64,000 nt of DNA, from positions 1,617,622 through 1,681,621 of the forward strand of contig NZ_LN831197.1 in NCBI RefSeq assembly GCF_001375535.1, read 5' to 3'. The notes under the pieces were generated by a model, which saw only the letters and a program-made list of their open reading frames with translations, had not been told where the DNA came from and ran no database searches. Positions 1 to 64,000 of this stretch are shown in pieces. Each line of letters starts with the position of its first letter. Within the stretch, counting starts at the first letter, position 1. The translations under genes and the position numbers were made by a program. The stretch is from Bacillus niameyensis (GTDB lineage: Bacteria; Bacillota; Bacilli; Bacillales; Bacillaceae_C).

Positions 1-211
1 AAGTGGATAGTTCTTTAGCATCTTTCTTTGTTAATGATCCAGAAGACAGCTCTGGATGCGATTCAAATTGGAATGACGTATTGCATTCTAGGAGTATAAA
101 ATTAATTCCTTTAGGTACTAGAACATTTTGAATAAACGATTTAAATGGTTCTAACAGTTCATGGGATCCAAATCTTAAATGAAAGGCTTTAACTGGATTA
201 GTATTGTTCAT
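1..211 (-). CDS. N-terminus of a GH20-like glycoside hydrolase (partial, cut by window edge)
   Basis: Only the first 70 codons are present; the gene runs off the left edge. The visible protein begins MNNTNPVKAFHLRFG and contains VPKGINFILLE followed by FESHPEL. This is the first strand and helix pattern of TIM-barrel beta-hexosaminidase-like (GH20-type) enzymes of Gram-positive bacteria. The start ATG at 209-211 has a GAGGTG site about 6 bases upstream. No signal peptide is visible, so it probably acts in the cytoplasm on imported sugars. It lies directly downstream of a solute-binding lipoprotein gene, separated by a hairpin, which fits a sugar-uptake operon. The family call rests on a short segment and is moderate; another TIM-barrel glycosidase is possible. 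Confidence 0.5.
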   Translation of the reverse strand, partial: MNNTNPVKAFHLRFGSHELLEPFKSFIQNVLVPKGINFILLECNTSFQFESHPELSSGSLTKKDAKELST

Positions 212-240
212 TTTCTTCACCTCAGTATCCAAATATAATA

Positions 241-281
241 AAGGGGATTCGTGCAATATGTTAAAATTGCTGAATCCCCTT
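241..281 (-). terminator. Intercistronic hairpin after the solute-binding protein gene
   Basis: A perfect 10-bp stem (AAGGGGATTC at 241-250 with GAATCCCCTT at 272-281) is extended inside by GCAAT/ATTGC. On the minus strand the T-tract is weak (TTTATTATATTT). It therefore probably acts as a leaky terminator or mRNA-stabilising 3' hairpin that keeps the lipoprotein more abundant than the downstream hydrolase. Confidence 0.55.
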
Positions 282-300
282 ATTCTATGAAACGATTAAA

Positions 301-1644
301 TTACTCAGTTTCCTTTTGTTTACGAACAAGTTCTTCCATTTTTTCTTGGTAAACACGTAGATATTCGTTAACATCCATTCCCGAGTTAGCAAATTCTTGG
401 AATTCACCCCATGGAATACTACCGTATTTAGCAGGTTTTTCTGGGCCTACTGCATATCCATATTTGAATAATGCATCAAGGTTTTTGCCTTCCCACTCTG
501 GTTTGTTCTCCCCAAATGCTGCTTGAACATCTGGACTTACAAGAATAGAACTTTGACCTTCTTTAGATTTTTCAATCTGTACTTCCTCAGAAAGCAAGTA
601 AGAAATCATTTCCATGATAATTTCTTTATGCTCACTAGTTCCAGTAATTGCAAAGCCACCAGCATTTGGTCTTGGCATAAGTGGATTTTCTTTATCCCAA
701 ACTGGGTATGTTGCAATATCAATATTATCTTGATCAAGCCAGCCTGTAGAAGAAGGACGCATAGCGAAAATGCCTTCATCCCACTTACCACCCCAGTGCA
801 TGAGCATGCTTCCTGGCTCCTCTGTTGGATATCCAGGAATGGAAAGTGTATCATCAATCATTTTGAAAAATTGCTTATACTCTTCAGAATTTGCAATAAC
901 AACTTCATCTGTATCTGGATCAACAGATTGTACATTTAGCTGTGTCCATGCATCATAAGGAACATCAAGATCTAACCCATAATATTGAACACCATTAACT
1001 TCGCGAGTCAATTTCTTCGCAAGTTCTACAACTTCTTCCCATGTCATTCCATCTTCAGGATAATTTTCTCCAAGGATATCAAATACGTCTTTATTGTAGT
1101 GCAAAGCCCATGTAGGACGTGAATTTGGAATAGCATAAAGACCTTTTTCATCTTTTGGATCATATCCGCGTGTAAATTCTACAATGGAAGGCTCCAAATT
1201 GCTTAGATCAAAACCAGATTGTTCAATAAGAGAATCATGATTGAAAGCCAATCCTAATTCATCCAAAAATTGAATATGAGAAACAATACCTAAAGTTACA
1301 ACATCAGGTGTTTTGCCTGCAGCGATAACTTCTTGTAAAGTTTCAGGATGGTCTGTTCCAACCTGTTGCAGTTCAATTGTTACGTAAGGGAATTTTTCTT
1401 TTAGAAGGTCACCATAGTTGTCCCAGAAATGGTCTTCTTCCCATTGGTGAGCCCATCTGATGGTTACCTCTTCATGCTGTTCTTCCTCTTCCTTGCCATT
1501 GTCTTTTTCTGCAGATTCTCCTTCTTTTTGGCTATTTTCATTACCACTATTAGAAGGTTCTGCATTATTTCCACATGCCACGATAAATGAAGCTAGAAAT
1601 GCAATAACGACAAATAGTGACATTAACTTAAACTTTCTTTTCAT
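301..1644 (-). CDS. Sugar ABC transporter solute-binding lipoprotein
   Basis: This 447-residue protein is a probable extracellular sugar-binding lipoprotein of the CUT1 (family 1 SBP) type. Residues 1-24 form a lipoprotein signal peptide with lipobox IVAC and Cys24 as the lipidation site. Residues 25-60 are a Glu/Asn/Ser-rich linker typical of Gram-positive lipoproteins. The mature domain starts VTIRWAHQW and contains the usual SBP pattern (VAAGKTPDVVTLG, later PNAGGFAITGTSEHKE). The ATG has an AAAGGGGGT site 6 bases upstream. No permease is immediately adjacent; the nearest ones lie beyond the two-component genes (5136-6997), and I infer that those are its partners. The substrate cannot be read from sequence, but a GH20-like gene follows it. 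Confidence 0.85.
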   Translation of the reverse strand: MKRKFKLMSLFVVIAFLASFIVACGNNAEPSNSGNENSQKEGESAEKDNGKEEEEQHEEVTIRWAHQWEEDHFWDNYGDLLKEKFPYVTIELQQVGTDHPETLQEVIAAGKTPDVVTLGIVSHIQFLDELGLAFNHDSLIEQSGFDLSNLEPSIVEFTRGYDPKDEKGLYAIPNSRPTWALHYNKDVFDILGENYPEDGMTWEEVVELAKKLTREVNGVQYYGLDLDVPYDAWTQLNVQSVDPDTDEVVIANSEEYKQFFKMIDDTLSIPGYPTEEPGSMLMHWGGKWDEGIFAMRPSSTGWLDQDNIDIATYPVWDKENPLMPRPNAGGFAITGTSEHKEIIMEMISYLLSEEVQIEKSKEGQSSILVSPDVQAAFGENKPEWEGKNLDALFKYGYAVGPEKPAKYGSIPWGEFQEFANSGMDVNEYLRVYQEKMEELVRKQKETE

Positions 1645-1931
1645 GTTATTACCCCCTTTGATGAATTGTTTATCCGCATCCCTTATTGCTTTTATACGCC
1701 ATAGGAATATTTGAGTAATCTCCCCTTACATGATGATCACTTAACCTATTCAAATCACTTTATAGCAATAATGAAAGCGTATAACTATATTCTAATAGAG
1801 GTGATGTGAATTTCGTGTGAAATATCAATTTTTGACTAATTTTGTAGATTTTTGAGTCTTGCATCGCAAAATAAATACTCTTTAGAAATAATTCTTTATT
1901 CGTTATAACTGTTAACTGAACAACAGGACTT
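1645..1931. other. Intergenic region upstream of the solute-binding lipoprotein gene
   Basis: No gene is visible in these 287 bases. The region must hold the promoter of the lipoprotein gene if that gene has its own. I found no convincing -35/-10 pair. At 1772-1785 there is only the left half of a CcpA cre-like motif (TGAAAGCG), with a degenerate right half. Confidence 0.4.
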
Positions 1932-1960
1932 AAAAACCATGGGAGCTACCCATGGTTTTT
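1932..1960 (-). terminator. Rho-independent terminator of the two-component/membrane protein operon
   Basis: A perfect 12-bp stem (AAAAACCATGGG at 1932-1943, loop AGCTA, CCCATGGTTTTT at 1949-1960) overlaps the end of the membrane protein gene. It gives a five-T run on the minus strand. Confidence 0.75.
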
Positions 1961-2736
1961 TAAATACTTTTATGTATACGACAAAATATCGACATAAATA
2001 TAGATTGGATGATTGTCATAAAATAAGCGTAAACTATTATGATCGCTATAACAATATATGGTGACCAAAATTTATGAAGCAGGAAACTAATAATGATCGA
2101 AATGATGTACATAATCAAAACAATTAGTAACGTATTCGGAAGAGTTTTCCCTAAGTGTGCTCTACTTAATTTCAACGCTTCTGGAATACTCACCTTATCT
2201 ACAACAATAGTAAATTCGAGGTAGATAAATATTATTCGCAGGACAATAAAAAAGACTAGCGCTGCAAACGCACCAATATATTGAAAGAAAATGACTAAAA
2301 AGGCCGTAACACCAATTTTTAATAAAAATACAACAATCTCTAGAATAACAAACTGTAGTACATTTTTTTTACAAGCCTTAAAAAAATCAGAAATAACGAA
2401 AGGCTGGTTCCTAATAATACAATATAAAGTTCTAATATAGCCCCCTTGCAAAAAAGCAGCAATAATTATCATTATTATGACAATAATTGGCATAAAACTA
2501 GGCAACTCAACTGGAGTATTGATAAAGTCAATATTATTTGCAAGTAATGCGATATTCGATATATGACTTACAGAAGGCATTCCCATTTCTAATATCATAC
2601 GAATGGAAGTAAATGGCTCTCCATAAAAACCAATAAACGCCCAACCTATTGCCAGAGCCAAAAAATCAAATAGAATAGGAACAATTAGGATTATCCCCCG
2701 TCGGTGAACCTTTCGAAATGTATTTACCAATTCCAT
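1960..2736 (-). CDS. Six-helix integral membrane protein, third gene of the two-component operon
   Basis: This 258-residue protein has about six hydrophobic segments (near residues 13-37, 82-100, 123-147, 150-170, 193-215 and 220-245) and no signal peptide. I do not recognise the family; it has the look of bacterial DUF-type permease-like proteins. The start is placed at the second ATG (2734-2736) because a GGAGG site lies 6 bases before it. The ATG at 2752-2754 would put that site inside the gene. It follows the sensor kinase gene by about 20 bases, so it is probably co-transcribed. It could be an accessory membrane partner or an output of the sensor. Function is unknown. Confidence 0.7.
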   Translation of the reverse strand: MELVNTFRKVHRRGIILIVPILFDFLALAIGWAFIGFYGEPFTSIRMILEMGMPSVSHISNIALLANNIDFINTPVELPSFMPIIVIIMIIIAAFLQGGYIRTLYCIIRNQPFVISDFFKACKKNVLQFVILEIVVFLLKIGVTAFLVIFFQYIGAFAALVFFIVLRIIFIYLEFTIVVDKVSIPEALKLSRAHLGKTLPNTLLIVLIMYIISIIISFLLHKFWSPYIVIAIIIVYAYFMTIIQSIFMSIFCRIHKSI

Positions 2737-2756
2737 GTGAACCCTCCGTTGCATTA

Positions 2757-4115
2757 CTATTCTGGTGATACTAGTTGATTATCAATCGGAATCCCAACCC
2801 AAAATTTGGATCCTTCCCCGGGTTCACTCTCCACACCTATTTCACCGCCATGAGCATGAACAAGTGCTTTCGAAATACTTAAACCAATCCCAGAACCTCC
2901 ATACTCGCGAGATCTCGACTTATCTGTTCTATAGAAACGATTAAAGATTAGTGATAGTTCATCTTCATGTATACCTACTCCATTATCTTTACAATAAATG
3001 ATCAGTTCGTCATCATTACTCTCGATTCCGATCTCCACTTTTCCCGCACGTGCCGTATATTTAAGAGCATTCGAAATAATATTTGTGACGACTTGAATCA
3101 TTCTATCAGGATCTACATATGCTGTACACGGTTTATTGGGGTTCCTAAAGTTCAATTCAATTTCCTTCTGTTTCGCAATAAATAGAAAACCTTCATATAC
3201 CCCTTTGACTAAATGAACCATATTGACTTTTTCAATATTTAACTTAAAGCGTGCTCCTTCTGCCTCAGATAACCGTTGAACATTAGCAACCAACCGTGAC
3301 AATCTTTCCATTTCATCGTAAATATCTTGTAAGTTTTTTGTTGTAGTCGGGTAAACACCATCGATGATTGCTTCCAGTCTTGTAAGAACGGATGTTAATG
3401 GGGTACGCAATTCATGCGTTAAATCCTCCATCATTTGTTTCCGCCAATTCTCTACATTGTTAAACTCTACTAATAAACTATTAATACCATCTATTAATTG
3501 CTTAATTTCTTCAGTGCCATTTCTCGGGACAAATTCTTCACGATTTCCTCTCAATACTTTAAGAGCATAATAAGCTGATTGTTTAATAGGTTTAGCTAAA
3601 ATTCTAGAAAGGAAAAAATTAATAATAATCGTTACAACTAGAGCGATTACGATAATCATTCGTAGTTGATTTTGTGAATCTTTCTCAAACATAGATAATG
3701 CTGGTGCACCAATATGTTGATCTAAGTCATAAAAGGCACGTAAATACCCTAATGGTTCACCCTCTTTAACGATGGGAACATCGATGTAAAAAGGCTGAGC
3801 AAACTCAGTATGATTCATCTCATTTGTATAAATAATCTTACTAAAATCCTCATTAAAAAAATGAACTGGTGTTGCAAATTCTTGGGCAGTTTTATCAAAT
3901 AATTCTTTATTTTTTTCCGATGTAAGCGGCGTCTCAATGTTCGTACGAAGAATATAACTTATATGATAGGTTTGTTCAGCAAAATACTTTTGTTTATATT
4001 GCAAGAAGGATCGATTCGAAGTAAATGATAAAACAAAATAGATAGAAATAATCGAAAGGACAGAAAGGATAGTAAGCAAGAAAAATATAATAGTCTGTGT
4101 TCCCTTAGGCGTCAT
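2757..4115 (-). CDS. Membrane sensor histidine kinase (HAMP type)
   Basis: This 452-residue protein is a classical sensor kinase. TM1 is near residues 9-31 and an extracellular sensing region covers about 32-150. TM2 (about 153-172) is followed by a HAMP segment. The phosphoacceptor is His234 in THELRTPLT, the N-box is NIISNALKYT (345-354), and the G-boxes are DNGVGI (377-382) and GGSGIGL (406-412). All catalytic motifs are intact. It overlaps the upstream response regulator gene by 4 bases (ATGA), so the pair is translationally coupled. The signal is unknown. Its position inside a sugar-transport locus suggests that it senses the substrate, cell-wall state or transport activity. Confidence 0.92.
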   Translation of the reverse strand: MTPKGTQTIIFFLLTILSVLSIISIYFVLSFTSNRSFLQYKQKYFAEQTYHISYILRTNIETPLTSEKNKELFDKTAQEFATPVHFFNEDFSKIIYTNEMNHTEFAQPFYIDVPIVKEGEPLGYLRAFYDLDQHIGAPALSMFEKDSQNQLRMIIVIALVVTIIINFFLSRILAKPIKQSAYYALKVLRGNREEFVPRNGTEEIKQLIDGINSLLVEFNNVENWRKQMMEDLTHELRTPLTSVLTRLEAIIDGVYPTTTKNLQDIYDEMERLSRLVANVQRLSEAEGARFKLNIEKVNMVHLVKGVYEGFLFIAKQKEIELNFRNPNKPCTAYVDPDRMIQVVTNIISNALKYTARAGKVEIGIESNDDELIIYCKDNGVGIHEDELSLIFNRFYRTDKSRSREYGGSGIGLSISKALVHAHGGEIGVESEPGEGSKFWVGIPIDNQLVSPE

Positions 4116-4813
4116 CTCGCTTCATCCAAAATGCTATTAAACTTGTATCCAGAACCAATTTTTGTCACAATGTATTTTGGGTTTTTAGGATCTTCCTCTA
4201 TTTTCTTACGCAAATTTTTAATATGAGCATCCATCGTACGCCCATCACCGATATAGCGGTACCCTTGAACAATATAAGACAAATCCTGTCTACTAAAAAT
4301 CTTTCCTGGTTTTTTCACGAAGGCATCAAGAATTTTAAATTCGGTAGAAGTTAATTTAACCGCTTTATTTTCTACAAGTACTTCTTGAGTCTCAAAATTA
4401 ATTACTAGACTATTATGGTTAAATCGTAAAACTTCTTTATTTTCTTTAGTAAACATTTCAACCCGTCTTAACAGGGCGTTGATTCGTGCAATAACCTCTT
4501 TAATACGAAACGGTTTTGTAATATAATCATCAGCACCAATATTTAATCCATTAATCATATCTTCTTCCCTAGACTTAGAGGAAATAATAATTAAAGGGAC
4601 ATTGGAACTCTTTCGTATTTCTCGGCATATTTCTTCACCTGGAATTTTTGGAATCATCAGATCTAATAAGATGACATCTACCTTAAATTTTCGAACATGC
4701 TGTAGCGCTTCCAAACCATCGCTAGCAGTATAAACTCCCCATCCCTCTTTTAAAAAATACGATTTTAAAACATCACGAATTGAGGCCTCATCTTCAACAA
4801 TTAATATATTCAT
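4112..4813 (-). CDS. OmpR/PhoB-family response regulator
   Basis: This 233-residue regulator is partner to the overlapping sensor kinase. The receiver domain (1-115) has the acidic pocket EDE at 7-9, phosphoacceptor Asp51 in LLDLMIP and conserved Lys100 in YITKPF. A winged-helix DNA-binding domain occupies about 130-230 and ends in the usual KIGSGYKF. The start has a GGAGGGGG site. A candidate promoter lies about 160-185 bases upstream. Likely targets are the flanking transporter operons, by inference only. Confidence 0.93.
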   Translation of the reverse strand: MNILIVEDEASIRDVLKSYFLKEGWGVYTASDGLEALQHVRKFKVDVILLDLMIPKIPGEEICREIRKSSNVPLIIISSKSREEDMINGLNIGADDYITKPFRIKEVIARINALLRRVEMFTKENKEVLRFNHNSLVINFETQEVLVENKAVKLTSTEFKILDAFVKKPGKIFSRQDLSYIVQGYRYIGDGRTMDAHIKNLRKKIEEDPKNPKYIVTKIGSGYKFNSILDEAR

Positions 4814-4970
4814 ATTAACCCCCTCCTATTAATAGGTTGTAAAGCAAAGCTGATGAAGGTTAAAAAAGTATGTCTGCCACAGCATTTTTTTGGTAGCGCA
4901 ACCATTTTCGAATAGTCAGATTTGATTGCGTTTTCCATCCTTGTTATTCTATATCGACCCATCTATTTAT

Positions 4971-4999
4971 AAATTATCATTTGCGAATAAATAAGTCAA
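4971..4999 (-). promoter_or_regulatory. Candidate sigma-A promoter for the two-component operon
   Basis: On the minus strand TTGACT (4994-4999) and TAATTT (4971-4976) are separated by 17 bases, upstream of the response regulator. The -35 is good and the -10 weak. The rest of the 4814-5094 gap shows nothing else that I can assign. Confidence 0.35.
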
Positions 5000-5094
5000 T
5001 TCGCCAACATTCGACAATAGCAAATTGATTAAATTAATATTTCTATGACTTTGATTTAGACAGTCAGTTAAAATTTAATTCTAGCTAAACACAT

Positions 5095-5131
5095 AGAAAA
5101 TCCCACCTTTTTATATAAGGTAGGATTTTCT
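5095..5131 (-). terminator. Terminator of the large transport operon
   Basis: A 15-bp stem with one mismatch (5095-5109 with 5117-5131, loop TTTATAT) lies just past the stop of the last permease. On the minus strand the stem ends in TTTTCT. It probably ends the long operon that starts near 17520. Confidence 0.65.
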
Positions 5132-5135
5132 ACTA

Positions 5136-6113
5136 TTATTCTACTAATCCAGTACGCTCTACTCCTTCAACAAAGTGACGTTGGAAAATTAAGAATATGA
5201 GCAAAGGTGGTAATAGCGATAAAAAGCTAGCTGCCATTTTGATCGCTCCTGCTTCGTAGGAAGAAATCTGTTGCGATTCCATTAGCCCTGTAATGACCCG
5301 ATCGAGTTGCAACATTTCACTAGCGAGGGGTAAAAGGCTGGAATCCGATAAAAACATTCTTGGGAAATAAGTATCGTTCCATGTCCATACGAATGAGAAT
5401 AAAAATACTACTAAAATAGCTGGCTTTGCTAATGGAAGCATGACTTTTAAATAAAACTTAAAAGCGCTTGCTCCATCAATTTTCGCCGCTTCCTCCAATT
5501 CTTTTGGTTGCGTTAAGAAAAATTGCCTAAAAATAATTACAAATAACGATCCTTTTACACCGAATCCCAAAATGGAAGGGATAATCAATGTAATAAAATT
5601 ATTCATAATCCCCAATTTATTAAAGGCAATGATTGTTGGCAATACTATAATTTGCGGCGGAATAATAAATGCCAATATCAACAGACCGAATACTAGTTTC
5701 TTAAAAGGAAATTCCAGACGAGCTAGTGCATACCCAGCAAGTCCACAAGAAACACAATGAAAGACAGATGCTGTAACAGCGACTAACAAGCTAATAGAAA
5801 ACGCTTGACCGTAGTGTAAACTTTTCCAAGCGGATGTCAAATGGCCAAAAAATAACTCGGTCGGAATCCACATAACTGTCGGATCAATGAGATCCTTCTC
5901 ACTCATGAGCATTCTGACTACCATTGTTAAGATTGGGTTTAAATAGATATACGAAGTTGCAATAAAAATTGTGTAAAGAAACGCCTTAAATAAAAGCCCC
6001 TCATTTACTTCTTTTCCAAGAACAATGTATTTGGCTGAATTTAGTTTACTTTGAACGTTATACTTCCTTTTGGGTTTTTTATATTTTTTTGCTGTTTCTA
6101 TATTTACATTCAT
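5136..6113 (-). CDS. Carbohydrate ABC transporter permease (MalG/LacG type)
   Basis: This 325-residue inner-membrane permease has six predicted helices. The ATPase-coupling EAA loop reads ELEEAAKIDGASAFKFY near residues 206-222. A basic N-terminal tail of about 40 residues precedes the first helix. It is the second partner of the permease encoded just upstream (14-base gap), as in CUT1 systems. The start ATG has an AAGGAGG site 7 bases upstream. It is the last gene of the long minus-strand operon and is followed by a hairpin. The substrate is unknown. Confidence 0.9.
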   Translation of the reverse strand: MNVNIETAKKYKKPKRKYNVQSKLNSAKYIVLGKEVNEGLLFKAFLYTIFIATSYIYLNPILTMVVRMLMSEKDLIDPTVMWIPTELFFGHLTSAWKSLHYGQAFSISLLVAVTASVFHCVSCGLAGYALARLEFPFKKLVFGLLILAFIIPPQIIVLPTIIAFNKLGIMNNFITLIIPSILGFGVKGSLFVIIFRQFFLTQPKELEEAAKIDGASAFKFYLKVMLPLAKPAILVVFLFSFVWTWNDTYFPRMFLSDSSLLPLASEMLQLDRVITGLMESQQISSYEAGAIKMAASFLSLLPPLLIFLIFQRHFVEGVERTGLVE

Positions 6114-6127
6114 CCTCAGCCCTCCTT

Positions 6128-6997
6128 TTATCTTCTGGCAACCCTTTGCCTATTGCTTATTCTCATATAGATCAACATGACAATGGACAAGAACACAGCA
6201 ATGACAGCAAAGTATACCCAGGCAATAGCACTAGAGTATCCATAATTCCCAGTTCCAATTAAATCGTTGACTGGATTAAACGGGAAAGTAAACATGTCAA
6301 CAATAGTATAAATTAAGTTTAGGAAGATAAATGGAGCCATAGCTGGGAGTGTAATCTTCCAGAAAACTTCCCATGGATTAGCGCCGTCAATTCTAGCTGA
6401 TTCATAGGCTGAAGGCGGGATCGTTTGTCTTCCAGCTAAGAAAATTAAAATCTGAACGCCTGAATACCAAAGAACTAAAACGAACCGATTTAGTAGAGTC
6501 TTTACTGGTTGTCCCCAAGAACTATCACCTAAAAAGGCATCCAAATACCCTCCTAGTGCAAAGTTCTCTAAAAAGCCTAGTGCCCCTTCTCCTTGATTGA
6601 CAAATTCCGTTAATAGATAACCAGTTGTGAAGATAACCGGTAGAAAGAAAATCGTTCTAAATAGAAATCGCCCATACAAGTTCTGGTTTAACAAAATAGC
6701 AATCATGAGTGAGAATATAATAATGATTGGGACCATCAGAATGACTTCTTGGAAATAAGGAATTAACAAGTCATAAAAGTCGGCACTATTAAGCAGCAAT
6801 TCCCGATAATACTTTATACCATTAAATTCATATTCGAGTCCACCTGGTAGGACTCTCACTTGATGAAAGCTCATATAAAGTGAGAATCCTAGTGGGAAGG
6901 CAAGAAATATCAGAAATCCTATTAACCACGGTGCGATGAATAAACTTCCTTCCAGGTTACGAGCAACCTTAGCGTTTATCCTTTTTTTAGTCCGCAC
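6128..6997 (-). CDS. Sugar ABC transporter permease (UgpA/LacF type)
   Basis: This is a 289-residue permease of the MalF/UgpA half of CUT1 importers. It has six hydrophobic segments and an EAA loop reading SAYESARIDGANPWEVF. I place the start at the GTG of 6995-6997, which has an AAGGAGGG site 7 bases upstream. A longer reading from 7039 would bury that ribosome site and overlap the previous gene by 41 bases. The gap to the upstream DUF5696-type gene is a single base, which implies translational coupling. With the 5136-6113 product it forms the second permease pair of this operon. Confidence 0.88.
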   Translation of the reverse strand: MRTKKRINAKVARNLEGSLFIAPWLIGFLIFLAFPLGFSLYMSFHQVRVLPGGLEYEFNGIKYYRELLLNSADFYDLLIPYFQEVILMVPIIIIFSLMIAILLNQNLYGRFLFRTIFFLPVIFTTGYLLTEFVNQGEGALGFLENFALGGYLDAFLGDSSWGQPVKTLLNRFVLVLWYSGVQILIFLAGRQTIPPSAYESARIDGANPWEVFWKITLPAMAPFIFLNLIYTIVDMFTFPFNPVNDLIGTGNYGYSSAIAWVYFAVIAVFLSIVMLIYMRISNRQRVARR

Positions 6998-6998
6998 A

Positions 6999-9341
6999 TT
7001 ATTTCCCTCCTTCGAGAACGACAAAATCCTCGGCCCCAATTGTCATCCCATTTGTTGTATAGCCATGCTTGTTATAATTGACAACAATCCGTTTTCCATT
7101 TTCATATGTCGTTTCAAATACACCTTCATCCAACATACGATGGTCCACGATAAATTGGTCTTGTACATCACCAAGGGCCTCATTATAGCTCTGATACCAA
7201 GAGGTTATTTCTTTTTCCCAATCTTTATAATAGGTACTGTAAAATCTACTCATGTTATCAGACGCTAGTAATTTCTGTGTTTCTTCATAGGTTAGGATAA
7301 ACGAGGGAACTGCTCCATACTCAATTCCTTGTAAGAAACTCTGTTGGGCATTACCGCCCATATTGCCATAATTAAATGAGTAACTTACCAAACCATGAAG
7401 TGCAATTTGTGCAAACGGGACTTTTTGGTCAGCGAATAAATCATAAGAATAGTCACTATCCATTTGATCAAGATGATCGACATATGGCAATGCATAGAAA
7501 TTCCCTTTGGATAATTGAACCTTTCCTAGTTCGGCTTTTGTTTTTTCCAATACGTTTTCATGAATCTCTTTCACGTCTTGACGGTTCGCAAAATGGCGAT
7601 CGTTATAGTCCGTCGAAAGCATAGAGCCAATTCCATCACCGTAGATGTATCCATCAACCGCAATTTCCTTTGCTTTCTTTAAATCATTGAAAATTGTTTT
7701 TTCCATAAAACGCGGACTAACATAGACCTTTTTATTTCCGAAACGGTTGTTTTCAATAATGGTTGAACTTAGATCTTGTAATCCATCCCTATTTGGACGA
7801 AAACGATCTTTATTCGTATTATTATACGTGTAAGAGCTCGTATCCAGGAATACAGAAAAGCCTTTTGATTGAGCAAATTCGACGAAATTTTCCATTTCAT
7901 CATTTCCACCTAGTTTTTTGGCTACTGGAAAATGGCCGCCGAAATTCTCATATCCGCCTCTCTGCCACCCATAATAATTAATAGTCATATCTTCTACCCC
8001 AGAACTATTCAATTCCTTCACGATTTGACTAGCCTGGTCAGCAGTTGTTAACGGAAGGAACGTATCGCGAATAAATCCCTTTTTTGTTCCTCCACCGAGA
8101 ATACTTAATTGTAAGTCAATGTTTTCGTCAGCTTCTGCTTTTGTTAGTCCCTGTTCATCCATAAGATACTGTCGATATCTTTGAGCCATATCTACATAGG
8201 TAGGAGTTTGCTCCTCAATCATGTAGTACCTAACAGAGCGAGTAGACCGCTGCATTTCCTCAGAATATAGATAAAATCCTGTGAATTTTTTCTTATCTGT
8301 AGGCTGGAAAAATTTGAATCGAAAATGATGTTCAGCAGTTACCCAGTTATATTGACTTAATGACTCTGACGGTGCAGAAACAATACTTGCATATGAATCA
8401 CCATCACGAACAATACCTAGAGTAGCAAGATCACCTTTTTTTATACCGAAGACAGGCATCCTAACTGGTTGTCGTGAAGATAAATCCGTCTTTGTTGAAA
8501 ATGCCCAATCATCGCCATATATCCGTTCGCTATATAAGTTATTCGTACTCGCGCGGTTTTTCTGAAATTCTACGAGAACACCTGGACCATCTGGAAGAAA
8601 TAGATAGCCATTTTCTTCGTTAGAAGTTTCAGCCCCTAAGAACGGAAACAAGCGAAGGGAAACAAGTCGGCTTTTTGGATTCTTTTTCGCATCAGCTTGT
8701 TCCTCTTTCGTTAACTCCTTTGCATCCACAATTTCATCAGCTAAAACCTTTGTCTCTACGAAGTCTTCTCCAAGGTGGACCTCAATGGGTATGTTAAAAC
8801 CAATTTTCGGCATATCATAGGTCACTTTGAACCCGTCATCGAGCTTCGTGAATTCTACAGTCCCGCCTTGGCTCAAGAAATTCGATTCTTTTACAACATC
8901 TTTACGTACATTGAATTCAACAAATGTAAACATGAAAGGAGATTGTAAATGGGTCTGCCAAACATTAGATGCCCCACCTTGTTCCCAGCCATCTGGATTA
9001 GGAAATGATCTAGTGGTTTTGCCATTTTGCTTATTCACAACAACAAAGTGGCCGGTGTCCGGATCAGCCTTCAATATATATTTGGCGTTTTCTGCAATAT
9101 TTTGAAATCCACTTTCATCTGGAAGAGAACTCTCTACAGGTGCTCCTTTACCTTCATCACCAGACTCATCCTCCGATGTATCTGATTCTTCGGCATTATT
9201 GTCATCATTTGTATTTTCAACTTCCTCAACATTTTCCTGTTCGGCCGAATCGCTATCATCGTTATTGGCAAATGCAGAGATCGTCCCGAATGTTAAAAGA
9301 AGAACTAAGACAATCAATGATATTCGTTTAAATTTTATCAT
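6999..9341 (-). CDS. Secreted DUF5696-type protein of the sugar-uptake operon
   Basis: This is a 780-residue exported protein. Residues 1-25 are a Sec signal peptide ending AFA, and no lipobox Cys is present. About 40 Asp/Glu/Asn-rich residues follow, and then a long globular region. That region has a beta-rich N-terminal half and a second half suggestive of a TIM barrel (for example EDMTINYYGWQRGGY and YIYGDGIGSML). From memory it matches the DUF5696 family found beside Yip1 and CUT1 permease genes in Paenibacillus-like bacteria. Enzymatic activity is not established. The start at 9339-9341 follows AGGAGGTGA and shares one base with the previous stop codon (TGATG). It may process or present the polysaccharide at the cell surface. 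Confidence 0.72.
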   Translation of the reverse strand: MIKFKRISLIVLVLLLTFGTISAFANNDDSDSAEQENVEEVENTNDDNNAEESDTSEDESGDEGKGAPVESSLPDESGFQNIAENAKYILKADPDTGHFVVVNKQNGKTTRSFPNPDGWEQGGASNVWQTHLQSPFMFTFVEFNVRKDVVKESNFLSQGGTVEFTKLDDGFKVTYDMPKIGFNIPIEVHLGEDFVETKVLADEIVDAKELTKEEQADAKKNPKSRLVSLRLFPFLGAETSNEENGYLFLPDGPGVLVEFQKNRASTNNLYSERIYGDDWAFSTKTDLSSRQPVRMPVFGIKKGDLATLGIVRDGDSYASIVSAPSESLSQYNWVTAEHHFRFKFFQPTDKKKFTGFYLYSEEMQRSTRSVRYYMIEEQTPTYVDMAQRYRQYLMDEQGLTKAEADENIDLQLSILGGGTKKGFIRDTFLPLTTADQASQIVKELNSSGVEDMTINYYGWQRGGYENFGGHFPVAKKLGGNDEMENFVEFAQSKGFSVFLDTSSYTYNNTNKDRFRPNRDGLQDLSSTIIENNRFGNKKVYVSPRFMEKTIFNDLKKAKEIAVDGYIYGDGIGSMLSTDYNDRHFANRQDVKEIHENVLEKTKAELGKVQLSKGNFYALPYVDHLDQMDSDYSYDLFADQKVPFAQIALHGLVSYSFNYGNMGGNAQQSFLQGIEYGAVPSFILTYEETQKLLASDNMSRFYSTYYKDWEKEITSWYQSYNEALGDVQDQFIVDHRMLDEGVFETTYENGKRIVVNYNKHGYTTNGMTIGAEDFVVLEGGK

Positions 9342-11479
9342 CACATTGTCACCTCCTGGTAAAGCGTGAAGATAAAGTCGATCGTTTCTGACGTTAATCC
9401 GATAATAATGAATACTAACACCCATAGCATAACCATTGAGAACAATGTAAGCAGAATGTTCACGATCGTTTCACCTACTGAATAGTTCTGTAAAGATTGA
9501 ACCATCCAGAAAAAGAGTGCTGCACACCAAATCACCATAATAGCATCGAAAAACCCGTAAATAGATCCCTCACTAAGGGTCATGATATTTGAAAGTAATG
9601 CTAATGGTAATCCTAGTAAAAATACTGGCAATAACGAATAGGCACTTCCCACGAAGACATCTCTGAAACGGGCTTGCCCATATCGGATCGCGCCAATTAG
9701 ATAGTGACAAATGACCCAAGATACCCATACCATCACGCCTACGGATAGTATTGAACCTGCATTTAAACTTTCAATTGGGATAGGCTGGAATGTGAAGCTT
9801 GTAAAATAGATTCTTGCTAAAGCTACAACTACAACTACTGCTAGAATTAAAATCGCACTTGTATATCCACCTAAATCTCTATATCGGACATCAGCAAAAC
9901 CATCTAGTGGATGCCTTAAAATATAGAAAGCATGTTTTATTTGCTCAATCAGCTTTATTTCTTGCCACTTTCTACTTTTTGCTACTTTCTTTTGACGCCT
10001 TTTCTTCCTTCGATATTTTGAAGTTGCCACTGTTCCAACACCAATTACTAACAATGAGTTGGCGAAATAGGCAAAGTTCTTTTGGAACCAGGATAAACGA
10101 ATTTGCCAAAACGAGTCTGAATATCCTTGTTCATCACCAGCTAATTCGTATAGATTCATCGCCTCTTTATAATCTTCTCGATAAAAGGAAGCACGGGCAA
10201 GACCTGCATAAGCTGGTGAGAATAGCGCATTATGTTTTACGATTTCGTTCCAGTATTGCTCACTTTCATCATACTTTCCTTGCTGCGTTAGTATGTAAGC
10301 AGTCTGAATATCGTTTCCAAAAGCAGTTGGCCTTAGAACTTGAATAAGATTCAACGAATCATCTAAAATAAATATCTTATTTTCAGAATTAGTATCTAGT
10401 GCTGTCGGGCTCTTATTTACGCCTACTTGCGGGGAACCAGCAGTAACAGGTGCTCCCCAGAAAAAGAGCAATTCTCCATTTTGGTTAAATTGAGCAACAA
10501 TGTTACTCGCTTTATCAATGACTGTCACTATTCCATTTTTATCAACAGTAACGTCGCTGATCTCCGCTGTTGGCGGACCTTCAGCTTCTGTTTGCGTCAT
10601 CGCACGCCTGCGTAAAAAATTCAAATTAATATTGTCACCAAAGGAGAACTCTTTCCACTGATTTTCACCACGAATATTAAGCTTTTTAATTTGCTCAGTG
10701 GCATCCCTTGAAACTGTGTAAATAAATCCGTTTTGGTCAATGTCAATGTTACGTATTGGATTCGGCAGTAACCTTACCTGTCTTTTCAATTGTTCCTCTG
10801 TGTATAACATGTTACGGACTCTATCCATAAGAGACACTTCTGTTATATTAGTACCATAAAAACCATAGAATTGACCTTCGGGATCAAATTGAACAATCCC
10901 TTGGTACGTTCCGCGTGAAACAACATAGACAAAGCCACGTCGGTCAACAATCATGTTAATTGGTTCGTACACAAAATTCTCGTCAATATATTTAGAATCT
11001 GGTCTTCCAAATTCTTTTAAGAGTTTGCCCTCTTTATTTAAATGAACTACTCTCTTATTCCCAGTATCCGCCACATAAATATCGCCTTTTGAGTTTAGAA
11101 ATACACCTGAAGGCTGTTTCAACGGACTCTCTGGTACTGTAAGGATTCTTTCTAACTTTCCATCTTTATCCAAATGAACGATCCGATCATTGCCTGTATC
11201 TGCAATATAAATATCATCCGCTTCATCAATAAACAAATCTTGCGGTTGTTTTAGCGGAGAAAAGATTTGTTCGCCGTTTTCGTCAACCATATAGATATCT
11301 TCTGCCATAACCCCGTCAGGCTCATACGCAGGCTGCGTGAAAATCGTCCTATTAAAACCATTAACACTAAAAGTTTCAAAAGGCGCTTCAGCCTTGACTG
11401 ATAATGAAGATGGCAAGAACAAGATAATAAGGCTGAAAGAGGCGAATAGCATATTCCGAATTCTTCGTCTTATTTTCAT
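9341..11479 (-). CDS. NHL-repeat, TPR and Yip1-domain membrane protein
   Basis: This 712-residue multidomain protein starts with a signal peptide (about 1-30). NHL-type beta-propeller repeats cover about 75-385, with the recurring unit LKQP, then DIYIADTGN, then RIVHLDKDGKL. A TPR-like helical stretch follows (about 390-455), then a transmembrane helix (about 468-487) and a strongly basic tract (RRKKRRQKK). The C-terminus is a Yip1-type domain with about five helices (540-712). The propeller and TPR should face outside, with the Yip1 part in the membrane. It lies between the first permease pair and the DUF5696-type gene. I infer a scaffold or sensor for the uptake machine; no enzymatic motif is seen. 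Confidence 0.75.
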   Translation of the reverse strand: MKIRRRIRNMLFASFSLIILFLPSSLSVKAEAPFETFSVNGFNRTIFTQPAYEPDGVMAEDIYMVDENGEQIFSPLKQPQDLFIDEADDIYIADTGNDRIVHLDKDGKLERILTVPESPLKQPSGVFLNSKGDIYVADTGNKRVVHLNKEGKLLKEFGRPDSKYIDENFVYEPINMIVDRRGFVYVVSRGTYQGIVQFDPEGQFYGFYGTNITEVSLMDRVRNMLYTEEQLKRQVRLLPNPIRNIDIDQNGFIYTVSRDATEQIKKLNIRGENQWKEFSFGDNINLNFLRRRAMTQTEAEGPPTAEISDVTVDKNGIVTVIDKASNIVAQFNQNGELLFFWGAPVTAGSPQVGVNKSPTALDTNSENKIFILDDSLNLIQVLRPTAFGNDIQTAYILTQQGKYDESEQYWNEIVKHNALFSPAYAGLARASFYREDYKEAMNLYELAGDEQGYSDSFWQIRLSWFQKNFAYFANSLLVIGVGTVATSKYRRKKRRQKKVAKSRKWQEIKLIEQIKHAFYILRHPLDGFADVRYRDLGGYTSAILILAVVVVVALARIYFTSFTFQPIPIESLNAGSILSVGVMVWVSWVICHYLIGAIRYGQARFRDVFVGSAYSLLPVFLLGLPLALLSNIMTLSEGSIYGFFDAIMVIWCAALFFWMVQSLQNYSVGETIVNILLTLFSMVMLWVLVFIIIGLTSETIDFIFTLYQEVTM

Positions 11480-11502
11480 TGTTGAACCCCCGTTTCCTTG
11501 CC

Positions 11503-12420
11503 TTATTTAATTCCAGAGTGGGCCATGGTAGCAATAACTTTTCTTTGGAAGAACAAAAATATAATCAGCTGGGGTAAGAACATAATCAGTGCCCCTGCTG
11601 CCGCGGCTCCTTGTCTTGCAACTGTATTGGCCAAATTTGCGGTGAGCGACATCATATAATAAGGCAATGTTTTCATCGACTCATCCTGCATAAACAACTG
11701 CGAAGTTTCAACATTTCCCCATGCATTTTGGAATGAAATAATCGCAATCGTTGCTACAGCAGGAGTTACAATCGGCATAACAATTTGCATAAACATTCTA
11801 ATTTCTGATGCACCATCAATTTTAGCTGCTTCTAACATTTCATTAGGTACTTGATCCATAAATTGCTTCATAAGGAAAACCCCGACAGGCATCGCAATCA
11901 TTGGTAATACGTGACCCCAATACGTATTCATAATCCCTAAACCTTGAACAACTACATAACGAGGGATCTGTAATACTGTTGGTACAAATAAAAGTGATAC
12001 CATGATTAGGGCGAAAACAAGGTTGGATCCTGGGAATTTATGTTTAGACAATGCATAGGCACATAATGAGCTCGTAATAACCATTGCAGCTGTAGCCAAC
12101 ACCGTTACTATTACACTATTAAAAATGTATCTTGATACTGGCACGAATGTACTTTGTGTCATAGACATTAATTCAATAAAGTTTTGAACTGTTGGATCCT
12201 GAACGATAAACGTCGGTGGAAATAGGAATAACTCATGTAATGGCTTAAAAGCATGATTAAAAATATATACAATGGGTAGTAACATAAAAACCGCTAGCAA
12301 GGCTAAGAAAAAGAGAATAACCCATTGAGTACCATCAAGCCTTCTTATTTCTCCACCAAAATTTTTCACTTTGATGATGGCCTCTTGCCCCATATTTTTT
12401 AGTGAAGCTAATAGTTTCAA
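11503..12420 (-). CDS. Carbohydrate ABC transporter permease (MalG type), first pair
   Basis: This 305-residue permease has six hydrophobic segments and an EAA loop reading MLEAAKIDGASEIRMFM. The best start is the TTG at 12418-12420, with an AAGGAGG site 9 bases upstream. Starting further upstream at 12462 would overlap the previous gene by 41 bases and place the ribosome site within the coding sequence. The stop of the preceding permease (TAA at 12422-12424) is 1 base away, so the two are coupled. Together with the 12422-13420 product it forms the channel for the CBM-like binding protein encoded upstream. Confidence 0.88.
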   Translation of the reverse strand: MKLLASLKNMGQEAIIKVKNFGGEIRRLDGTQWVILFFLALLAVFMLLPIVYIFNHAFKPLHELFLFPPTFIVQDPTVQNFIELMSMTQSTFVPVSRYIFNSVIVTVLATAAMVITSSLCAYALSKHKFPGSNLVFALIMVSLLFVPTVLQIPRYVVVQGLGIMNTYWGHVLPMIAMPVGVFLMKQFMDQVPNEMLEAAKIDGASEIRMFMQIVMPIVTPAVATIAIISFQNAWGNVETSQLFMQDESMKTLPYYMMSLTANLANTVARQGAAAAGALIMFLPQLIIFLFFQRKVIATMAHSGIK

Positions 12421-12421
12421 A

Positions 12422-13420
12422 TTATTCGTCCTCCTTTTCACCAAAAAGATAAGAGAAGACACGGCTGAGCATGAACATCAAAACCAATAAGATAACCGAA
12501 ACCGCCGCTGCATAGCCTAGTTCAAATCGGATAAAACCGTAGTCTGAAATATGACTGATCATAACTTGACCAGCATAGTTAGGTGTTGGGTTTGATCCCG
12601 ATAATTGCACTCCAAGTTCACCTGACTGCAAAGTATGAACAATAGCCATAACCCCTGCGAACATTAACTGAGGTTTTAGCATTGGTAAAGTAATATACCA
12701 AATTTCCTGTAATCTACTAGATATACCATCGATTTTTCCAGCATCATAAAGTTCTTGATCCACATTTAATAAACCAGCCAGCATCGCCAAGAAGCCAATT
12801 CCCATACTCGACCAAATGGAAACAACAATCATAATATTTAAAAGCCAGTCTTGGTCTTGTAGGAATATAATCGGTTCTGTAATAAAGCCATATTTCAACA
12901 TAAAACTATTGATGTAACCTGTACGGTCACCGGAAAACATTACTTGCCAAACTACCGTCATGGCAACCCCCGCAGCAAGCGAGGGAGCGTACATGGCGAG
13001 TGCAAAAACCATCCGCAATGTGTTCGGTAATTGTGCAATGAACCACGCTAGCAAGAAGCCTAGTATAAATCCTACTGGTCCAACGAATAATGAAAATTTA
13101 AATGTGTTCGGTAAAATATTTTGCAAGAAGACAATGTCTTGTGAAAATAAAGTTTGATAGTTTAGCCATCCCGTCCATTCCGGAAATTGTATCGAGTTAA
13201 AATAGGTAAAACTTAATCCAATAGCCGCAATAACTGGAATGAGAATAAAAATAATAAACATAATCATGAAGGGAGCGATAAACAAGTAAGATAAGCGGTA
13301 TCGCCATATTTCAGACAGTAATTTCTTTGTTTTCTCAGAAATATCCATCTTGAACTGGTTAAACTTACCTGTTTTCACTGTTTCCACATTTGTGTTTTCT
13401 ATTTGAGCATTACCGTTCAA
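12422..13420 (-). CDS. Sugar ABC transporter permease (MalF/UgpA type), first pair
   Basis: This 332-residue permease has a soluble N-terminal tail of about 45 residues, six hydrophobic segments and an EAA loop reading LYDAGKIDGISSRLQEIW. It begins with TTG (13418-13420) and overlaps the end of the solute-binding protein gene by 11 bases. A GGAAGGAG site lies about 10 bases upstream, within the end of that gene. The overlap supports stoichiometric translation with the binding protein. Two conserved Gly-rich loops of CUT1 permeases are present and I see no defect. Confidence 0.88.
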   Translation of the reverse strand: MNGNAQIENTNVETVKTGKFNQFKMDISEKTKKLLSEIWRYRLSYLFIAPFMIMFIIFILIPVIAAIGLSFTYFNSIQFPEWTGWLNYQTLFSQDIVFLQNILPNTFKFSLFVGPVGFILGFLLAWFIAQLPNTLRMVFALAMYAPSLAAGVAMTVVWQVMFSGDRTGYINSFMLKYGFITEPIIFLQDQDWLLNIMIVVSIWSSMGIGFLAMLAGLLNVDQELYDAGKIDGISSRLQEIWYITLPMLKPQLMFAGVMAIVHTLQSGELGVQLSGSNPTPNYAGQVMISHISDYGFIRFELGYAAAVSVILLVLMFMLSRVFSYLFGEKEDE

Positions 13421-16388
13421 GCTGACTCACTCCTTCCCACGGTTCTGTAACACTAAGAAGTTTTAAAGGATGTAATACTTTTCCGTCTTTATCGATCAAA
13501 TCAAATTCAATTTGTTTTCTCTTTAATTCTCGATTTATTTCTTTGACTGCTTTTTCCAATTCTATTCTTGGATTTTCTCCTTCAAGGACTGTTAAGTTCC
13601 ATGCAAAATCCAACTGTCTTGTCGTCATATAACCGCCTGGAACGTTAGGTACATCTTTTACCCACTTCCACTGCTGTAAAATTACTTGTAAATCTTCTTG
13701 TCTCCATGGCATTTGACTAAATGCTTGTACGTTAGCCGAGTTCCAACGGAATGTTTCTCCACGGAATTGTTCAAGGTTTAACCCATATTCTGTTTGCATC
13801 TCTGGCGATGTATACCACTTAATAAACTCCCAAGCTAATTCTTGCTTTTCTTCTGGAGTATCGTTAAATAGCATCATGCTTGTTGTATCCATCCCAGTAC
13901 CACCGGCCCATCTTACAATCTCGCCATTTTCATTTACGTGGCCTGGAACAGGAGCAATCCCCCACAAATCAAGAATTTCAGGTGCAGCAACTAGTAATTG
14001 CATATATTGATTAAAGTCGGCAATACCAATTGGCATCGTTCCTTTTCTAAATTGCTGATAAAAACTTTGAACTTGATTGTCCATACCATGAAGATTAAAG
14101 AGATTCGTCCACTCTTCAAATCCTTTGAATGCTTCAGGATTATCTAATGCAGTTGCCATCCCATCTTCGCTATAAAGGTCAACCCCGTTTTGGTATAGCA
14201 TGTATGAAAAGTCTTTAGGATCTGCATAAAAGTTATATTGATTTTGTAGCAAAGTCGGAATCATATCATAGACATCGTCCCAAGTATTAGGAACCTCAAG
14301 GTCGAGCTGATTCAATATATCTTTACGATAAAATAAAACTTTAAAGTTAATTGTTTCTGGGATTCCGTAATATCCGCCATCATAATAATATGGAAGCAAA
14401 GTACCCGGTGCATAATTATTTAGTACTTCTTCGGAACCTGATAGCTGGGAAAAATCTTTCGCTGCACCACGCAGAGCCATTTCAAAAGGCATTCCACTTG
14501 GTACACCAAGTGCGACATCAGGCATAATTCCGGCTGCCTTTGCTAAAATTAGCAAGTTTTGATCTTGAATAAGGTTTACATTAACTTTGATCCCATATTC
14601 TGGAGTGAAATATTGGTTAGCTAACTGCTGTAATTCTTCCGCGTAATCGCGCCCCCACATCATCCAAACATTCAGTTCTTCATCTTTCTGTTCTCTTAAT
14701 TGATTCTTATCAGAGAATGAGTAAATGAGAGAATTGTACGTTCCTTTGAACTTCTCAAAGAAATTAGCCGTCATACGTGGAAATTCTTCCTTATTTGGAG
14801 TTAAGTAAAACTTATCTATTTCCAATGGGCTATTCATTAATTCCGTTCTTTGTGTTTCAAGCTTTTCCTGCATCGCACCAATTCTTACTTGATTGTTTGG
14901 AATATCATTTGGCTTTTCAAGTAATACGGAAATATCCTGAACAATCGATTCGAATGCTTGAGAAACATTACTTCGTTCGCCGTTTATCTCAATCGTTTCT
15001 TTGGCGAGTTTATCGAATTGATCATGCATCACTTCAAGTTGTTCAATTAAGCCAGGTAATTCTTTTTTTACGTTCCACACCCTGAATTCATCGATTCGGT
15101 TTCCTGAAGCGATCTGAATTTCTTGAGAAACAGCTTTAATTTGATCAGCCAATTCCTCAATTTGAACAATAATTGGCATGAATGGCTCGTACGTTACTTC
15201 AAGAGATAACGTATGTGTCCCTTTCTCTAAATAGATAGAATAAGGTTTTTCATTATCATCCTTTACGATAAGTTCCTGCCATTTTGAAGCATATGGGATT
15301 TTCAAATGCTTCATTTCTTCAAATGGAATCTCTCCATCAATATATAAAGTTCTAAAAACAGCTAGATTCTTCCGATAATTTTGTAATCCACGAAAGCCTA
15401 GTTTGTATTCGCCACTTTCTGGAACATCAAATTCCCAAGTGATCGTTTGCCCGCTGTCATACCAGCTTCCTCCACCTATCGTATTGAATTTTATTTTTTT
15501 CAATGATTCAGGTGTAGTCAGTGGGTCACGATTATATTGAACCTGAATAGAAGTTGAATTTTTCCCACTAAATTGCTCTGCTTCAATTGTGATTGTTTCA
15601 CCATTTTCCTGAGCATTATCAGGGTAAGTTCCCTTTACTTCTTCATAATTTGGAATAGTGGTAGGTGGTTGTATCTTAATTGTTCCAATTGCAAGTCCTT
15701 CTCTCATTGGCTGTAAACGAATCGTGTTTTTCCCTTTTTCAAGATAAAACAATAGTGGGTCAACACTTACACCAGGACTCCGAAAAAGAGCTGTACTCCA
15801 TTCAGTAATATCCTCAACTAAAGATCTAATTTGATTACCTTCGCTATCAAATTGTGCTTCTTTGTCCTGATACTGTCTTCGCAATTGTATCGACCTTGTC
15901 TCACGATAGGGATGGGAACCATTAATTTGTACACCTAAAATGGCCGCTTGCCGACTCCCTCCATCCTCTTGGGTAAATGGTCTATATTCAGCAGACAATT
16001 CATACAAACCCGCCTCTTTGACATCGATTACATATTCAGCCCAAGCTGATGAGTCGGACCATATAGCTACATTATCTTTTCCTGCGTATGATCCGTGTGA
16101 TATAGCGTTTTCATCCGATGCATTTGAGAAATCAAAGGCTTGGATTTCAATAACATCTTTTCCGGGCTTTTTTCCGTCAGCTTCCCAATTCTGCAATACT
16201 TCATTATAAAACGGTTCAATAAATGTATTTAAATTAATTGCCGCAGGTTGCTCTTCCTTTGCTTCTTTCTCTTCAGCAGAGGCTTGTCCATCTTTTCCAA
16301 TATTTAAAGGTGTACTAGCAATGAAAACCATACATATAAATGAATATAGCAATCTCTTCATTAGAGATTTCCTAGATTGCAGCTTCAT
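13410..16388 (-). CDS. Secreted fusion of carbohydrate-binding-like domains and a solute-binding domain
   Basis: At 992 residues this is about twice the usual length of a sugar-binding protein. A Sec signal peptide (about 1-38) lacks a lipobox. Two beta-sandwich modules follow (about 55-240 and 262-410); the second opens TITIEAEQF and resembles CBM35/CBM6-type or Malectin-like domains. A helical, coiled-coil-like stretch (about 415-560) leads to a family 1 solute-binding domain (about 572-945: LNVWMMWGRD, GIMPDVALGVPSG, later LAWEFIKWYTSPEMQ). The start ATG has a GGAGGG site 6 bases upstream. I infer that it captures a polysaccharide through its CBM-like part and passes oligomers to the overlapping permease pair. 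Confidence 0.82.
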   Translation of the reverse strand: MKLQSRKSLMKRLLYSFICMVFIASTPLNIGKDGQASAEEKEAKEEQPAAINLNTFIEPFYNEVLQNWEADGKKPGKDVIEIQAFDFSNASDENAISHGSYAGKDNVAIWSDSSAWAEYVIDVKEAGLYELSAEYRPFTQEDGGSRQAAILGVQINGSHPYRETRSIQLRRQYQDKEAQFDSEGNQIRSLVEDITEWSTALFRSPGVSVDPLLFYLEKGKNTIRLQPMREGLAIGTIKIQPPTTIPNYEEVKGTYPDNAQENGETITIEAEQFSGKNSTSIQVQYNRDPLTTPESLKKIKFNTIGGGSWYDSGQTITWEFDVPESGEYKLGFRGLQNYRKNLAVFRTLYIDGEIPFEEMKHLKIPYASKWQELIVKDDNEKPYSIYLEKGTHTLSLEVTYEPFMPIIVQIEELADQIKAVSQEIQIASGNRIDEFRVWNVKKELPGLIEQLEVMHDQFDKLAKETIEINGERSNVSQAFESIVQDISVLLEKPNDIPNNQVRIGAMQEKLETQRTELMNSPLEIDKFYLTPNKEEFPRMTANFFEKFKGTYNSLIYSFSDKNQLREQKDEELNVWMMWGRDYAEELQQLANQYFTPEYGIKVNVNLIQDQNLLILAKAAGIMPDVALGVPSGMPFEMALRGAAKDFSQLSGSEEVLNNYAPGTLLPYYYDGGYYGIPETINFKVLFYRKDILNQLDLEVPNTWDDVYDMIPTLLQNQYNFYADPKDFSYMLYQNGVDLYSEDGMATALDNPEAFKGFEEWTNLFNLHGMDNQVQSFYQQFRKGTMPIGIADFNQYMQLLVAAPEILDLWGIAPVPGHVNENGEIVRWAGGTGMDTTSMMLFNDTPEEKQELAWEFIKWYTSPEMQTEYGLNLEQFRGETFRWNSANVQAFSQMPWRQEDLQVILQQWKWVKDVPNVPGGYMTTRQLDFAWNLTVLEGENPRIELEKAVKEINRELKRKQIEFDLIDKDGKVLHPLKLLSVTEPWEGVSQLER

Positions 16389-16401
16389 CTTATCCCTCCG
16401 T

Positions 16402-17520
16402 TCAATCTGTCAACAATTCTTCACTATCTCTATCAAAGAATAGTGCTTTGTCCATATCGACAGCTACTCTTACTTTTGCACCCTCGTCATAGCGGGCCCT
16501 TGGATGAGCACGTACTATAAAGGACTCTTTCCCATGAGAATCGAGATGATAATAGTGATCAGATCCAATAAACTCATTAAATTGTAAAAATGCCTCAATA
16601 GTTGCATGTGGATAAGTTTCGAATAATTCCTTTTCGAAGCCCATATGCTCTGGTCTTATTCCCATCACAACCTCATAATCATGTAGACGTTTATTCCTCA
16701 TCATGTTTGCCTGTTGGTCTGTAAGACGTAAGTTAAACGCTTTCGTGAAAAACCGAATATGACCATCAATTTCTCGTATAGTCCCTTTAAAGAAATTCAT
16801 AGGCTGATTTCCGATGAATTTTGCAACGAACATATTTGTCGGCCTATTATAGATCTCTTCTGGAGAATCAACTTGCTGAATAATACCTCTATTCATTACA
16901 ACTATCCGATCTCCCATTGTCATCGCTTCAATTTGGTCATGAGTTACATAAATAGTTGTTACACCCATTGACCTATGCAACCTTATAATTTCTGCCCTCA
17001 TTTGTACACGTAATTTTGCATCTAGATTGGATAATGGTTCATCCATCAAAAACGCTTGAGGCTGTCTAACGATGGCTCTTCCTAAAGCTACCCGTTGTCT
17101 TTGACCACCACTCAGTTCTCTCGGTTTTCTATCGAGAAAAGCGCCAATTTCCAACACGCGAGCTGCTCTTTTTACAGCATCTTCAATTTCGTGCTTCGGG
17201 ATTTTTCGTATACGTAAACCAAATGCAATATTTTCGTATACAGTTAAATTAGGATACAAAGCATAGTTTTGGAAAACCATAGATATATCCCGATCTTTAG
17301 GGGGGATGTCATTTACTAAATTATCACCAATATAAATTTCCCCCTTTGAAACATCTTCCAATCCAGCCACCATTCTTAAAGTTGTCGATTTCCCACAACC
17401 TGAAGGTCCCAAGAATACGAGAAATTCCTGGTCATTTATATCCAGGTTAAAATCTTTTACTGCTAACTCCTTAAACTTTCCATACTGCTTAGAGACATTA
17501 TTCAACAAAATCCTTGCCAT
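16402..17520 (-). CDS. msmX: MsmX/UgpC-type sugar ABC transporter ATPase
   Basis: This 372-residue ATPase carries Walker [10 protein letters not shown] (38-46), signature LSGGQ (136-140), Walker [13 protein letters not shown] (155-166) and the switch His in YVTHD. A C-terminal TOBE/MalK-type regulatory region runs from about 235. It matches the multitask ATPases (MsmX, UgpC) that power several CUT1 importers in Bacillus. It is the first gene of the long operon and the only CUT1 ATPase in the window, while three permease pairs are present. I therefore infer that it energises more than one importer. The gene symbol is by family resemblance; the copy could be a dedicated paralogue. Confidence 0.85.
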
Positions 17521-17573
17521 TTAGGTCCCTCCTAAGACAAAACGTAACAATTTGTAGTTTGTTTTAACTAAAT

Positions 17574-17617
17574 TTTATATGAGTTTTTGTGAATTTAGTG
17601 TGAAGATTCTACACACT
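17574..17617 (-). promoter_or_regulatory. Candidate promoter and operator of the long transport operon
   Basis: On the minus strand TTCACA (17599-17604) and TATAAA (17574-17579) are spaced by 19 bases. A 6-bp inverted repeat AGTGTG/CACACT (17597-17602 and 17612-17617, spacer 9) overlaps the -35 and could be a regulator site. Both elements are modest matches. Confidence 0.3.
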
Positions 17618-17649
17618 CTGTGTAGCTTTTGACAGCCTTTTACAAAAAA

Positions 17650-17675
17650 AAGAAGAAACACCATAGTTTCTTCTT
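17650..17675 (-). terminator. Rho-independent terminator of the GntR/ABC-2 operon
   Basis: A perfect 10-bp stem (AAGAAGAAAC, loop ACCATA, GTTTCTTCTT) is followed on the minus strand by a run of about eight T. It lies 20 bases past the last gene of the operon. Confidence 0.85.
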
Positions 17676-17696
17676 AAATAGCTGTATGAAATTCCC

Positions 17697-18659
17697 CTAG
17701 TTTGCCACATCACGTTTTGTAAAAAAGACAAAAGCTAGACAAATAAATAACAAGAAATAAATAATCATAACTGTAATGGAAAAGGACATCGTCATTCCTT
17801 CCACTAATGGCGTTCCATCGATATATTGCATTAAATTTGTATTGGCAAACAATGAGTATTTGGGCCATTCAAATTTAGTTGCTAGCAAATTCGTAACAGT
17901 ATCACCTGTCATAAGTAAGAAGATTGAGATTCCGATCGCAAGGCCACTTACTCTGAAAACAGAAGAGATCATGAAAGCCATCGTTGTTAGTAAAAAGACA
18001 CTTAATGAATTTAGTAAGTAGGTTTTTACGAGATAAATAAAAATACTTTGTTCTACTACTTCTCCGTTTGTGTAAGCTAGATGAACATTACTAGCAGGAT
18101 CACCTGTTCCGAAAAAGATAGCCCCTAAAAGCGCAGAACTAATAAATAGAATAGCAAGCATAAAAACAAGAAATACAACAGTTGTAAGATACTTGGCTAA
18201 CAAAATCTTCCAACGTCTGTACGGCTTGATTAATAAGTTCTTAATCGTCCCCTTACTAAATTCATTCGCGACAATCCCCGCTGCAACAACGATTACGAGT
18301 AAACCAACTAAGCTAATCAAACCAGTAGAGTCGTTGACAAATGACCATATTGTATAATCCTGTTCTGGTGGAATATCATGTTCAATCCGATACTCATTTA
18401 TAGCAATTTGCTTTTCTAGAAAACCTGTAAGAGATGGGGCCATCACGATATCATTAGGATTGGACAACGTTTCTCTATCTGATTGGATTTGTGTCTGAAG
18501 CTCTTTTTTCCAATCCGTACTTACTGCCTTATCTTGGGAATTCACGTATTTTGAAATCCCTCCAACTGCTATTACTATAACAATAAGAAAAGCAATCATA
18601 ATATACGTACTAATTTGTTTGAATATCTTAATCCATTCATTTTGTACTAGTCTAAGCAT
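17697..18659 (-). CDS. ABC-2 type transporter permease
   Basis: This 320-residue membrane protein has one N-terminal helix (about 17-36), an extracytoplasmic loop up to about residue 105, and five more helices. It follows the NatB/BcrB style of ABC-2 exporters, with a conserved turn NEFSKGTIKNLLIKPYRR. It overlaps the upstream ATPase gene by 8 bases, so they form one exporter. It is the last gene of a five-gene operon with a GntR regulator. Such systems act in peptide-antibiotic resistance or membrane stress, but the substrate cannot be told here. Confidence 0.88.
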   Translation of the reverse strand: MLRLVQNEWIKIFKQISTYIMIAFLIVIVIAVGGISKYVNSQDKAVSTDWKKELQTQIQSDRETLSNPNDIVMAPSLTGFLEKQIAINEYRIEHDIPPEQDYTIWSFVNDSTGLISLVGLLVIVVAAGIVANEFSKGTIKNLLIKPYRRWKILLAKYLTTVVFLVFMLAILFISSALLGAIFFGTGDPASNVHLAYTNGEVVEQSIFIYLVKTYLLNSLSVFLLTTMAFMISSVFRVSGLAIGISIFLLMTGDTVTNLLATKFEWPKYSLFANTNLMQYIDGTPLVEGMTMSFSITVMIIYFLLFICLAFVFFTKRDVAN

Positions 18660-19572
18660 TAGCTTTCACCGCCCCATTATTTGTAATCTCTAGGAATCGG
18701 TCTTCCAGTGATCTTGATAATTTTTTCATTTCATAGATTAGCAGATCATGGTGAACGAGATAATTAATGACTTCGGGAACTTCCTCTTTATCTAGCATCA
18801 ATTCGAGTTCATTCGACCTGATATTTATTTGATAACCTTGCTTTTTTAATAACTGAAGTGCCTTTTTAGGATTATCAACGATACAGCTGTATGTTCTTTT
18901 CATAACTTCAGTGTCTTCTTGAACATATTGGACATTAATCAATTTTCCCTTTTGGATAATCGCTATTCGATCACACATCATTTCCATCTCAGAAAGTAAG
19001 TGACTTGAAACGATAATGGAAAGATTTTTCTCACGAGCAAGACTTCTTAAATAGTCACGGATTTCTCTAATACCTGCTGGATCAAGTCCATTTGTTGGTT
19101 CATCTAGAATTAACACTTTAGGATTATGCAAAAGACTTTGCGCAATCCCTAGCCGCTGCCTCATCCCCAATGAATACGTCTTTACTTTGTCGTGAATTCT
19201 ATCCTTCAAACCAACAAGTTCAACTACTTCATCAATTTTTTCTTTTGTAACACCTTGTATTAAGCGGGCAGCTTGTAGCAAGTTATGATAGCCACTCATA
19301 TATTTATACATTTCAGGGTTTTCAACAATTGCCCCCACATGTTGGATCGCCTCTTCAAAATCTTTCTTAACATCTTTTCCGCAAATTGTTATTTCGCCTG
19401 AACTCATTCCGATTAGTCCAACGATCATTCGAATAGTAGTTGTTTTCCCGGCACCATTTGGACCAAGAAATCCAAACACTTCCCCTTCTACTATTTCAAA
19501 ACTTAAATCATCTATGATTTTCTTTCCACGAATCACCTTTGAAACATGTTTCAGCTCGACTACGCTTTTCAT
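18652..19572 (-). CDS. ABC transporter ATPase (BcrA/NatA type)
   Basis: This is a 306-residue ATPase. Walker A is GPNGAGKT (37-44), the signature region reads YSLGMRQRLGIA, Walker B is VLILDEPTNGLDP and the switch is SSHLL. An accessory C-terminal domain of about 80 residues is typical of bacitracin-type ATPases. It is coupled to the downstream permease (8-base overlap) and starts 6 bases after the YtrB-like ATPase gene. Together with the permease at 17697-18659 it should form a complete exporter. Confidence 0.92.
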   Translation of the reverse strand: MKSVVELKHVSKVIRGKKIIDDLSFEIVEGEVFGFLGPNGAGKTTTIRMIVGLIGMSSGEITICGKDVKKDFEEAIQHVGAIVENPEMYKYMSGYHNLLQAARLIQGVTKEKIDEVVELVGLKDRIHDKVKTYSLGMRQRLGIAQSLLHNPKVLILDEPTNGLDPAGIREIRDYLRSLAREKNLSIIVSSHLLSEMEMMCDRIAIIQKGKLINVQYVQEDTEVMKRTYSCIVDNPKKALQLLKKQGYQINIRSNELELMLDKEEVPEVINYLVHHDLLIYEMKKLSRSLEDRFLEITNNGAVKANA

Positions 19573-19578
19573 CGTAGA

Positions 19579-20283
19579 TCACTCTCCTCTCTCTTGCATT
19601 ATTGACTTAAACCATTCTAGTACTGAATAGCCATATTCTGCTCGAAGATCCTCCACCTGTTCATGCCCAATGATTTCTCCATTATGAATAGCCAAAACCT
19701 CATCCATAATTGATTCAATTTCATCGATTTCATGGGTAGCAATGATTACCAGTTGTTTACTAAGGTCAATATACGTTAATAAACTTTTTACAATTGAATC
19801 TCGTACCATTGCATCCAGGCCGGAAAATGGCTCATCAAGCAAAATAATCGGAGTATCTCTTGCCAATGTAAGGACTAATTTTACTCTTCCACGATTTCCC
19901 TTTGACAACTGGCGAATTTTTTTCTTCGGATCCAGCTTCATATCTTTTAATAAATGAGCAGCTTTGGCGGAGTCAAAGTCAGGAAATTGCGAATCATAGA
20001 AATCAACCATTTTTCCTACTGTAAAACTTTCGTAAAACATATCTAGTTCGGTCAAATAGGCAACTTCTTGACAGGTTTTTCGAGAAACCTCCTTACCAAG
20101 CACGGTTACTTTACCACTATTTGGGTAAACGAGCCCTGTTATTAACTTTAAAGTAGTTGATTTTCCACTTCCATTTGCCCCTAATAAACCATAAATTTTT
20201 CCGGGCTGAAACTCCATTGTCACGCGATCCAATGCTTTGTCGTCACCATATTTCTTTGTTACTTCATGAAAGCGAATGGCCAT
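19579..20283 (-). CDS. ABC transporter ATPase (YtrB type)
   Basis: This 234-residue ATPase has Walker A GANGSGKST, signature LSKGN (unusual K in place of the second G, as in YtrB-like proteins), Walker B IILLDEPFSGLD and switch ATHE. It overlaps the GntR regulator gene by 20 bases. In B. subtilis, YtrB is encoded beside YtrA in an antibiotic-inducible operon. The permease at 20659-21450 is the likely membrane partner. Confidence 0.88.
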   Translation of the reverse strand: MAIRFHEVTKKYGDDKALDRVTMEFQPGKIYGLLGANGSGKSTTLKLITGLVYPNSGKVTVLGKEVSRKTCQEVAYLTELDMFYESFTVGKMVDFYDSQFPDFDSAKAAHLLKDMKLDPKKKIRQLSKGNRGRVKLVLTLARDTPIILLDEPFSGLDAMVRDSIVKSLLTYIDLSKQLVIIATHEIDEIESIMDEVLAIHNGEIIGHEQVEDLRAEYGYSVLEWFKSIMQERGE

Positions 20284-20653
20284 CTTGGTCCCTCTCCTTC
20301 AAATAGCTTTCAAGTCCTTTCATCATTTGCTCCTTAGAAAAGCCCAATTCCTCCATATTACTTACAAATTGCTCAATGATTTCCCGTTGCATAGAGCGTT
20401 GCAATTCATGCACAATACTTTCGCTTTCAATCACAAACGACCCCTGCCCTCGCTTTGTTTCCACGATACCCATCCTTTCCATTTCTGTATAAGACCGTTG
20501 AATTGTATTTGGATTAACTCCTGATTGAATAGCCATTTCTCTCACAGACGGAAGTTTTTCTCCTGGTTTGATTTCGCCTCTCGCAATCTTTTGGAAAACT
20601 TGATCTACAATCTGTAAATAAATTGGTTTAGATGCCTCAAAATCTTTAGCCAT
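20264..20653 (-). CDS. GntR-family regulator (YtrA subfamily)
   Basis: This 129-residue regulator consists of a winged-helix domain (about 10-75, with KLPSVREMA and NPNTIQRSYTEMERMG) and a short C-terminal dimerisation tail, the YtrA layout. There is no large effector-binding domain. The start follows GGAGGTG. Genes on both sides encode ABC-2 exporters, and the operon promoter carries an inverted repeat (21474-21493), so it probably represses its own operon. Inducers of such regulators are often wall-active peptides. Confidence 0.92.
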   Translation of the reverse strand: MAKDFEASKPIYLQIVDQVFQKIARGEIKPGEKLPSVREMAIQSGVNPNTIQRSYTEMERMGIVETKRGQGSFVIESESIVHELQRSMQREIIEQFVSNMEELGFSKEQMMKGLESYLKERDQDGHSLS

Positions 20654-20658
20654 TTTTG

Positions 20659-21450
20659 CTACACCTCCACCTTTTTATCAAGGAGGCGACTTGATATGAG
20701 AAATAGAGCAATAGCGATAACGGTATATATGCAAATTGCAAGAATCGGAAAAGAGAAATCTCCATCTCGTTTAACAATTTCCCATCCACTTCCTGATACG
20801 TAATCCATCGATGGCACGGTGTTTATTTCAATTGTCAAGCTAGGAAATAAATTGCTTTTCCCTAATATAAAATGAAAGATTGCTTCGATAGTATTAAAGG
20901 AAAACCACATGATCATAATAATCAACCACCGGAAACTCCTTATATGAGGGTATTTCCCCAGGGAGTGATACACAGTCCAATAGAATAGAATCCAGATAGC
21001 TAGATAAACGGCGGTACCGATAATTCCGAGATGGAATAAGAAGATCAAATTAATAGGTAAAAACTTTTCAGACGTCGAAATCACTTCTGCTCGAAGTAAA
21101 TAATTAAGTATGACCACACCGTATATAATTAGGAAAAACTGTGATAGTACTTGCATTAAAAACATAGACGTCAATTTTGCAAGTAATAATTTCGTACTGC
21201 TTTGCGGATTATAGAGCCACATTTGCGATTTACCTTCAATTTTTAGTGCGAATAACATCAAAATTGGCATTAAAACGATTTGAGCGCTTATGGCAAGTAT
21301 ATATATAGGAACTAATGAACTTGGTTCATTGATTCTTTCTACAAGAACGAAACTTGCAATCATCCCCAAAAAAAGAAGAACTAGCCAAACCAAATACCAA
21401 AATCTTGTTATTGCTAGATCTTTTTTGATTAAGCCCCAAAAAGCATGCAT
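20659..21450 (-). CDS. ABC-2 type membrane protein, first gene of the GntR operon
   Basis: This 263-residue protein has about six hydrophobic helices and no signal peptide. It is the likely membrane partner of the YtrB-type ATPase, comparable in position and size to YtrC/YtrD-like proteins. I start it at the ATG of 21448-21450, which has a GGAGG site 8 bases upstream. An upstream TTG at 21465 has no site. It precedes the GntR gene by 5 bases. Confidence 0.82.
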   Translation of the reverse strand: MHAFWGLIKKDLAITRFWYLVWLVLLFLGMIASFVLVERINEPSSLVPIYILAISAQIVLMPILMLFALKIEGKSQMWLYNPQSSTKLLLAKLTSMFLMQVLSQFFLIIYGVVILNYLLRAEVISTSEKFLPINLIFLFHLGIIGTAVYLAIWILFYWTVYHSLGKYPHIRSFRWLIIMIMWFSFNTIEAIFHFILGKSNLFPSLTIEINTVPSMDYVSGSGWEIVKRDGDFSFPILAICIYTVIAIALFLISSRLLDKKVEV

Positions 21451-21473
21451 GAATAGCACCTCCAATGTATCAC

Positions 21474-21493
21474 TGTATTAATCAAATAGTACA
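21474..21493 (-). promoter_or_regulatory. Candidate GntR/YtrA-type operator
   Basis: An imperfect inverted repeat TGTATTA-N6-TAGTACA (6 of 7 positions symmetric) lies over the -10 of the candidate promoter. This is where an autorepressor of the YtrA type would be expected. Confidence 0.45.
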
Positions 21494-21515
21494 CTAACAC
21501 ATTAAGATTTGTCAA
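21486..21515 (-). promoter_or_regulatory. Candidate promoter of the GntR/ABC-2 operon
   Basis: On the minus strand TTGACA (21510-21515) and TACTAT (21486-21491) are spaced by 18 bases. The -35 is a perfect consensus. Confidence 0.55.
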
Positions 21516-21562
21516 TGTGGTTTTCCCAAATAACTTGGACTTTCTTTTTATGAAAATAACTA

Positions 21563-21591
21563 TTGACAATTCCGCTAACAATGTCTACCAT
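21563..21591 (+). promoter_or_regulatory. Candidate promoter of hom-thrC-thrB
   Basis: TTGACA (21563-21568) and TACCAT (21586-21591) are spaced by 17 bases. A transcript would start close to the palindrome at 21594-21609. Confidence 0.55.
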
Positions 21592-21593
21592 AT

Positions 21594-21609
21594 AAATACA
21601 ATTGTATTT
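21594..21609 (+). promoter_or_regulatory. Perfect 16-bp palindrome just downstream of the hom promoter
   Basis: The sequence AAATACAATTGTATTT is fully self-complementary. It sits immediately downstream of the putative -10 and before the ribosome site of hom. It is placed as a repressor operator would be. ThrR is known to repress hom in B. subtilis, but I cannot confirm that this is its site. Confidence 0.45.
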
Positions 21610-21640
21610 TGTAGGTAGACATCGAAAGGGTGAGGCAAAC

Positions 21641-22939
21641 TTGAAAAACTATGTATACATTGGACTACTAGGCCTTGGAACTGTAGGGTCTGGAGTAGTC
21701 CAGCTTATTAATGATCATCAAGAAGAACTTGTTCACCAAGTAGGCTGTAATGTAAAGGTAAAAAGCATACTTGTTCGTGAATTAGAAAAAGAACGTAATA
21801 TCCAAATTGGGGAAACATATTTAACAACAGATCCAAATGAAGTATTGAGAGATCCCGAGATTGATATTATTGTTGAAGTAATCGGTGGAATTGAGGAAAC
21901 AAAAAAATATATTATCGAAGCTTTGGAAGCAAAAAAACATGTTGTCACTGCTAATAAAGATTTAATTGCTCTTTATGGACCTGAACTTCAAAAGATGGCT
22001 TTAGACAATCAATGTGACTTATTTTATGAAGCTAGTGTAGCTGGAGGAATTCCGATCCTTAGAGGATTAGCAGATGGTTTTGTTTCAGACCGCATCCAAA
22101 AATTAATGGGAATTGTTAATGGAACTACAAATTACATTTTGACCAAAATGGATGAAGATGGTTTTTCCTACGAGCAGGCACTAAAGGAAGCTCAAGAACT
22201 TGGCTTCGCCGAATCCGATCCTACTGCTGACGTAGAAGGTCTAGATGCTGCTCGAAAAATGGCAATTTTGGCAAGGTTAGCCTTTTTAACGGAAGTAAAC
22301 TTAGAAGATGTCGAAGTATCAGGTATTAGCAAAGTTGCTGTTGAAGACTTAAATTACGGAAAAAAGCTTGGTTACACGATGAAATTAATCGGTTTAGCCA
22401 ATTTCGAAAATCAACAATTGGAAGTGAGTGTGCAGCCAACTTTCCTTTCAAAAAGCCATCCTTTAGCCTCTGTCAAAAATGAGTACAATGCCATTTATGT
22501 AAACGGAGAGGCTGTAGGAGAAACGATGTTTTACGGCCCTGGAGCAGGTAGCCTGCCAACAGCGACTGCGATCATGTCTGACGTCGTAGCCATCATGAAA
22601 AACATGCGACTCCAAGTCAATGGAAATAGCTTCGTTGGCCCGCGTTTTGAAAGAGTTTTAAAAAGTCCTGACCAACGTTTTGGGCAATACTATTTCCGTT
22701 TACACTTAAAAGATGAAGTTGGGGCATTTTCCAAAATTACAAACTTGTTTAATAAGCTGGATATCAGTTTTGAGAAGATCTTACAAACTCCATTAAGTAA
22801 AGAGGATTTGGCAGAAATTATTATCGTCACGCACAAAGTATCACTAGAACAATTCCAAACTGCCTTAATGGAACTAAGCGACTTACCTGTTATAAAAAAT
22901 GTGATTAGTTATTATCGTGTAGAGGGAGATGGAAAGTAA
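21641..22939 (+). CDS. hom: Homoserine dehydrogenase
   Basis: This 432-residue enzyme converts aspartate semialdehyde to homoserine using NAD(P)H. The Rossmann motif [13 protein letters not shown] opens the protein. The catalytic domain contains [22 protein letters not shown] and the [15 protein letters not shown] block. A C-terminal ACT domain (about 350-430) suggests threonine feedback control. The start is taken as TTG at 21641, which has a GGGTGAGG site 5 bases upstream and gives the N-terminus expected from B. subtilis Hom. Starting at 21602 has no ribosome site. It shares one base with thrC. Confidence 0.96.
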
Positions 22940-24003
22940 TGAAATGGCCGGGATTACTTGAAAACTATAAAGAATACTTGCCAGTTACGGATCAAACACC
23001 GGCACTGACACTAAACGAGGGAAACACACCACTCGTTTCTCTTTCAAATTTATCGAAAGAACTTGGAATTGAATTATATGCGAAAATAGAAGGAGCTAAT
23101 CCTACTGGTTCCTTTAAGGACCGCGGAATGGTTATGGCTGTTGCAAAAGCAGTTGAATCTGGAAGTAAATCCATCATTTGTGCATCTACAGGAAATACTT
23201 CCGCTGCTGCAGCTGCTTATGCAGCAAAAGCGGGTATAAAAGCAATTATTGTGATCCCAAAAGGAAAAGTTGCTCTTGGTAAATTAGCTCAAGCTATGAT
23301 GTATGGAGCTGAAATCGTTGAAATTGAAGGTAATTTTGACGAAGCTTTAAAAATGGTTAGAACGATTAGTGAGACTTCTGCTGTTACCCTTGTTAATTCT
23401 GTTAATCCATTCCGATTAGAAGGACAAAAAACAGCTGCGTTTGAAGTATGTGATCAACTTGGCTCTGCACCAGATATTCTTGCCATTCCTGTCGGTAACG
23501 CCGGAAATATTAGTGCCTACTGGAAAGGATTCAAGGAATACAATGAGTTTAAACAAACTGGACTTCCAAAAATGTTTGGCTTTGAAGCTGAAGGAGCTGC
23601 CGCAATCGTTCGCGGAGAACCAATTGATGAACCAGAAACAGTTGCTACTGCAATTAGAATTGGTAACCCTGCTAGTTGGTCTCTCGCCGAAAATGCCCGT
23701 GATGAATCAGGTGGTATGATTCAATCTGTTTCAGATACTGAGATCTTAAATGCATTTAAATTATTGGCAAGAACTGAAGGTGTATTTGCTGAACCAGCAT
23801 CTTGTGCATCAATCGCAGGTGTACTGCAACAATTGGAAAAAGGAAACATTCCTAAAGGAAGTAAAGTAGTTGCAGTTTTAACAGGAAATGGATTGAAGGA
23901 TCCTCAAACCGCCATTTCTGAAATCAATATTGAAACTGTTGTTCTTCCAAATGACGAACAAAAGGTTTTAAATTATATTGAAGGCGTCATTTCAAATGAA
24001 TAA
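22939..24003 (+). CDS. thrC: Threonine synthase
   Basis: This 354-residue PLP enzyme converts phosphohomoserine to threonine. The PLP lysine is Lys60 in GSFKDRG, and the phosphate-binding loop appears near GNAGN and STGNTSA. The length fits the short Bacillus type. Its ATG overlaps the hom stop by one base (TAATG), and its end overlaps thrB by 8 bases, giving the usual hom-thrC-thrB order. Confidence 0.97.
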
Positions 24004-24913
24004 GTTTACGATTACTGTTCCAGCGAGTAGTGCTAACATCGGCCCAGGTTTTGATTCGGCCGGATTAGCCGTTAATAAATATTTAACGCTGTCAGTAGAA
24101 TACTCAAATGTTTGGGAGTTTGAACATCAGTCTGTCCATCTTCCAGCCAATCCCGATCCAGCCAAACATTTAATTTATCAGGCAGCAAAGGAGACCGCTG
24201 ATACATTTCGCGCACCCCTGCCTCCTTGTAAAGTAGTAGTTGAAAGTGAAATTCCTTTAGCACGGGGTCTTGGCAGCAGTGCTTCAGCGATTGTTGCTGG
24301 TATTGAACTGGCCAATCAACTCTGCCAACTGAGTTTAACTGACCAAGAAAAGCTAAAACAGGCAACAATGATGGAAGGCCATCCGGATAATGTAGCAGCT
24401 GCACTTTTGGGAGGGCTTGTCATCGCCTCACCATTAGCTAGTGGGGAGATCGGAGTTTTCAAAAAAGCAGATCCTCAAGTAGAGTTAGTTGTTTCTATTC
24501 CGGAATTCGAATTAAAAACAGAGGATGCCAGGAAGGTATTGCCGGAACAATTTTCTAGAAACGATGCTGTTGCAGCAAGTGCTGTTGGAAATATCGTATT
24601 TGCTGCACTCGTTTCAGGAAATTATGAACTTGCGGGCAAAATGATGGAAGAGGATCTATTTCACGAACCTTACCGTGCATCGTTAATTCCAAATTATCGC
24701 GAGATTCGTAACGAAGCAAAATCAGCTGGTGCATATGCAACAGTTATTAGCGGAGCAGGTCCGACAATGATTTCACTCGTTCCAAAAGGAAAAGGGTCAC
24801 TCGTTTCTGCAAGTTTACAGAAACGGTTTCCGACTTATAATGTGGAATTGTTAAAAATAGACCCATATGGTCTCCGCGTTAATTTAGATTTATCTTCAAG
24901 GTTAGCGAGATAA
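23996..24913 (+). CDS. thrB: Homoserine kinase
   Basis: This 305-residue GHMP kinase phosphorylates homoserine. The ATP motif [13 protein letters not shown] lies at about 88-100, and the N-terminal [12 protein letters not shown] and C-terminal SGAGPTM motifs are intact. The ATG at 23996 follows a GAAGG site; an in-frame TTG at 23978 is less likely. It is the last gene of the operon, followed by a strong terminator. Confidence 0.96.
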
Positions 24914-24922
24914 GCGAAAAAC

Positions 24923-24955
24923 CTGAAAGTGTCCGATGCACTTTCAGTTTTTTTT
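24923..24955 (+). terminator. Terminator of hom-thrC-thrB
   Basis: A perfect 9-bp stem CTGAAAGTG/CACTTTCAG (24923-24931 and 24939-24947) is followed by eight T residues. Confidence 0.9.
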
Positions 24956-24965
24956 AATGTCTAGC

Positions 24966-25089
24966 TGCACCCAGCGACTTGCAAACTTTCAGCTTCTTCC
25001 TACGATAAGTCAACATCGGCTCGTTCCTCGCCGTGTTTCCTTTATCTCGTCAGAGGCTTAAAAAGTTTGTACGTCGCTATGCGGGTGCA
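24966..25089. repeat. REP/MITE-like intergenic element with imperfect terminal inverted repeats
   Basis: The ends are imperfectly complementary. TGCACCCA, GCGAC, TTGC and AAACTTT at the left match AAAGTTT, GTAC, GTCGC and GCGGGTGCA at the right. The interior is GC-richer than the flanks. It resembles the families of intergenic palindromes that begin GTCTAGCT and are scattered in Bacillaceae genomes. Only one copy is in the window. Confidence 0.5.
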
Positions 25090-25102
25090 TTCGCTTTTCT
25101 TA

Positions 25103-25840
25103 TTACTGAACTTCTACTTTGTATTCTTCGTGCTCATGTAGTCCATCATCATTTTCTACATGAATTTTTACATCGTAGGTGCCTTTTTCAGAAAAAGTAA
25201 ATGTTGCCTCGTACTCTCCTGCTTTTGATTCGGTTGTATCAATAAAATCATGTTTTTCAGAGATAGCATCATTCCATATTTCAAAACGGACACGAGCCTT
25301 TTCTAAAGGGGTTTCTTCATTTTGTACGTGAACGACGAGTTTCGTCTCCTGATTAATCTCTACTTTATTCGGATTCATGAAGTGCATGCTGAAGTCTTCC
25401 GAGTGCTCGTGATCTCCATGCTCATGATGTGCTTCAGATGTGCCCTCGCCAACCTGGATGGAACTCTTTGGCATATTATGCTGTTGTTTTGCTGTTACAT
25501 GAACTTGAACTTCAAAAACTCCGTCTTGCTCAAAGGATGTATTTGCTTCATATGTCCCATCCCCTTTATTAGTAGAGTCGAGCATTTCACTTTCGCTCTT
25601 CTTCCCTTCCTCCCAAATCTCAAACACAACTTCATCGGCATCTTCTACCTTTTCTTCGCCATACGTCACAGTTGCTTTTAAAACAACCGCTTCCTTCACA
25701 TCTGCTGTTTCTGGTACTGAAAGCTCAACCTCTAAAGGTTTTGGCATGTCCTCATTTAAAGCATTATTTTTATTGCCCGAGCAACCTGCCATTATCAAAA
25801 TTATAATTGTACCAAAAATTAGTAATAGTCCTTTTCTCAA
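25103..25840 (-). CDS. YtkA-like lipoprotein with two repeats and a His-rich linker
   Basis: This 245-residue lipoprotein has a signal peptide with lipobox MAGC and Cys20. Two similar beta-sandwich domains follow (about 32-130 and 150-245). Each has the YtkA/FixH-like pattern ending in KGTYDVKIHV or DGVFEVQVHV. The linker HHEHGDHEHSED is rich in His and acidic residues and could bind a metal ion. It starts with TTG, preceded by GGAGGAG. B. subtilis YtkA has a single domain, so the tandem form is notable. Its role is unknown; copper or respiratory-complex maturation is a possibility by analogy. Confidence 0.75.
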   Translation of the reverse strand: MRKGLLLIFGTIIILIMAGCSGNKNNALNEDMPKPLEVELSVPETADVKEAVVLKATVTYGEEKVEDADEVVFEIWEEGKKSESEMLDSTNKGDGTYEANTSFEQDGVFEVQVHVTAKQQHNMPKSSIQVGEGTSEAHHEHGDHEHSEDFSMHFMNPNKVEINQETKLVVHVQNEETPLEKARVRFEIWNDAISEKHDFIDTTESKAGEYEATFTFSEKGTYDVKIHVENDDGLHEHEEYKVEVQ

Positions 25841-26057
25841 TGTCTATCTCCTCCATCTTAATCTTTACTACCATTATTCTTACTTTATTTCTACTTTATA
25901 ACAATTTTTGCATGTAAATACCGTAAATTTATGGTGAATTATTGAAATCTGTAAAATATGGCAGAAAGTTCACAGAATATATAAGAAGATTATTAATTGA
26001 CAGTGACCTATCGGATAAAAAGAAATTTATACAGAGTGAGATACTCCCATATACTTA

Positions 26058-26092
26058 AAAATGCCTCTGAAAACATTCTTCAGAGGCATTTT
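26058..26092 (-). terminator. Terminator downstream of the polysaccharide deacetylase gene
   Basis: A perfect 14-bp stem AAAATGCCTCTGAA/TTCAGAGGCATTTT (26058-26071 and 26079-26092) ends in a T-run on both strands. It lies about 30 bases past the deacetylase stop. Confidence 0.85.
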
Positions 26093-26123
26093 CTACTAAT
26101 CTTACTAGCTTTCAAATCATCTT

Positions 26124-27173
26124 CTATTTAAACTGAATGGGCTGCATAGATTCATTAATGGCTCTCATTTCATATCCATTATCTTGAAAATATTTAAGTA
26201 AATTTTCAAGATGTGCCGCCGTTGTTGGCTTTTCATGCATCAATATTACTAATGGCTCCTTGCCTTCAAGATGATTGATTTGTTGGATGACTTCCTGAAC
26301 ATATTGGCCGTTTTTAAGTTTCCAGTCAACGGAATCTACATTCCAGTCCCAGATTATGAAATTTGCTTGATCAGAAGCTTGTTGAAACGGAGCTGTTATA
26401 TAAGGTTTAGAGCCGTAAGGAGCTCGAACCAAATGTGTATTAACATTCGTAGTCTCCGCAATAAAATCGATTGCTGTATTCATTTCAGCAACAAAACTTT
26501 GAGGAGATTTGTAAACTTTAGACACATCATGAGTCACCCCATGTACGCCTACTGTATGCCCATCTTGGATCATCGCTTTCACGACATCAGGATTCTGCTT
26601 CATATTCGGCTCTAACATGAAATAAGAAGCTTTAGCATTATACTTTTCTAGCAATTGTAGTATTTCCTGTGACGCAGTCGGATGGGGTCCATCATCAAAT
26701 GTCATATATACTACTTTCCCAATTTCAAGTTGTTCAGCTTTTCCATCTTCCTTATTGATAGCCTGATTATTTTTTTTAGACTCTGAATCAACTGCATCTT
26801 TTTTCTTTTGATCTTTTTTTGTAACATTTGGTTTCGTATCTATAACGTTTTCTTTATCAGCTTGTATAGGGTTTTTCTTTGTTTCAGAATGTGTTTGTTT
26901 CGAATCCTTTTCACTATGTAGATGTTCTATTTTCTGACCGTTTTCAACATTATTCTGCTTTTGATCGGATTCTTTCTCCATCTTTTTAGGTGGCTGGCTC
27001 GCTTCAACAGTAGCCGTCAATTTGTCGGAGTTTCTTTTAGCAACAACATTTTTTTCGGCCACTTGGTCCCATATGAGGTACGTTGTGACCATGGTGAATA
27101 TGATTAAAAACCCAAGCACTGTCTTTCCTAACCGATTTAATTTCCTTTTAGTTCTCTTTGCTCTTTTTTCCAA
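26124..27173 (-). CDS. Membrane-anchored polysaccharide deacetylase (NodB domain)
   Basis: This protein of about 349 residues has a basic N-terminus, one transmembrane helix and a long Lys/Gln/Asp-rich spacer of about 110 residues. An extracellular NodB domain covers the last 190 residues. Catalytic motifs are intact: TFDDGPHP (Asp and Asp), HGVTHD (metal His pair), RAPYGS, WNVDSVDW and LMHEK. Family members remove N-acetyl groups from peptidoglycan or other wall glycans. The start is uncertain: TTG at 27173 has GAGAGG 9 bases upstream, while TTG at 27182 would touch that site. It stands alone with its own terminator. Confidence 0.87.
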   Translation of the reverse strand: MEKRAKRTKRKLNRLGKTVLGFLIIFTMVTTYLIWDQVAEKNVVAKRNSDKLTATVEASQPPKKMEKESDQKQNNVENGQKIEHLHSEKDSKQTHSETKKNPIQADKENVIDTKPNVTKKDQKKKDAVDSESKKNNQAINKEDGKAEQLEIGKVVYMTFDDGPHPTASQEILQLLEKYNAKASYFMLEPNMKQNPDVVKAMIQDGHTVGVHGVTHDVSKVYKSPQSFVAEMNTAIDFIAETTNVNTHLVRAPYGSKPYITAPFQQASDQANFIIWDWNVDSVDWKLKNGQYVQEVIQQINHLEGKEPLVILMHEKPTTAAHLENLLKYFQDNGYEMRAINESMQPIQFK

Positions 27174-27182
27174 TTTCCTCAA

Positions 27183-27501
27183 CCTCTCGACAAAATTCTA
27201 TTATTATCTTAAACTTTTTTTAAAAGAACTTTGTTACATAAAGGTTACAAATGTGTCATTTCAATTTGTTATTTTTTTGAAACCCTTTAAGATCGTTTTA
27301 AAGATATTATGAGATTGTAGGGATTTATGGAGTAGGCATAGAATGATAATTCAATCAATGGAGGTTTCTTCCATCGCCTCACTTACAATTCTTGGTCTTA
27401 CAGCTAGTTAATGTGGAATAATTCAGAAAAACAAATGATATGTCGAATATACAAATTAGGATAATTGATACACAAAACGAACCATATCGAGGGATCTAAT
27501 C
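27183..27501. other. Divergent intergenic region without a gene
   Basis: This AT-rich stretch lies between the divergent deacetylase and response regulator genes. It must contain both promoters. I could not pick out a well-spaced consensus pair for either, and no other feature is seen. Confidence 0.4.
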
Positions 27502-28176
27502 ATGGAAAAAATCTTAATTATTGAAGACGAAGAAAATATTAGAGGTTTTATCGAAATTAACTTAAAGAGATCTGGTTACTCAGTTTTGCAAGCAGATAGT
27601 GGTGAAGATGGGTTACAACTATTATATCAACACGGTGATGTTGCAATCGTATTATTAGATATTATGCTTCCTGGAATAGACGGCTTTGAGGTCGGCAGGA
27701 AAATTAGAGAATATAATCAAGATGTCGGCATCATTATGTTAACAGCAAAAACAATGGAGAGCGATAAAGTACATGGTTTATTGAACGGAGCTGATGATTA
27801 TATTCCTAAACCATTTAGTCCTAATGAATTAATTGCCAGGATTAAATCATTGCTTAGGAGAGTCCCCGTTCATGAAATGGAGGAAAAACCACTTCTCACA
27901 TTAAATCGAAAACAACGCTGTTTATATAAAAAGGGCGAAGAGATTGAGTTATCGCCAACTGAATACGATATACTATCTATCTTGGATTTAGCAAAAGGAA
28001 AAGCGGTTAGTCGTAATGACATTTTAGATGAGGTGTGGGGATTGAACTTTGCGGGCGATTCGAAAATTGTAGATGTGAATATTAGGAGAATCAGGCAAAA
28101 AGCTGAGGAAGATGCATCACAACCTCAATACATACAAACTGTATGGGGGTATGGATATAAATGGGTAAAATCATGA
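27502..28176 (+). CDS. OmpR/PhoB-family response regulator without adjacent kinase
   Basis: This 224-residue regulator has a receiver domain with acidic pocket EDE (8-10), phosphoacceptor Asp53 in LLDIMLP and the conserved Lys in YIPKPFS. A winged-helix domain (about 130-224) ends VWGYGYKWVKS. All key residues are present. No histidine kinase gene is next to it: the gene is followed by a bidirectional terminator and then a convergent protease gene. It must pair with a kinase encoded elsewhere or work without one. The start follows GAGGGATC. Confidence 0.92.
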   Translation: MEKILIIEDEENIRGFIEINLKRSGYSVLQADSGEDGLQLLYQHGDVAIVLLDIMLPGIDGFEVGRKIREYNQDVGIIMLTAKTMESDKVHGLLNGADDYIPKPFSPNELIARIKSLLRRVPVHEMEEKPLLTLNRKQRCLYKKGEEIELSPTEYDILSILDLAKGKAVSRNDILDEVWGLNFAGDSKIVDVNIRRIRQKAEEDASQPQYIQTVWGYGYKWVKS

Positions 28177-28233
28177 ATATGTACTTTAGTATTTTCTGAC
28201 TAACAGTTGCAAACTATATCTCCTAATCTTATA

Positions 28234-28269
28234 AAACCCTCCTATCTTATTCAAAAGTTAGGAGGGTTT
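28234..28269. terminator. Bidirectional terminator between convergent genes
   Basis: A 15-bp stem with one mismatch (28234-28248 and 28255-28269) has a GC-rich core CCCTCC/GGAGGG and A/T-rich ends. It serves both the response regulator and the FtsH-like gene. Confidence 0.8.
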
Positions 28270-28276
28270 AAACTAT

Positions 28277-29989
28277 TTATGCATATGCAGGTTTACGAGA
28301 AACAATTGCTTGAATTTCAGCTCCATCCAATGTTTCTTCTATTAATAATGCTTCTACTAATTGCTGGTGTTCATATTTATAACTTGTCAACATCTGTTCT
28401 GTCTTCGCAAGCGCCTTTTCGAATAACTCCTGCATTTTAACATCCTTTTCTTGCTTATCAAAAGTAAGCGTAAAGCCCTCTTCAAGCATTCCAGTTTCAA
28501 CCATATCTTCCAATAGTTTTTTTGCTTGTTGGACATCTCCACTTACCCCAACACTATGCTCGCCAAGAATTAACCTCTCTGCTATTCCACCTGCAAGAAT
28601 CATACAGACCTGATCCAGCAATTCACTAGTAGTTGATAAATGTAGTTCCTTTTGAACAGGTGCTACATAGCCTAATGCCTGACCACGAGGAATAATTGTA
28701 GCTTTACGAACTGTATCCGGTTTTGTCAGTGCCTGAATCAAGGCATGACCCGCTTCATGAATGGCCACTCTTTGCTTAGTTTCTGGATCGTTAAGTACCC
28801 GAGAAGCTGAGCCAAGAATCGTTCGATCAATGGCATAATCAAGGTCAGTAAGCCCAACCTCCTCACGCCCTTCTCTGATCGCCTTTCTGCTTGCTGATTC
28901 AAATAGCGAACTAATTTCAGCACCTGAAAAACCTGATGTACTCTCAGCCAAAGTATTAAATGAAGCAACAACTTCTTGAGAAAGTTTTTTTCCTTTCGCG
29001 TGAATATCAATAATTTCTTTTCTACCTTTTGTATCAGGTAAAGGAACGAGGAATGAAAAATCAATTCTCCCTGGGCGGAGAAATGCATCATCAAGCATAT
29101 CTTTTCTATTTGTAGCTGCGATAAAAAGAATACCGTCATTTGCATGTCCACCATCAAGCTGAACAAGCAATTCTGTTAATGTTTTTTCTGCCTCTTCTCC
29201 CCCATGCTGTTTTCTTTTTCCAGCAAGAGCATCAACCTCATCAATAAATATAACAGCAGGAGTTTGTTTTCTAGCATTCTCAAATAATCCGCGGACTCTT
29301 GATGCGCCGACACCAACAAATAATTCTGTAAAGGCCGAACCACTTGCGGAAAAGAAACTAGCACCAATTTCATTTGCCATAGCCTGGGCAAGTAACGTTT
29401 TCCCTGTTCCAGGTGGACCATATAATAAAATGCCTTTAGGAGCTTTAATACCTAGTTTCATAGAACGTTGTGGGGCTTTAATAATCTCAAGTGTTTGCTC
29501 GATTTCTTCCTTCATTTCTTCTGATAATCCACCAATATCATTCATCGTAATCGATGGTAATGGAACTGGCTTTGCTGTACCATGTTTCATCTTTGCAGTC
29601 GAAAGCCCACCCTTTTTCTGAAGAATGAGGGCCGTTGCAAGTAAAAGAACGATGATCCCGCCAAAAATCCAATTACCTGCATGTGTACCATTTGAATATT
29701 TATAGTTAACATTATATTTTTGAACAAGTTCATCAATTAAAGGACTATTTGGCCGAAAATGGGAGACATATTTCGCTTTATCTGTCTCAATAGTAATCGT
29801 ACCATCTGACATTTCTTTAAGTGTCACTAATTCACCATTTTGTGATTGAATGACTTTTTCAATGGAAGAAAACGGAATGACAGTATCTTTATTTGCGGAT
29901 AGTAACGCCCAAAGAATAACCGTAACAACTAAAACTAACCCAATGACAACTGGAATAACCTTCGTTGCAATTTTGGAATTGGATTTCAT
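28277..29989 (-). CDS. Short FtsH-like membrane AAA protease
   Basis: This 570-residue protein has two transmembrane helices (about 11-31 and 107-123) with a small FtsH-type extracytoplasmic domain between them. The AAA domain has Walker A GPPGTGKT (191-198), Walker B VIFIDEVDAL (246-255) and arginine-finger region LRPGRID. The zinc protease domain has HEAGH (411-415) and a third ligand candidate Asp485 in SGDVQQA. It is shorter than typical FtsH (about 630-670), lacking the long C-terminal tail. It stands alone, not beside tilS-hpt, so it is probably a second paralogue, not the housekeeping FtsH. Confidence 0.87.
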   Translation of the reverse strand: MKSNSKIATKVIPVVIGLVLVVTVILWALLSANKDTVIPFSSIEKVIQSQNGELVTLKEMSDGTITIETDKAKYVSHFRPNSPLIDELVQKYNVNYKYSNGTHAGNWIFGGIIVLLLATALILQKKGGLSTAKMKHGTAKPVPLPSITMNDIGGLSEEMKEEIEQTLEIIKAPQRSMKLGIKAPKGILLYGPPGTGKTLLAQAMANEIGASFFSASGSAFTELFVGVGASRVRGLFENARKQTPAVIFIDEVDALAGKRKQHGGEEAEKTLTELLVQLDGGHANDGILFIAATNRKDMLDDAFLRPGRIDFSFLVPLPDTKGRKEIIDIHAKGKKLSQEVVASFNTLAESTSGFSGAEISSLFESASRKAIREGREEVGLTDLDYAIDRTILGSASRVLNDPETKQRVAIHEAGHALIQALTKPDTVRKATIIPRGQALGYVAPVQKELHLSTTSELLDQVCMILAGGIAERLILGEHSVGVSGDVQQAKKLLEDMVETGMLEEGFTLTFDKQEKDVKMQELFEKALAKTEQMLTSYKYEHQQLVEALLIEETLDGAEIQAIVSRKPAYA

Positions 29990-30072
29990 TATTCCATCTC
30001 CTTCTATAATGAAAATCTAATCAATAGTATAGCATCATTAGAGGGATAGAGTCATTGGTGAATAATTGCCAT

Positions 30073-30462
30073 TTACTTAGCACGCCAGTCTAAAAGCCCA
30101 CTTTCTAAGCCACGAATGACAATTTCAGCCGTTCCCATATTAGTTGCTAACGGAACGCCATAGACATCACAAAGTCGCATAAGGGCAGAAACATCAGGCT
30201 CATGAGGTTGAGCTGTTAATGGATCACGTAAAAAGATGATAACATCCATTTTATTTTCAGCAATATATGCGCCAATTTGCTGATCTCCACCTAGTGGACC
30301 AGATTGAAATCGATTAATACTTAATCCAGTTGCTTCCATAATCTTTGCACCTGTAGTTCCTGTTGCATATAATTCATGCTTTTCTAATATAAACTTATAC
30401 GCGGTTGCAAACTGAATCATATCGTCTTTTTTCTTATCATGTGCTATTAATGCTATTCTCAT
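30073..30462 (-). CDS. mgsA: Methylglyoxal synthase
   Basis: This 129-residue enzyme converts dihydroxyacetone phosphate to methylglyoxal plus phosphate, bypassing lower glycolysis. The active-site blocks are intact: TGTTG for phosphate binding, [11 protein letters not shown] with Asp60, and [14 protein letters not shown]. It overlaps the upstream TPR protein gene by 4 bases (ATGA) and has AGGAGG 6 bases before its ATG. In B. subtilis mgsA lies beside dapB, so this context is different. Confidence 0.97.
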
Positions 30463-32561
30463 TGTCCGCCTCCTGAAGGGTTATTTATTGGTAATTCCTT
30501 ATTCTCCTTGCTATCTTGAATCCACTCAAGCTGACGTAGTCTTACTTCAAAGATTTTTAGTGCATTCCGATATAGATCTGGATTTTTTTGGAATTTAGTT
30601 AATTTATCTTGATTTTCATCTATTCTTCCCTGAATTTCCTCTACTATTTCTTGTAGAGTGTTTAAAGGTTGTTTTATAAAGAGATGGATATCTCTTCCGA
30701 TCGCTTTTTCAAACAACCCATATTGCTGAAGAAACTTGGATGAAACCGCCTCAGCTACTTCCTCATAATTTTCATTTTGTATAAAACTACGATAAGCATT
30801 GGCCAAAACAGACTGATTTTTAGAAAAGGTCCCTAACAATTTACCAGCACCCTTTAAAAAAACTTGAGAAGGAGTTCTTTTAAGCATAATATTTTCTTTC
30901 TCAATTTGAATTCCGCTCGTCATTCGGTCGGCATCCCTTTTCCAATCTTCAAGTATTTGAAAATCACACTCAAGTTTGATCCGATCTTGACCAAGAAGTT
31001 CATTAAAGCCAGAACTCCACTCAAATAATTGGGCTTGCATCTCCAAAAGTTTAGCTTGCGAATTCTCTATCCAATCAGCAAGAAGTTGAATAAAGATCGG
31101 AAGAATAGTAGTGTGCATATAAGAATTAATTCGCTTATTCATCTCATTATTTAAATCAAGATGGATATTTCGGAAGTCACTGTCTTCCTTAATGATTTTA
31201 GCAGACTCTTTGATAAGACTAGGTATCGCTTTTCTCAAATTAGAATTAATATTTTCCTTAATGCTTAAGAAAGCTTCTCTAATTTCTTGAGCTTTTTCTT
31301 CTTCTAAGTCCTGTAATTGATTGATAGAGCCTTGTAGCCTTGAAACTATATCTTCATCGTTCTCGATAGAAAGTGTCATCTCTTCCTTCAATTTTTCTAG
31401 CTGTTCCATTAAAAGTTGTATCGTCGCTTTAACATTTACAAGCACTGCCGAATAACTTTGATTCTCATTTTCCTCTCTTTCAATGAATAATTCATGATCC
31501 TCTGCCCACTTTTTAATATTGCTAAATAAACTTCGGGAAAAAGATAGAATTTCTGACATCCCATTACGTTCGACAATAGTATTTCCGATTAATTCTGTAG
31601 TATCTTGACTAATATTTCCTGGGAAAAGGTCGTTCCACGCTATCGCTGCCGAAATAGAAAAAATATTACCTAACTGTTTACTTATTTTTATCCAAGCTTC
31701 TATATATATAGGCATTAATGTTTCAATTTCAAAGTAGCTATATTGCCCGCTTACCAGTTCAAAGTAAGTTTTTTCAAAATAAGCGTCCAGCGTTTCCCAT
31801 TTGTTCATTTGGGGCTCGCCTTCCTTATTTAAAAGCTCACTTACTAACTCTAACCATGTTAAAAATGAATCCTTATTTTTATAGCCGTTCCATAATCCTG
31901 TAACCAATTTTTCAAATTGCTCTTTATTGATAGTCAGTGTTGTTTTTAATAATGGAAGAAAGTAGGTTGGTTCATAAATAATATGACCTTTTTCCACATA
32001 TCCATGTAAAACCTTTATCCAATCCTCATCTTCTGTTCGTATACCTTCATTTACCGCCAATTCAACAGCATTTGGCATATCTTTAATCTCTTCGAAAAAG
32101 GCACGGGCAAGCTTTGTTACATTTGGATAGGCTGGATTAAGGATGACTGCATTTTGAATCATTTGTTTCGCTTCATGTGTTTTATTCTGCATTATATACA
32201 AACCGAACAACTGAAGAGCTATTTCTATATTTAGGACAAGGGAGTCAGTTGTTATGGACTGATAAATTTCTTCCGCAGTGTCCAGTAAATCGAGTTCTAA
32301 ATAGGCATCAGCGATATTCTTACGTGCGAATTGTTCATAATTCCCTTGAACATTCTCCCATTTATGAATTGCTGACTCATAATCCCTAACATGAAAATAC
32401 ACTTCTCCCTGAGCAAATCTAACTTCATCCAATTGATCAGGTTCATCCTTTTGTTTCCGATAGAATAACTCACCTAGGGATTTAATTGGATTTTGCTTTT
32501 CACTTTCATTTAAAAGCGTTTCATAAAAGGATTTTTCGATTAAGTTGTTCTCAAATTCCAT
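30459..32561 (-). CDS. TPR and coiled-coil protein of unknown function
   Basis: This 700-residue cytoplasmic protein has no signal peptide or transmembrane segment. The N-terminal 200 residues have TPR-like helix pairs ([20 protein letters not shown]). A mixed helical middle follows. Residues from about 370 to 690 are strongly helical and coiled-coil-like, reminiscent of the stalk part of dynamin-family proteins but without any GTP-binding motif. I do not recognise a named family. The start is the ATG at 32559-32561, 11 bases after AAGGAGG; a GTG at 32588 would bury that site. It sits 29 bases after an oxidoreductase gene and overlaps mgsA, so the three form an operon. Confidence 0.7.
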
Positions 32562-32590
32562 CTGCTCAACAACCTCCTTATTCCACACTG

Positions 32591-33574
32591 TTATAGATCA
32601 GCTGGATAAACCAATCCAAACTGTTGTCTAGCTTCTTTCATAATTTGCGCAACAATTAACGAGTTTTCATGAGAATTAACAGCCGATTCTAACTGTCCCC
32701 TCTTAATTAATTGAATAAACTCCTCTGCTTCATAGTACATGGAAGGCCTATCACTTTTTTGACTAATGATCTCGCTCTTGCCATTCCGATAACGAATTTC
32801 AATATGTCCAGGGGTTGAAATTTCATCAATTATAATACTTCCCTCTTCCCCTTGAATTTCGGATGGTATGTACGAGTTAATTGTTTTTGCATGGGTGATG
32901 ACTGCCTCAAATCCATCGTATTCCAAAATCAAACTTCCACTTCCATCTACTCCTGATTCTAACATAACAGCATTCCCATGAATTTTATTTGGTTCACCAA
33001 ATAAAACAACCATTGGATAAATGCAATAAATGCCTAGATCCATTAATGAACCGTTAGAAAATTTAGGATTAAAAGCATTCAAGATATGCCCCTGTCGATA
33101 AGCGTCATACCGGGATGAATATTTACAAAAGTTTGCATAATACCTTCTTATCTTTCCGATTTTATGTATGTGATTTTGTATCTCTTTAAAATTAGGCATT
33201 AATGTTGTTTTTAAAGCTTCCATTAGCACTACATTATTTTTACGTGCAGTTTCAATCATTTTTTTCAATTCCTGAGGATTAGAAGCTATTGGCTTTTCAC
33301 ATAAAATATGTTTACCACCATTCATAAGTGTTAAAGCTTGATCACAATGAAATGAATTAGGGCTCGCTATATAAACGGCATCAATTAAGCTGCTGCTTGC
33401 CATTTTCTCCACATTTGTAAAAAAGGTGTCTACCCCATGCTTTATAGAAAATTCTTTTGCACGCTCTTCTGTCCGAGAATAGACGGCAGTTAATTGAAAA
33501 TCTTTATGTTCTGATGCTGCTTCAATAAAAGAATCTGTAATCCAATTCGTTCCTATAACTCCAAATCGAATCAT
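32591..33574 (-). CDS. Gfo/Idh/MocA-family oxidoreductase
   Basis: This is a 327-residue NAD(P)-dependent sugar or polyol dehydrogenase. The Rossmann motif reads GVIGTNWITDSF, the catalytic Lys is in CEKPIAS, and the C-terminal domain has GSLMDLGIYCIYP. It begins the operon that continues with the TPR protein and mgsA, and is divergent from the serine operon. The substrate is unknown. The family is broad, so only the class call is firm. Confidence 0.9.
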   Translation of the reverse strand: MIRFGVIGTNWITDSFIEAASEHKDFQLTAVYSRTEERAKEFSIKHGVDTFFTNVEKMASSSLIDAVYIASPNSFHCDQALTLMNGGKHILCEKPIASNPQELKKMIETARKNNVVLMEALKTTLMPNFKEIQNHIHKIGKIRRYYANFCKYSSRYDAYRQGHILNAFNPKFSNGSLMDLGIYCIYPMVVLFGEPNKIHGNAVMLESGVDGSGSLILEYDGFEAVITHAKTINSYIPSEIQGEEGSIIIDEISTPGHIEIRYRNGKSEIISQKSDRPSMYYEAEEFIQLIKRGQLESAVNSHENSLIVAQIMKEARQQFGLVYPADL

Positions 33575-33690
33575 CGTTATACTCCTTTCAAAAACAAAAT
33601 GACCTTATACATACTATATTGCATTTACGGCAGACTTGCATGATTCTTGACGAAAATTCTCGAAAAAACATCCATTTTTTTATTTTCCTA

Positions 33691-33719
33691 TTGCAAGATT
33701 CGCAGCTTATGTGTACAAT
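33691..33719 (+). promoter_or_regulatory. Promoter of the T-box/serine operon
   Basis: TTGCAA (33691-33696) and TACAAT (33714-33719) are spaced by exactly 17 bases, about 45 bases upstream of the T-box leader. Confidence 0.7.
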
Positions 33720-33759
33720 ACACTGTATATTAAATTCTAAATATTTCTAATTACGATAA

Positions 33760-34000
33760 AAGTAATGAGGAAGACGGCTTGTAGAAAATACTAAAGAGAG
33801 TCGATGGTTGGTGAGAATCGATGTTTTTTCTGCAAATAGCCCAGCACTTCTGAACTGGCAAATTTTGCCCGGCATAAGCCGTTATCAACTCGAGGCTGGA
33901 ACCTACATAATAAATTATTTATTCCAGTGAACGAGGGTGGCACCACGATATTACGTCCCTCATAACACGGCGCATGCGTCTGTTATGGGGGCGTTTTCAT
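33760..34000 (+). promoter_or_regulatory. T-box riboswitch, probable serine tRNA specificity
   Basis: The leader has the T-box hallmarks: GAGGAAG paired with CTTC at the base of stem I, AGAGAG, and a distal GGTGAGAA loop. The T-box motif AGGGTGGCACCACG is at 33934-33947. The terminator stem CCCTCATAACA/TGTTATGGGGG (33957-33967 and 33981-33991) is followed by TTTT. Codons AGC occur at 33838-33840 and 33843-33845 in the specifier region. Either reads serine, which fits the downstream aminotransferase and serA. Uncharged tRNA-Ser should favour the antiterminator and raise serine synthesis. Confidence 0.92.
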
Positions 34001-34042
34001 TTTTATTAATCATTATAGACGAAGTGGAAAGGATGAAAGCTA

Positions 34043-35200
34043 ATGCTTCTAGGCCAAGAATACTTATACACTCCGGGACCAACACCAATTCCCGATCGTG
34101 TTAAACATGCAATGAATCAACCAATGATTGGACATCGCGGCAGTAAATTCCCTGTTTTATTAGAGGATGTTGCAAATCGTCTAAAACCGATATTTGGTTC
34201 TGAAAATCCTGTAACCATTTTATCAGCAAGTGGTACTGGAGCTTTGGAAACTGCAGCAGCTAATACTATTGGAGAAAATGATGATATTGTCGTAATTGTT
34301 TCAGGATCTTTCGGTGAAAGATTTGCTACTATTTGTGAAGCTTTTGGTGCAAATGTTCATCGTTTAGAGATCGAGTGGGGAAAATCATGTAAACCTGAAC
34401 AACTAGAAGATTTCCTAAAATCTCTTAATAAAAAGATTACTGCTGTCATAGCCACCTATTGTGAAACATCGACGGCCGTTCTTCATCCTATAAAAGAACT
34501 TGGTGAAGTAACTAAGAGAGTAGCAGATGCGCTGTTTATCGTTGATGGAGTTAGTTGTATTGGTGCAGTTCCTGTCAACATGAAAGAATGGAATATCGAC
34601 ATTTTAGTTACTGGTTCTCAAAAGGCTATGATGCTTCCTCCAGGACTTGCCTTTGTTGCAGTCAATGATTATGCAAAAGAGCACATTAAAAAGCATTCAT
34701 CTAACCGCTTCTATCTAGATTTAAATCGCTATTTTTCGTCCTATGATAAAGAGAAATCAACACCTTACACTCCTGCGATTTCGCTAATTTATGGCGCTCA
34801 GGAAGTATGCAAAATGATTGAAGAAGAAGGCTTCGAACAAGTGATTGAACGCCATCAATTATTAATGAATATGACCCGTGAAGGTGTAAAAGCCATTGGT
34901 TTAGATTTGTTAACATCTGATGAGGATGCCTCGCCAACAGTAACTGCTGTTGTTCCGAAAAATAGTACTTCTGGTGCTATTACTAAAATGCTTCGTGAAC
35001 AATATTCGGTCACACTTGGTGGTGGACAACATAAATTAAAAGGTCAAATTTTCCGTATCGGTCATATGGGATATTGCACACCGTTTGAAGTTTTAAAAGT
35101 GTTAAATGCCCTGGAAATGACAATTTACAAACTAGAAGGTCAAGATGTTTTAGGACTTGCCACTAAAAAAGCACAGGAGGTATGGATCAACCATGTATAA
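34043..35200 (+). CDS. Class V aminotransferase (alanine-glyoxylate/serine type)
   Basis: This 385-residue PLP enzyme has the N-terminal TPGPTPIP motif and the predicted PLP lysine Lys194 in TGSQKAMMLPPG. The motif DGVSCIGAVP is also typical. The fold family includes serine-pyruvate, alanine-glyoxylate and ureidoglycine (PucG) aminotransferases, and is not the classical SerC branch. It is downstream of a serine T-box and overlaps serA by 8 bases. I therefore infer that it serves serine synthesis, probably as the transaminase acting on phosphohydroxypyruvate or hydroxypyruvate. Confidence 0.88.
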   Translation: MLLGQEYLYTPGPTPIPDRVKHAMNQPMIGHRGSKFPVLLEDVANRLKPIFGSENPVTILSASGTGALETAAANTIGENDDIVVIVSGSFGERFATICEAFGANVHRLEIEWGKSCKPEQLEDFLKSLNKKITAVIATYCETSTAVLHPIKELGEVTKRVADALFIVDGVSCIGAVPVNMKEWNIDILVTGSQKAMMLPPGLAFVAVNDYAKEHIKKHSSNRFYLDLNRYFSSYDKEKSTPYTPAISLIYGAQEVCKMIEEEGFEQVIERHQLLMNMTREGVKAIGLDLLTSDEDASPTVTAVVPKNSTSGAITKMLREQYSVTLGGGQHKLKGQIFRIGHMGYCTPFEVLKVLNALEMTIYKLEGQDVLGLATKKAQEVWINHV

Positions 35201-36788
35201 AGTTCTTGTATCTGATGCGATAAGTGATACTGGTTTAAGTGCATTATTTGAACATCCAAATTTTACAATTGATAAACAACCAGGACTACCACCTGAAGAG
35301 TTAATAAATATAATTGGTGAATATGATGCTTTAATCGTACGAAGCCAAACGCAAGTAACAGCAGACATTTTAGAACATGCTAATCGACTACGTGTAATAG
35401 CTCGCGCAGGTGTTGGGGTAGATAATATCGATGTGAATGCAGCTACCAAAAAAGGGATTATTGTTATAAATGCTCCAGGCGCTAACACGATTTCCGCTGC
35501 TGAGCTTACAATGGCAATGATGTTATCCCTTGCTCGTACAATTCCGCATGCCCATATTTCTACATCTCAAGGAAAATGGGAGCGAAATTCTTTCAAGGGT
35601 GTTGAATTATACGAAAAAACACTTGGAATTGTTGGTATGGGAAAAATCGGTTCCGAAGTGGCGAAGCGTGCAAAAAGTTTCGGTATGAATATTTTAGGCT
35701 ATGACCCTTATTTAACAGAAGACCGTGCTGAACAAATGGGGATTACGAAAGCAACTTTAGATGAAATTGCTCAAGAAGCAGATTTCATTACAGTCCATAC
35801 ACCTCTCATTAAGGAAACACGCGGATTAATTAATGATGATTATTTAGCTAAAACAAAACACGGTGTTCGAATTGTCAACTGTGCACGTGGAGGAATCATT
35901 GACGAAGCCGCTCTTGTACGAGCTTTAAATTCTGGTCAAGTTGCTGGTGCAGCCTTAGATGTGTTTGAAACAGAACCTTCTACTAATATGGAGCTGCTCA
36001 ACCATCCGAACGTGATTGTTACTCCACATCTTGGCGCTTCAACAGTTGAAGCTCAAGAAAAAGTGGCTCATGAAGTCAGCGAAGAAATTATTGAAATCTT
36101 TGAAACTCAATCGATTCGCCATGCTGTTAACATGCCGCAAATATCTGGAGAGACTCACAAAAAACTACAGCCATATATAACATTATCAGAACAAATTGGA
36201 ATGCTCGCCATTCAATTGTTAAAAGAAGCTCCTGAAAAGATTGAGATCCAATATTTTGGGGAATTAGCTAATGGAAGTACTGATTTGTTAACTCGCAATA
36301 TGATTAAAGGCATTTTGACCCAGCATTTAGGTGACTCTGTTAATCTAATTAATGCCCACCACTTGATGAAGGACCAAGGCGTAACATCAAACGTCTTCAA
36401 AAATCCGAAGAGCAAAGGCTTCGCTTCTTATGTGGAACTCTCATTATTAAAGGGCAAAATAACTTCTAATATAGGTGCAACAATATTAAATGGCTATGGA
36501 GCTAGAATTGTTAAAATGAATGACTACCGGGTAGATGTTCGTCCCGAAAACAACCTTCTCTATATTAGGCATACAGATATTCCGGGCATGATTGGTCGTG
36601 TAGGCTCCATCTTAGGCGACTTCGATATAAACATCGGTACTATGCAAGTTGGACGGGCTGATGTAGGAGGCGAGGCCATCATGGTTTTGACCCTCGATAA
36701 AAATGTAGATGATGATGTAATACGTGTGTTGACTTCATTAAAGGGATTGAAAGAAGCCCAATTTCTCGAACTGCCGATTATGGAATAA
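35193..36788 (+). CDS. serA: D-3-phosphoglycerate dehydrogenase
   Basis: This 531-residue enzyme catalyses the first step of serine synthesis. It has substrate-domain residues ARAGVGVDNID and the Rossmann motif GIVGMGKIGSEVA. Catalytic blocks are RGLIND, NCARGGIIDE and TPHLGAST. An intervening ASB-type domain leads to a C-terminal ACT domain (about 455-531: IPGMIGRVGSILG) for serine feedback. The ATG at 35193 follows CAGGAGG. It is translationally coupled to the aminotransferase gene and controlled by the T-box upstream. Confidence 0.96.
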   Translation: MYKVLVSDAISDTGLSALFEHPNFTIDKQPGLPPEELINIIGEYDALIVRSQTQVTADILEHANRLRVIARAGVGVDNIDVNAATKKGIIVINAPGANTISAAELTMAMMLSLARTIPHAHISTSQGKWERNSFKGVELYEKTLGIVGMGKIGSEVAKRAKSFGMNILGYDPYLTEDRAEQMGITKATLDEIAQEADFITVHTPLIKETRGLINDDYLAKTKHGVRIVNCARGGIIDEAALVRALNSGQVAGAALDVFETEPSTNMELLNHPNVIVTPHLGASTVEAQEKVAHEVSEEIIEIFETQSIRHAVNMPQISGETHKKLQPYITLSEQIGMLAIQLLKEAPEKIEIQYFGELANGSTDLLTRNMIKGILTQHLGDSVNLINAHHLMKDQGVTSNVFKNPKSKGFASYVELSLLKGKITSNIGATILNGYGARIVKMNDYRVDVRPENNLLYIRHTDIPGMIGRVGSILGDFDINIGTMQVGRADVGGEAIMVLTLDKNVDDDVIRVLTSLKGLKEAQFLELPIME

Positions 36789-36855
36789 TTGTATCTTCGT
36801 AAAGCTTTATGTGGTTTACATCTTGTTATTTATAAAACCTGTTTTCAGGTATTTT

Positions 36856-36901
36856 AAAAAACATGTGGTGAAAATGAATCATTTTCACCACATGTTTTTT
36901 T
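36856..36901. terminator. Bidirectional terminator after serA
   Basis: A near-perfect 22-bp palindrome (36856-36877 and 36879-36900, core ACATGTGGTGAAAATGA) has A- and T-runs at its ends. It serves serA and the convergent HAD gene. Confidence 0.9.
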
Positions 36902-36926
36902 AGATTGAACTATTTTTTAGAGACGT

Positions 36927-38069
36927 TCATTTGACCATAGATAGAACTAGATCCTTTATTTCAAGAACATTGTCCAAAATATAATCAGCTTGATGTTCTT
37001 CAAACTCTGTTCTTGCATCTTTACCAGATAATCCTGTTAAAACAGCTGCGAATGTGCAACCCATTTTTCTAGCTGCTAATAGGTCCGCTAACGAATCGCC
37101 CACAATCAAAGTTTCTTTTCCGTTTTCAATCGGCAGTTTTTCCTCTATACAATCCTTAGCGGATTTAGATTTACTTGATAAGGCCATCACGTATGTAAAT
37201 GGATGTGGTTTTGATAACGCTGGTGAATCAGGATATGCTCGTTCAGCTGAAAGCACATCATCAGCCGTGACAATATTTCGAACATCGAAATGCCTTAACC
37301 AATCTAAATGTTGAAAGGGTTCAATTGTCTCTAATTCCGGACGACCCGTTCCAATCCCGATCACGACTCCAGAATCCTTCAAGGCTTGGAATAATTCAGA
37401 AATTTCCTCTGGTAAAGCCAACACTTTCTCATCCGTTAAAAAGCCCTGTTTCCCTGTTTGTACTGAAGGTCTTCCCGTCGACTTAAGAACATGGTGATCC
37501 CCCACATACCACTCTTGAGAAATATGCTCACAAGTTGACCAAAGGCTTCCCTTATGCCCAAAACTCGTTTTCGTAACTCCTAGCTTTTTTTGAGCTAACA
37601 GATCCAAATGGGCGAACAAGCCTGCCTTGGAGGATTCTGCTTCAGCAAAATCGATACGAAAACTATTGAAATCTAAAGAAAGGTCTTTTTCGATAAAGAC
37701 TTCAGACATTTCTAACAAAACATCACGATCAATTTCATTCGTTACCCAATTTTCTATTTTATCTTGAGCTTTATCTTTAATCTGTTCTAACAGACGAATA
37801 ATTTGATAACTAGCTGTTAAATAAATCATATCCCAGTTCGCATTCAATCCGCGAGATTTCAAGAACTTTAAGACAAGATCATTTTCAAAAACACGGGAGC
37901 GAATTCCAGCAATCTCATCATCACTGAAATTTGTTTTATATTCTTCAGGTTGGAGACCTAAATAATTGTTGCTGCTTAACAATTCCCAAACAGTTAATGC
38001 TGATGCATCAAAATAGCGTTCCTCACTCAAAAGGACTCCATCAACATCAAATAAAACAGTTTTTATCAT
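36927..38069 (-). CDS. HAD-family hydrolase with long cap domain
   Basis: This 380-residue phosphatase-like protein has HAD motif I FDVDGVLL (Asp8 and Asp10), motif II region IGIGTGRP, motif III Lys in SKPHP and motif IV VGDSLADLLAA. The insert between motifs I and II is about 230 residues, much longer than in ordinary phosphoglycolate phosphatase-like proteins. It contains several helices plus the segment GHKGSLWSTCEHISQEW. The gene is monocistronic with its own ribosome site. The substrate is unknown. Confidence 0.85.
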   Translation of the reverse strand: MIKTVLFDVDGVLLSEERYFDASALTVWELLSSNNYLGLQPEEYKTNFSDDEIAGIRSRVFENDLVLKFLKSRGLNANWDMIYLTASYQIIRLLEQIKDKAQDKIENWVTNEIDRDVLLEMSEVFIEKDLSLDFNSFRIDFAEAESSKAGLFAHLDLLAQKKLGVTKTSFGHKGSLWSTCEHISQEWYVGDHHVLKSTGRPSVQTGKQGFLTDEKVLALPEEISELFQALKDSGVVIGIGTGRPELETIEPFQHLDWLRHFDVRNIVTADDVLSAERAYPDSPALSKPHPFTYVMALSSKSKSAKDCIEEKLPIENGKETLIVGDSLADLLAARKMGCTFAAVLTGLSGKDARTEFEEHQADYILDNVLEIKDLVLSMVK

Positions 38070-38175
38070 GTGTATATTCTCCTTTTTCCTAGTTGCTTCT
38101 TCCTATTAGTCTACCATATACCGCACTGAATTTCCTTATTAATCAGAGAATTTCTCCAAAATCCAAATTCAAAAA

Positions 38176-38215
38176 AAGCCAGCACCCGTATTAGTTTAAT
38201 ACAGGTAACTGGCTT
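38176..38215 (-). terminator. Terminator of the 38226-38606 gene
   Basis: Outer stem AAGCCAG/CTGGCTT (38176-38182 and 38209-38215) encloses an inner imperfect stem CGTATTA/TAATACA. A run of seven T follows on the minus strand. Confidence 0.8.
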
Positions 38216-38225
38216 ACAACTTCTA

Positions 38226-38606
38226 TTATTTTGAAACAGGTGGTACCTCTTTATTTAGCAACTCATAAAACTTCTGGACTGCAAAATAAGTAGCCCCAAG
38301 ATCCCCCAACCCTTCATAAGCTGAAACAAGATCCACGCTACAACGAAGCGGCTCAACTTGAATAATCGTTATTACAATCTGGTTGCGTCTCATACCTCTT
38401 TTTTCGATCAACATTTCTCCACGCTCATAATCGAAATGGTTAATCTTCCAGCCGGGAAGTTTATTATTAACGACAGATGTAATCGTTTCCGCTAGATTGC
38501 GCTTTCCAATCTTGTAATAGCGTGTCTTTAACTTCGGGTCCTTTGCTCGATCGCTCGTCTCTGTGCTATTTCTCCATAACCCTGTTACAATACGCATGAA
38601 AGACAT
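38226..38606 (-). CDS. Small cytoplasmic protein of unknown function
   Basis: This is a 126-residue soluble protein without signal peptide, helices for the membrane or known motifs. Its composition is basic in the middle (KTRYYKIGKRN, RGEMLIEKRGMRRN) and it ends ATYFAVQKFYELLNKEVPP. I do not recognise the family, though it has the look of a conserved Bacillus cytosolic protein. The start is the ATG at 38604-38606, which follows AGAGAGGGGGAG. A longer reading from 38672 has no ribosome site. It has its own terminator. Confidence 0.72.
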   Translation of the reverse strand: MSFMRIVTGLWRNSTETSDRAKDPKLKTRYYKIGKRNLAETITSVVNNKLPGWKINHFDYERGEMLIEKRGMRRNQIVITIIQVEPLRCSVDLVSAYEGLGDLGATYFAVQKFYELLNKEVPPVSK

Positions 38607-38850
38607 GAGTTCTCCCCCTCTCTTTATATTGATAGAATATGTAGATATAAACTTATTATATGACTTTTTCATAGGTTCTGTCCATGTTACTGTAAAAGAT
38701 TCAATTTATTATCTTTTTTTAAAAAATCACAGCTAAATAATTACGTTTTTCTCTTATGATTGCTATAATGCAATTGAAAGGTAGGTGCCGTTGAACTTTT
38801 CTTATTTATTACTTTGAAAGTTATTTTCAGAATTGAAGGGAGAAAGGGAA

Positions 38851-39879
38851 ATGTCAAAATTTAGAGTTGGAATTATTGGCTGCGGAAGAATTTTTCCAAT
38901 GCATGCAGTACCTGTAAAAAATCGTGAAGATGTTGAATTGGTAGCTGTATGTGATATAAAAGAAGATCGCGCAAAGTCTGCAGGCGAAAAATACAATTGT
39001 TCTTACTACACTGATTATATGGAGATGTTTGACAAGGAAGATTTGGATGTCATCCATATCTGTCTTCCCCATTACCTCCATGCACCTGTTTCGATTGAGG
39101 CAGCTAAGAGAGAAATTCATATTTTAACAGAAAAGCCAATGTCGATTACATATGAAGATGCTGTTGAAATGGTTGAAACAGCGAAAGCAAATAATGTAAC
39201 GCTTGGGGTTATCTTTCAAAACCGATATAACGCTAGTACACAAATGATTAAAAAACTGCTTGAAAATGGCGAACTTGGTGCGATCAAAGCTGGTAAACTT
39301 TCCGTTACATGGGATCGTTCAGATGAATACTATAAGAATAGTGACTGGAAGGGTACTTGGGATAAGGAAGGTGGCGGTGTCATTATTGACCAAGCCATTC
39401 ACACTATGGATATTATGAGATATCTTATTAACGATGAAATTGATTACATTGATGCTACTATTAGCAACCGCGCCCATTCCTTTATCGATGTAGAAGATGC
39501 TGCTGAAGGGGTGATTAAATATAAAAATGGTGTTGTAACCGCATTCCACTGTATTAATTATTATACGTATGATGCGCCAGTCGAGATTGAACTCCATTGT
39601 GAAAACGGTATCGCTAAAATTGTTGGAGACCGTGGTACAATTAAGCTAAATAATGGCATTGAGTATGTTGCTGATAATAATCCTCAGGAAGTTATTCAAT
39701 ATGATACTGGTGCTAAAAGTTATTGGGGTGTCAACCACATTAAGCAAGTTGATAACTTCTACGACTCACTAAAAGAAGGTAAACAACCAGATATAACAGG
39801 TGAGGAAGCACTAAAAACTCAGAAGATGATCGTTGCAATTTACGATTCTGGTAAGAAAAAGGAACGAATCGTCTTTTAA
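38851..39879 (+). CDS. Gfo/Idh/MocA-family oxidoreductase
   Basis: This 342-residue dehydrogenase has Rossmann motif GIIGCGRIFPMH, catalytic Lys in TEKPMSIT and C-terminal motif GGGVIIDQAIHTMDIMRYL. The ATG at 38851 is preceded by GAAGGGAGAAAGG; a TTG at 38833 would lie at that site. It is a single-gene unit between a small protein gene and a tandem repeat array. It ends in a hairpin. The pattern is typical of sugar-acting members, but the substrate is unknown. Confidence 0.92.
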   Translation: MSKFRVGIIGCGRIFPMHAVPVKNREDVELVAVCDIKEDRAKSAGEKYNCSYYTDYMEMFDKEDLDVIHICLPHYLHAPVSIEAAKREIHILTEKPMSITYEDAVEMVETAKANNVTLGVIFQNRYNASTQMIKKLLENGELGAIKAGKLSVTWDRSDEYYKNSDWKGTWDKEGGGVIIDQAIHTMDIMRYLINDEIDYIDATISNRAHSFIDVEDAAEGVIKYKNGVVTAFHCINYYTYDAPVEIELHCENGIAKIVGDRGTIKLNNGIEYVADNNPQEVIQYDTGAKSYWGVNHIKQVDNFYDSLKEGKQPDITGEEALKTQKMIVAIYDSGKKKERIVF

Positions 39880-39895
39880 ATAAATGATTTGTTTT

Positions 39896-39949
39896 AAAAG
39901 AGCTCCCCAAATGTCATATTCCGTGACTTCCTTGGGTGAGTTCTTTTTT
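39896..39949 (+). terminator. Terminator of the 38851-39879 oxidoreductase gene
   Basis: Stem AAAGAGCTC-CCCAA pairs with TTGGGTGAGTTCTTT with one bulge and a G-T pair. It contains an inner GTCA/TGAC stem and is followed by six T. Confidence 0.65.
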
Positions 39950-39980
39950 ATTTGGTAGCGTGGGCTAAAAAGAACGTTTA

Positions 39981-40206
39981 TCTCTGACACCATCTATCAG
40001 AGACATATTTCACCGTTTCTGTTGTTTTTTGTCTCTGATGCTCTACTTCAGAGACATTTTTTTTGATTTATTTCATTTTTTGTCTCTGACACCATCTATC
40101 AGAGACATTTTTCGCCGTTTCCGTTGTTTTTTGTCTCCGATGCTCTCCTTCAGAGACATTTTTTTTGATTCAAACAATTCTTTGTCTCTGACAACTCTCA
40201 TCAGAA
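39981..40206. repeat. Tandem 102-bp repeat carrying hairpins with TCTCTGA/TCAGAGA arms
   Basis: Hairpins with arms TCTCTGA and TCAGAGA occur at 39981-40003, 40031-40055, 40082-40107 and 40133-40157, and a decayed one at 40184-40204. Hairpins 1, 3 and 5, and hairpins 2 and 4, are each separated by exactly 102 bases, so about 2.2 copies of a 102-bp unit are present. Most stems are followed by T-runs, making an array of terminator-like structures. The translated frames across it are repeats of no protein character. The remaining gap up to 40360 shows no gene. Confidence 0.85.
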
Positions 40207-40360
40207 AAAACTTTTATAAACGTGAATGCTTATCACGTGACTCGATTTTACTTATCCTATTTGAATAAAACGTATGATAGCAGCCTTAGATTTTTACCGC
40301 GTTATTAAAACTAGAAATTCTTCTTCACTATACTTTGATGCGGAGCTTTAAACACGCAAA

Positions 40361-40394
40361 AAAACATGCAGTCAACTATGTGACTGCATGTTTT
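40361..40394 (-). terminator. Terminator of the oxidoreductase/epimerase operon
   Basis: A perfect 14-bp stem AAAACATGCAGTCA/TGACTGCATGTTTT (40361-40374 and 40381-40394) is followed by T7 on the minus strand, just past the stop of the operon's last gene. Confidence 0.9.
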
Positions 40395-40397
40395 ATA

Positions 40398-41459
40398 TTA
40401 ATCAAAATAAATTTCTGTACCTTTTGCAGCTGATTCATAGATACCGCAAAGGATTTTTGTCATTTCTACTCCATGTTCTACTGGGCTTAGTGTTTCTTTT
40501 TCACCAAGACAAGTATCCACAAAATGATCAATCTCAGCTTGGAATGCTTGAACGAAGTCAAAAGATAGATTATCAACTTGTGGAAGCATGTTTACAATTG
40601 TGTCATACTTCTCGGAAATAACCGCTAGGCTTGGTTCGATTTCAGCTCCACCTTTTGTTCCATAAAGTTTTACAGTGATATCGTCTTTTTGTGCATGAAG
40701 TGTGAAGCTTACATCTACAGCTAAAGAGGCACCATTTTCAAAACGGATTAAGGCATTTGCCATATCTTCGACTGTATTTTTCTCTGGGTCAAAGTCAGCA
40801 GCTTTATAGAATGATAGGTTTTTAATATTTTTTCTGTTTCCTAGTTTATTGTATGTGTTACCGGAAATAGATTTGACTTTTGGACATCCCATTAGATACC
40901 AAAGAACATCAATAACATGGACACCAAGATCGATTAATGGTCCTCCACCAGATCTTTCAATATCAGAGAACCAGCCACCAGGATTACCTAGACGACGGAA
41001 GCATGTTGCTTTTGCGTAATAGATTTCTCCAAGGTCATCGTTATCAATAAACTGTTTTAGAACTTGTGTGTTAGCAGAATATCTTCTAACAAATCCAACT
41101 TGAAGTTTTTTACCAGTTTCTTTTACTGCAGCTTCAAGAGCAAGTGCCTTGTCGATGTCTGTCGTCATAGGCTTTTCAACAAGTACGTTTTTACCTGCTT
41201 GTAACGCAGCAATTGCAATTTCAGCATGCGTATTATTCCAAGTACAGATGCTTACTGCTTCGACTTCCGGATCAGCTAATAATTCATTGTAATCTACATA
41301 AACTTTTTTAGCACCGTATTTTTCAGCTTTTGCTTTTGCTCTTTCTTCATTCAAGTCACAAATGGCAACTAGTTCTACTTTGCTATTATTTACGTATGCA
41401 CCTAGATGCGCTTCAGAAATCGAACCAGCACCAATTACCCCAATTTTAACTTTACTCAT
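40398..41459 (-). CDS. Gfo/Idh/MocA-family oxidoreductase
   Basis: This is a dehydrogenase of about 353 residues with Rossmann motif GVIGAGSISEAHLG, catalytic Lys in VEKPMTTD and GGGPLIDLGVHVIDVLWYLMG in the C-terminal domain. It resembles inositol-type dehydrogenases in overall pattern. Two adjacent ATGs are possible (41462 and 41459); the second is better spaced from AGGGGGAT. It is the last gene of the four-gene minus-strand operon and follows the epimerase-like gene by about 10 bases. Confidence 0.91.
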   Translation of the reverse strand: MSKVKIGVIGAGSISEAHLGAYVNNSKVELVAICDLNEERAKAKAEKYGAKKVYVDYNELLADPEVEAVSICTWNNTHAEIAIAALQAGKNVLVEKPMTTDIDKALALEAAVKETGKKLQVGFVRRYSANTQVLKQFIDNDDLGEIYYAKATCFRRLGNPGGWFSDIERSGGGPLIDLGVHVIDVLWYLMGCPKVKSISGNTYNKLGNRKNIKNLSFYKAADFDPEKNTVEDMANALIRFENGASLAVDVSFTLHAQKDDITVKLYGTKGGAEIEPSLAVISEKYDTIVNMLPQVDNLSFDFVQAFQAEIDHFVDTCLGEKETLSPVEHGVEMTKILCGIYESAAKGTEIYFD

Positions 41460-41471
41460 CATTTCATCCCC

Positions 41472-42338
41472 CTAAGCTTCTTCGAAAAATCTGCGGACAT
41501 TGCTCAAACCAATTTTAGACCCTTGGCGGCAATCTTCCAATCCTTCAAATTCAATAGAAATATAGCCATCAAAACCAGAATTCTTAACTACTTTTACGAC
41601 TTCTCTCATATCAATATCGCCGTGGCCTACTATAGCACCGCGCAAATAATTTCCAGATGTGGTCTGGAACCAGCCATCACCAGGGTTTTGATAAGATGGA
41701 CGTAAGTAAAAATCTTTAAAATGAACAACAGAAGCATATTTAATATTTTTCTTAACAGCTGCAACGGAATCCTCATCTACACACATAAAGTTTCCAATAT
41801 CAACCGTTGTTTTAAAGTTTTCGCGATTTACTTCGTTAACTAGACGTTGGACACGATCACTTGCTTGCACATAGAAACCATGGTTTTCGATACTTGTTGT
41901 AATTCCATATTGTTTAGCATGATCAGCAATTTGTTGACATGCTTCTACCAAAAGTGGAAGATCCTTTTCAAATTGCTCAATTGTAGCATCTTCGCCCGCG
42001 CGCCAAGCAACATCGTGACGCATAAATTTAACACCTAAAGCATTAGCAATGTCCACATGTTTCTTAACTCGGTCAACTTCTTCCTCAAAAGCTTCGCGAC
42101 TATCTGTGATAAAGTTAGCACCTATTAAGTAGTTGGACACATCAATACCAACACTTGCAGCTTTTTCCTTAATTTGTTCAATAAGTTCAGGGTTATTTTC
42201 TAGATTCAACGAACCCATCGGAACAATCTCTATATGTTCTCCGCCATTGTCTGCCACCCATTGGATCGCATCCAAAATTGACATTTCCCCAGAATTAATT
42301 GCACGAAATAAACTATAAGAACTTAACCCGATTTTCAT
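41472..42338 (-). CDS. Sugar phosphate isomerase/epimerase (AP endonuclease 2 fold)
   Basis: This is a 288-residue TIM-barrel protein of the xylose isomerase-like/IolE family. Metal-site residues are visible in SIENHGF, FKTTVDIGNF, VHFKDFY, IVGHGDIDM and ISIEFEG. Members isomerise, epimerise or dehydrate sugars and keto-inositols; some act on 3-keto-glycosides. It is sandwiched between Gfo/Idh/MocA genes, which suggests a combined oxidation, isomerisation or elimination, and reduction pathway. No signal peptide is present. Confidence 0.9.
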   Translation of the reverse strand: MKIGLSSYSLFRAINSGEMSILDAIQWVADNGGEHIEIVPMGSLNLENNPELIEQIKEKAASVGIDVSNYLIGANFITDSREAFEEEVDRVKKHVDIANALGVKFMRHDVAWRAGEDATIEQFEKDLPLLVEACQQIADHAKQYGITTSIENHGFYVQASDRVQRLVNEVNRENFKTTVDIGNFMCVDEDSVAAVKKNIKYASVVHFKDFYLRPSYQNPGDGWFQTTSGNYLRGAIVGHGDIDMREVVKVVKNSGFDGYISIEFEGLEDCRQGSKIGLSNVRRFFEEA

Positions 42339-42376
42339 ACCTTCACCCCTTCTGGATAGTAAGTCTAATGATAAAA

Positions 42377-43357
42377 TTATCTTTCAATAAAAACAGCTTG
42401 ACCCTGTTCATTAGATTCATGGGCTGCTTTAACTACTTCCAACGTGCGTAAACCATCTGTTCCAGTAATGGATGGAGTACGACCTGCCTTGACACAGGCA
42501 ATAAAATCATTCACTAATCCATCATCCATATCCTCGGCAAATGGAAGCTGAGTGATCTCTTTTGCCTCATCATTATAATAGAGGGCATATTGCTTAAATG
42601 CATCAACTTCAAGACTTCCTTTAGTACCAACAAATTTAATAATCGCATCTCCCCATGTTGGGAATGTTTGCGGTCTTGACCAACTATGATCAATAGATGC
42701 AATAATTCCTGACTCTAATTCGAGAGTTGCAATTCCACAATCCTCAACATCAACATCGTAGAATCTCGTATCCATTTCTGCATATATACTTTTCACTTCG
42801 TCTTTGATTACCCAACGAATGATATCCATAATATGAACGATGTGATCCGTTGCCGCACCACCTCCAGACAGTTCCTTTTCGATAAACCATCCACCAGGCA
42901 TTTTGCCATGATTCGTACCTGTAATCGCAACGACATCCCCAATTGCGCCATTTTCAATAAGTTCTTTTGCCTGTTTAAATCCTGGTGCAAAACGAACAGG
43001 ATAAGCAATCTCAAGGAGTACGCCCTCTTCTTCACATGCAGCAATCATTGCCTGTGCATCTTCAACTTTAGTTGCAATTGGTTTTTCACAAAGTACATGT
43101 TTTTTCGCTCTTGCTGCTTTAATAACATGCTCTCTATGATTAGCATTTTCGGAGCAGACTACAACTGCATCAATATCTGTTGCTAAAAATGCATCTAAGT
43201 CCGAAATGTATTGACAGTTAAATTTTTCAGCCATTTCTTGGCCCCGGTTCTCGTCTGCATCCCAAATGGAGGCAAGCTCGGCCTCAGGATGCTTTATGAT
43301 ATAATTGGCGTAAGCAACCGCATGCATATGAGCAAAACTAATGATGCCAACTTTCAT
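42377..43357 (-). CDS. Gfo/Idh/MocA-family oxidoreductase with altered dinucleotide motif
   Basis: This 326-residue protein opens MKVGIISFAHMHAVAY. The usual GxGxxG of the family is replaced by GIISFAHMHA, so cofactor binding may differ. The catalytic Lys in CEKPIAT and the motif GGGAATDHIVHIMDIIRWV are intact. The start is the ATG at 43355-43357, preceded by GGAAGGAGG. A longer reading from 43426 would overlap the upstream gene by 68 bases. It lies one base after that gene's stop codon. Confidence 0.88.
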   Translation of the reverse strand: MKVGIISFAHMHAVAYANYIIKHPEAELASIWDADENRGQEMAEKFNCQYISDLDAFLATDIDAVVVCSENANHREHVIKAARAKKHVLCEKPIATKVEDAQAMIAACEEEGVLLEIAYPVRFAPGFKQAKELIENGAIGDVVAITGTNHGKMPGGWFIEKELSGGGAATDHIVHIMDIIRWVIKDEVKSIYAEMDTRFYDVDVEDCGIATLELESGIIASIDHSWSRPQTFPTWGDAIIKFVGTKGSLEVDAFKQYALYYNDEAKEITQLPFAEDMDDGLVNDFIACVKAGRTPSITGTDGLRTLEVVKAAHESNEQGQAVFIER

Positions 43358-43358
43358 T

Positions 43359-44351
43359 TTATTTTCCTCCTTCCGAAAGAGTAACAGGTTGTCCCGTTTG
43401 AGCAGATTTAACAGCTGCTTCTGCAACTTGAATAGCCATCAAAGCATCCTCCGCTGTAACAACTGGGTCTTCATTTCCTTGAATACATTGGACAAAATGT
43501 TCAAATTGACGCTCATATGGATCCTTGTGCATCATGCTCTTTGGAATAGGAGCACTTTCAGTATTAGGTGAACGAAGCTTTACAGTTAACGGAAAACTTT
43601 GATCATAGTCATATGTAATCATCCCTTTATCACCAGTAAGTTCAAAGGATGCTTGGAATTTTGGTTCTGCCCAAGACAATTCAACATATGCAATGGTTCC
43701 ATCATTCATTTTCAATGTTGCAAAACCATATTCCATATTCCCAGCTTCTTCGCTGCTATGTTTTACCTTTTTAGCCATAACTCTTTTTACTCCGCCAAAT
43801 GTCCAGCATAACCAATCGAATTCGTGTGTCCCAAGATCAAGGAACAAACCACCGCTTCTTGATTCATCCGCATACCATGTTCTTTCACTTGGATATGGAA
43901 CACCTCTAATGAGTCTGATAACACCTGGGTTTCCAATCAAGCCATTTTTAACTTGTTCTCTTGCATTCGCATATTCTGGAAAAAAGCGAAGAGTATGACC
44001 AACGAGAAGTTGCACATTATTTTCCTTACATACATTGATCATCTCAATGGCTTCAGCACTTGTTAATGCTAACGGTTTTTCACAAATTACATGTTTTTTC
44101 GCATTAGCAGCCTTTTTTACTAATTCAACGTGTGTATCAGTAGGTGTACAAACATCAATTACTTGAACGTCTGTTGCTGTCAATAGCTCTTCAAGGCTAG
44201 TAAACGGTTGAACACCGTATTTTTCAGCTACCTTATTTAGTTTTTCACTATTTCTAGCAACTAGTCCAACAACAGTTACACCTTCAATTTTCTGCCATTT
44301 GTCCAAGTGCCTTTGTCCCAGTTTACCTGAACCGACTACTGCAATTTTCAT
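43359..44351 (-). CDS. Gfo/Idh/MocA-family oxidoreductase
   Basis: This 330-residue dehydrogenase has Rossmann motif VVGSGKLGQRH, catalytic Lys in CEKPLAL and SGGLFLDLGTHEFDWLCW in the C-terminal domain. The ATG at 44349-44351 is preceded by GAGGTGG 8 bases upstream. It is the first gene of the operon that ends at 40398. A weak cre-like site lies about 200 bases upstream, so carbon catabolite control is possible. Confidence 0.91.
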   Translation of the reverse strand: MKIAVVGSGKLGQRHLDKWQKIEGVTVVGLVARNSEKLNKVAEKYGVQPFTSLEELLTATDVQVIDVCTPTDTHVELVKKAANAKKHVICEKPLALTSAEAIEMINVCKENNVQLLVGHTLRFFPEYANAREQVKNGLIGNPGVIRLIRGVPYPSERTWYADESRSGGLFLDLGTHEFDWLCWTFGGVKRVMAKKVKHSSEEAGNMEYGFATLKMNDGTIAYVELSWAEPKFQASFELTGDKGMITYDYDQSFPLTVKLRSPNTESAPIPKSMMHKDPYERQFEHFVQCIQGNEDPVVTAEDALMAIQVAEAAVKSAQTGQPVTLSEGGK

Positions 44352-44730
44352 CAACAATACCACCTCACAAATTGATCATCTAGATCAGTTAATGAAAAGA
44401 CATGGGTTATCTTGCAATCTATTAGAACAACCAGCTCTTCTAGCCAATGTTACTACTCTCGCTTCATAATATTCAGATAAGATTTAATCGTACTTGGCTA
44501 GATGAAAAATTGACTTTAATGGTAATTAGTTGAAAATGCACACCTTCTAGTATGCGTTTCCATAAATATTTAGTTTTTTTCAGCCCCAGTGTCTTTACTA
44601 AGTTAAGAATATCATAAACTTCTAACTGTATCCAATATTTTATAGATAAACTCGATTTAAAGAAAAACATGTCATTTTAACTAAAAAAACTAACCTTAGT
44701 AGAGAGTGACAAACGTCTTTTTTAAAAGAA
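44352..44730. other. Leader region of the oxidoreductase operon; no gene
   Basis: This AT-rich stretch lies between the lutC terminator and the first oxidoreductase gene. At 44549-44562 the minus strand reads TGGAAACGCATACT, matching 12 of 14 positions of the CcpA cre consensus. No clear -35/-10 pair was found, and the short open frames here lack ribosome sites and protein character. Confidence 0.35.
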
Positions 44731-44746
44731 GGGGAAGAAATTCCCC
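44731..44746 (-). terminator. Terminator of lutABC
   Basis: A short stem GGGGAA-GAAA-TTCCCC abuts the lutC stop codon, followed on the minus strand by TTCTTTTAAAAAA. The T-tract is interrupted. Confidence 0.6.
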
Positions 44747-45451
44747 CTATAGATCCTCTACAACTATATAAGCAGCTTTTATAGGTCCATGTACCCCCAC
44801 TACTAGATTCATTTCAATATCAGCTGAATTACTTGGACCTGTTATAAAATTGATACAAGATGCTAAATGCTCACCATTTTGCGTCTTTTCCCTAATAATC
44901 CTCGCTGCCTGGGTCATTCGGGGAACTAATGAACTTTTTGGAACAATAATCACGGAATGAAGCGGCAAGAAGCTTACAGTTCTTCCTTTATCTTTACTAC
45001 TAAAAAGGACAACCGTTCCTGATTCAGCCAAGGTTATATCACTAATCGTTATTCCAATATTGGCCGTTTCCGCGAGTTTAATATTTTCTTCTCTTTTTGA
45101 ATAATCCCATTCATGTACTTCCCAGTGTTCATAAAGCTGTGGCGAAACTCCGTATTCGACAAAACGAGAGTCTTTCCAAGTGACGATCGGACCACCGCCA
45201 TAGCTAGAAACGATCTTTTGCACCGTAGCTGGTAATTCAGCTTTGTTCGTTTCTATTAAATCTGTATGAATATGCACACATTGTGCCTTCAAAACTTCTA
45301 ATAATTCATCTGGACTAGCCCCATTTAAGACACGATCTTGAGGATGATAGTTCCAATTTGGTCTTTGGAGTCCATTCTTGATTTGAGTTCGTCCAAGCCT
45401 ATTAGCAATTTTTTCTAAGAAGGCATCTCGATTTTGAATTGTCCCACTCAC
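44747..45451 (-). CDS. lutC: L-lactate utilization protein C (LUD domain)
   Basis: This 234-residue LutC-type subunit of the LutABC L-lactate dehydrogenase complex carries the LUD domain pattern: [27 protein letters not shown] and [20 protein letters not shown]. It starts with GTG, with the stop of lutB overlapping (GTGA), and AAGGAGG lies about 10 bases upstream. It is cytoplasmic and last in the lutA-lutB-lutC order, as in B. subtilis. Confidence 0.95.
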
Positions 45452-46881
45452 CGGTTTTTCGCCTCCTTTTCATGCTCCTTAAACCAGTCCCTAAATCTCG
45501 TTTTATTAGGTGCTGGAAAATCACGCACATCTGTCCAAGCTTTTAAAGGACCAACACCTTTTTTAATCTTGTGATCTTCTGTAAAAGGATTTAAAGCCGT
45601 CGGCGCCATTTTAGAAGCCATTTTATATAAGGATGGTGAAGCAGCCCCAAAACCAAATGCCTTCATCATTAATTTTTCGGAAATTGGTGCTCTCCCCTCT
45701 TTCTCAACGATCTCTTGCCGGTGTTTATGCAACAGTTCGTGTAGCGGAATTTTTACCGGGCAAGCTTCTGTACAAGCCCCACATAATGTTGAGGCATAAG
45801 GAAGCTCTTTAAAATCATCATAACCACCAAGTAAAGGAGAAAGAACTGCCCCTACAGGCCCTGAGTAAATAGAGCCATATGAATGCCCGCCAACATGACG
45901 ATAAACTGGGCATACATTGACACAGGCTGCACAACGAATACATTGTAAGATGGATTGGAATTCTCCACCTAAAATATTCGATCTTCCATTATCAACAATG
46001 ACTAGATGGAATTCCTCCGGTCCATCGACGTCACCCTCATCTTGCGCACCAGTAAGCACAGTAATGTAGCTTGTTAATTTTTGACCGACAGCACTTCGGG
46101 TCAGCAAACTTACAAGTACTTCCATCTCCTCAAAGGTCGGTACAAGTCTTTCCATTCCCATAACAGTAATTTGTGTTTTCGGTAGCGCTGCAACAAGATC
46201 TGCATTCCCCTCATTCGTAACAAGACAAATCGAACCTGTTTCAGCAACAGCAAAATTACAGCCAGTTATCCCAATGTCAGCAGTCATGTATTCATGTCTA
46301 AGCATCTCACGGGCATGTAAAGCTAACTCCTCAGGTTTTTCTGTATGTTGATACTGATGCTTTGCAGCAAATACATCGCGAATCTGCTCTTTATTTTTAT
46401 GTAGAGCTGGTGCAACGATGTGGGATGGTGGATCATGGTCATCAACTTGTAAAATATATTCTCCTAGATCCGTTTCAATGACTTCGCAGCCCGCTTCTTC
46501 TAAGCAAGCATTCATGTTTATTTCTTCTGTGACCATCGACTTGGACTTTACAATTTTTCTAGCATTCTTTTTTTCTGCAACTTCTTTTATATAACGATTA
46601 GCTTCTTCAGGTGTTTCCGCAAAGAAAACATGACCACCGTGTTTTGCTACATTTTCACTAAGTTGATATAAATAGAAATCAAGATTTTCTAATACGTGTT
46701 GGCGGATTTCTTCACCATGTGACCGCCATTCCTCCCAATTTCCCAATTCCTCCGCTGCATCAAGCCGCTTGTTTCGTAATCTCTCTTGGGCACTAGAGAC
46801 AGCATTTCTCATAAAAGAATCATGAAGACCTTGATCGACACGGTGTTTGAAATCTTCAGTTCCAATCTTCATTGGCATCAT
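45448..46881 (-). CDS. lutB: L-lactate utilization iron-sulfur protein B
   Basis: This 477-residue protein combines an N-terminal LUD-type domain (about 60-290) with two [4Fe-4S] ferredoxin motifs, [12 protein letters not shown] and [11 protein letters not shown]-terminal Trp-rich tail ends [12 protein letters not shown]. It transfers electrons from lactate oxidation together with LutA and LutC. The start ATG follows AAGGAGGG. It sits 12 bases after lutA and overlaps lutC. Confidence 0.96.
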
Positions 46882-46893
46882 TTATCCCTCCTT

Positions 46894-47613
46894 TTATTCC
46901 CGACTATTTAAAACTTCAGCGATATGCATCACTCTAATTGGTTTGCCTTTTCGATCAATTCTTCCGCCGATATTCATAAGGCAACCACAATCTGCTCCAA
47001 TTAATATTTCCGAGTCAGTTTCTTCAACATTTTGTACTTTTTCATCAACCATTTGTTCAGATATAGAAGACATCTTCACTGAAAAGGTACCACCGAAACC
47101 ACAGCAATTATGTTTACCAGGCAGTTCGGTATATTGAAGACCTTTTACGTTTTTCAACAGTTTCATAGGCGCCTCTTTAACACCTAGTAATCTAGTCATA
47201 TGACAGGAAGTATGAAAGGTAGCTTTTGCTTCTAGCTTTGCACCAACATCCTCTACTTTTAAAACATCCACGATAAACTGTGTTAATTCATAAGTTTTAT
47301 CTGCTAGACTTTTTGCTTTTGGCTCCCATACAGGGTCCCCTGTGAACAGATGAGGATATTCGTGAAACATATAAGCACATGAGCCTGAAGGACAGACGAC
47401 ATATTCAGCATCTTCGAAGGCTTTTATCATTTTTTTCATTGCTTCTTTTGACTCTTTAACATAGCCACTATTATAGGATGGCTGTCCGCAACACACTTGC
47501 GATTCAGGAAATGAAACTTCACACCCAAGATTTTCTAGTAGCTCAACTGTATCCTTGCCTACATTACTATTGAACATATCGATTAGGCATGTTGCGAAAA
47601 GTGCAACTTTCAT
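46894..47613 (-). CDS. lutA: L-lactate utilization protein A (CCG domain)
   Basis: This 239-residue protein has two cysteine-rich CCG domains: [12 protein letters not shown] in the first and [14 protein letters not shown] in the second, with additional SCHMTRL and GADCGCLMN. These bind a [4Fe-4S] or heterodisulfide-reductase-like cluster. The start is taken at the ATG of 47611-47613 because AAAGGG lies 9 bases upstream and directly touches the alternative ATG at 47622. No lactate permease or LutR gene is adjacent. Confidence 0.95.
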
Positions 47614-47812
47614 TCGGCCCATCCCTTTCTTATAAAGACTTACTCACTGTTATCATAAATATAATTAATAGCTAGCTAAATTATATCACTTTTCAGTAGA
47701 TTGTTACCGTTAACCTAAATATTTCTTCTGATTTTTTATCATTATTAACTAGTTACAATGATTTAGCAAATTTGTTAAGGTACTTACTGGATGCAAAAAA
47801 AAGTACCAGATC

Positions 47813-47830
47813 TATATTAGAAACTGGTAC
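47813..47830 (-). terminator. Terminator of the GH95 gene
   Basis: Stem GTACCAG/CTGGTAC (47813-47819 and 47824-47830) is followed on the minus strand by a run of eight T. It lies about 36 bases past the GH95 stop. Confidence 0.75.
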
Positions 47831-47865
47831 CTCATATTTCTTAAAACGAACTATATCGAAGATAC

Positions 47866-50232
47866 TCACGCAAAATCAAAAATATACTTTTGTCCGCGTA
47901 CCATCGTGACTGAAACTAATCCATCAACTGGTGATATTCTTTCTTCTTCCATATTTTCTTTATGAACAATTACAGTTTGGTCCGTTTTCAAAACAAAAGC
48001 ATTACCCGTTAGACACGACACTTCCAATCTATTCATCTGCATTTTTTCCCAAGTTAGGCCTACCTCAAAACCGCCACGAACTCGAATACCTGTAATAGAT
48101 CCTTGCGTCCATGTAGATGGAAGTGCAGGTAATAATTCAATATATCCTTTATGCGATTGAACGAGCATTTCAGCAACTCCTGCTGTATAGCTAAAATTCC
48201 CATCAATTTGAAAAGGTGGATGTGCTCCGAATAGATTAGGATATAAGCCACCGCCAACCATCTGCTCTTTTCCACTGGAAACAATTTGGAAAAGTTGACT
48301 AAATAAGGCGTTCACTCGCTCTCCATCTTTCAACCTTGCCCATAAGCAAATCTTCCATCCGAGACTCCAACCAGTCCCTGCATCCCCTCGCCTGTTTAGA
48401 GTTTGCCTTACTGCATCAAGTAATGGGCCATCTATAATATGATTACTAGGATAGACACCGTACAATTGAGAAACATGCCGATGATGTATTTCCACATCTT
48501 CATAATCTTTTAACCACTCTTGGAGCTGACCGTACTTCCCGATTTGTAGTGGATGGAGGCGTTCCCGAGCTGTTCGTACTTCTTGAATCAACTCGTCCTC
48601 CACATTGAGAACATCAGTTGCCTTAAGGAAATTAGTAAATAAATCCCAAATGATCTCCAGATCCATTGTCGCAGCCTTAGTGACCGAGCCTATTTTTCCA
48701 TCTTCCGTCCGAAACAAGTGCTCAGGTGAAGTCGAGGGAGAAGTAATCAAATAACCATTTTCATCCTCGATCAGCCAATCTAAACAAAACTCTGCAGACC
48801 CTTTTATAATCGGATAAACTTCGGCCAGATAGTCCCGATCTAGTGAATATTCATAGTGTTCCCACATATGTCGAGTCAACCATGGACCAGACATTGGCCA
48901 AAATGCCCAAACCGGATCCCCGTGGCGTTCACCGCCAACTGGATCAGCGTGTCGCCATATATCCGTATTATGATGGGCGGTCCATCCCTTCAAACGATAG
49001 CGACTATTTACCATTTTTGATCCCGAAACAGACAATTCCTTAACCGCTTTCAATAGTGGTTGATGGCACTCTGCTAGGTTTGTCACCTCAGCTGGCCAGT
49101 AATTCATTTCCGTATTAATGTTTAACGTATAATTCGATGACCAAGGTGCCCTTGTCTGATTATTCCATATTCCTTGGAGATTGGCCGGTTGTGTTCCTGA
49201 ACGAGAAGATGAGATTAATAAATAGCGACCATACTGGAATAATAGTGCTGCCATATTAAGATCATTCGAACCATATTTAACAACTCTCTCATCCGTATCA
49301 AGATTTTCTAATTGCTTTGGGTTTTTTAATGAAAAGTGTACACGTTTAAAAAGTTGCTGATAATCTTGTATATGACTTTCTTTCAACTGCTCATAGGAAA
49401 TACTCTTTGCTTTTGAAAGTATGTCACCATTTTGTTTTGTTAATATTTTAAAATCTTTATCTGGTAACTGATCAAATCCTTGGAAAGATGTGGCAACAGA
49501 AAGATAAAGAATGACTTCCGTTGCATTTTGGATCGAGAGTTTCCCACCATGAGACTGTATTTGTCCACTTTTTACTGTTACAGCTAACCTGCCTTCAAAA
49601 TGGATAGCCTTTGTTACTTCAAAATCTCCATAAATTATCGGCTCTTTATCTTCAAAAAAGTAATTAGGTGCGCAATATTCCGGACAAATTCCTTGTATGT
49701 TAATTTCTTCATGAGTATTTGAGCTCTTTGATTTTAGTGGGCTATCGAGTGATACTTCAAGATTTAAGTGATTTTCTTCGGAACTTGTCATTTTGACTAC
49801 GAGTACTTGGTTTGGATTTGAAATAAAGGCTTCTCTTGAATATTCTACTTTTCCAATAGAATATTTTACTGAGGATATTGCCTTTTCAATATCTAATTGA
49901 CGTTGATATGTATGTGCCAATTGGCCATGTAAATGTTGGATCGTTAAATTCCCCAATGGCACATATGCCTGGGTATAGGAACCGAACATATTTTTCGTTT
50001 CATCAATTGCTTCCTCATATTTCTCCTCGTCAATCAATTTCCTAACCTTACTTAGAGATTCACGATCATCGTACTGCTTTCGTTCTGGTGGACCCGACCA
50101 TAAAGTGTCCTCGTTTAATTGGAAACGCTCAACTTCTATCCCACCAAAATGCATCGCGCCTATTCTTCCGTTACCAAGTGGTAAAGCCTCAGTCCAGGTC
50201 GTTGCTGGTTTTTTGTATGATAAAAGATTCAT
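47866..50232 (-). CDS. GH95 glycoside hydrolase (probable alpha-L-fucosidase)
   Basis: This 788-residue enzyme has the GH95 layout. An N-terminal beta domain opens with EALPLGNGRIGAMHFGG and ERFQLNEDTLWSGPP. An (alpha/alpha)6 barrel follows with NLQGIWN (351-357) and NINTEMNYWPAE (371-382), and the acid-region motif TSPEH lies near 501-505. No signal peptide is present, so it acts in the cytoplasm. GH95 members release alpha-1,2-linked L-fucose, and a few release L-galactose. It is the leftmost gene of the polysaccharide locus and has its own terminator. Confidence 0.92.
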   Translation of the reverse strand: MNLLSYKKPATTWTEALPLGNGRIGAMHFGGIEVERFQLNEDTLWSGPPERKQYDDRESLSKVRKLIDEEKYEEAIDETKNMFGSYTQAYVPLGNLTIQHLHGQLAHTYQRQLDIEKAISSVKYSIGKVEYSREAFISNPNQVLVVKMTSSEENHLNLEVSLDSPLKSKSSNTHEEINIQGICPEYCAPNYFFEDKEPIIYGDFEVTKAIHFEGRLAVTVKSGQIQSHGGKLSIQNATEVILYLSVATSFQGFDQLPDKDFKILTKQNGDILSKAKSISYEQLKESHIQDYQQLFKRVHFSLKNPKQLENLDTDERVVKYGSNDLNMAALLFQYGRYLLISSSRSGTQPANLQGIWNNQTRAPWSSNYTLNINTEMNYWPAEVTNLAECHQPLLKAVKELSVSGSKMVNSRYRLKGWTAHHNTDIWRHADPVGGERHGDPVWAFWPMSGPWLTRHMWEHYEYSLDRDYLAEVYPIIKGSAEFCLDWLIEDENGYLITSPSTSPEHLFRTEDGKIGSVTKAATMDLEIIWDLFTNFLKATDVLNVEDELIQEVRTARERLHPLQIGKYGQLQEWLKDYEDVEIHHRHVSQLYGVYPSNHIIDGPLLDAVRQTLNRRGDAGTGWSLGWKICLWARLKDGERVNALFSQLFQIVSSGKEQMVGGGLYPNLFGAHPPFQIDGNFSYTAGVAEMLVQSHKGYIELLPALPSTWTQGSITGIRVRGGFEVGLTWEKMQMNRLEVSCLTGNAFVLKTDQTVIVHKENMEEERISPVDGLVSVTMVRGQKYIFDFA

Positions 50233-50474
50233 TTTATAATTTCACATCCATTTTTATAAACTATATTTATGATAACCTTTTTGAAATAACAATCAATTTA
50301 AACAGTTGCTAAGTAAATGATTGCTGAATAACCAGTACCCTACCACACATCTGACCATACAGAAATCGAATATATTAGGGATATTTTTTCCAACAACGTC
50401 CATTTAAAAAAGGGATTTAAGAAACCATCATACTGAAATTAGTAGCATGTATTTATGTCTTCTTATACCAAAAA
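50233..50474. other. Upstream region of the GH95 gene; no gene
   Basis: This AT-rich stretch presumably contains the GH95 promoter. No consensus pair or cre site stood out. Confidence 0.35.
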
Positions 50475-50508
50475 GAACAGGGAGCATTTTGATCAAAATT
50501 CCCTGTTC
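50475..50508 (-). terminator. Terminator of the GH35 gene
   Basis: Stem GAACAGGGA/TCCCTGTTC (50475-50483 and 50500-50508) encloses the perfect palindrome ATTTTGATCAAAAT and is followed by T5 on the minus strand. Confidence 0.85.
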
Positions 50509-50534
50509 CTACGTTAAATTCCTATATTTTTCTA

Positions 50535-52283
50535 TTATCCTAGCACTGGTGTATCCTTAAAGCTCACACTATTTTGATGCTTATGCAATTCTAAAATAAT
50601 GATCTCGTTTTCTCCTTCGCGAAGGAATGGAGCTGGCACATAGAGTGTTTGTTGTGGACCAATCTCCCAATAACGTCCAAGATTATGCCCGTTTACAAAC
50701 ACTACACCTTTTGACCAGTTTGAAACGTCAATGAAAGTATCTGCAACTTCATCGATGTGTAAGGTTCCACGGTGAAAATATGGATGATCTTCCTTTACAT
50801 TTGCATCCGTTGCAAACGGAACGGCACTTAAATCATTCAATGGTAGAGTGTATGCTGTCCATCCAAACAAAAACTGATTCCACAGCCTTACTCCTTCTGT
50901 AATTCCTTTAAAATCAACTAGGAAAGGACCGTAGTTAATTCTTCCCATATTCTCAACAATAATTTGTAACTTTGTTTCTTCTTCTGTAATATCGACATCG
51001 AGATGTGCACTACCGCTAATCCGATCGACTAATCCAACAAATTCCCCATTTAAATAGACTTGCCCACGATCATGAACATCTTGGACTGTTAATCTTTGTC
51101 TACCATAGGCACCCTTGATGGTAGTTTCGTAGACGATAAAACCATAGCCTTGTCCATATTCTTCCATCGTTAATGGTGCAGGGCTAGTTTGTGGTTTCGA
51201 AATATGCTCTAATGTTTCTAAAAGAGCTGCCCTTTCAGTAAATTGAACCTCACCATAGCTCTTTTTAGGAAGTGGTTCAGGCAATTTCATTTCTGGTAAT
51301 TCATCGTATTTTTCTATTGCTTTTCTTACAGCAAATAACTTATCCGTTACTTCTCCCGATTCTGTCAACAATGCATCATAATCGTAGCTTGTAATTGTTG
51401 GCTGATAAATCGCTTCATTATGGTTCGCCCCGTTGTAAAAACCGAAATTCGTTCCACCATGTGCCATGTAAAAATTTACGGAACCGTTTTGCTCTAAAAT
51501 TTCTTCCAAGGATTCGACAACGCTTTCAGCCGAGCGAGTATGGTGATCTTCTCCCCAGTGGTCGAACCAACCGTGCCAGAATTCCAGACACATGACAGGT
51601 GCATCAGGTTGAACTTTTTTAAGCGCGGCGAATGCATCAAGCCCGCGAGAACCAAAATTAGCCGTTTCCAAAACACCATCGATCATGCCACCGCTAAACA
51701 TACTAGTAGCAGGCCCGTCAGATGTGAATAATAATGTATCCCCCGCTCTTCTCTTAAGATCATCGCGCATGTACTCCAAGTACTGCTTATCATTACCAAA
51801 ACTTCCGTATTCGTTTTCAATTTGTAAAGCAATAATAGGTCCACCATTGGAACTTAAAAGCGGATTCAATTGTTCAAATAACGCATCAAAATAAGCATCG
51901 ACTTTATCTAAATAAGGCTGATTAAAACAGCGTAGTTTAATATTTGGAACCGTCATTAACCAATAAGGAAATCCACCGAATTCCCACTCAGCACAAATAT
52001 ACGGACCAGGTCTTACAATGACATGAAGACCCACTTTTTCAGCTGTTTTTACAAAACTGGCAATATCCGCTATTCCATCAAAATTAAACTGTCCTTCTTC
52101 CGGTTCGTGAATATTCCAAGCTACATATGTTTCAACTGTGTTTAAACCTGCTGCCTTTAATTTCAAAAGACGGTCTTCCCAGTACTCTGGAACTGTACGG
52201 AAATAGTGCATCGCACCGCTCAAAAGCCTAATTTCCTCTCCATCTAATAGAAAGGACTTTTCGTTGTACGTTAATTTTGGCAT
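50535..52283 (-). CDS. GH35 beta-galactosidase
   Basis: This is a 582-residue cytoplasmic enzyme without signal peptide. The catalytic TIM barrel spans about 1-320 and opens LLSGAMHYFRTVPEYWEDRL. The acid/base is predicted as Glu158 in QIENEYGS and the nucleophile as Glu234 in CLEFWHGWFDHWG. Two beta-sandwich jelly-roll domains follow (about 375-570), ending VNGHNLGRYWEIGPQQTLYVP. It removes terminal beta-galactose from oligosaccharides. Its promoter carries a strong cre site and an inverted repeat, so carbon catabolite repression is likely. Confidence 0.95.
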   Translation of the reverse strand: MPKLTYNEKSFLLDGEEIRLLSGAMHYFRTVPEYWEDRLLKLKAAGLNTVETYVAWNIHEPEEGQFNFDGIADIASFVKTAEKVGLHVIVRPGPYICAEWEFGGFPYWLMTVPNIKLRCFNQPYLDKVDAYFDALFEQLNPLLSSNGGPIIALQIENEYGSFGNDKQYLEYMRDDLKRRAGDTLLFTSDGPATSMFSGGMIDGVLETANFGSRGLDAFAALKKVQPDAPVMCLEFWHGWFDHWGEDHHTRSAESVVESLEEILEQNGSVNFYMAHGGTNFGFYNGANHNEAIYQPTITSYDYDALLTESGEVTDKLFAVRKAIEKYDELPEMKLPEPLPKKSYGEVQFTERAALLETLEHISKPQTSPAPLTMEEYGQGYGFIVYETTIKGAYGRQRLTVQDVHDRGQVYLNGEFVGLVDRISGSAHLDVDITEEETKLQIIVENMGRINYGPFLVDFKGITEGVRLWNQFLFGWTAYTLPLNDLSAVPFATDANVKEDHPYFHRGTLHIDEVADTFIDVSNWSKGVVFVNGHNLGRYWEIGPQQTLYVPAPFLREGENEIIILELHKHQNSVSFKDTPVLG

Positions 52284-52321
52284 GTTTTCACCTCTACTAA
52301 AGTATAATTAATTCCATCTCT

Positions 52322-52350
52322 ACCATAATCGAAAAATCCGATATTGTCAC
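52322..52350 (-). promoter_or_regulatory. Promoter of the GH35 gene
   Basis: On the minus strand GTGACA (52345-52350) and TATGGT (52322-52327) are spaced by 17 bases, about 40 bases upstream of the start codon. Confidence 0.5.
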
Positions 52351-52355
52351 GGATT
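52335..52355 (-). promoter_or_regulatory. Inverted repeat overlapping the GH35 promoter
   Basis: AATCCG-N9-CGGATT overlaps the -35 and spacer. Its placement suits a specific repressor or activator of the locus; the regulator is unknown. Confidence 0.4.
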
Positions 52356-52358
52356 ATG

Positions 52359-52372
52359 TGAAAGCGTTCCCT
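52359..52372. promoter_or_regulatory. CcpA cre site upstream of GH35
   Basis: TGAAAGCGTTCCCT matches 13 of 14 positions of the cre consensus TGWAARCGYTWNCW and lies just upstream of the GH35 -35 element. Confidence 0.65.
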
Positions 52373-52426
52373 ATGGAAGTTATTAGTAGTTATCATTCAC
52401 GCTAAAATTTTCTTATAAGAGTTTGA

Positions 52427-52633
52427 ATAATTGATGATTATATATGGTATGGTCCAACTGATGAACACAAACTTCCTTTGCTTGAAGCTTGCATAAAAAA
52501 TATGCGATACATCCATCTTCAAAGAAATAATTTGTGTTTGAGCGAATATCTTCTGACCAAATTCCTAACTACTGGTTCGTCCATAGTTAATCAATTTAAA
52601 ACCAAACCATCAAAATACATCATGAACAAGTAG
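52427..52633 (+). pseudogene. Possible remnant of a decayed coding sequence
   Basis: Within a 560-base gene-free stretch this frame stays open for 68 codons with protein-like composition (IWYGPTDEHKLPLLEAC, later MRYIHLQRN, then CLSEYLLTKF). It has no ribosome site or good start. On the minus strand near 52700-52850 a second short open stretch contains GVIKWIQIVDRERQ. I cannot assign either to a family. The region 52634-52935 holds no intact gene. Confidence 0.25.
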
Positions 52634-52935
52634 TTTCAATCAGGAGATCAGGGCCAATTAACAGGATATAAAACTAGATTCGTTTTATTATTGATTATAG
52701 TCTTTTCGGTAAATCTTCCTCTCGTATTAACCAAAGTAAGTATCTTTAGTTAAGCGAACGAGGCATTGCCTCTCCCGGTCAACAATTTGAATCCACTTAA
52801 TCACACCTAACTGATCTTCAAACTTTCCTCTCCCCCTTTTTTAATATGTTTACTATTGTTAAGCGGGCTCATTAGGAATAATTTAAGTAAATAGTAAAAT
52901 TCTATAAATCTCAATACTGTTTTTTGACATGTGCT

Positions 52936-54462
52936 TCACTTTCTTCTATACCATGGCAACCTGGATAATGGAGCATGAACGGTCTTTGTACATGGGCCTT
53001 CAACAACACTCCCATCATCCCCCTCCCAAATTCCAGCAGGAAATTGAACCACTCTTTCTCTTATTCCTTTTTGTATAACAGGAGCGACTAGCACATCATC
53101 ACCCAACATAAACTGATCCTTGACTTTAGTAAGACCTTGGTTTGGAAAAACATATTCCATATGCCGAATGATCGGCTCTCCAGTTTTGCTTGCATGCTTC
53201 GCCAGTTCTATAATTTCTTCTCCAAACTGTACATGCAATTGTGCAGCTTGGAGACAATATTGATTATTTTCCTCCGTTAATACTCGCCATGGTGCAGCTG
53301 AGAATTGCATCATTGGAAACAAAGCGGAGCATTGTGCATAGCGGACAAATAATTCTTGATCCAAGTGTTCAGAATTTGCCATGAAATTTTGATACTCGCC
53401 TCCTCCAATCATGTCTGGACAAGTAAACGCATACCCCATTAATCCTTGAGCTACACCATTGGAGATCAGGGAGCCTAACCCCGAATGATCCCAGCTATGT
53501 AATTTATCACATAATCTTTGTCCGATCGGCTCTCCAGCCATTTTCCAGCAAGCACGAAATTCATTTAAAGGATACTGCATACCAAATTTCGCGAAATACT
53601 CGGCATGTTCATTTGCATGAATTGATACGGCACACTGATCATCGTTTCGATAATACGTGGGATCCCCAGCATCGAATTTATACCCATCTATCTTATATTC
53701 GTTGATTAAATAATCGAGTATACCTTTATACCATGCTGCAGCATCGGGGTTTGTCAAGTCAAGAACAGCACTATGGCCATTCCACCACTCCCGAATGGCA
53801 GGGCTTCCCTTTTTATTTTTAATTAAATAACCTTTTCTAGCTAACAATCGATAAGTGGCACTATCTGGGCTGACAAAAGGACATGTCCATAACATCACTT
53901 TAAAACCTAGATCGTGCAATCTTTCTACCATTTTTTTCGGATTTTGAAACCGGCCTTGATGAAACTTCCAAACCCCATAATCCTCTTGCCAGTTGTCATC
54001 AATCATCAAAATTCCTGGTGGCATACCTTTTTTAATTATTGTTTCAGCATACTCAAGAATTCTACTTTCTTCTTGATCGTACATTAATTCAATCCAAGTA
54101 TTATATTGGGGAGCTGTAAACATAAGTGGGTCCGGCATCAGACCTTTCGGAGGAAAGAATTTTTCTTGAACAGCTCGATAAGCCGCTCTTAAATTTTCAT
54201 ATCCTTCTCCTTTTATAATTTCACCATCACAGTTATAGACCGTTAAAAATCCATCAATATACTTAAAATCATAAGGCTTTTCAGACCATATGTATCTTCC
54301 CTTATTAGAAATTAGCACAGGATTTGCTTGATTTGGGGTTAAATTAGGATTTAGTTTTCTATTACCTTCCACATCACCGAAGGGCATAAAAACACCATCA
54401 GATACAGCCCCTCCCCACCAGTATTCATTTTCCAATAATTCCAATGTTACTTGGTTATTCAT
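52936..54462 (-). CDS. GH31 family glycosidase
   Basis: This 508-residue enzyme has the GH31 barrel. The predicted nucleophile is Asp264 in DGYKFDAGD and the acid/base is Asp325 in SWDHSG. Other family blocks are MIDDNWQEDYG, MLWTCPFVSPDS and AAPWRVL. It is shorter than maltase-type GH31 proteins and has no signal peptide. It resembles the short bacterial branch that includes alpha-galactosidases and related enzymes, so alpha-glucosidase should not be assumed. The start follows AGGAGAG. A broken copy of its 5' end lies at 56312-56529. Confidence 0.88.
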   Translation of the reverse strand: MNNQVTLELLENEYWWGGAVSDGVFMPFGDVEGNRKLNPNLTPNQANPVLISNKGRYIWSEKPYDFKYIDGFLTVYNCDGEIIKGEGYENLRAAYRAVQEKFFPPKGLMPDPLMFTAPQYNTWIELMYDQEESRILEYAETIIKKGMPPGILMIDDNWQEDYGVWKFHQGRFQNPKKMVERLHDLGFKVMLWTCPFVSPDSATYRLLARKGYLIKNKKGSPAIREWWNGHSAVLDLTNPDAAAWYKGILDYLINEYKIDGYKFDAGDPTYYRNDDQCAVSIHANEHAEYFAKFGMQYPLNEFRACWKMAGEPIGQRLCDKLHSWDHSGLGSLISNGVAQGLMGYAFTCPDMIGGGEYQNFMANSEHLDQELFVRYAQCSALFPMMQFSAAPWRVLTEENNQYCLQAAQLHVQFGEEIIELAKHASKTGEPIIRHMEYVFPNQGLTKVKDQFMLGDDVLVAPVIQKGIRERVVQFPAGIWEGDDGSVVEGPCTKTVHAPLSRLPWYRRK

Positions 54463-54746
54463 GAAATCTCTCCTAATGTTTATTTTTCTCTTTAATCTTA
54501 TTACTGTATAATAAAAATAGTTATTATGAGGCCTTAAGTCGATGTATAATCTCTTACCTTATCATTTCTATTTCATATAAGACAATCTCTGAAAGAAATG
54601 TTCCTTGTGTATTAGAAATAAATCAGAGAGTCAACATAACTTATGAGTCTCTTAAAAATAAAAAAGCTTGTTTATTGGAATCATCCATTGTCCGTATATG
54701 CATTTAAAGTGCCAAACATTTTAGTTTTTTTCTTTTGAAAATATAT

Positions 54747-56252
54747 TTATGCATACGCATACCTATGAGCCCTAAATTCTATGGCCTCTATCTCATCAAT
54801 TAAATTCATCAATAATTTCTGTTTAATCTCTTGATAATCTTGATGTTGATAAAAATTTCTTACCTCACCAGGGTCCTCTTTTAAATCGTAGAGTTCTCCA
54901 TATTCATTACCGGGGTAGTATGTTAGTTTATATCTTTTAGTAATTAACGTTTTTAATCTAAGCTTCTGCGGTTCATCAACATATTCTACAAGTGCTTGTT
55001 TTCTTAATCCTTTCATTTCCCCTCTCCATTCCTTCGAGCAATCAAGACCTGTCCATTCATTAGGAATTGGAATATTACATAATGATAGTAAACTAGGAGC
55101 TACGTCAACTAAACTATTAATTGAATTTATCTGAATCCCAGCTGGCAGATGATTTTTCCATTGGACAAGTAACGGGACATTTATCAATTGTTCGTAATGA
55201 AATGGACCTTTCATCCATATACCATGATCTCCAAGTAATTCTCCGTGATCTGAGGTAAAGACAATAATTGTATTTTCTAATATTTCCAGACTTTCGAGTG
55301 ACCTCATAATCTCCCCGATTGCTTCATCAATCATCTCAACCATCTTATAATAGTATGCTTTTCCAAGTTGGGCATCTTGATCATCTATATTTCTATAATC
55401 AAAACCTCCACCCTGCCCGGCCATTGCATATCGTCCTCTTATTGGGTATTCATTCCAACGGCCTTCCCTCACAGCCTGAAAATGGGGAGGTTTATCATCC
55501 AACTCACCCTTTATATATATAGGCAAAGGGATTTTACTAGGTTGAATTTCTCCTACTCTATCTTTAGGAACAGCATGAGGATGATGCGGATCCTGAAACC
55601 CTATACTAAGAAAAAATGGATTTTCTTCTTTTATACTATTCTTTAAAAATTCCTGTGTTCGTTCTACGATCCAGCAATTGTTATGAAGTTCCATTGGTAA
55701 ATCCCAATCATAGGCTTCTCCACCAAAAGATCTTTTAGACTGCCGAACGCTCTCAAATTCGCTTTTTCCTGCTTTTTCTTTAACCCATAATCCGTAATGT
55801 CCTATACCTCCTCCAATTGTATGAGCAACTGATAGTTCTACCCGATCAAAACCATAATACGGCCCATGGAAGTTTTTAAAATGCTTTTCCCAATCTCTAT
55901 CTGGTTCCTTAGATTGTTCATAATTGCCGTTGTAGGCGTTAAAGTGGGCTTTCCCAATCAAATGAGTTTTATAACCATTTCTCCGAAAACACTCAGATAA
56001 AAATGGCTGGTTCCTCGGTACATTCATACCGATATTCCAGGCCCCATGTTTGCTTGCATAGCTCCCCGTATATAATGTTGCTCTACTAGGGGTACAGACT
56101 GGGCTAGTGCAATATGCACGATTAAACAAAATACCATGTTGAGCCATCTTATCCAAGTTGGGTGTATTGACGAAATCTGATCCATAACAACTTAATGAAT
56201 CTTTTCTTTGCTGATCAGTTGTTATCAAAATAACATTAGGTTTGGATTGCAT
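54747..56252 (-). CDS. Type I sulfatase (Cys type)
   Basis: This 501-residue sulfatase has the formylglycine motif C53-T-P-S-R57 (VCTPSRATLYTG). Metal ligands are expected at Asp13 in TTDQQRKDS and in FTSDHGELLGDHG. No signal peptide is present, so it should act on imported sulfated sugars. Activity needs a formylglycine-generating enzyme or anSME, and none is encoded in the window. Its position between GH31 genes points to sulfated oligosaccharides. Choline sulfatase and other specificities cannot be excluded, but the glycan context favours a carbohydrate sulfatase. Confidence 0.9.
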   Translation of the reverse strand: MQSKPNVILITTDQQRKDSLSCYGSDFVNTPNLDKMAQHGILFNRAYCTSPVCTPSRATLYTGSYASKHGAWNIGMNVPRNQPFLSECFRRNGYKTHLIGKAHFNAYNGNYEQSKEPDRDWEKHFKNFHGPYYGFDRVELSVAHTIGGGIGHYGLWVKEKAGKSEFESVRQSKRSFGGEAYDWDLPMELHNNCWIVERTQEFLKNSIKEENPFFLSIGFQDPHHPHAVPKDRVGEIQPSKIPLPIYIKGELDDKPPHFQAVREGRWNEYPIRGRYAMAGQGGGFDYRNIDDQDAQLGKAYYYKMVEMIDEAIGEIMRSLESLEILENTIIVFTSDHGELLGDHGIWMKGPFHYEQLINVPLLVQWKNHLPAGIQINSINSLVDVAPSLLSLCNIPIPNEWTGLDCSKEWRGEMKGLRKQALVEYVDEPQKLRLKTLITKRYKLTYYPGNEYGELYDLKEDPGEVRNFYQHQDYQEIKQKLLMNLIDEIEAIEFRAHRYAYA

Positions 56253-56311
56253 TCTATGCCACCTCGTATTATTAGCATTTAAAAAAATCCAATAGGATAA
56301 AAATTAATAGT

Positions 56312-56529
56312 TTAAAATCCATCTTTAAATTCAAATTTATAAGGCTGTTCAGGAAAATCGGATCTTCCTTTATTGGAAATAAGTACAGAATTTGTTTGTT
56401 TTGTAGTTAAATTAGGATTTAGTTTGCTAGTACCTGCAATATCACCGAAGTGCATAAATATACCATCTGAAACAGCCCTCTCTACCAATATTCGATCTCC
56501 AGTAACTCTATTGTAATTTCTTTGTTCAT
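56312..56529 (-). pseudogene. Truncated, frameshifted copy of a GH31 gene 5' end
   Basis: Read on the minus strand from an ATG at 56527-56529, this segment encodes MNKEITIELLEIEYW. A one-base shift follows, and then SDGIFMHFGDIAG and KLNPNLTTKQTNSVLISNKG. It ends after DGF with a stop. These match residues 1 to about 72 of the intact GH31 protein (SDGVFMPFGDVEG and KLNPNLTPNQANPVLISNKG). The copy has diverged, is frameshifted near codon 16 and lacks the catalytic part. It suggests an ancient duplication or loss of a second GH31 gene. The rest of the gap 56253-56637 shows no gene. Confidence 0.85.
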
Positions 56530-56637
56530 AAAATTATTTCCGATATTCCCGCTCTTTAACTAAAATATATATTAAGTTTTTAATCAAGATTTGACATTCT
56601 TTTCCACGTGATACCTAAAATTCTAAGAGGGAAGTTG

Positions 56638-58038
56638 TCACTGGACCGAAACAGAACCAAGTATGTTCCATCCTTCACTTGTCCTTTCATTCTTGATCGC
56701 TAGCCTAATCTCGGGTTTTGACTCGTTTTCTCGATTAACTATTGCTACAGCCAAGTCATATTCACCTGATGGCACTCTATCAAATAAAATTTCCGTTTCA
56801 TATTCATAGATTTGATTTCCTACCCAATGAGACGGTTCTGCTGTATCGACAATTTGAAATACAGGATTTCCAGTTCCTTTATCCAACAGGGCAAATGATG
56901 GTTTATACTTCCAATTCCAGTTTCGTATATGATTAGGTAATACACCAAATCCTTCATTCTTCCACATATGTTTAATAAAAAAAGGCGTATTCTCTTCAAT
57001 AGTTAAAGGATAATCAACCGATACTGGTATTAAGCGGTATCCACACCGAAGTGCAAAATAGCGAACTAATTCTGGACTCTCCTTTATCCATAATGTCGCA
57101 TCCTGTGGATAGCGTAAATCCAATGTATTAGCATGGAGCTCCTCAGCATCCTTTATAACCGCCTTCATCATATCATGCAGGGTGGAATAGCCGTCGCCTT
57201 TATACCAATCTTCTCTCCATTTAAAACCATGGTAGCAGTTTTCAGCAAATACTGGAATCTCCGGCCAATGAGCTAATATTTGCTCCTTTTGAGAATCTTT
57301 AAGCCAAATTGGACTTCCAAAACTGTCACGCCTGATCACATAACCTTTTTCTTTTAAAGCCCAATCCTGTAAGCTAGTATGAAAACTATTCTGACCATAC
57401 TGCTGGCCAAGAAGCACCTTCTTGAAACATTCACTATAAAGATTTGTAATCCACTCAAATACTTGTTTCTTCTGATTTTTAGTCATGTAGTGAACACTAT
57501 GCATTTCTCCCCAATAACCAAGACCTTGAGCATCAATATAATCCACAATAGCAGGGTTGTCGTATTCCTCTGAAAATGCATGTACAAAGTTTGATAATTT
57601 TTCTTGGAAGATGGGATCATTCAAATAGGGAGTTAAATATCCACTATTATTGTCATTATTGGCATACCCTTTAGCACCTGCTTCAAAGACATATTGGGGT
57701 GTTGCTTGCATGAATGCGTCTTTACTATCAACATAAACTCGAAAAGCGAGCTTAAGTCCTCGATCTAAAGCCATACGAATAATTAGCTTAAAGTTATCAT
57801 CTTCATTCCAAGCGTAACAGCCTTCTTTAGGTTCCATAATTGACCACGGAACTCTTAGGTAAAAAATATTAGCCATTTCTACATTATTGTCTTGCATTCC
57901 CCAATATTCCTTAGCCTCAGGAAATTCCTGAATTTCAAACATAGAAAATGCATCAACATACAATACCCATCCCATTGCTGGGTTACGAAATATTGTTTCT
58001 TTATCAATAATTGGTTTAGCTATAGTAGATTTTCCCAA
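56638..58038 (-). CDS. DUF4832/DUF4874-type putative glycosidase-like protein
   Basis: This is a 466-residue cytoplasmic protein. It opens FRNPAMGWVLYVDAF, has a TIM-barrel-like region to about residue 345 (NIFYLRVPWSIMEPKEG, YIDAQGLGYWGEMHS, PVFAENCYHG), and a C-terminal beta domain from about 350. The start fits the bacterial DUF4874/DUF4832 pattern, proteins found in polysaccharide loci and resembling GH42-like or related barrels. Acidic residues in GYWGEM and VFAEN could be catalytic, by inference. It starts with TTG after GGGAGAGGG. It lies next to the importer genes, so its substrate is probably the imported oligosaccharide. Confidence 0.7.
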   Translation of the reverse strand: MGKSTIAKPIIDKETIFRNPAMGWVLYVDAFSMFEIQEFPEAKEYWGMQDNNVEMANIFYLRVPWSIMEPKEGCYAWNEDDNFKLIIRMALDRGLKLAFRVYVDSKDAFMQATPQYVFEAGAKGYANNDNNSGYLTPYLNDPIFQEKLSNFVHAFSEEYDNPAIVDYIDAQGLGYWGEMHSVHYMTKNQKKQVFEWITNLYSECFKKVLLGQQYGQNSFHTSLQDWALKEKGYVIRRDSFGSPIWLKDSQKEQILAHWPEIPVFAENCYHGFKWREDWYKGDGYSTLHDMMKAVIKDAEELHANTLDLRYPQDATLWIKESPELVRYFALRCGYRLIPVSVDYPLTIEENTPFFIKHMWKNEGFGVLPNHIRNWNWKYKPSFALLDKGTGNPVFQIVDTAEPSHWVGNQIYEYETEILFDRVPSGEYDLAVAIVNRENESKPEIRLAIKNERTSEGWNILGSVSVQ

Positions 58039-58131
58039 TGTTTTTTCCCTCTCCCTTTTTTTGAAAGAGTATTGTTAAGAATACAGGATGGTAAATATAT
58101 CGGCATTCCTTATATTCGTGACATTTAAAAA

Positions 58132-59016
58132 TTATTCTTTCACACTGCCAATCGTTATTCCTTTAACAAAATACTTCTGTAGGAACGGATAAACAAGTAA
58201 TACTGGCAATATTCCCATGAAAATTTGGGCAGTTCTTAATGTCTTTGATCCCATCTCTTGCAAACTAATTAAGTTATCAGTAGAAATCATTTGAACATTT
58301 AGTGATGTGATTAAGGTAGATAGATAGGATTGTAATGGATAGTTACTAGGTCTATTCATATATAAAATTCCATCAAACCAAGAATTCCAGTGACCAACTA
58401 TTGTAAACAATAGGATTGTGGCAATGGAAGGTAAAGAGATCGGCAAAAATATTTTAAACAACAACGTCCAGTGACCTGCACCATCAACGACTGCTGCCTC
58501 TTCAAGGTCTTTAGGAATATTTCGGAAGAAGTTCAACAACATTACCATAAAGAAAACGTTAAGTGCACCAGGAAGTATTAACGCCCATATCGTATCAAGA
58601 ATCCCTGTCTCCTTAACGACCATATAAGTTGGAATAAGTCCGCCACCGAAGAACATGGTAATAACGAAAAACCAAGAATAGATTGTTCTCGCGCGAAAAT
58701 TTTTATTGCTTCTGGATAATGGGTAAGCAGTTATAACGATCAAAAACATGTTAATAATGGTACCAATTACAACTCTTTTAACTGTAATCCATAGTGCCAT
58801 GAAAAAAGCTGTGTTTTCAGCCAAATACTGATAGGAAATTGTTGTAAAATCTACAGGAAGAAAAAACACTTTCCCGGCTACTGCAGCACTATTTGAACTT
58901 AAAGATACTGCTAGTAAGTGTACAAACGGAAGGATTCCCAGTAAAGTTACCCCTGTTAAGAAAATCATATTAAAGACGTTAAAGGTTTTTTGTCCTAGCG
59001 ATTCTTTATAAAACAT
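58132..59016 (-). CDS. Carbohydrate ABC transporter permease (LplC/YtcP type)
   Basis: This 294-residue permease has six helices and an EAA loop LEEAAVVDGAGHWTLLFK. The C-terminus YFVKGITIGSVKE is characteristic of the LplC/YtcP branch that imports complex oligosaccharides (for example pectin- or mannan-derived). It follows its partner by about 20 bases. No ATPase gene accompanies the system, so it probably uses an MsmX-type ATPase. Confidence 0.93.
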   Translation of the reverse strand: MFYKESLGQKTFNVFNMIFLTGVTLLGILPFVHLLAVSLSSNSAAVAGKVFFLPVDFTTISYQYLAENTAFFMALWITVKRVVIGTIINMFLIVITAYPLSRSNKNFRARTIYSWFFVITMFFGGGLIPTYMVVKETGILDTIWALILPGALNVFFMVMLLNFFRNIPKDLEEAAVVDGAGHWTLLFKIFLPISLPSIATILLFTIVGHWNSWFDGILYMNRPSNYPLQSYLSTLITSLNVQMISTDNLISLQEMGSKTLRTAQIFMGILPVLLVYPFLQKYFVKGITIGSVKE

Positions 59017-59036
59017 TTAATCCACCCCAATCTGTG

Positions 59037-60014
59037 TTAAAAAATTCGGTAATCCGTAAACCGGTAAGCTAGGTAATATGACATTCCAACTAGTCCTAGC
59101 GAGATTACTGATTTGAATAATCCTACTGCAGCTGCTGCTGCATATTGCTGATCGAATAAACCCAATCTGTAAACAAATGTATCGATAACATCTGCCCCTT
59201 CATAAACTGTTGGATTATATAAGATTAGAATTTGATCAAATCCGGCATTTAAAATATTACCAATACTTAATGTTGCTAATAAGACAATAATAGGTAATAT
59301 TCCTGGAAGAGTAACATGTATCATTTGTTTCCATCTAGTGGCTCCGTCAACTTCTGCCGCTTCATACAGACTCTGATTAATCCCGACAATACCAGCCAAG
59401 AAAATAATCATATTATAGCCCATACCTTTCCAAACATCGGAGCCAATTAAAATGGAACGAAACCAGCCATTACTTCCCATAAATAGAATAGGGTCAATAT
59501 TAAAAAACTCTAACAAACTATTAATTGGCCCATTTAGGGAAAATATCTCAAATATAACTCCACCTAGAACCGCCCATGACAAAAAGTATGGTAAAAAGAC
59601 ACTTGTCTGGATGACTCTAGAAAATAATTGTTTTCTTACTTCATTTAATAAGAGGGCTAGTATCAACGGAACAAGTAATCCAAAGACAACCTTTGCTGTA
59701 GCGATAAATATTGTATTATAAAAAACTTGTCCAAAGTCAGGTAAATTAAAAACATATCTAAAGTTTTCTAGTCCAACCCAAGCTGATTTAAAAAATCCCA
59801 AATATGGTTGAAAGTCCTGAAAAGCCATAATAATCCCAAACATAGGACCGTAAGAATAGATTAGACCTAATATAACTGCTGGAATTAACATAATGTGTAA
59901 CGGTAATTCTTTTTTAAAATTACTCTTAAAAGAAGGATTCCTTTTCGGCTTAACCTTCCCTCCTGGTTGGATTGTTACGGATTGTAATCCTTCAATGGAC
60001 TGATTCTTTTTCAA
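59037..60014 (-). CDS. Sugar ABC transporter permease (LplB/YteP type)
   Basis: This 325-residue permease has an N-terminal cytoplasmic tail of about 35 residues, six helices and an EAA loop LYEAAEVDGATRWKQM. It matches the LplB/YteP branch (MPAVILGLIYSYGPMFG-like start of helix 1, C-terminus YRFTDYRIF). It begins with TTG after AAAGGTGGGG. It is separated from the binding protein gene by a hairpin. Confidence 0.93.
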   Translation of the reverse strand: MKKNQSIEGLQSVTIQPGGKVKPKRNPSFKSNFKKELPLHIMLIPAVILGLIYSYGPMFGIIMAFQDFQPYLGFFKSAWVGLENFRYVFNLPDFGQVFYNTIFIATAKVVFGLLVPLILALLLNEVRKQLFSRVIQTSVFLPYFLSWAVLGGVIFEIFSLNGPINSLLEFFNIDPILFMGSNGWFRSILIGSDVWKGMGYNMIIFLAGIVGINQSLYEAAEVDGATRWKQMIHVTLPGILPIIVLLATLSIGNILNAGFDQILILYNPTVYEGADVIDTFVYRLGLFDQQYAAAAAVGLFKSVISLGLVGMSYYLAYRFTDYRIF

Positions 60015-60076
60015 TTTAACCCCACCTTTAAAAGGTATAACCCTTCGATTTCTTATTTAGATTCACAATAATTTAG

Positions 60077-60102
60077 AAAAAGGGGTGGAATAACCCCTTT
60101 TT
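60077..60102 (-). terminator. Intercistronic hairpin after the LplA-type gene
   Basis: A perfect 10-bp stem AAAAAGGGGT/ACCCCTTTTT lies directly after the binding protein stop and gives T5 on the minus strand. It probably reduces read-through to the permeases, so that the lipoprotein is made in excess. Confidence 0.7.
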
Positions 60103-60110
60103 GTTTTCTA

Positions 60111-61775
60111 TTATTTTTCTTTATACCATTCATTTACCTCTTCTGTTATTTTATCTCCGCCTAGCTTTTTCCAGTCCTCAACGTATTTATCAAAATTATC
60201 GATAGAGTCAGACCCCATAATTATTTTTGTGAATGTCTCGTCCGTTAATTTATCTAATGAACTTCCTTTTGAGACCATTGTTGGAGTGCTGGCACCAGCA
60301 AATTCATTATAGACTACATTGCCTTTTTCTCTAATTTTTTCAACTGTTGCCCATCCACCATCCTGTGCAGCGCGTCCAAAGTAGTTACCCCACTTCGTTT
60401 CATCGCCAGCTAGATAGTCCTTTGTGTCTTTAAATACACTTATTGATATTGGATTACTGGAATCGATTTCGTCTAGGTTTTTGTCAAGAGCTTCATTAAC
60501 TTCATTATATGTTAATTGAATATTGTCTGGACGATAAATGCGTGGTTGGAACCAGTTATATACATAGCCATTTTCAGGTTTATTTTCTTCGTACTCAGGT
60601 TTTTGTAACTCATCATAGAAATTTATCATTTTAATGGCAGCTTCTGGATGTTCAAAATCTTTATTTGCAACAACCACATGAGTAATCCTTGATGCAGGAA
60701 CCAACGTTTTAGATTCTTGTCCTTTATAGGTTGGCAATTCTAATGGAATCCAATCTGCATTAGGGTCATTGTCTCTGGATTGGCCAAGTACTACACCTGG
60801 ATACCACCATTCACCAAAGACTATTCCTACTTTACCAGATACTATATCTTCTACGACTTTATCCATATCTTTAAAAGCAAATTCCTTGTCAATTATCCCT
60901 GAATCGTACCAGCTATTCATTAAACCTAATGCTTCTTTTGTTTGAGGTTGGATTTCCCCTGGTATTAGACTTCCGTCTTCACCCTTTGTCCAAGCTTTAG
61001 GGTAAGCTCCCATTGTATAGAACAATCCACGAGCATCATATCCCCAAGTTATTAATTCTTTATTAAGTGCTACCCCATAAGTATTGTTTTTACCGTCCCC
61101 GTTTGGATCTTGATCAACAAATGCTTGTGCAACTTGTTCTAATTCTTCTAAACTAGTAGGCACGTCTAATTTTAAATTATCTAACCAATCCTTACGAATC
61201 CAAAGAAACTGCGCAGACATATACGGATCTTCGTAACCTGGAATTCCTAAAATTTTCCCATCTTGCGTAAATAAGTCTAACGTTTTCCCACCATCAAATT
61301 CCATATATGACTTGATTGTATCTGAAGCATAATCATTATAAGCATCTGTTAAATCTGCCAAAACACCCTGTTGTTTAAATTTTTCAAATTGCGATACACT
61401 TACCTGCATCACATCTGGAATATCTCCTGAAGCAAGAGCCAATGAAAACTTTTGCTCAAATTGTTCACTCGGAACTTCCCAATCAAATTTCAAGTCAATG
61501 TTTAACATTTCTTTTAATTTGGCAACGTAAGCATTTGATTGAGGTGTAGTACCTTGTGGTGTTTTAGGATCCTCTGGATTTCCAAAACCAATTACCTGTC
61601 TCACTGTTACCGTTTCATCATATTTGCCTAATGGGTCTTTATCACCTGTACTTGCTTCAGAATTTTTCGAACCCTCGGACTCCTCTGAAGCACCTTCTTT
61701 TGAATTACATGCTGATAATACGGTACCCATGGCTAACAGCATGATCAAAAATAAAAGAGAAATTTTCTTCTTCAT
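60111..61775 (-). CDS. Oligosaccharide-binding lipoprotein (LplA/YtcQ type)
   Basis: This 554-residue solute-binding protein has a lipoprotein signal with lipobox LSAC and Cys23. A Ser/Glu/Lys-rich linker follows (24-48), then a large binding domain (SALASGDIPDVMQV-like loop LALASGDIPDVMQVS, KDWLDNLKLDVPTSLEE, GKVGIVFGEWW). The length of about 550 is typical of the LplA/YtcQ group that binds longer oligosaccharides. The promoter region has a perfect TATAAT, an inverted repeat and a cre-like site. Confidence 0.94.
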   Translation of the reverse strand: MKKKISLLFLIMLLAMGTVLSACNSKEGASEESEGSKNSEASTGDKDPLGKYDETVTVRQVIGFGNPEDPKTPQGTTPQSNAYVAKLKEMLNIDLKFDWEVPSEQFEQKFSLALASGDIPDVMQVSVSQFEKFKQQGVLADLTDAYNDYASDTIKSYMEFDGGKTLDLFTQDGKILGIPGYEDPYMSAQFLWIRKDWLDNLKLDVPTSLEELEQVAQAFVDQDPNGDGKNNTYGVALNKELITWGYDARGLFYTMGAYPKAWTKGEDGSLIPGEIQPQTKEALGLMNSWYDSGIIDKEFAFKDMDKVVEDIVSGKVGIVFGEWWYPGVVLGQSRDNDPNADWIPLELPTYKGQESKTLVPASRITHVVVANKDFEHPEAAIKMINFYDELQKPEYEENKPENGYVYNWFQPRIYRPDNIQLTYNEVNEALDKNLDEIDSSNPISISVFKDTKDYLAGDETKWGNYFGRAAQDGGWATVEKIREKGNVVYNEFAGASTPTMVSKGSSLDKLTDETFTKIIMGSDSIDNFDKYVEDWKKLGGDKITEEVNEWYKEK

Positions 61776-61802
61776 TTTACCCCCACTTTCACTTTTTGTA
61801 TC

Positions 61803-61828
61803 TTACAATTATATTGTAAACGCACCCA
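61803..61828 (-). promoter_or_regulatory. Regulatory region of the LplABC-type operon: -10, inverted repeat and cre-like site
   Basis: On the minus strand a perfect TATAAT lies at 61808-61813 without a good -35, as at activator-dependent promoters. An inverted repeat TTACAAT-TAT-ATTGTAA (61803-61819) covers it. A cre-like TGTAAACGCACCCA (61815-61828, 12 of 14 matches) overlaps immediately upstream. YesN-type activation and CcpA repression are inferred. Confidence 0.5.
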
Positions 61829-61872
61829 TAAAGCGGTTACAATTGCGAATCCTTTACATTGTTACACTATTT

Positions 61873-63513
61873 TTACGTCCTCCTTTTTTCACGATATTCC
61901 TGTGGGGATTGCTGGGTACGTTTTTTGAAATAAAAGTTGAAATAAGAAGGGGAATTAAAGCCTAACATCATCGCAATTTTTTGTATCGCCATTTCAGTAT
62001 GATTTAAGTAATAGGTCGCTTGCTTCATTCTCAATTCATCAATTACATCAGATAAATTTTTGCCTGTTTGCTCCTTATAGAATCGCGATAAATAGGATGG
62101 ATTGAAGTGAACGTGATCTGCTATGGCGGTAAGAGAAATGTCTCCTGCAAGATTGTTTTGGATATAATTATTCACCGTAAGTATAATTTTTCTTTTTCCT
62201 TCTTCTTTCCACTCTGCTTTATAATGACAAATTGTATTAATCATATAGACAATGCTTTCCTTCGAATCAAATAAAACAGGAAACTTTTGGAGCCTTTTTT
62301 GAATACTGTCCTCCTGTCTTTTAACAACCTCTTGATACAAACCTTTATTACGTAAAAACCCTAATATTAGTTTGGAAATTGAAAATAAAAAATCTGTCAT
62401 TTCTATATTGGAATATTCATTATTTATCATCTGATCAAATAATCCGTCAATGATTTTTAGTGCTTGTTGTTCTCGTCCCTCTGATATTGCAGTTTCTAAT
62501 TTTATTAATTGCTTTTTCCACTCCTTATCATCAAATACCACGCTCTCTAAGTGGTAAAAGGGATTGGTTTTACTTTGATCAATGATAATCATACCTTCCG
62601 AAAAAGAAGACAAGAATTTCAATATGTCAAGCATTTGTTGAAAATCTTTGTTTACTAGATTGATATTGACAGGTCTCTTACCTATTACAAAATTCACTTT
62701 TCTATTCATCTTTCGAGAATAACTTTCTTGAATGCTTTCAAGCAATCGCTTGCTATACTCCCTAATCGTTTCCCATTTTACTGTTTTATTTCCGTAGAAT
62801 ATTCCCTCTATTTTCTGCGGTTGAATAAACCAAATAACTAAATGTTGATATATACAATACTCAAGCAGTAGATTAGGGTGTAGTTCTTGTTTCATTGTTT
62901 CATGGAGTAGTAATAAATCTTGAAAACTGGGGGCTTTATTGTATTTTAGTTCACCTGCTACTAGCAACCACTGCTCTTCTAAATCAATTTCAAACGAACT
63001 CTTGATCTGAGAATAACTTTGGCACAAATTTTCCATACTCTCTCCGTCTAAAACTAATTTAAGAAATTCTTTTTTTAATAAAGGAGTTATTTCTTCCATC
63101 CACTTTCTGTTAGCTTCTAGACTTGCCTGCACCGATCTTTCCTCTTCTATTTTCTGGATAGACTTCTGTACAGCATTTATCAATACTTGATCATCTTCTG
63201 TTTTCAAAACATAACTATCGATATTTCGCTTAACAGCATCATAAACATATTCAAATTGATCATACCCAGACAAGAAAATCACTCGACATTTTGGCCATAT
63301 CAATTGTAACTCATCAACAAACTGTAAGCCGTTCGTTTCAGGCATTTTCATATCTGTGATGACAATATCTACTTTTTTTTGCAAAGCGTAATCTAATGCT
63401 TGCTTAGCAGAATAGGCCGAGAACAAATCCAGTTCCATATCTACGTCAGAAAATAATTGGATTAACCCATCAACAATAATAGGTTCATCATCTACAATTA
63501 GGAGATTAAACAT
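61873..63513 (-). CDS. YesN-type response regulator with AraC DNA-binding domain
   Basis: This 546-residue regulator has a receiver domain (1-120) with phosphoacceptor Asp54 in VITDMKMP. A long middle region (about 125-435) follows, and an AraC/XylS double helix-turn-helix occupies about 440-546 (LTAIADHVHFNPSYLSRFYKEQTGKNLSD, in two helices, and the end SPQEYREKRR). It overlaps the kinase gene by 8 bases. Such regulators activate adjacent sugar-uptake operons, here the LplABC-type importer. The start follows AAGGTGG. Confidence 0.94.
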   Translation of the reverse strand: MFNLLIVDDEPIIVDGLIQLFSDVDMELDLFSAYSAKQALDYALQKKVDIVITDMKMPETNGLQFVDELQLIWPKCRVIFLSGYDQFEYVYDAVKRNIDSYVLKTEDDQVLINAVQKSIQKIEEERSVQASLEANRKWMEEITPLLKKEFLKLVLDGESMENLCQSYSQIKSSFEIDLEEQWLLVAGELKYNKAPSFQDLLLLHETMKQELHPNLLLEYCIYQHLVIWFIQPQKIEGIFYGNKTVKWETIREYSKRLLESIQESYSRKMNRKVNFVIGKRPVNINLVNKDFQQMLDILKFLSSFSEGMIIIDQSKTNPFYHLESVVFDDKEWKKQLIKLETAISEGREQQALKIIDGLFDQMINNEYSNIEMTDFLFSISKLILGFLRNKGLYQEVVKRQEDSIQKRLQKFPVLFDSKESIVYMINTICHYKAEWKEEGKRKIILTVNNYIQNNLAGDISLTAIADHVHFNPSYLSRFYKEQTGKNLSDVIDELRMKQATYYLNHTEMAIQKIAMMLGFNSPSYFNFYFKKRTQQSPQEYREKRRT

Positions 63514-64000
63514 TTGCTGAATCCACCTTATTCCATATTTTCATTTCTATTTTCAATCCGCCTAAATGACTCCGACTTGCAAACAAGCCACTTTCATTAC
63601 CGTATTTTAACTTTAATCGATTACAAACGTTAAACATCCCTGTTGTTTCACCGACTTGTTCGGAATGGCTTAATCTTTGCTGGAGATCTAACAGTATTTC
63701 ATCCGATATTGAGCCATTATCTTCAATCACTACATGCAATAAACCATTTTCATTTATTACTTTTATACGCAAAATTCCTTTGTAACTATTTTCCAGTGCA
63801 TGTTCAAAAGCGTTCTCAATAATCGGTTGTAGAATTAAACGCGGGACTATTATGTGTTTCATTTCATCAGTTAATTCTGATGCTTCAAAGCTAATTCGAT
63901 TAGAAAATCTAATTTGTTGAATGCTACAATAGTCTAAAGCATGCTTATACTCTTTCTCAAACTCCACATCATCCGAACTATTCTTTGTAATAAATTGGTA
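63506..64000 (-). CDS. YesM-type sensor histidine kinase, C-terminal part (partial)
   Basis: The reading frame is open to the right edge, so the N-terminal sensor, membrane segments and the phosphoacceptor His are outside the window. Visible are the YesM-type motif EYKHALDYCSIQQIRFSNRI, the N-box LILQPIIENAFEHAL and a G1-like EDNGS. The rest of the ATP lid is degenerate, as usual for this LytS/YesM branch. It pairs with the overlapping YesN-type regulator. Confidence 0.9.
   Translation of the reverse strand, partial: YQFITKNSSDDVEFEKEYKHALDYCSIQQIRFSNRISFEASELTDEMKHIIVPRLILQPIIENAFEHALENSYKGILRIKVINENGLLHVVIEDNGSISDEILLDLQQRLSHSEQVGETTGMFNVCNRLKLKYGNESGLFASRSHLGGLKIEMKIWNKVDSANV

Follow-up and report, generated by a model that had tools for sequence, protein, structure and literature searches.

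A conserved gene module with two permease pairs, an NHL-TPR-Yip1 protein and a DUF5696 protein as a candidate glycan importer of Bacillota

CUT1 importers of the MalEFGK2/UgpABCE type are normally encoded in operons carrying one permease pair, their binding proteins in Gram-positive bacteria are usually lipid-anchored, and several importers can share one MsmX-like ATPase. The Sphingomonas AlgM1M2SS system, an ABC importer said to take up large polysaccharide, is Gram-negative and has one permease pair; we know of no NHL-Yip1 or DUF5696 component in it, and to our knowledge the import of long or cyclic glycans by Gram-positive bacteria is little understood. Passages of PMC8861115 on the beta-1,2-glucan clusters of Listeria and Ignavibacterium name SOGP, GH144, a GH35 glycosyltransferase and an ABC transporter with an oligosaccharide-binding protein, and they mention neither a second permease pair nor DUF5696 or NHL-Yip1. 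The gene module described here resembles CUT1 importers in its permease pairs, its MalK-type ATPase and its SBP_bac_1 domain, but departs from them in carrying two permease pairs, two further conserved proteins, and a roughly 1000-aa binding protein that includes a CBM-like domain and mostly lacks a lipobox. In the open-access papers searched we found no publication describing this gene set, no paper on DUF5696, and none joining Yip1 and NHL repeats with an ABC transporter and solute binding, or with polysaccharide use in Firmicutes; the main text of a Caldicellulosiruptor regulon paper (PMC8579813) contains no NHL, Yip1, DUF5696 or permease.

The window analysed is a stretch of 64,000 nucleotides from Bacillus niameyensis (contig NZ_LN831197.1, positions 1,617,622 to 1,681,621), and all coordinates below count from its first letter. 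Eight genes with intact open reading frames follow one another on its minus strand. The first encodes a UgpC/MalK-type ATPase that carries OB and TOBE domains (16402..17520; Pfam ABC_tran, TOBE_2 and OB_MalK), followed by a 992-aa fusion of CBM-like and solute-binding parts, hereafter SBPf (13410..16388; Pfam SBP_bac_1), and by the permeases pA (12422..13420, UgpA/MalF side) and pB (11503..12420, UgpE/MalG side). Next come an NHL-TPR-Yip1 protein (9341..11479; Pfam NHL and Yip1), an exported DUF5696 protein (6999..9341; PF18952) and a second pair of permeases, pC (6128..6997, UgpA/MalF side) and pD (5136..6113, UgpE/MalG side), with all four permeases assigned by BPD_transp_1. These families, named in a first-pass annotation from the letters alone, were borne out by Pfam/NCBIfam and profile searches. 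The same annotation had described overlaps or gaps of 1-30 bases throughout; the close packing stands, but some long overlaps shrink once starts are placed by Shine-Dalgarno sites. Thus, pB starts at TTG 12420 rather than 12462, leaving a 1-base gap to pA, and pC at GTG 6997 rather than 7039, leaving a 1-base gap to the DUF5696 gene, which itself starts at ATG 9341 or possibly GTG 9344 (Shine-Dalgarno AGGAGGTGA). Terminator-like hairpins on the same strand flank the run on both sides, upstream of the ATPase gene at 17650..17675 (z -4.5) and downstream of pD at 5093..5133 (17 pairs with a weak T tract, -22.8 kcal/mol, z -5.9). Catabolite-repression sites were discarded as evidence: 13 matches were found against 9.1 expected, and 10 of 100 shuffles equalled that number. 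Also on the minus strand lie an OmpR-type response regulator, a possible regulator of the module (4112..4813), its partner histidine kinase (2757..4115), both assigned by Pfam, and an ordinary lipoprotein solute-binding protein with an SBP_bac_1 domain and a lipobox (301..1644), which is farther than two genes from the module and may be a second feeder. The first-pass annotation had overlooked the ordinary binding-protein gene that most loci have near the module, as well as the linked two-component system, which is present in part of the window's clade.

For comparison we assembled 144 other loci, chosen by DUF5696 (137 distinct sequences among 144 tree rows), and tallied gene order by tblastn, since ORF callers undercount where shadow ORFs hide genes. 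The order NHL(-TPR)-Yip1, DUF5696, pC, pD was the same in all 144 loci, one of which ends at a contig edge, and each locus had a Yip1 match. SBPf with pA and pB lay directly upstream of this quartet in 133 loci, giving the full seven-gene order, and downstream in five; SBPf was absent from the fetched stretch in a further five, and these two sets of exceptions indicate that the two halves are separable. The first-pass annotation had proposed that these genes act as one unit, which unconserved order elsewhere would have contradicted; instead, the seven-gene module is real, its order is strikingly conserved far beyond chance, and chance clustering is ruled out. When DUF5696 and NHL-Yip1 were searched for independently, their strong matches fell in one and the same set of genomes, 33 of 199 for the order and 37 of 398 for the phylum, with neither found strongly without the other in these two samples; in the scan of genome contigs, a single-protein query recovered nothing and an alignment-based query recovered matches. 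The module is strictly conserved in the Bacillota sampled, and the co-occurrence that the first-pass annotation had suggested checking holds for the DUF5696 and Yip1 proteins, with the fusion protein beside them in most loci. One genome carries at least five copies. The window's copy sits in a single clade of 43 rows with a support of 100.

The window's ATPase matches the NCBIfam UgpC model at 458.5 bits (cut-off 432). A close relative (>250 bits) lies directly upstream of the module in 42 of the 144 other loci, which together with the window form one clade; the remaining loci must use another ATPase. Both permease pairs retain the ATPase-coupling loop in sequence: the EAA-loop Gly is present in pA in 119 of 119 rows and in pB in 114 of 114, and in pC and pD in 120 of 121 each, with one gap apiece. 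These kept loops rule out a dead second pair, and identities of 26% between pA and pC and 29% between pB and pD rule out a recent duplication of one pair and indicate that the two pairs are old and distinct.

SBPf consists of a signal peptide, an N-terminal part with the CBM-like domain, a linker and the SBP_bac_1 domain. Its profile (41 rows) finds as best solved relative Lin1841 (5ysb; 4.5e-32 over positions 561-866), the protein with which Listeria binds beta-1,2-glucan oligosaccharides, and this makes the SBPf binding domain a point of likeness to the Listeria system. The CBM-like stretch, detected by profile only, matches residues 431-520 of cycloisomaltooligosaccharide glucanotransferase at positions 304-403 (1.1e-7). 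A lipobox occurs in four of 119 SBPf, 10 of 126 DUF5696 and one of 125 NHL proteins, whereas 122 of the 134 short binding proteins encoded at these loci have one. With no lipobox in most SBPf and DUF5696 proteins, something else should hold them, perhaps NHL-TPR-Yip1; their release from the cell, or an N-terminal anchor that stays uncleaved, would explain its absence equally well. In the NHL-TPR-Yip1 protein, a hydropathy scan predicts that the NHL propeller and the TPR, which falls below the Pfam cut-off but is clear by profile, lie outside, with membrane spans in the part bearing the Yip1 domain, and some relatives have separate NHL and Yip1 genes in place of the one.

In 96 of 143 loci the gene of an ordinary, short binding protein is found no more than two genes from the module. 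Such a protein could serve pC-pD, which makes it less likely that DUF5696 replaces the binding protein. This proximity, together with the coupling loop kept in all four permeases, would suit two ordinary CUT1 importers in one regulon, SBPf feeding pA-pB and the short lipoprotein feeding pC-pD, with NHL-Yip1 and DUF5696 as accessories that form no joint complex. We regard that arrangement as unlikely: the NHL-Yip1 and DUF5696 genes adjoin pC-pD in 144 of 144 loci, strong matches to the two proteins never part company in either genome sample, and 47 of the 143 loci, some with incomplete or poorly called stretches, show no short binding protein that close.

The first-pass annotation had further supposed that polymer is trimmed at the surface, a role that would fall to the exported DUF5696 protein. 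The protein is a firm family member (621 bits, E 2.4e-186 against PF18952), and in profile comparison its barrel resembles GH129 NagBb (1.6e-13) and the GH129-like DagB (1.5e-11). The similarity spans the first half of the barrel, with DagB also matching weakly in part of the N-terminal domain, and ends at chain position 427 in NagBb and 473 in DagB (5opq), which is 8 and 13 residues, respectively, before the catalytic Asp (NagBb D435, equivalent to DagB D486) if chain and paper numbering agree. At the extrapolated column, the window's protein has Asp, its close relatives have Ser, Ala or Gln, and other members vary. The trimming role is therefore unsupported, as the match stops short of the catalytic Asp and the likely column, unlike that of the GH129 and GH129-like hydrolases, is not conserved. 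DUF5696 might nonetheless be an active surface glycosidase with a rearranged catalytic site: beyond the barrel similarity and the window's own Asp, the positions of D251 and E674 hold an acidic residue in 126 of 126 rows and that of D278 holds Asp in 122 of 126, and DagB itself, according to PMC5698469, has only one of the two catalytic residues of NagBb and relies on an Asp supplied by the adjacent monomer. We nevertheless find such a trimmer distinctly unlikely, given where the similarity stops and how the extrapolated position varies even in close relatives; the neighbours of DUF5696 modules in different loci, which include beta-1,2-glucan, PL8, alginate-lyase and GH26 genes, also argue against one bond specificity.

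These neighbours bear on the substrate. GH144-type or SOGP genes, enzyme kinds also found in the Listeria and Ignavibacterium clusters, flank 39 of the 144 loci, or 43 when a GH35 relative is counted, and they are concentrated in a clade other than the window's; on the tree, with 42 of the 43 loci placed, the trait requires two changes against a shuffled mean of 36.3. Together with the sugar-importer parts and the other glycan enzymes elsewhere, this upholds the glycan-uptake role that had first been proposed, and the flanking beta-1,2-glucan enzymes leave oligosaccharide import well supported as a prediction from gene content. GH144-type (PF10091), SOGP or related GH35 genes do not lie beside the module in the window's three nearest kin (L059, L070 and L077), and neither PF10091 nor SOGP was detected among the window proteins scanned; the window's one GH35 (50535-52283) has a beta-galactosidase make-up and lies 33 kb from the module. 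Among 30 flanking proteins, mostly from the window's clade, each glycosidase family appears only once or twice, amid regulators and unrelated enzymes, and this mix points to no particular substrate for the window's copy.

Of the 42 ATPase-clade loci, 12 have a relative of the response regulator and 14 one of the histidine kinase within the stretch fetched; the 102 other loci have neither. This restriction would suit a module that, in the ATPase-bearing clade, mainly senses or handles an envelope polymer rather than food and reports to the two-component system. We hold this to be highly improbable, since two-component systems commonly control catabolic operons and clade members lie beside a PL8 gene (L080), a GH2 gene (L079) and a rhamnosidase-like gene (L088).

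We consider it an evenly balanced proposition that the module is a conserved glycan importer with two cooperating halves. In such an importer, one half would be SBPf-pA-pB, where the oversized CBM-like binding protein serves one permease pair and may grip long or cyclic chains; the other would comprise NHL-TPR-Yip1, DUF5696 and the second pair, pC-pD, with DUF5696 occupying the gene place normally held by a binding protein. The NHL-TPR-Yip1 scaffold would keep the unanchored SBPf and DUF5696 at the membrane, and DUF5696, mostly without a standard hydrolase site, may bind chains and hand them to pC-pD. Both pairs would import, powered in the window by its own dedicated ATPase and elsewhere by a shared one of the MsmX kind, and the substrate would differ by clade, with beta-1,2-glucan in one.

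More tentatively, and on the unlikely side of our expectations, the module may represent a new class of Gram-positive glycan importer, in which a membrane-held NHL-TPR scaffold, anchored by Yip1, gathers the unanchored SBPf and a catalytically silent, hydrolase-derived DUF5696 acting as the pC-pD receptor, so that a long or cyclic glycan is gripped at one part and fed in at another. If true, this would be the Gram-positive equivalent of large-glycan uptake, one machine serving different polymers in combination with different enzymes. One clade with a defined soluble substrate, beta-1,2-glucan, makes this new transport mechanism testable, and the module offers a route to a first function for DUF5696 and for a bacterial Yip1 protein.

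The eight minus-strand genes that the first-pass annotation had placed at 5136–17520 of the window were borne out, together with their families. The overlaps and short gaps it had described between them held as regards tight spacing, while several of the overlaps disappeared with Shine-Dalgarno-based starts, which leave gaps or overlaps of about 1 base. Good Shine-Dalgarno sequences place the minus-strand starts of pB (second permease of the first pair) at 12420, of DUF5696 at 9341 (with GTG 9344 possible), and of pC (first permease of the second pair) at 6997. On the same strand, a terminator-like hairpin at 17675–17650 precedes the ATPase gene and a stable 17-pair hairpin at 5133–5093 directly follows pD; because these bound both ends, the run looks like one unit. 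After 322 bases downstream on this strand come genes for a response regulator and a kinase, then ones encoding a 264-aa membrane protein and a lipoprotein binding protein. Past the lipoprotein binding protein at 301, just beyond the window's start, a 237-aa ORF (18826–19539 of fetched locus L185) with a partial GH20 match (1.3e-6) may be a piece of a longer or broken gene.

The window's module was compared with 144 loci outside the window, all found through DUF5696 and drawn from three sets: every strong DUF5696 place in 199 genomes of the order, leaving aside the window's own genome (46 loci); the best 80 of at least 570 confirmed named loci, ranked by likeness to the query; and 18 hand-picked from 56 strong places in the phylum search, short contigs being avoided. 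Some loci were fetched twice, and the DUF5696 tree of 144 rows (the window and 143 loci) holds 137 different sequences, the one omitted locus being that where the ORF caller missed DUF5696. This simple caller gave full modules in 107 of the 126 loci of the first two sets; tblastn was used to go over the other 19 together with 12 additional loci. Among the matches listed, the nearest named relative was Lederbergia wuyishanensis.

The run had been read as a possible polysaccharide capture-and-uptake machine whose gene order should be found in other Firmicutes, and that order does recur. ORF calls and tblastn recovered NHL-DUF5696-pC-pD, in that order, in 144/144 loci (L148 runs off its contig within pC), and each of them also has a Yip1 match; NHL and Yip1 form a single gene or two adjoining genes, depending on the locus. 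The fusion binding protein SBPf, followed by pA-pB, lies directly upstream of this quartet in 133 loci, which thus hold all seven genes. SBPf is downstream in five (L120, L191, L192, L197, and L198, of which only the L120 stretch extends through pB), absent from the fetched stretch in five (L134, L143, L155, L187, and L188), and not scorable on the short contig of L135. In L186, pB is interrupted by ~2 kb (about 7311–9305), possibly an insertion element, carrying an opposite-strand 442-aa ORF. Directly after the module, L085, L102, L106, and L107 carry two long genes matching ABC ATPases (about 584–633 and 620–656 aa), exporter-like judged by length. Downstream of pD in L083, L091, L096, and L099, ~440-aa ORFs alternate with binding-protein genes, and 7 of the 30 flanking proteins that were scanned from this group match luciferase-like monooxygenases.

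A dedicated ATPase gene marks the window's clade: the 42 loci bearing it and the window occupy one side of a branch with support of 100*, three ORF-caller misses having been corrected. Relatives of the window's response regulator and kinase occur in the stretches of 12 and 14 of these 42 loci, respectively, against none of the 102 others. In L194, SBPf is preceded by two ABC-ATPase genes of a different, unlike kind (76–83 bits).

To offset the DUF5696-based choice of loci, NHL-Yip1 was searched independently; of the co-occurrences raised in the first-pass annotation, that of DUF5696 and Yip1 was confirmed for strong matches. In the order sample, NHL-Yip1 (E <= 1e-30) was present in 33 of 199 genomes, the same 33 that hold DUF5696 (E < 1e-100); ten further genomes had weak DUF5696 matches only, one just over the cut-off. 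In the phylum sample, which shares genomes G000 and G082 with the former, strong matches to both proteins fall in one and the same set of 37 genomes out of 398 (DUF5696 E < 1e-100, NHL-Yip1 E < 1e-99). In three further genomes (G329, G439, and G561) NHL matches were confined to the propeller part, the G439 match (1.2e-40) being a possible fragment; nine other genomes had weak partial DUF5696 matches, two of them (G497 and G519) over the cut-off. None of 14 control genomes had DUF5696 over the cut-off, with weak matches in Thermotoga maritima and Lactococcus lactis.

Relatives of a PF10091 enzyme of the GH144 type were found in 25 of the 144 module stretches, GH35 relatives in 33, and SOGP-type phosphorylase relatives in 16. 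GH144-type or SOGP-type enzymes occur in 39 loci, any of the three in 43, and two or more in 29; for the 42 of these 43 loci on the DUF5696 tree, 2 changes are needed versus a shuffled mean of 36.3. Beta-1,2-glucan use is tied to GH144, GH94/SOGP, GH35, and an oligosaccharide-binding protein in PMC8861115. Among 72 flanking proteins chosen out of 121, PL8, alginate lyase, GH26, GH30, GH43, and GH2 each appeared as an isolated example at other loci, and two sulfatases were also present. The window itself has a second glycan cluster at 47866–63967, which encodes GH95, GH35, and GH31 enzymes, a sulfatase, a DUF4832-matching protein, an AraC-type response regulator, and a separate CUT1 permease pair accompanied by an SBP_bac_1 protein. 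At 40398–44363, a row of genes for three Gfo/Idh/MocA oxidoreductases and one xylose-isomerase-like TIM barrel is followed by LUD/LutB-type genes at 44747–47622, and a 709-aa protein with weak TPR matches only (30459–32588) adjoins a Gfo/Idh/MocA gene.

The DUF5696 profile matches the first half of the barrel of the GH129 alpha-N-acetylgalactosaminidase NagBb (1.6e-13) and the GH129-like anhydrogalactosidase DagB (1.5e-11), stopping at NagBb 427 and DagB 473 with either profile. According to PMC5698469, DagB mutants of Asp486 (equivalent to NagBb Asp435), Glu517, Glu531, and Asp202 are inactive, Asp202 being contributed by the other monomer. The column extrapolated to hold the catalytic Asp varies in DUF5696: Asp in the window, Ser, Ala, and Gln in its close relatives L059, L070, and L080, and variable in others. 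Across 126 sequences, D251 is invariant, E674 is Glu in 121 and Asp in 5, D278 is kept in 122, and D578 is Asp in 106. This variation and pattern of acid conservation make a standard active site unlikely in most members, which may still have an unusual one. The DUF5696 gene directly precedes pC, the place of the binding-protein gene in ordinary operons, and this position, taken together with the fact that SBPf-pA-pB can be separated from the quartet, points to DUF5696 as a possible partner protein for pC-pD; counting against this, a short binding protein lies within two genes of the module in 96/143 loci.

The EAA loop with its glycine is kept in pA (119/119), pB (114/114), pC (120/121), and pD (120/121), the misses being gaps, which predicts ATPase coupling for both pairs; over aligned parts, pA and pC share 26% identity and pB and pD 29%. 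The closest solved relative of the SBPf binding domain is Lin1841 (4.5e-32), and the preceding stretch, presumably a CBM35, matches cycloisomaltooligosaccharide glucanotransferase 431–520 (1.1e-7). By a simple pattern test, which may miss or invent cases and was applied alike to all groups, a lipobox is present in 4/119 SBPf and 10/126 DUF5696 proteins, and in 67/68 (first set) and 122/134 (wider set) short binding proteins. NHL-TPR-Yip1 begins with a hydrophobic stretch at its N terminus, continues with the propeller and TPR region, and ends in membrane spans with Yip1; it is the natural candidate for the holder of the two unanchored proteins, SBPf and DUF5696.

The word DUF5696 occurred in no paper of the open-access literature searched, and searches of titles and abstract listings returned no description of the module's other parts together. 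The parts are of known kinds and the import would be of the CUT1 type, and there is a real chance that the module represents a distinct class of machine.
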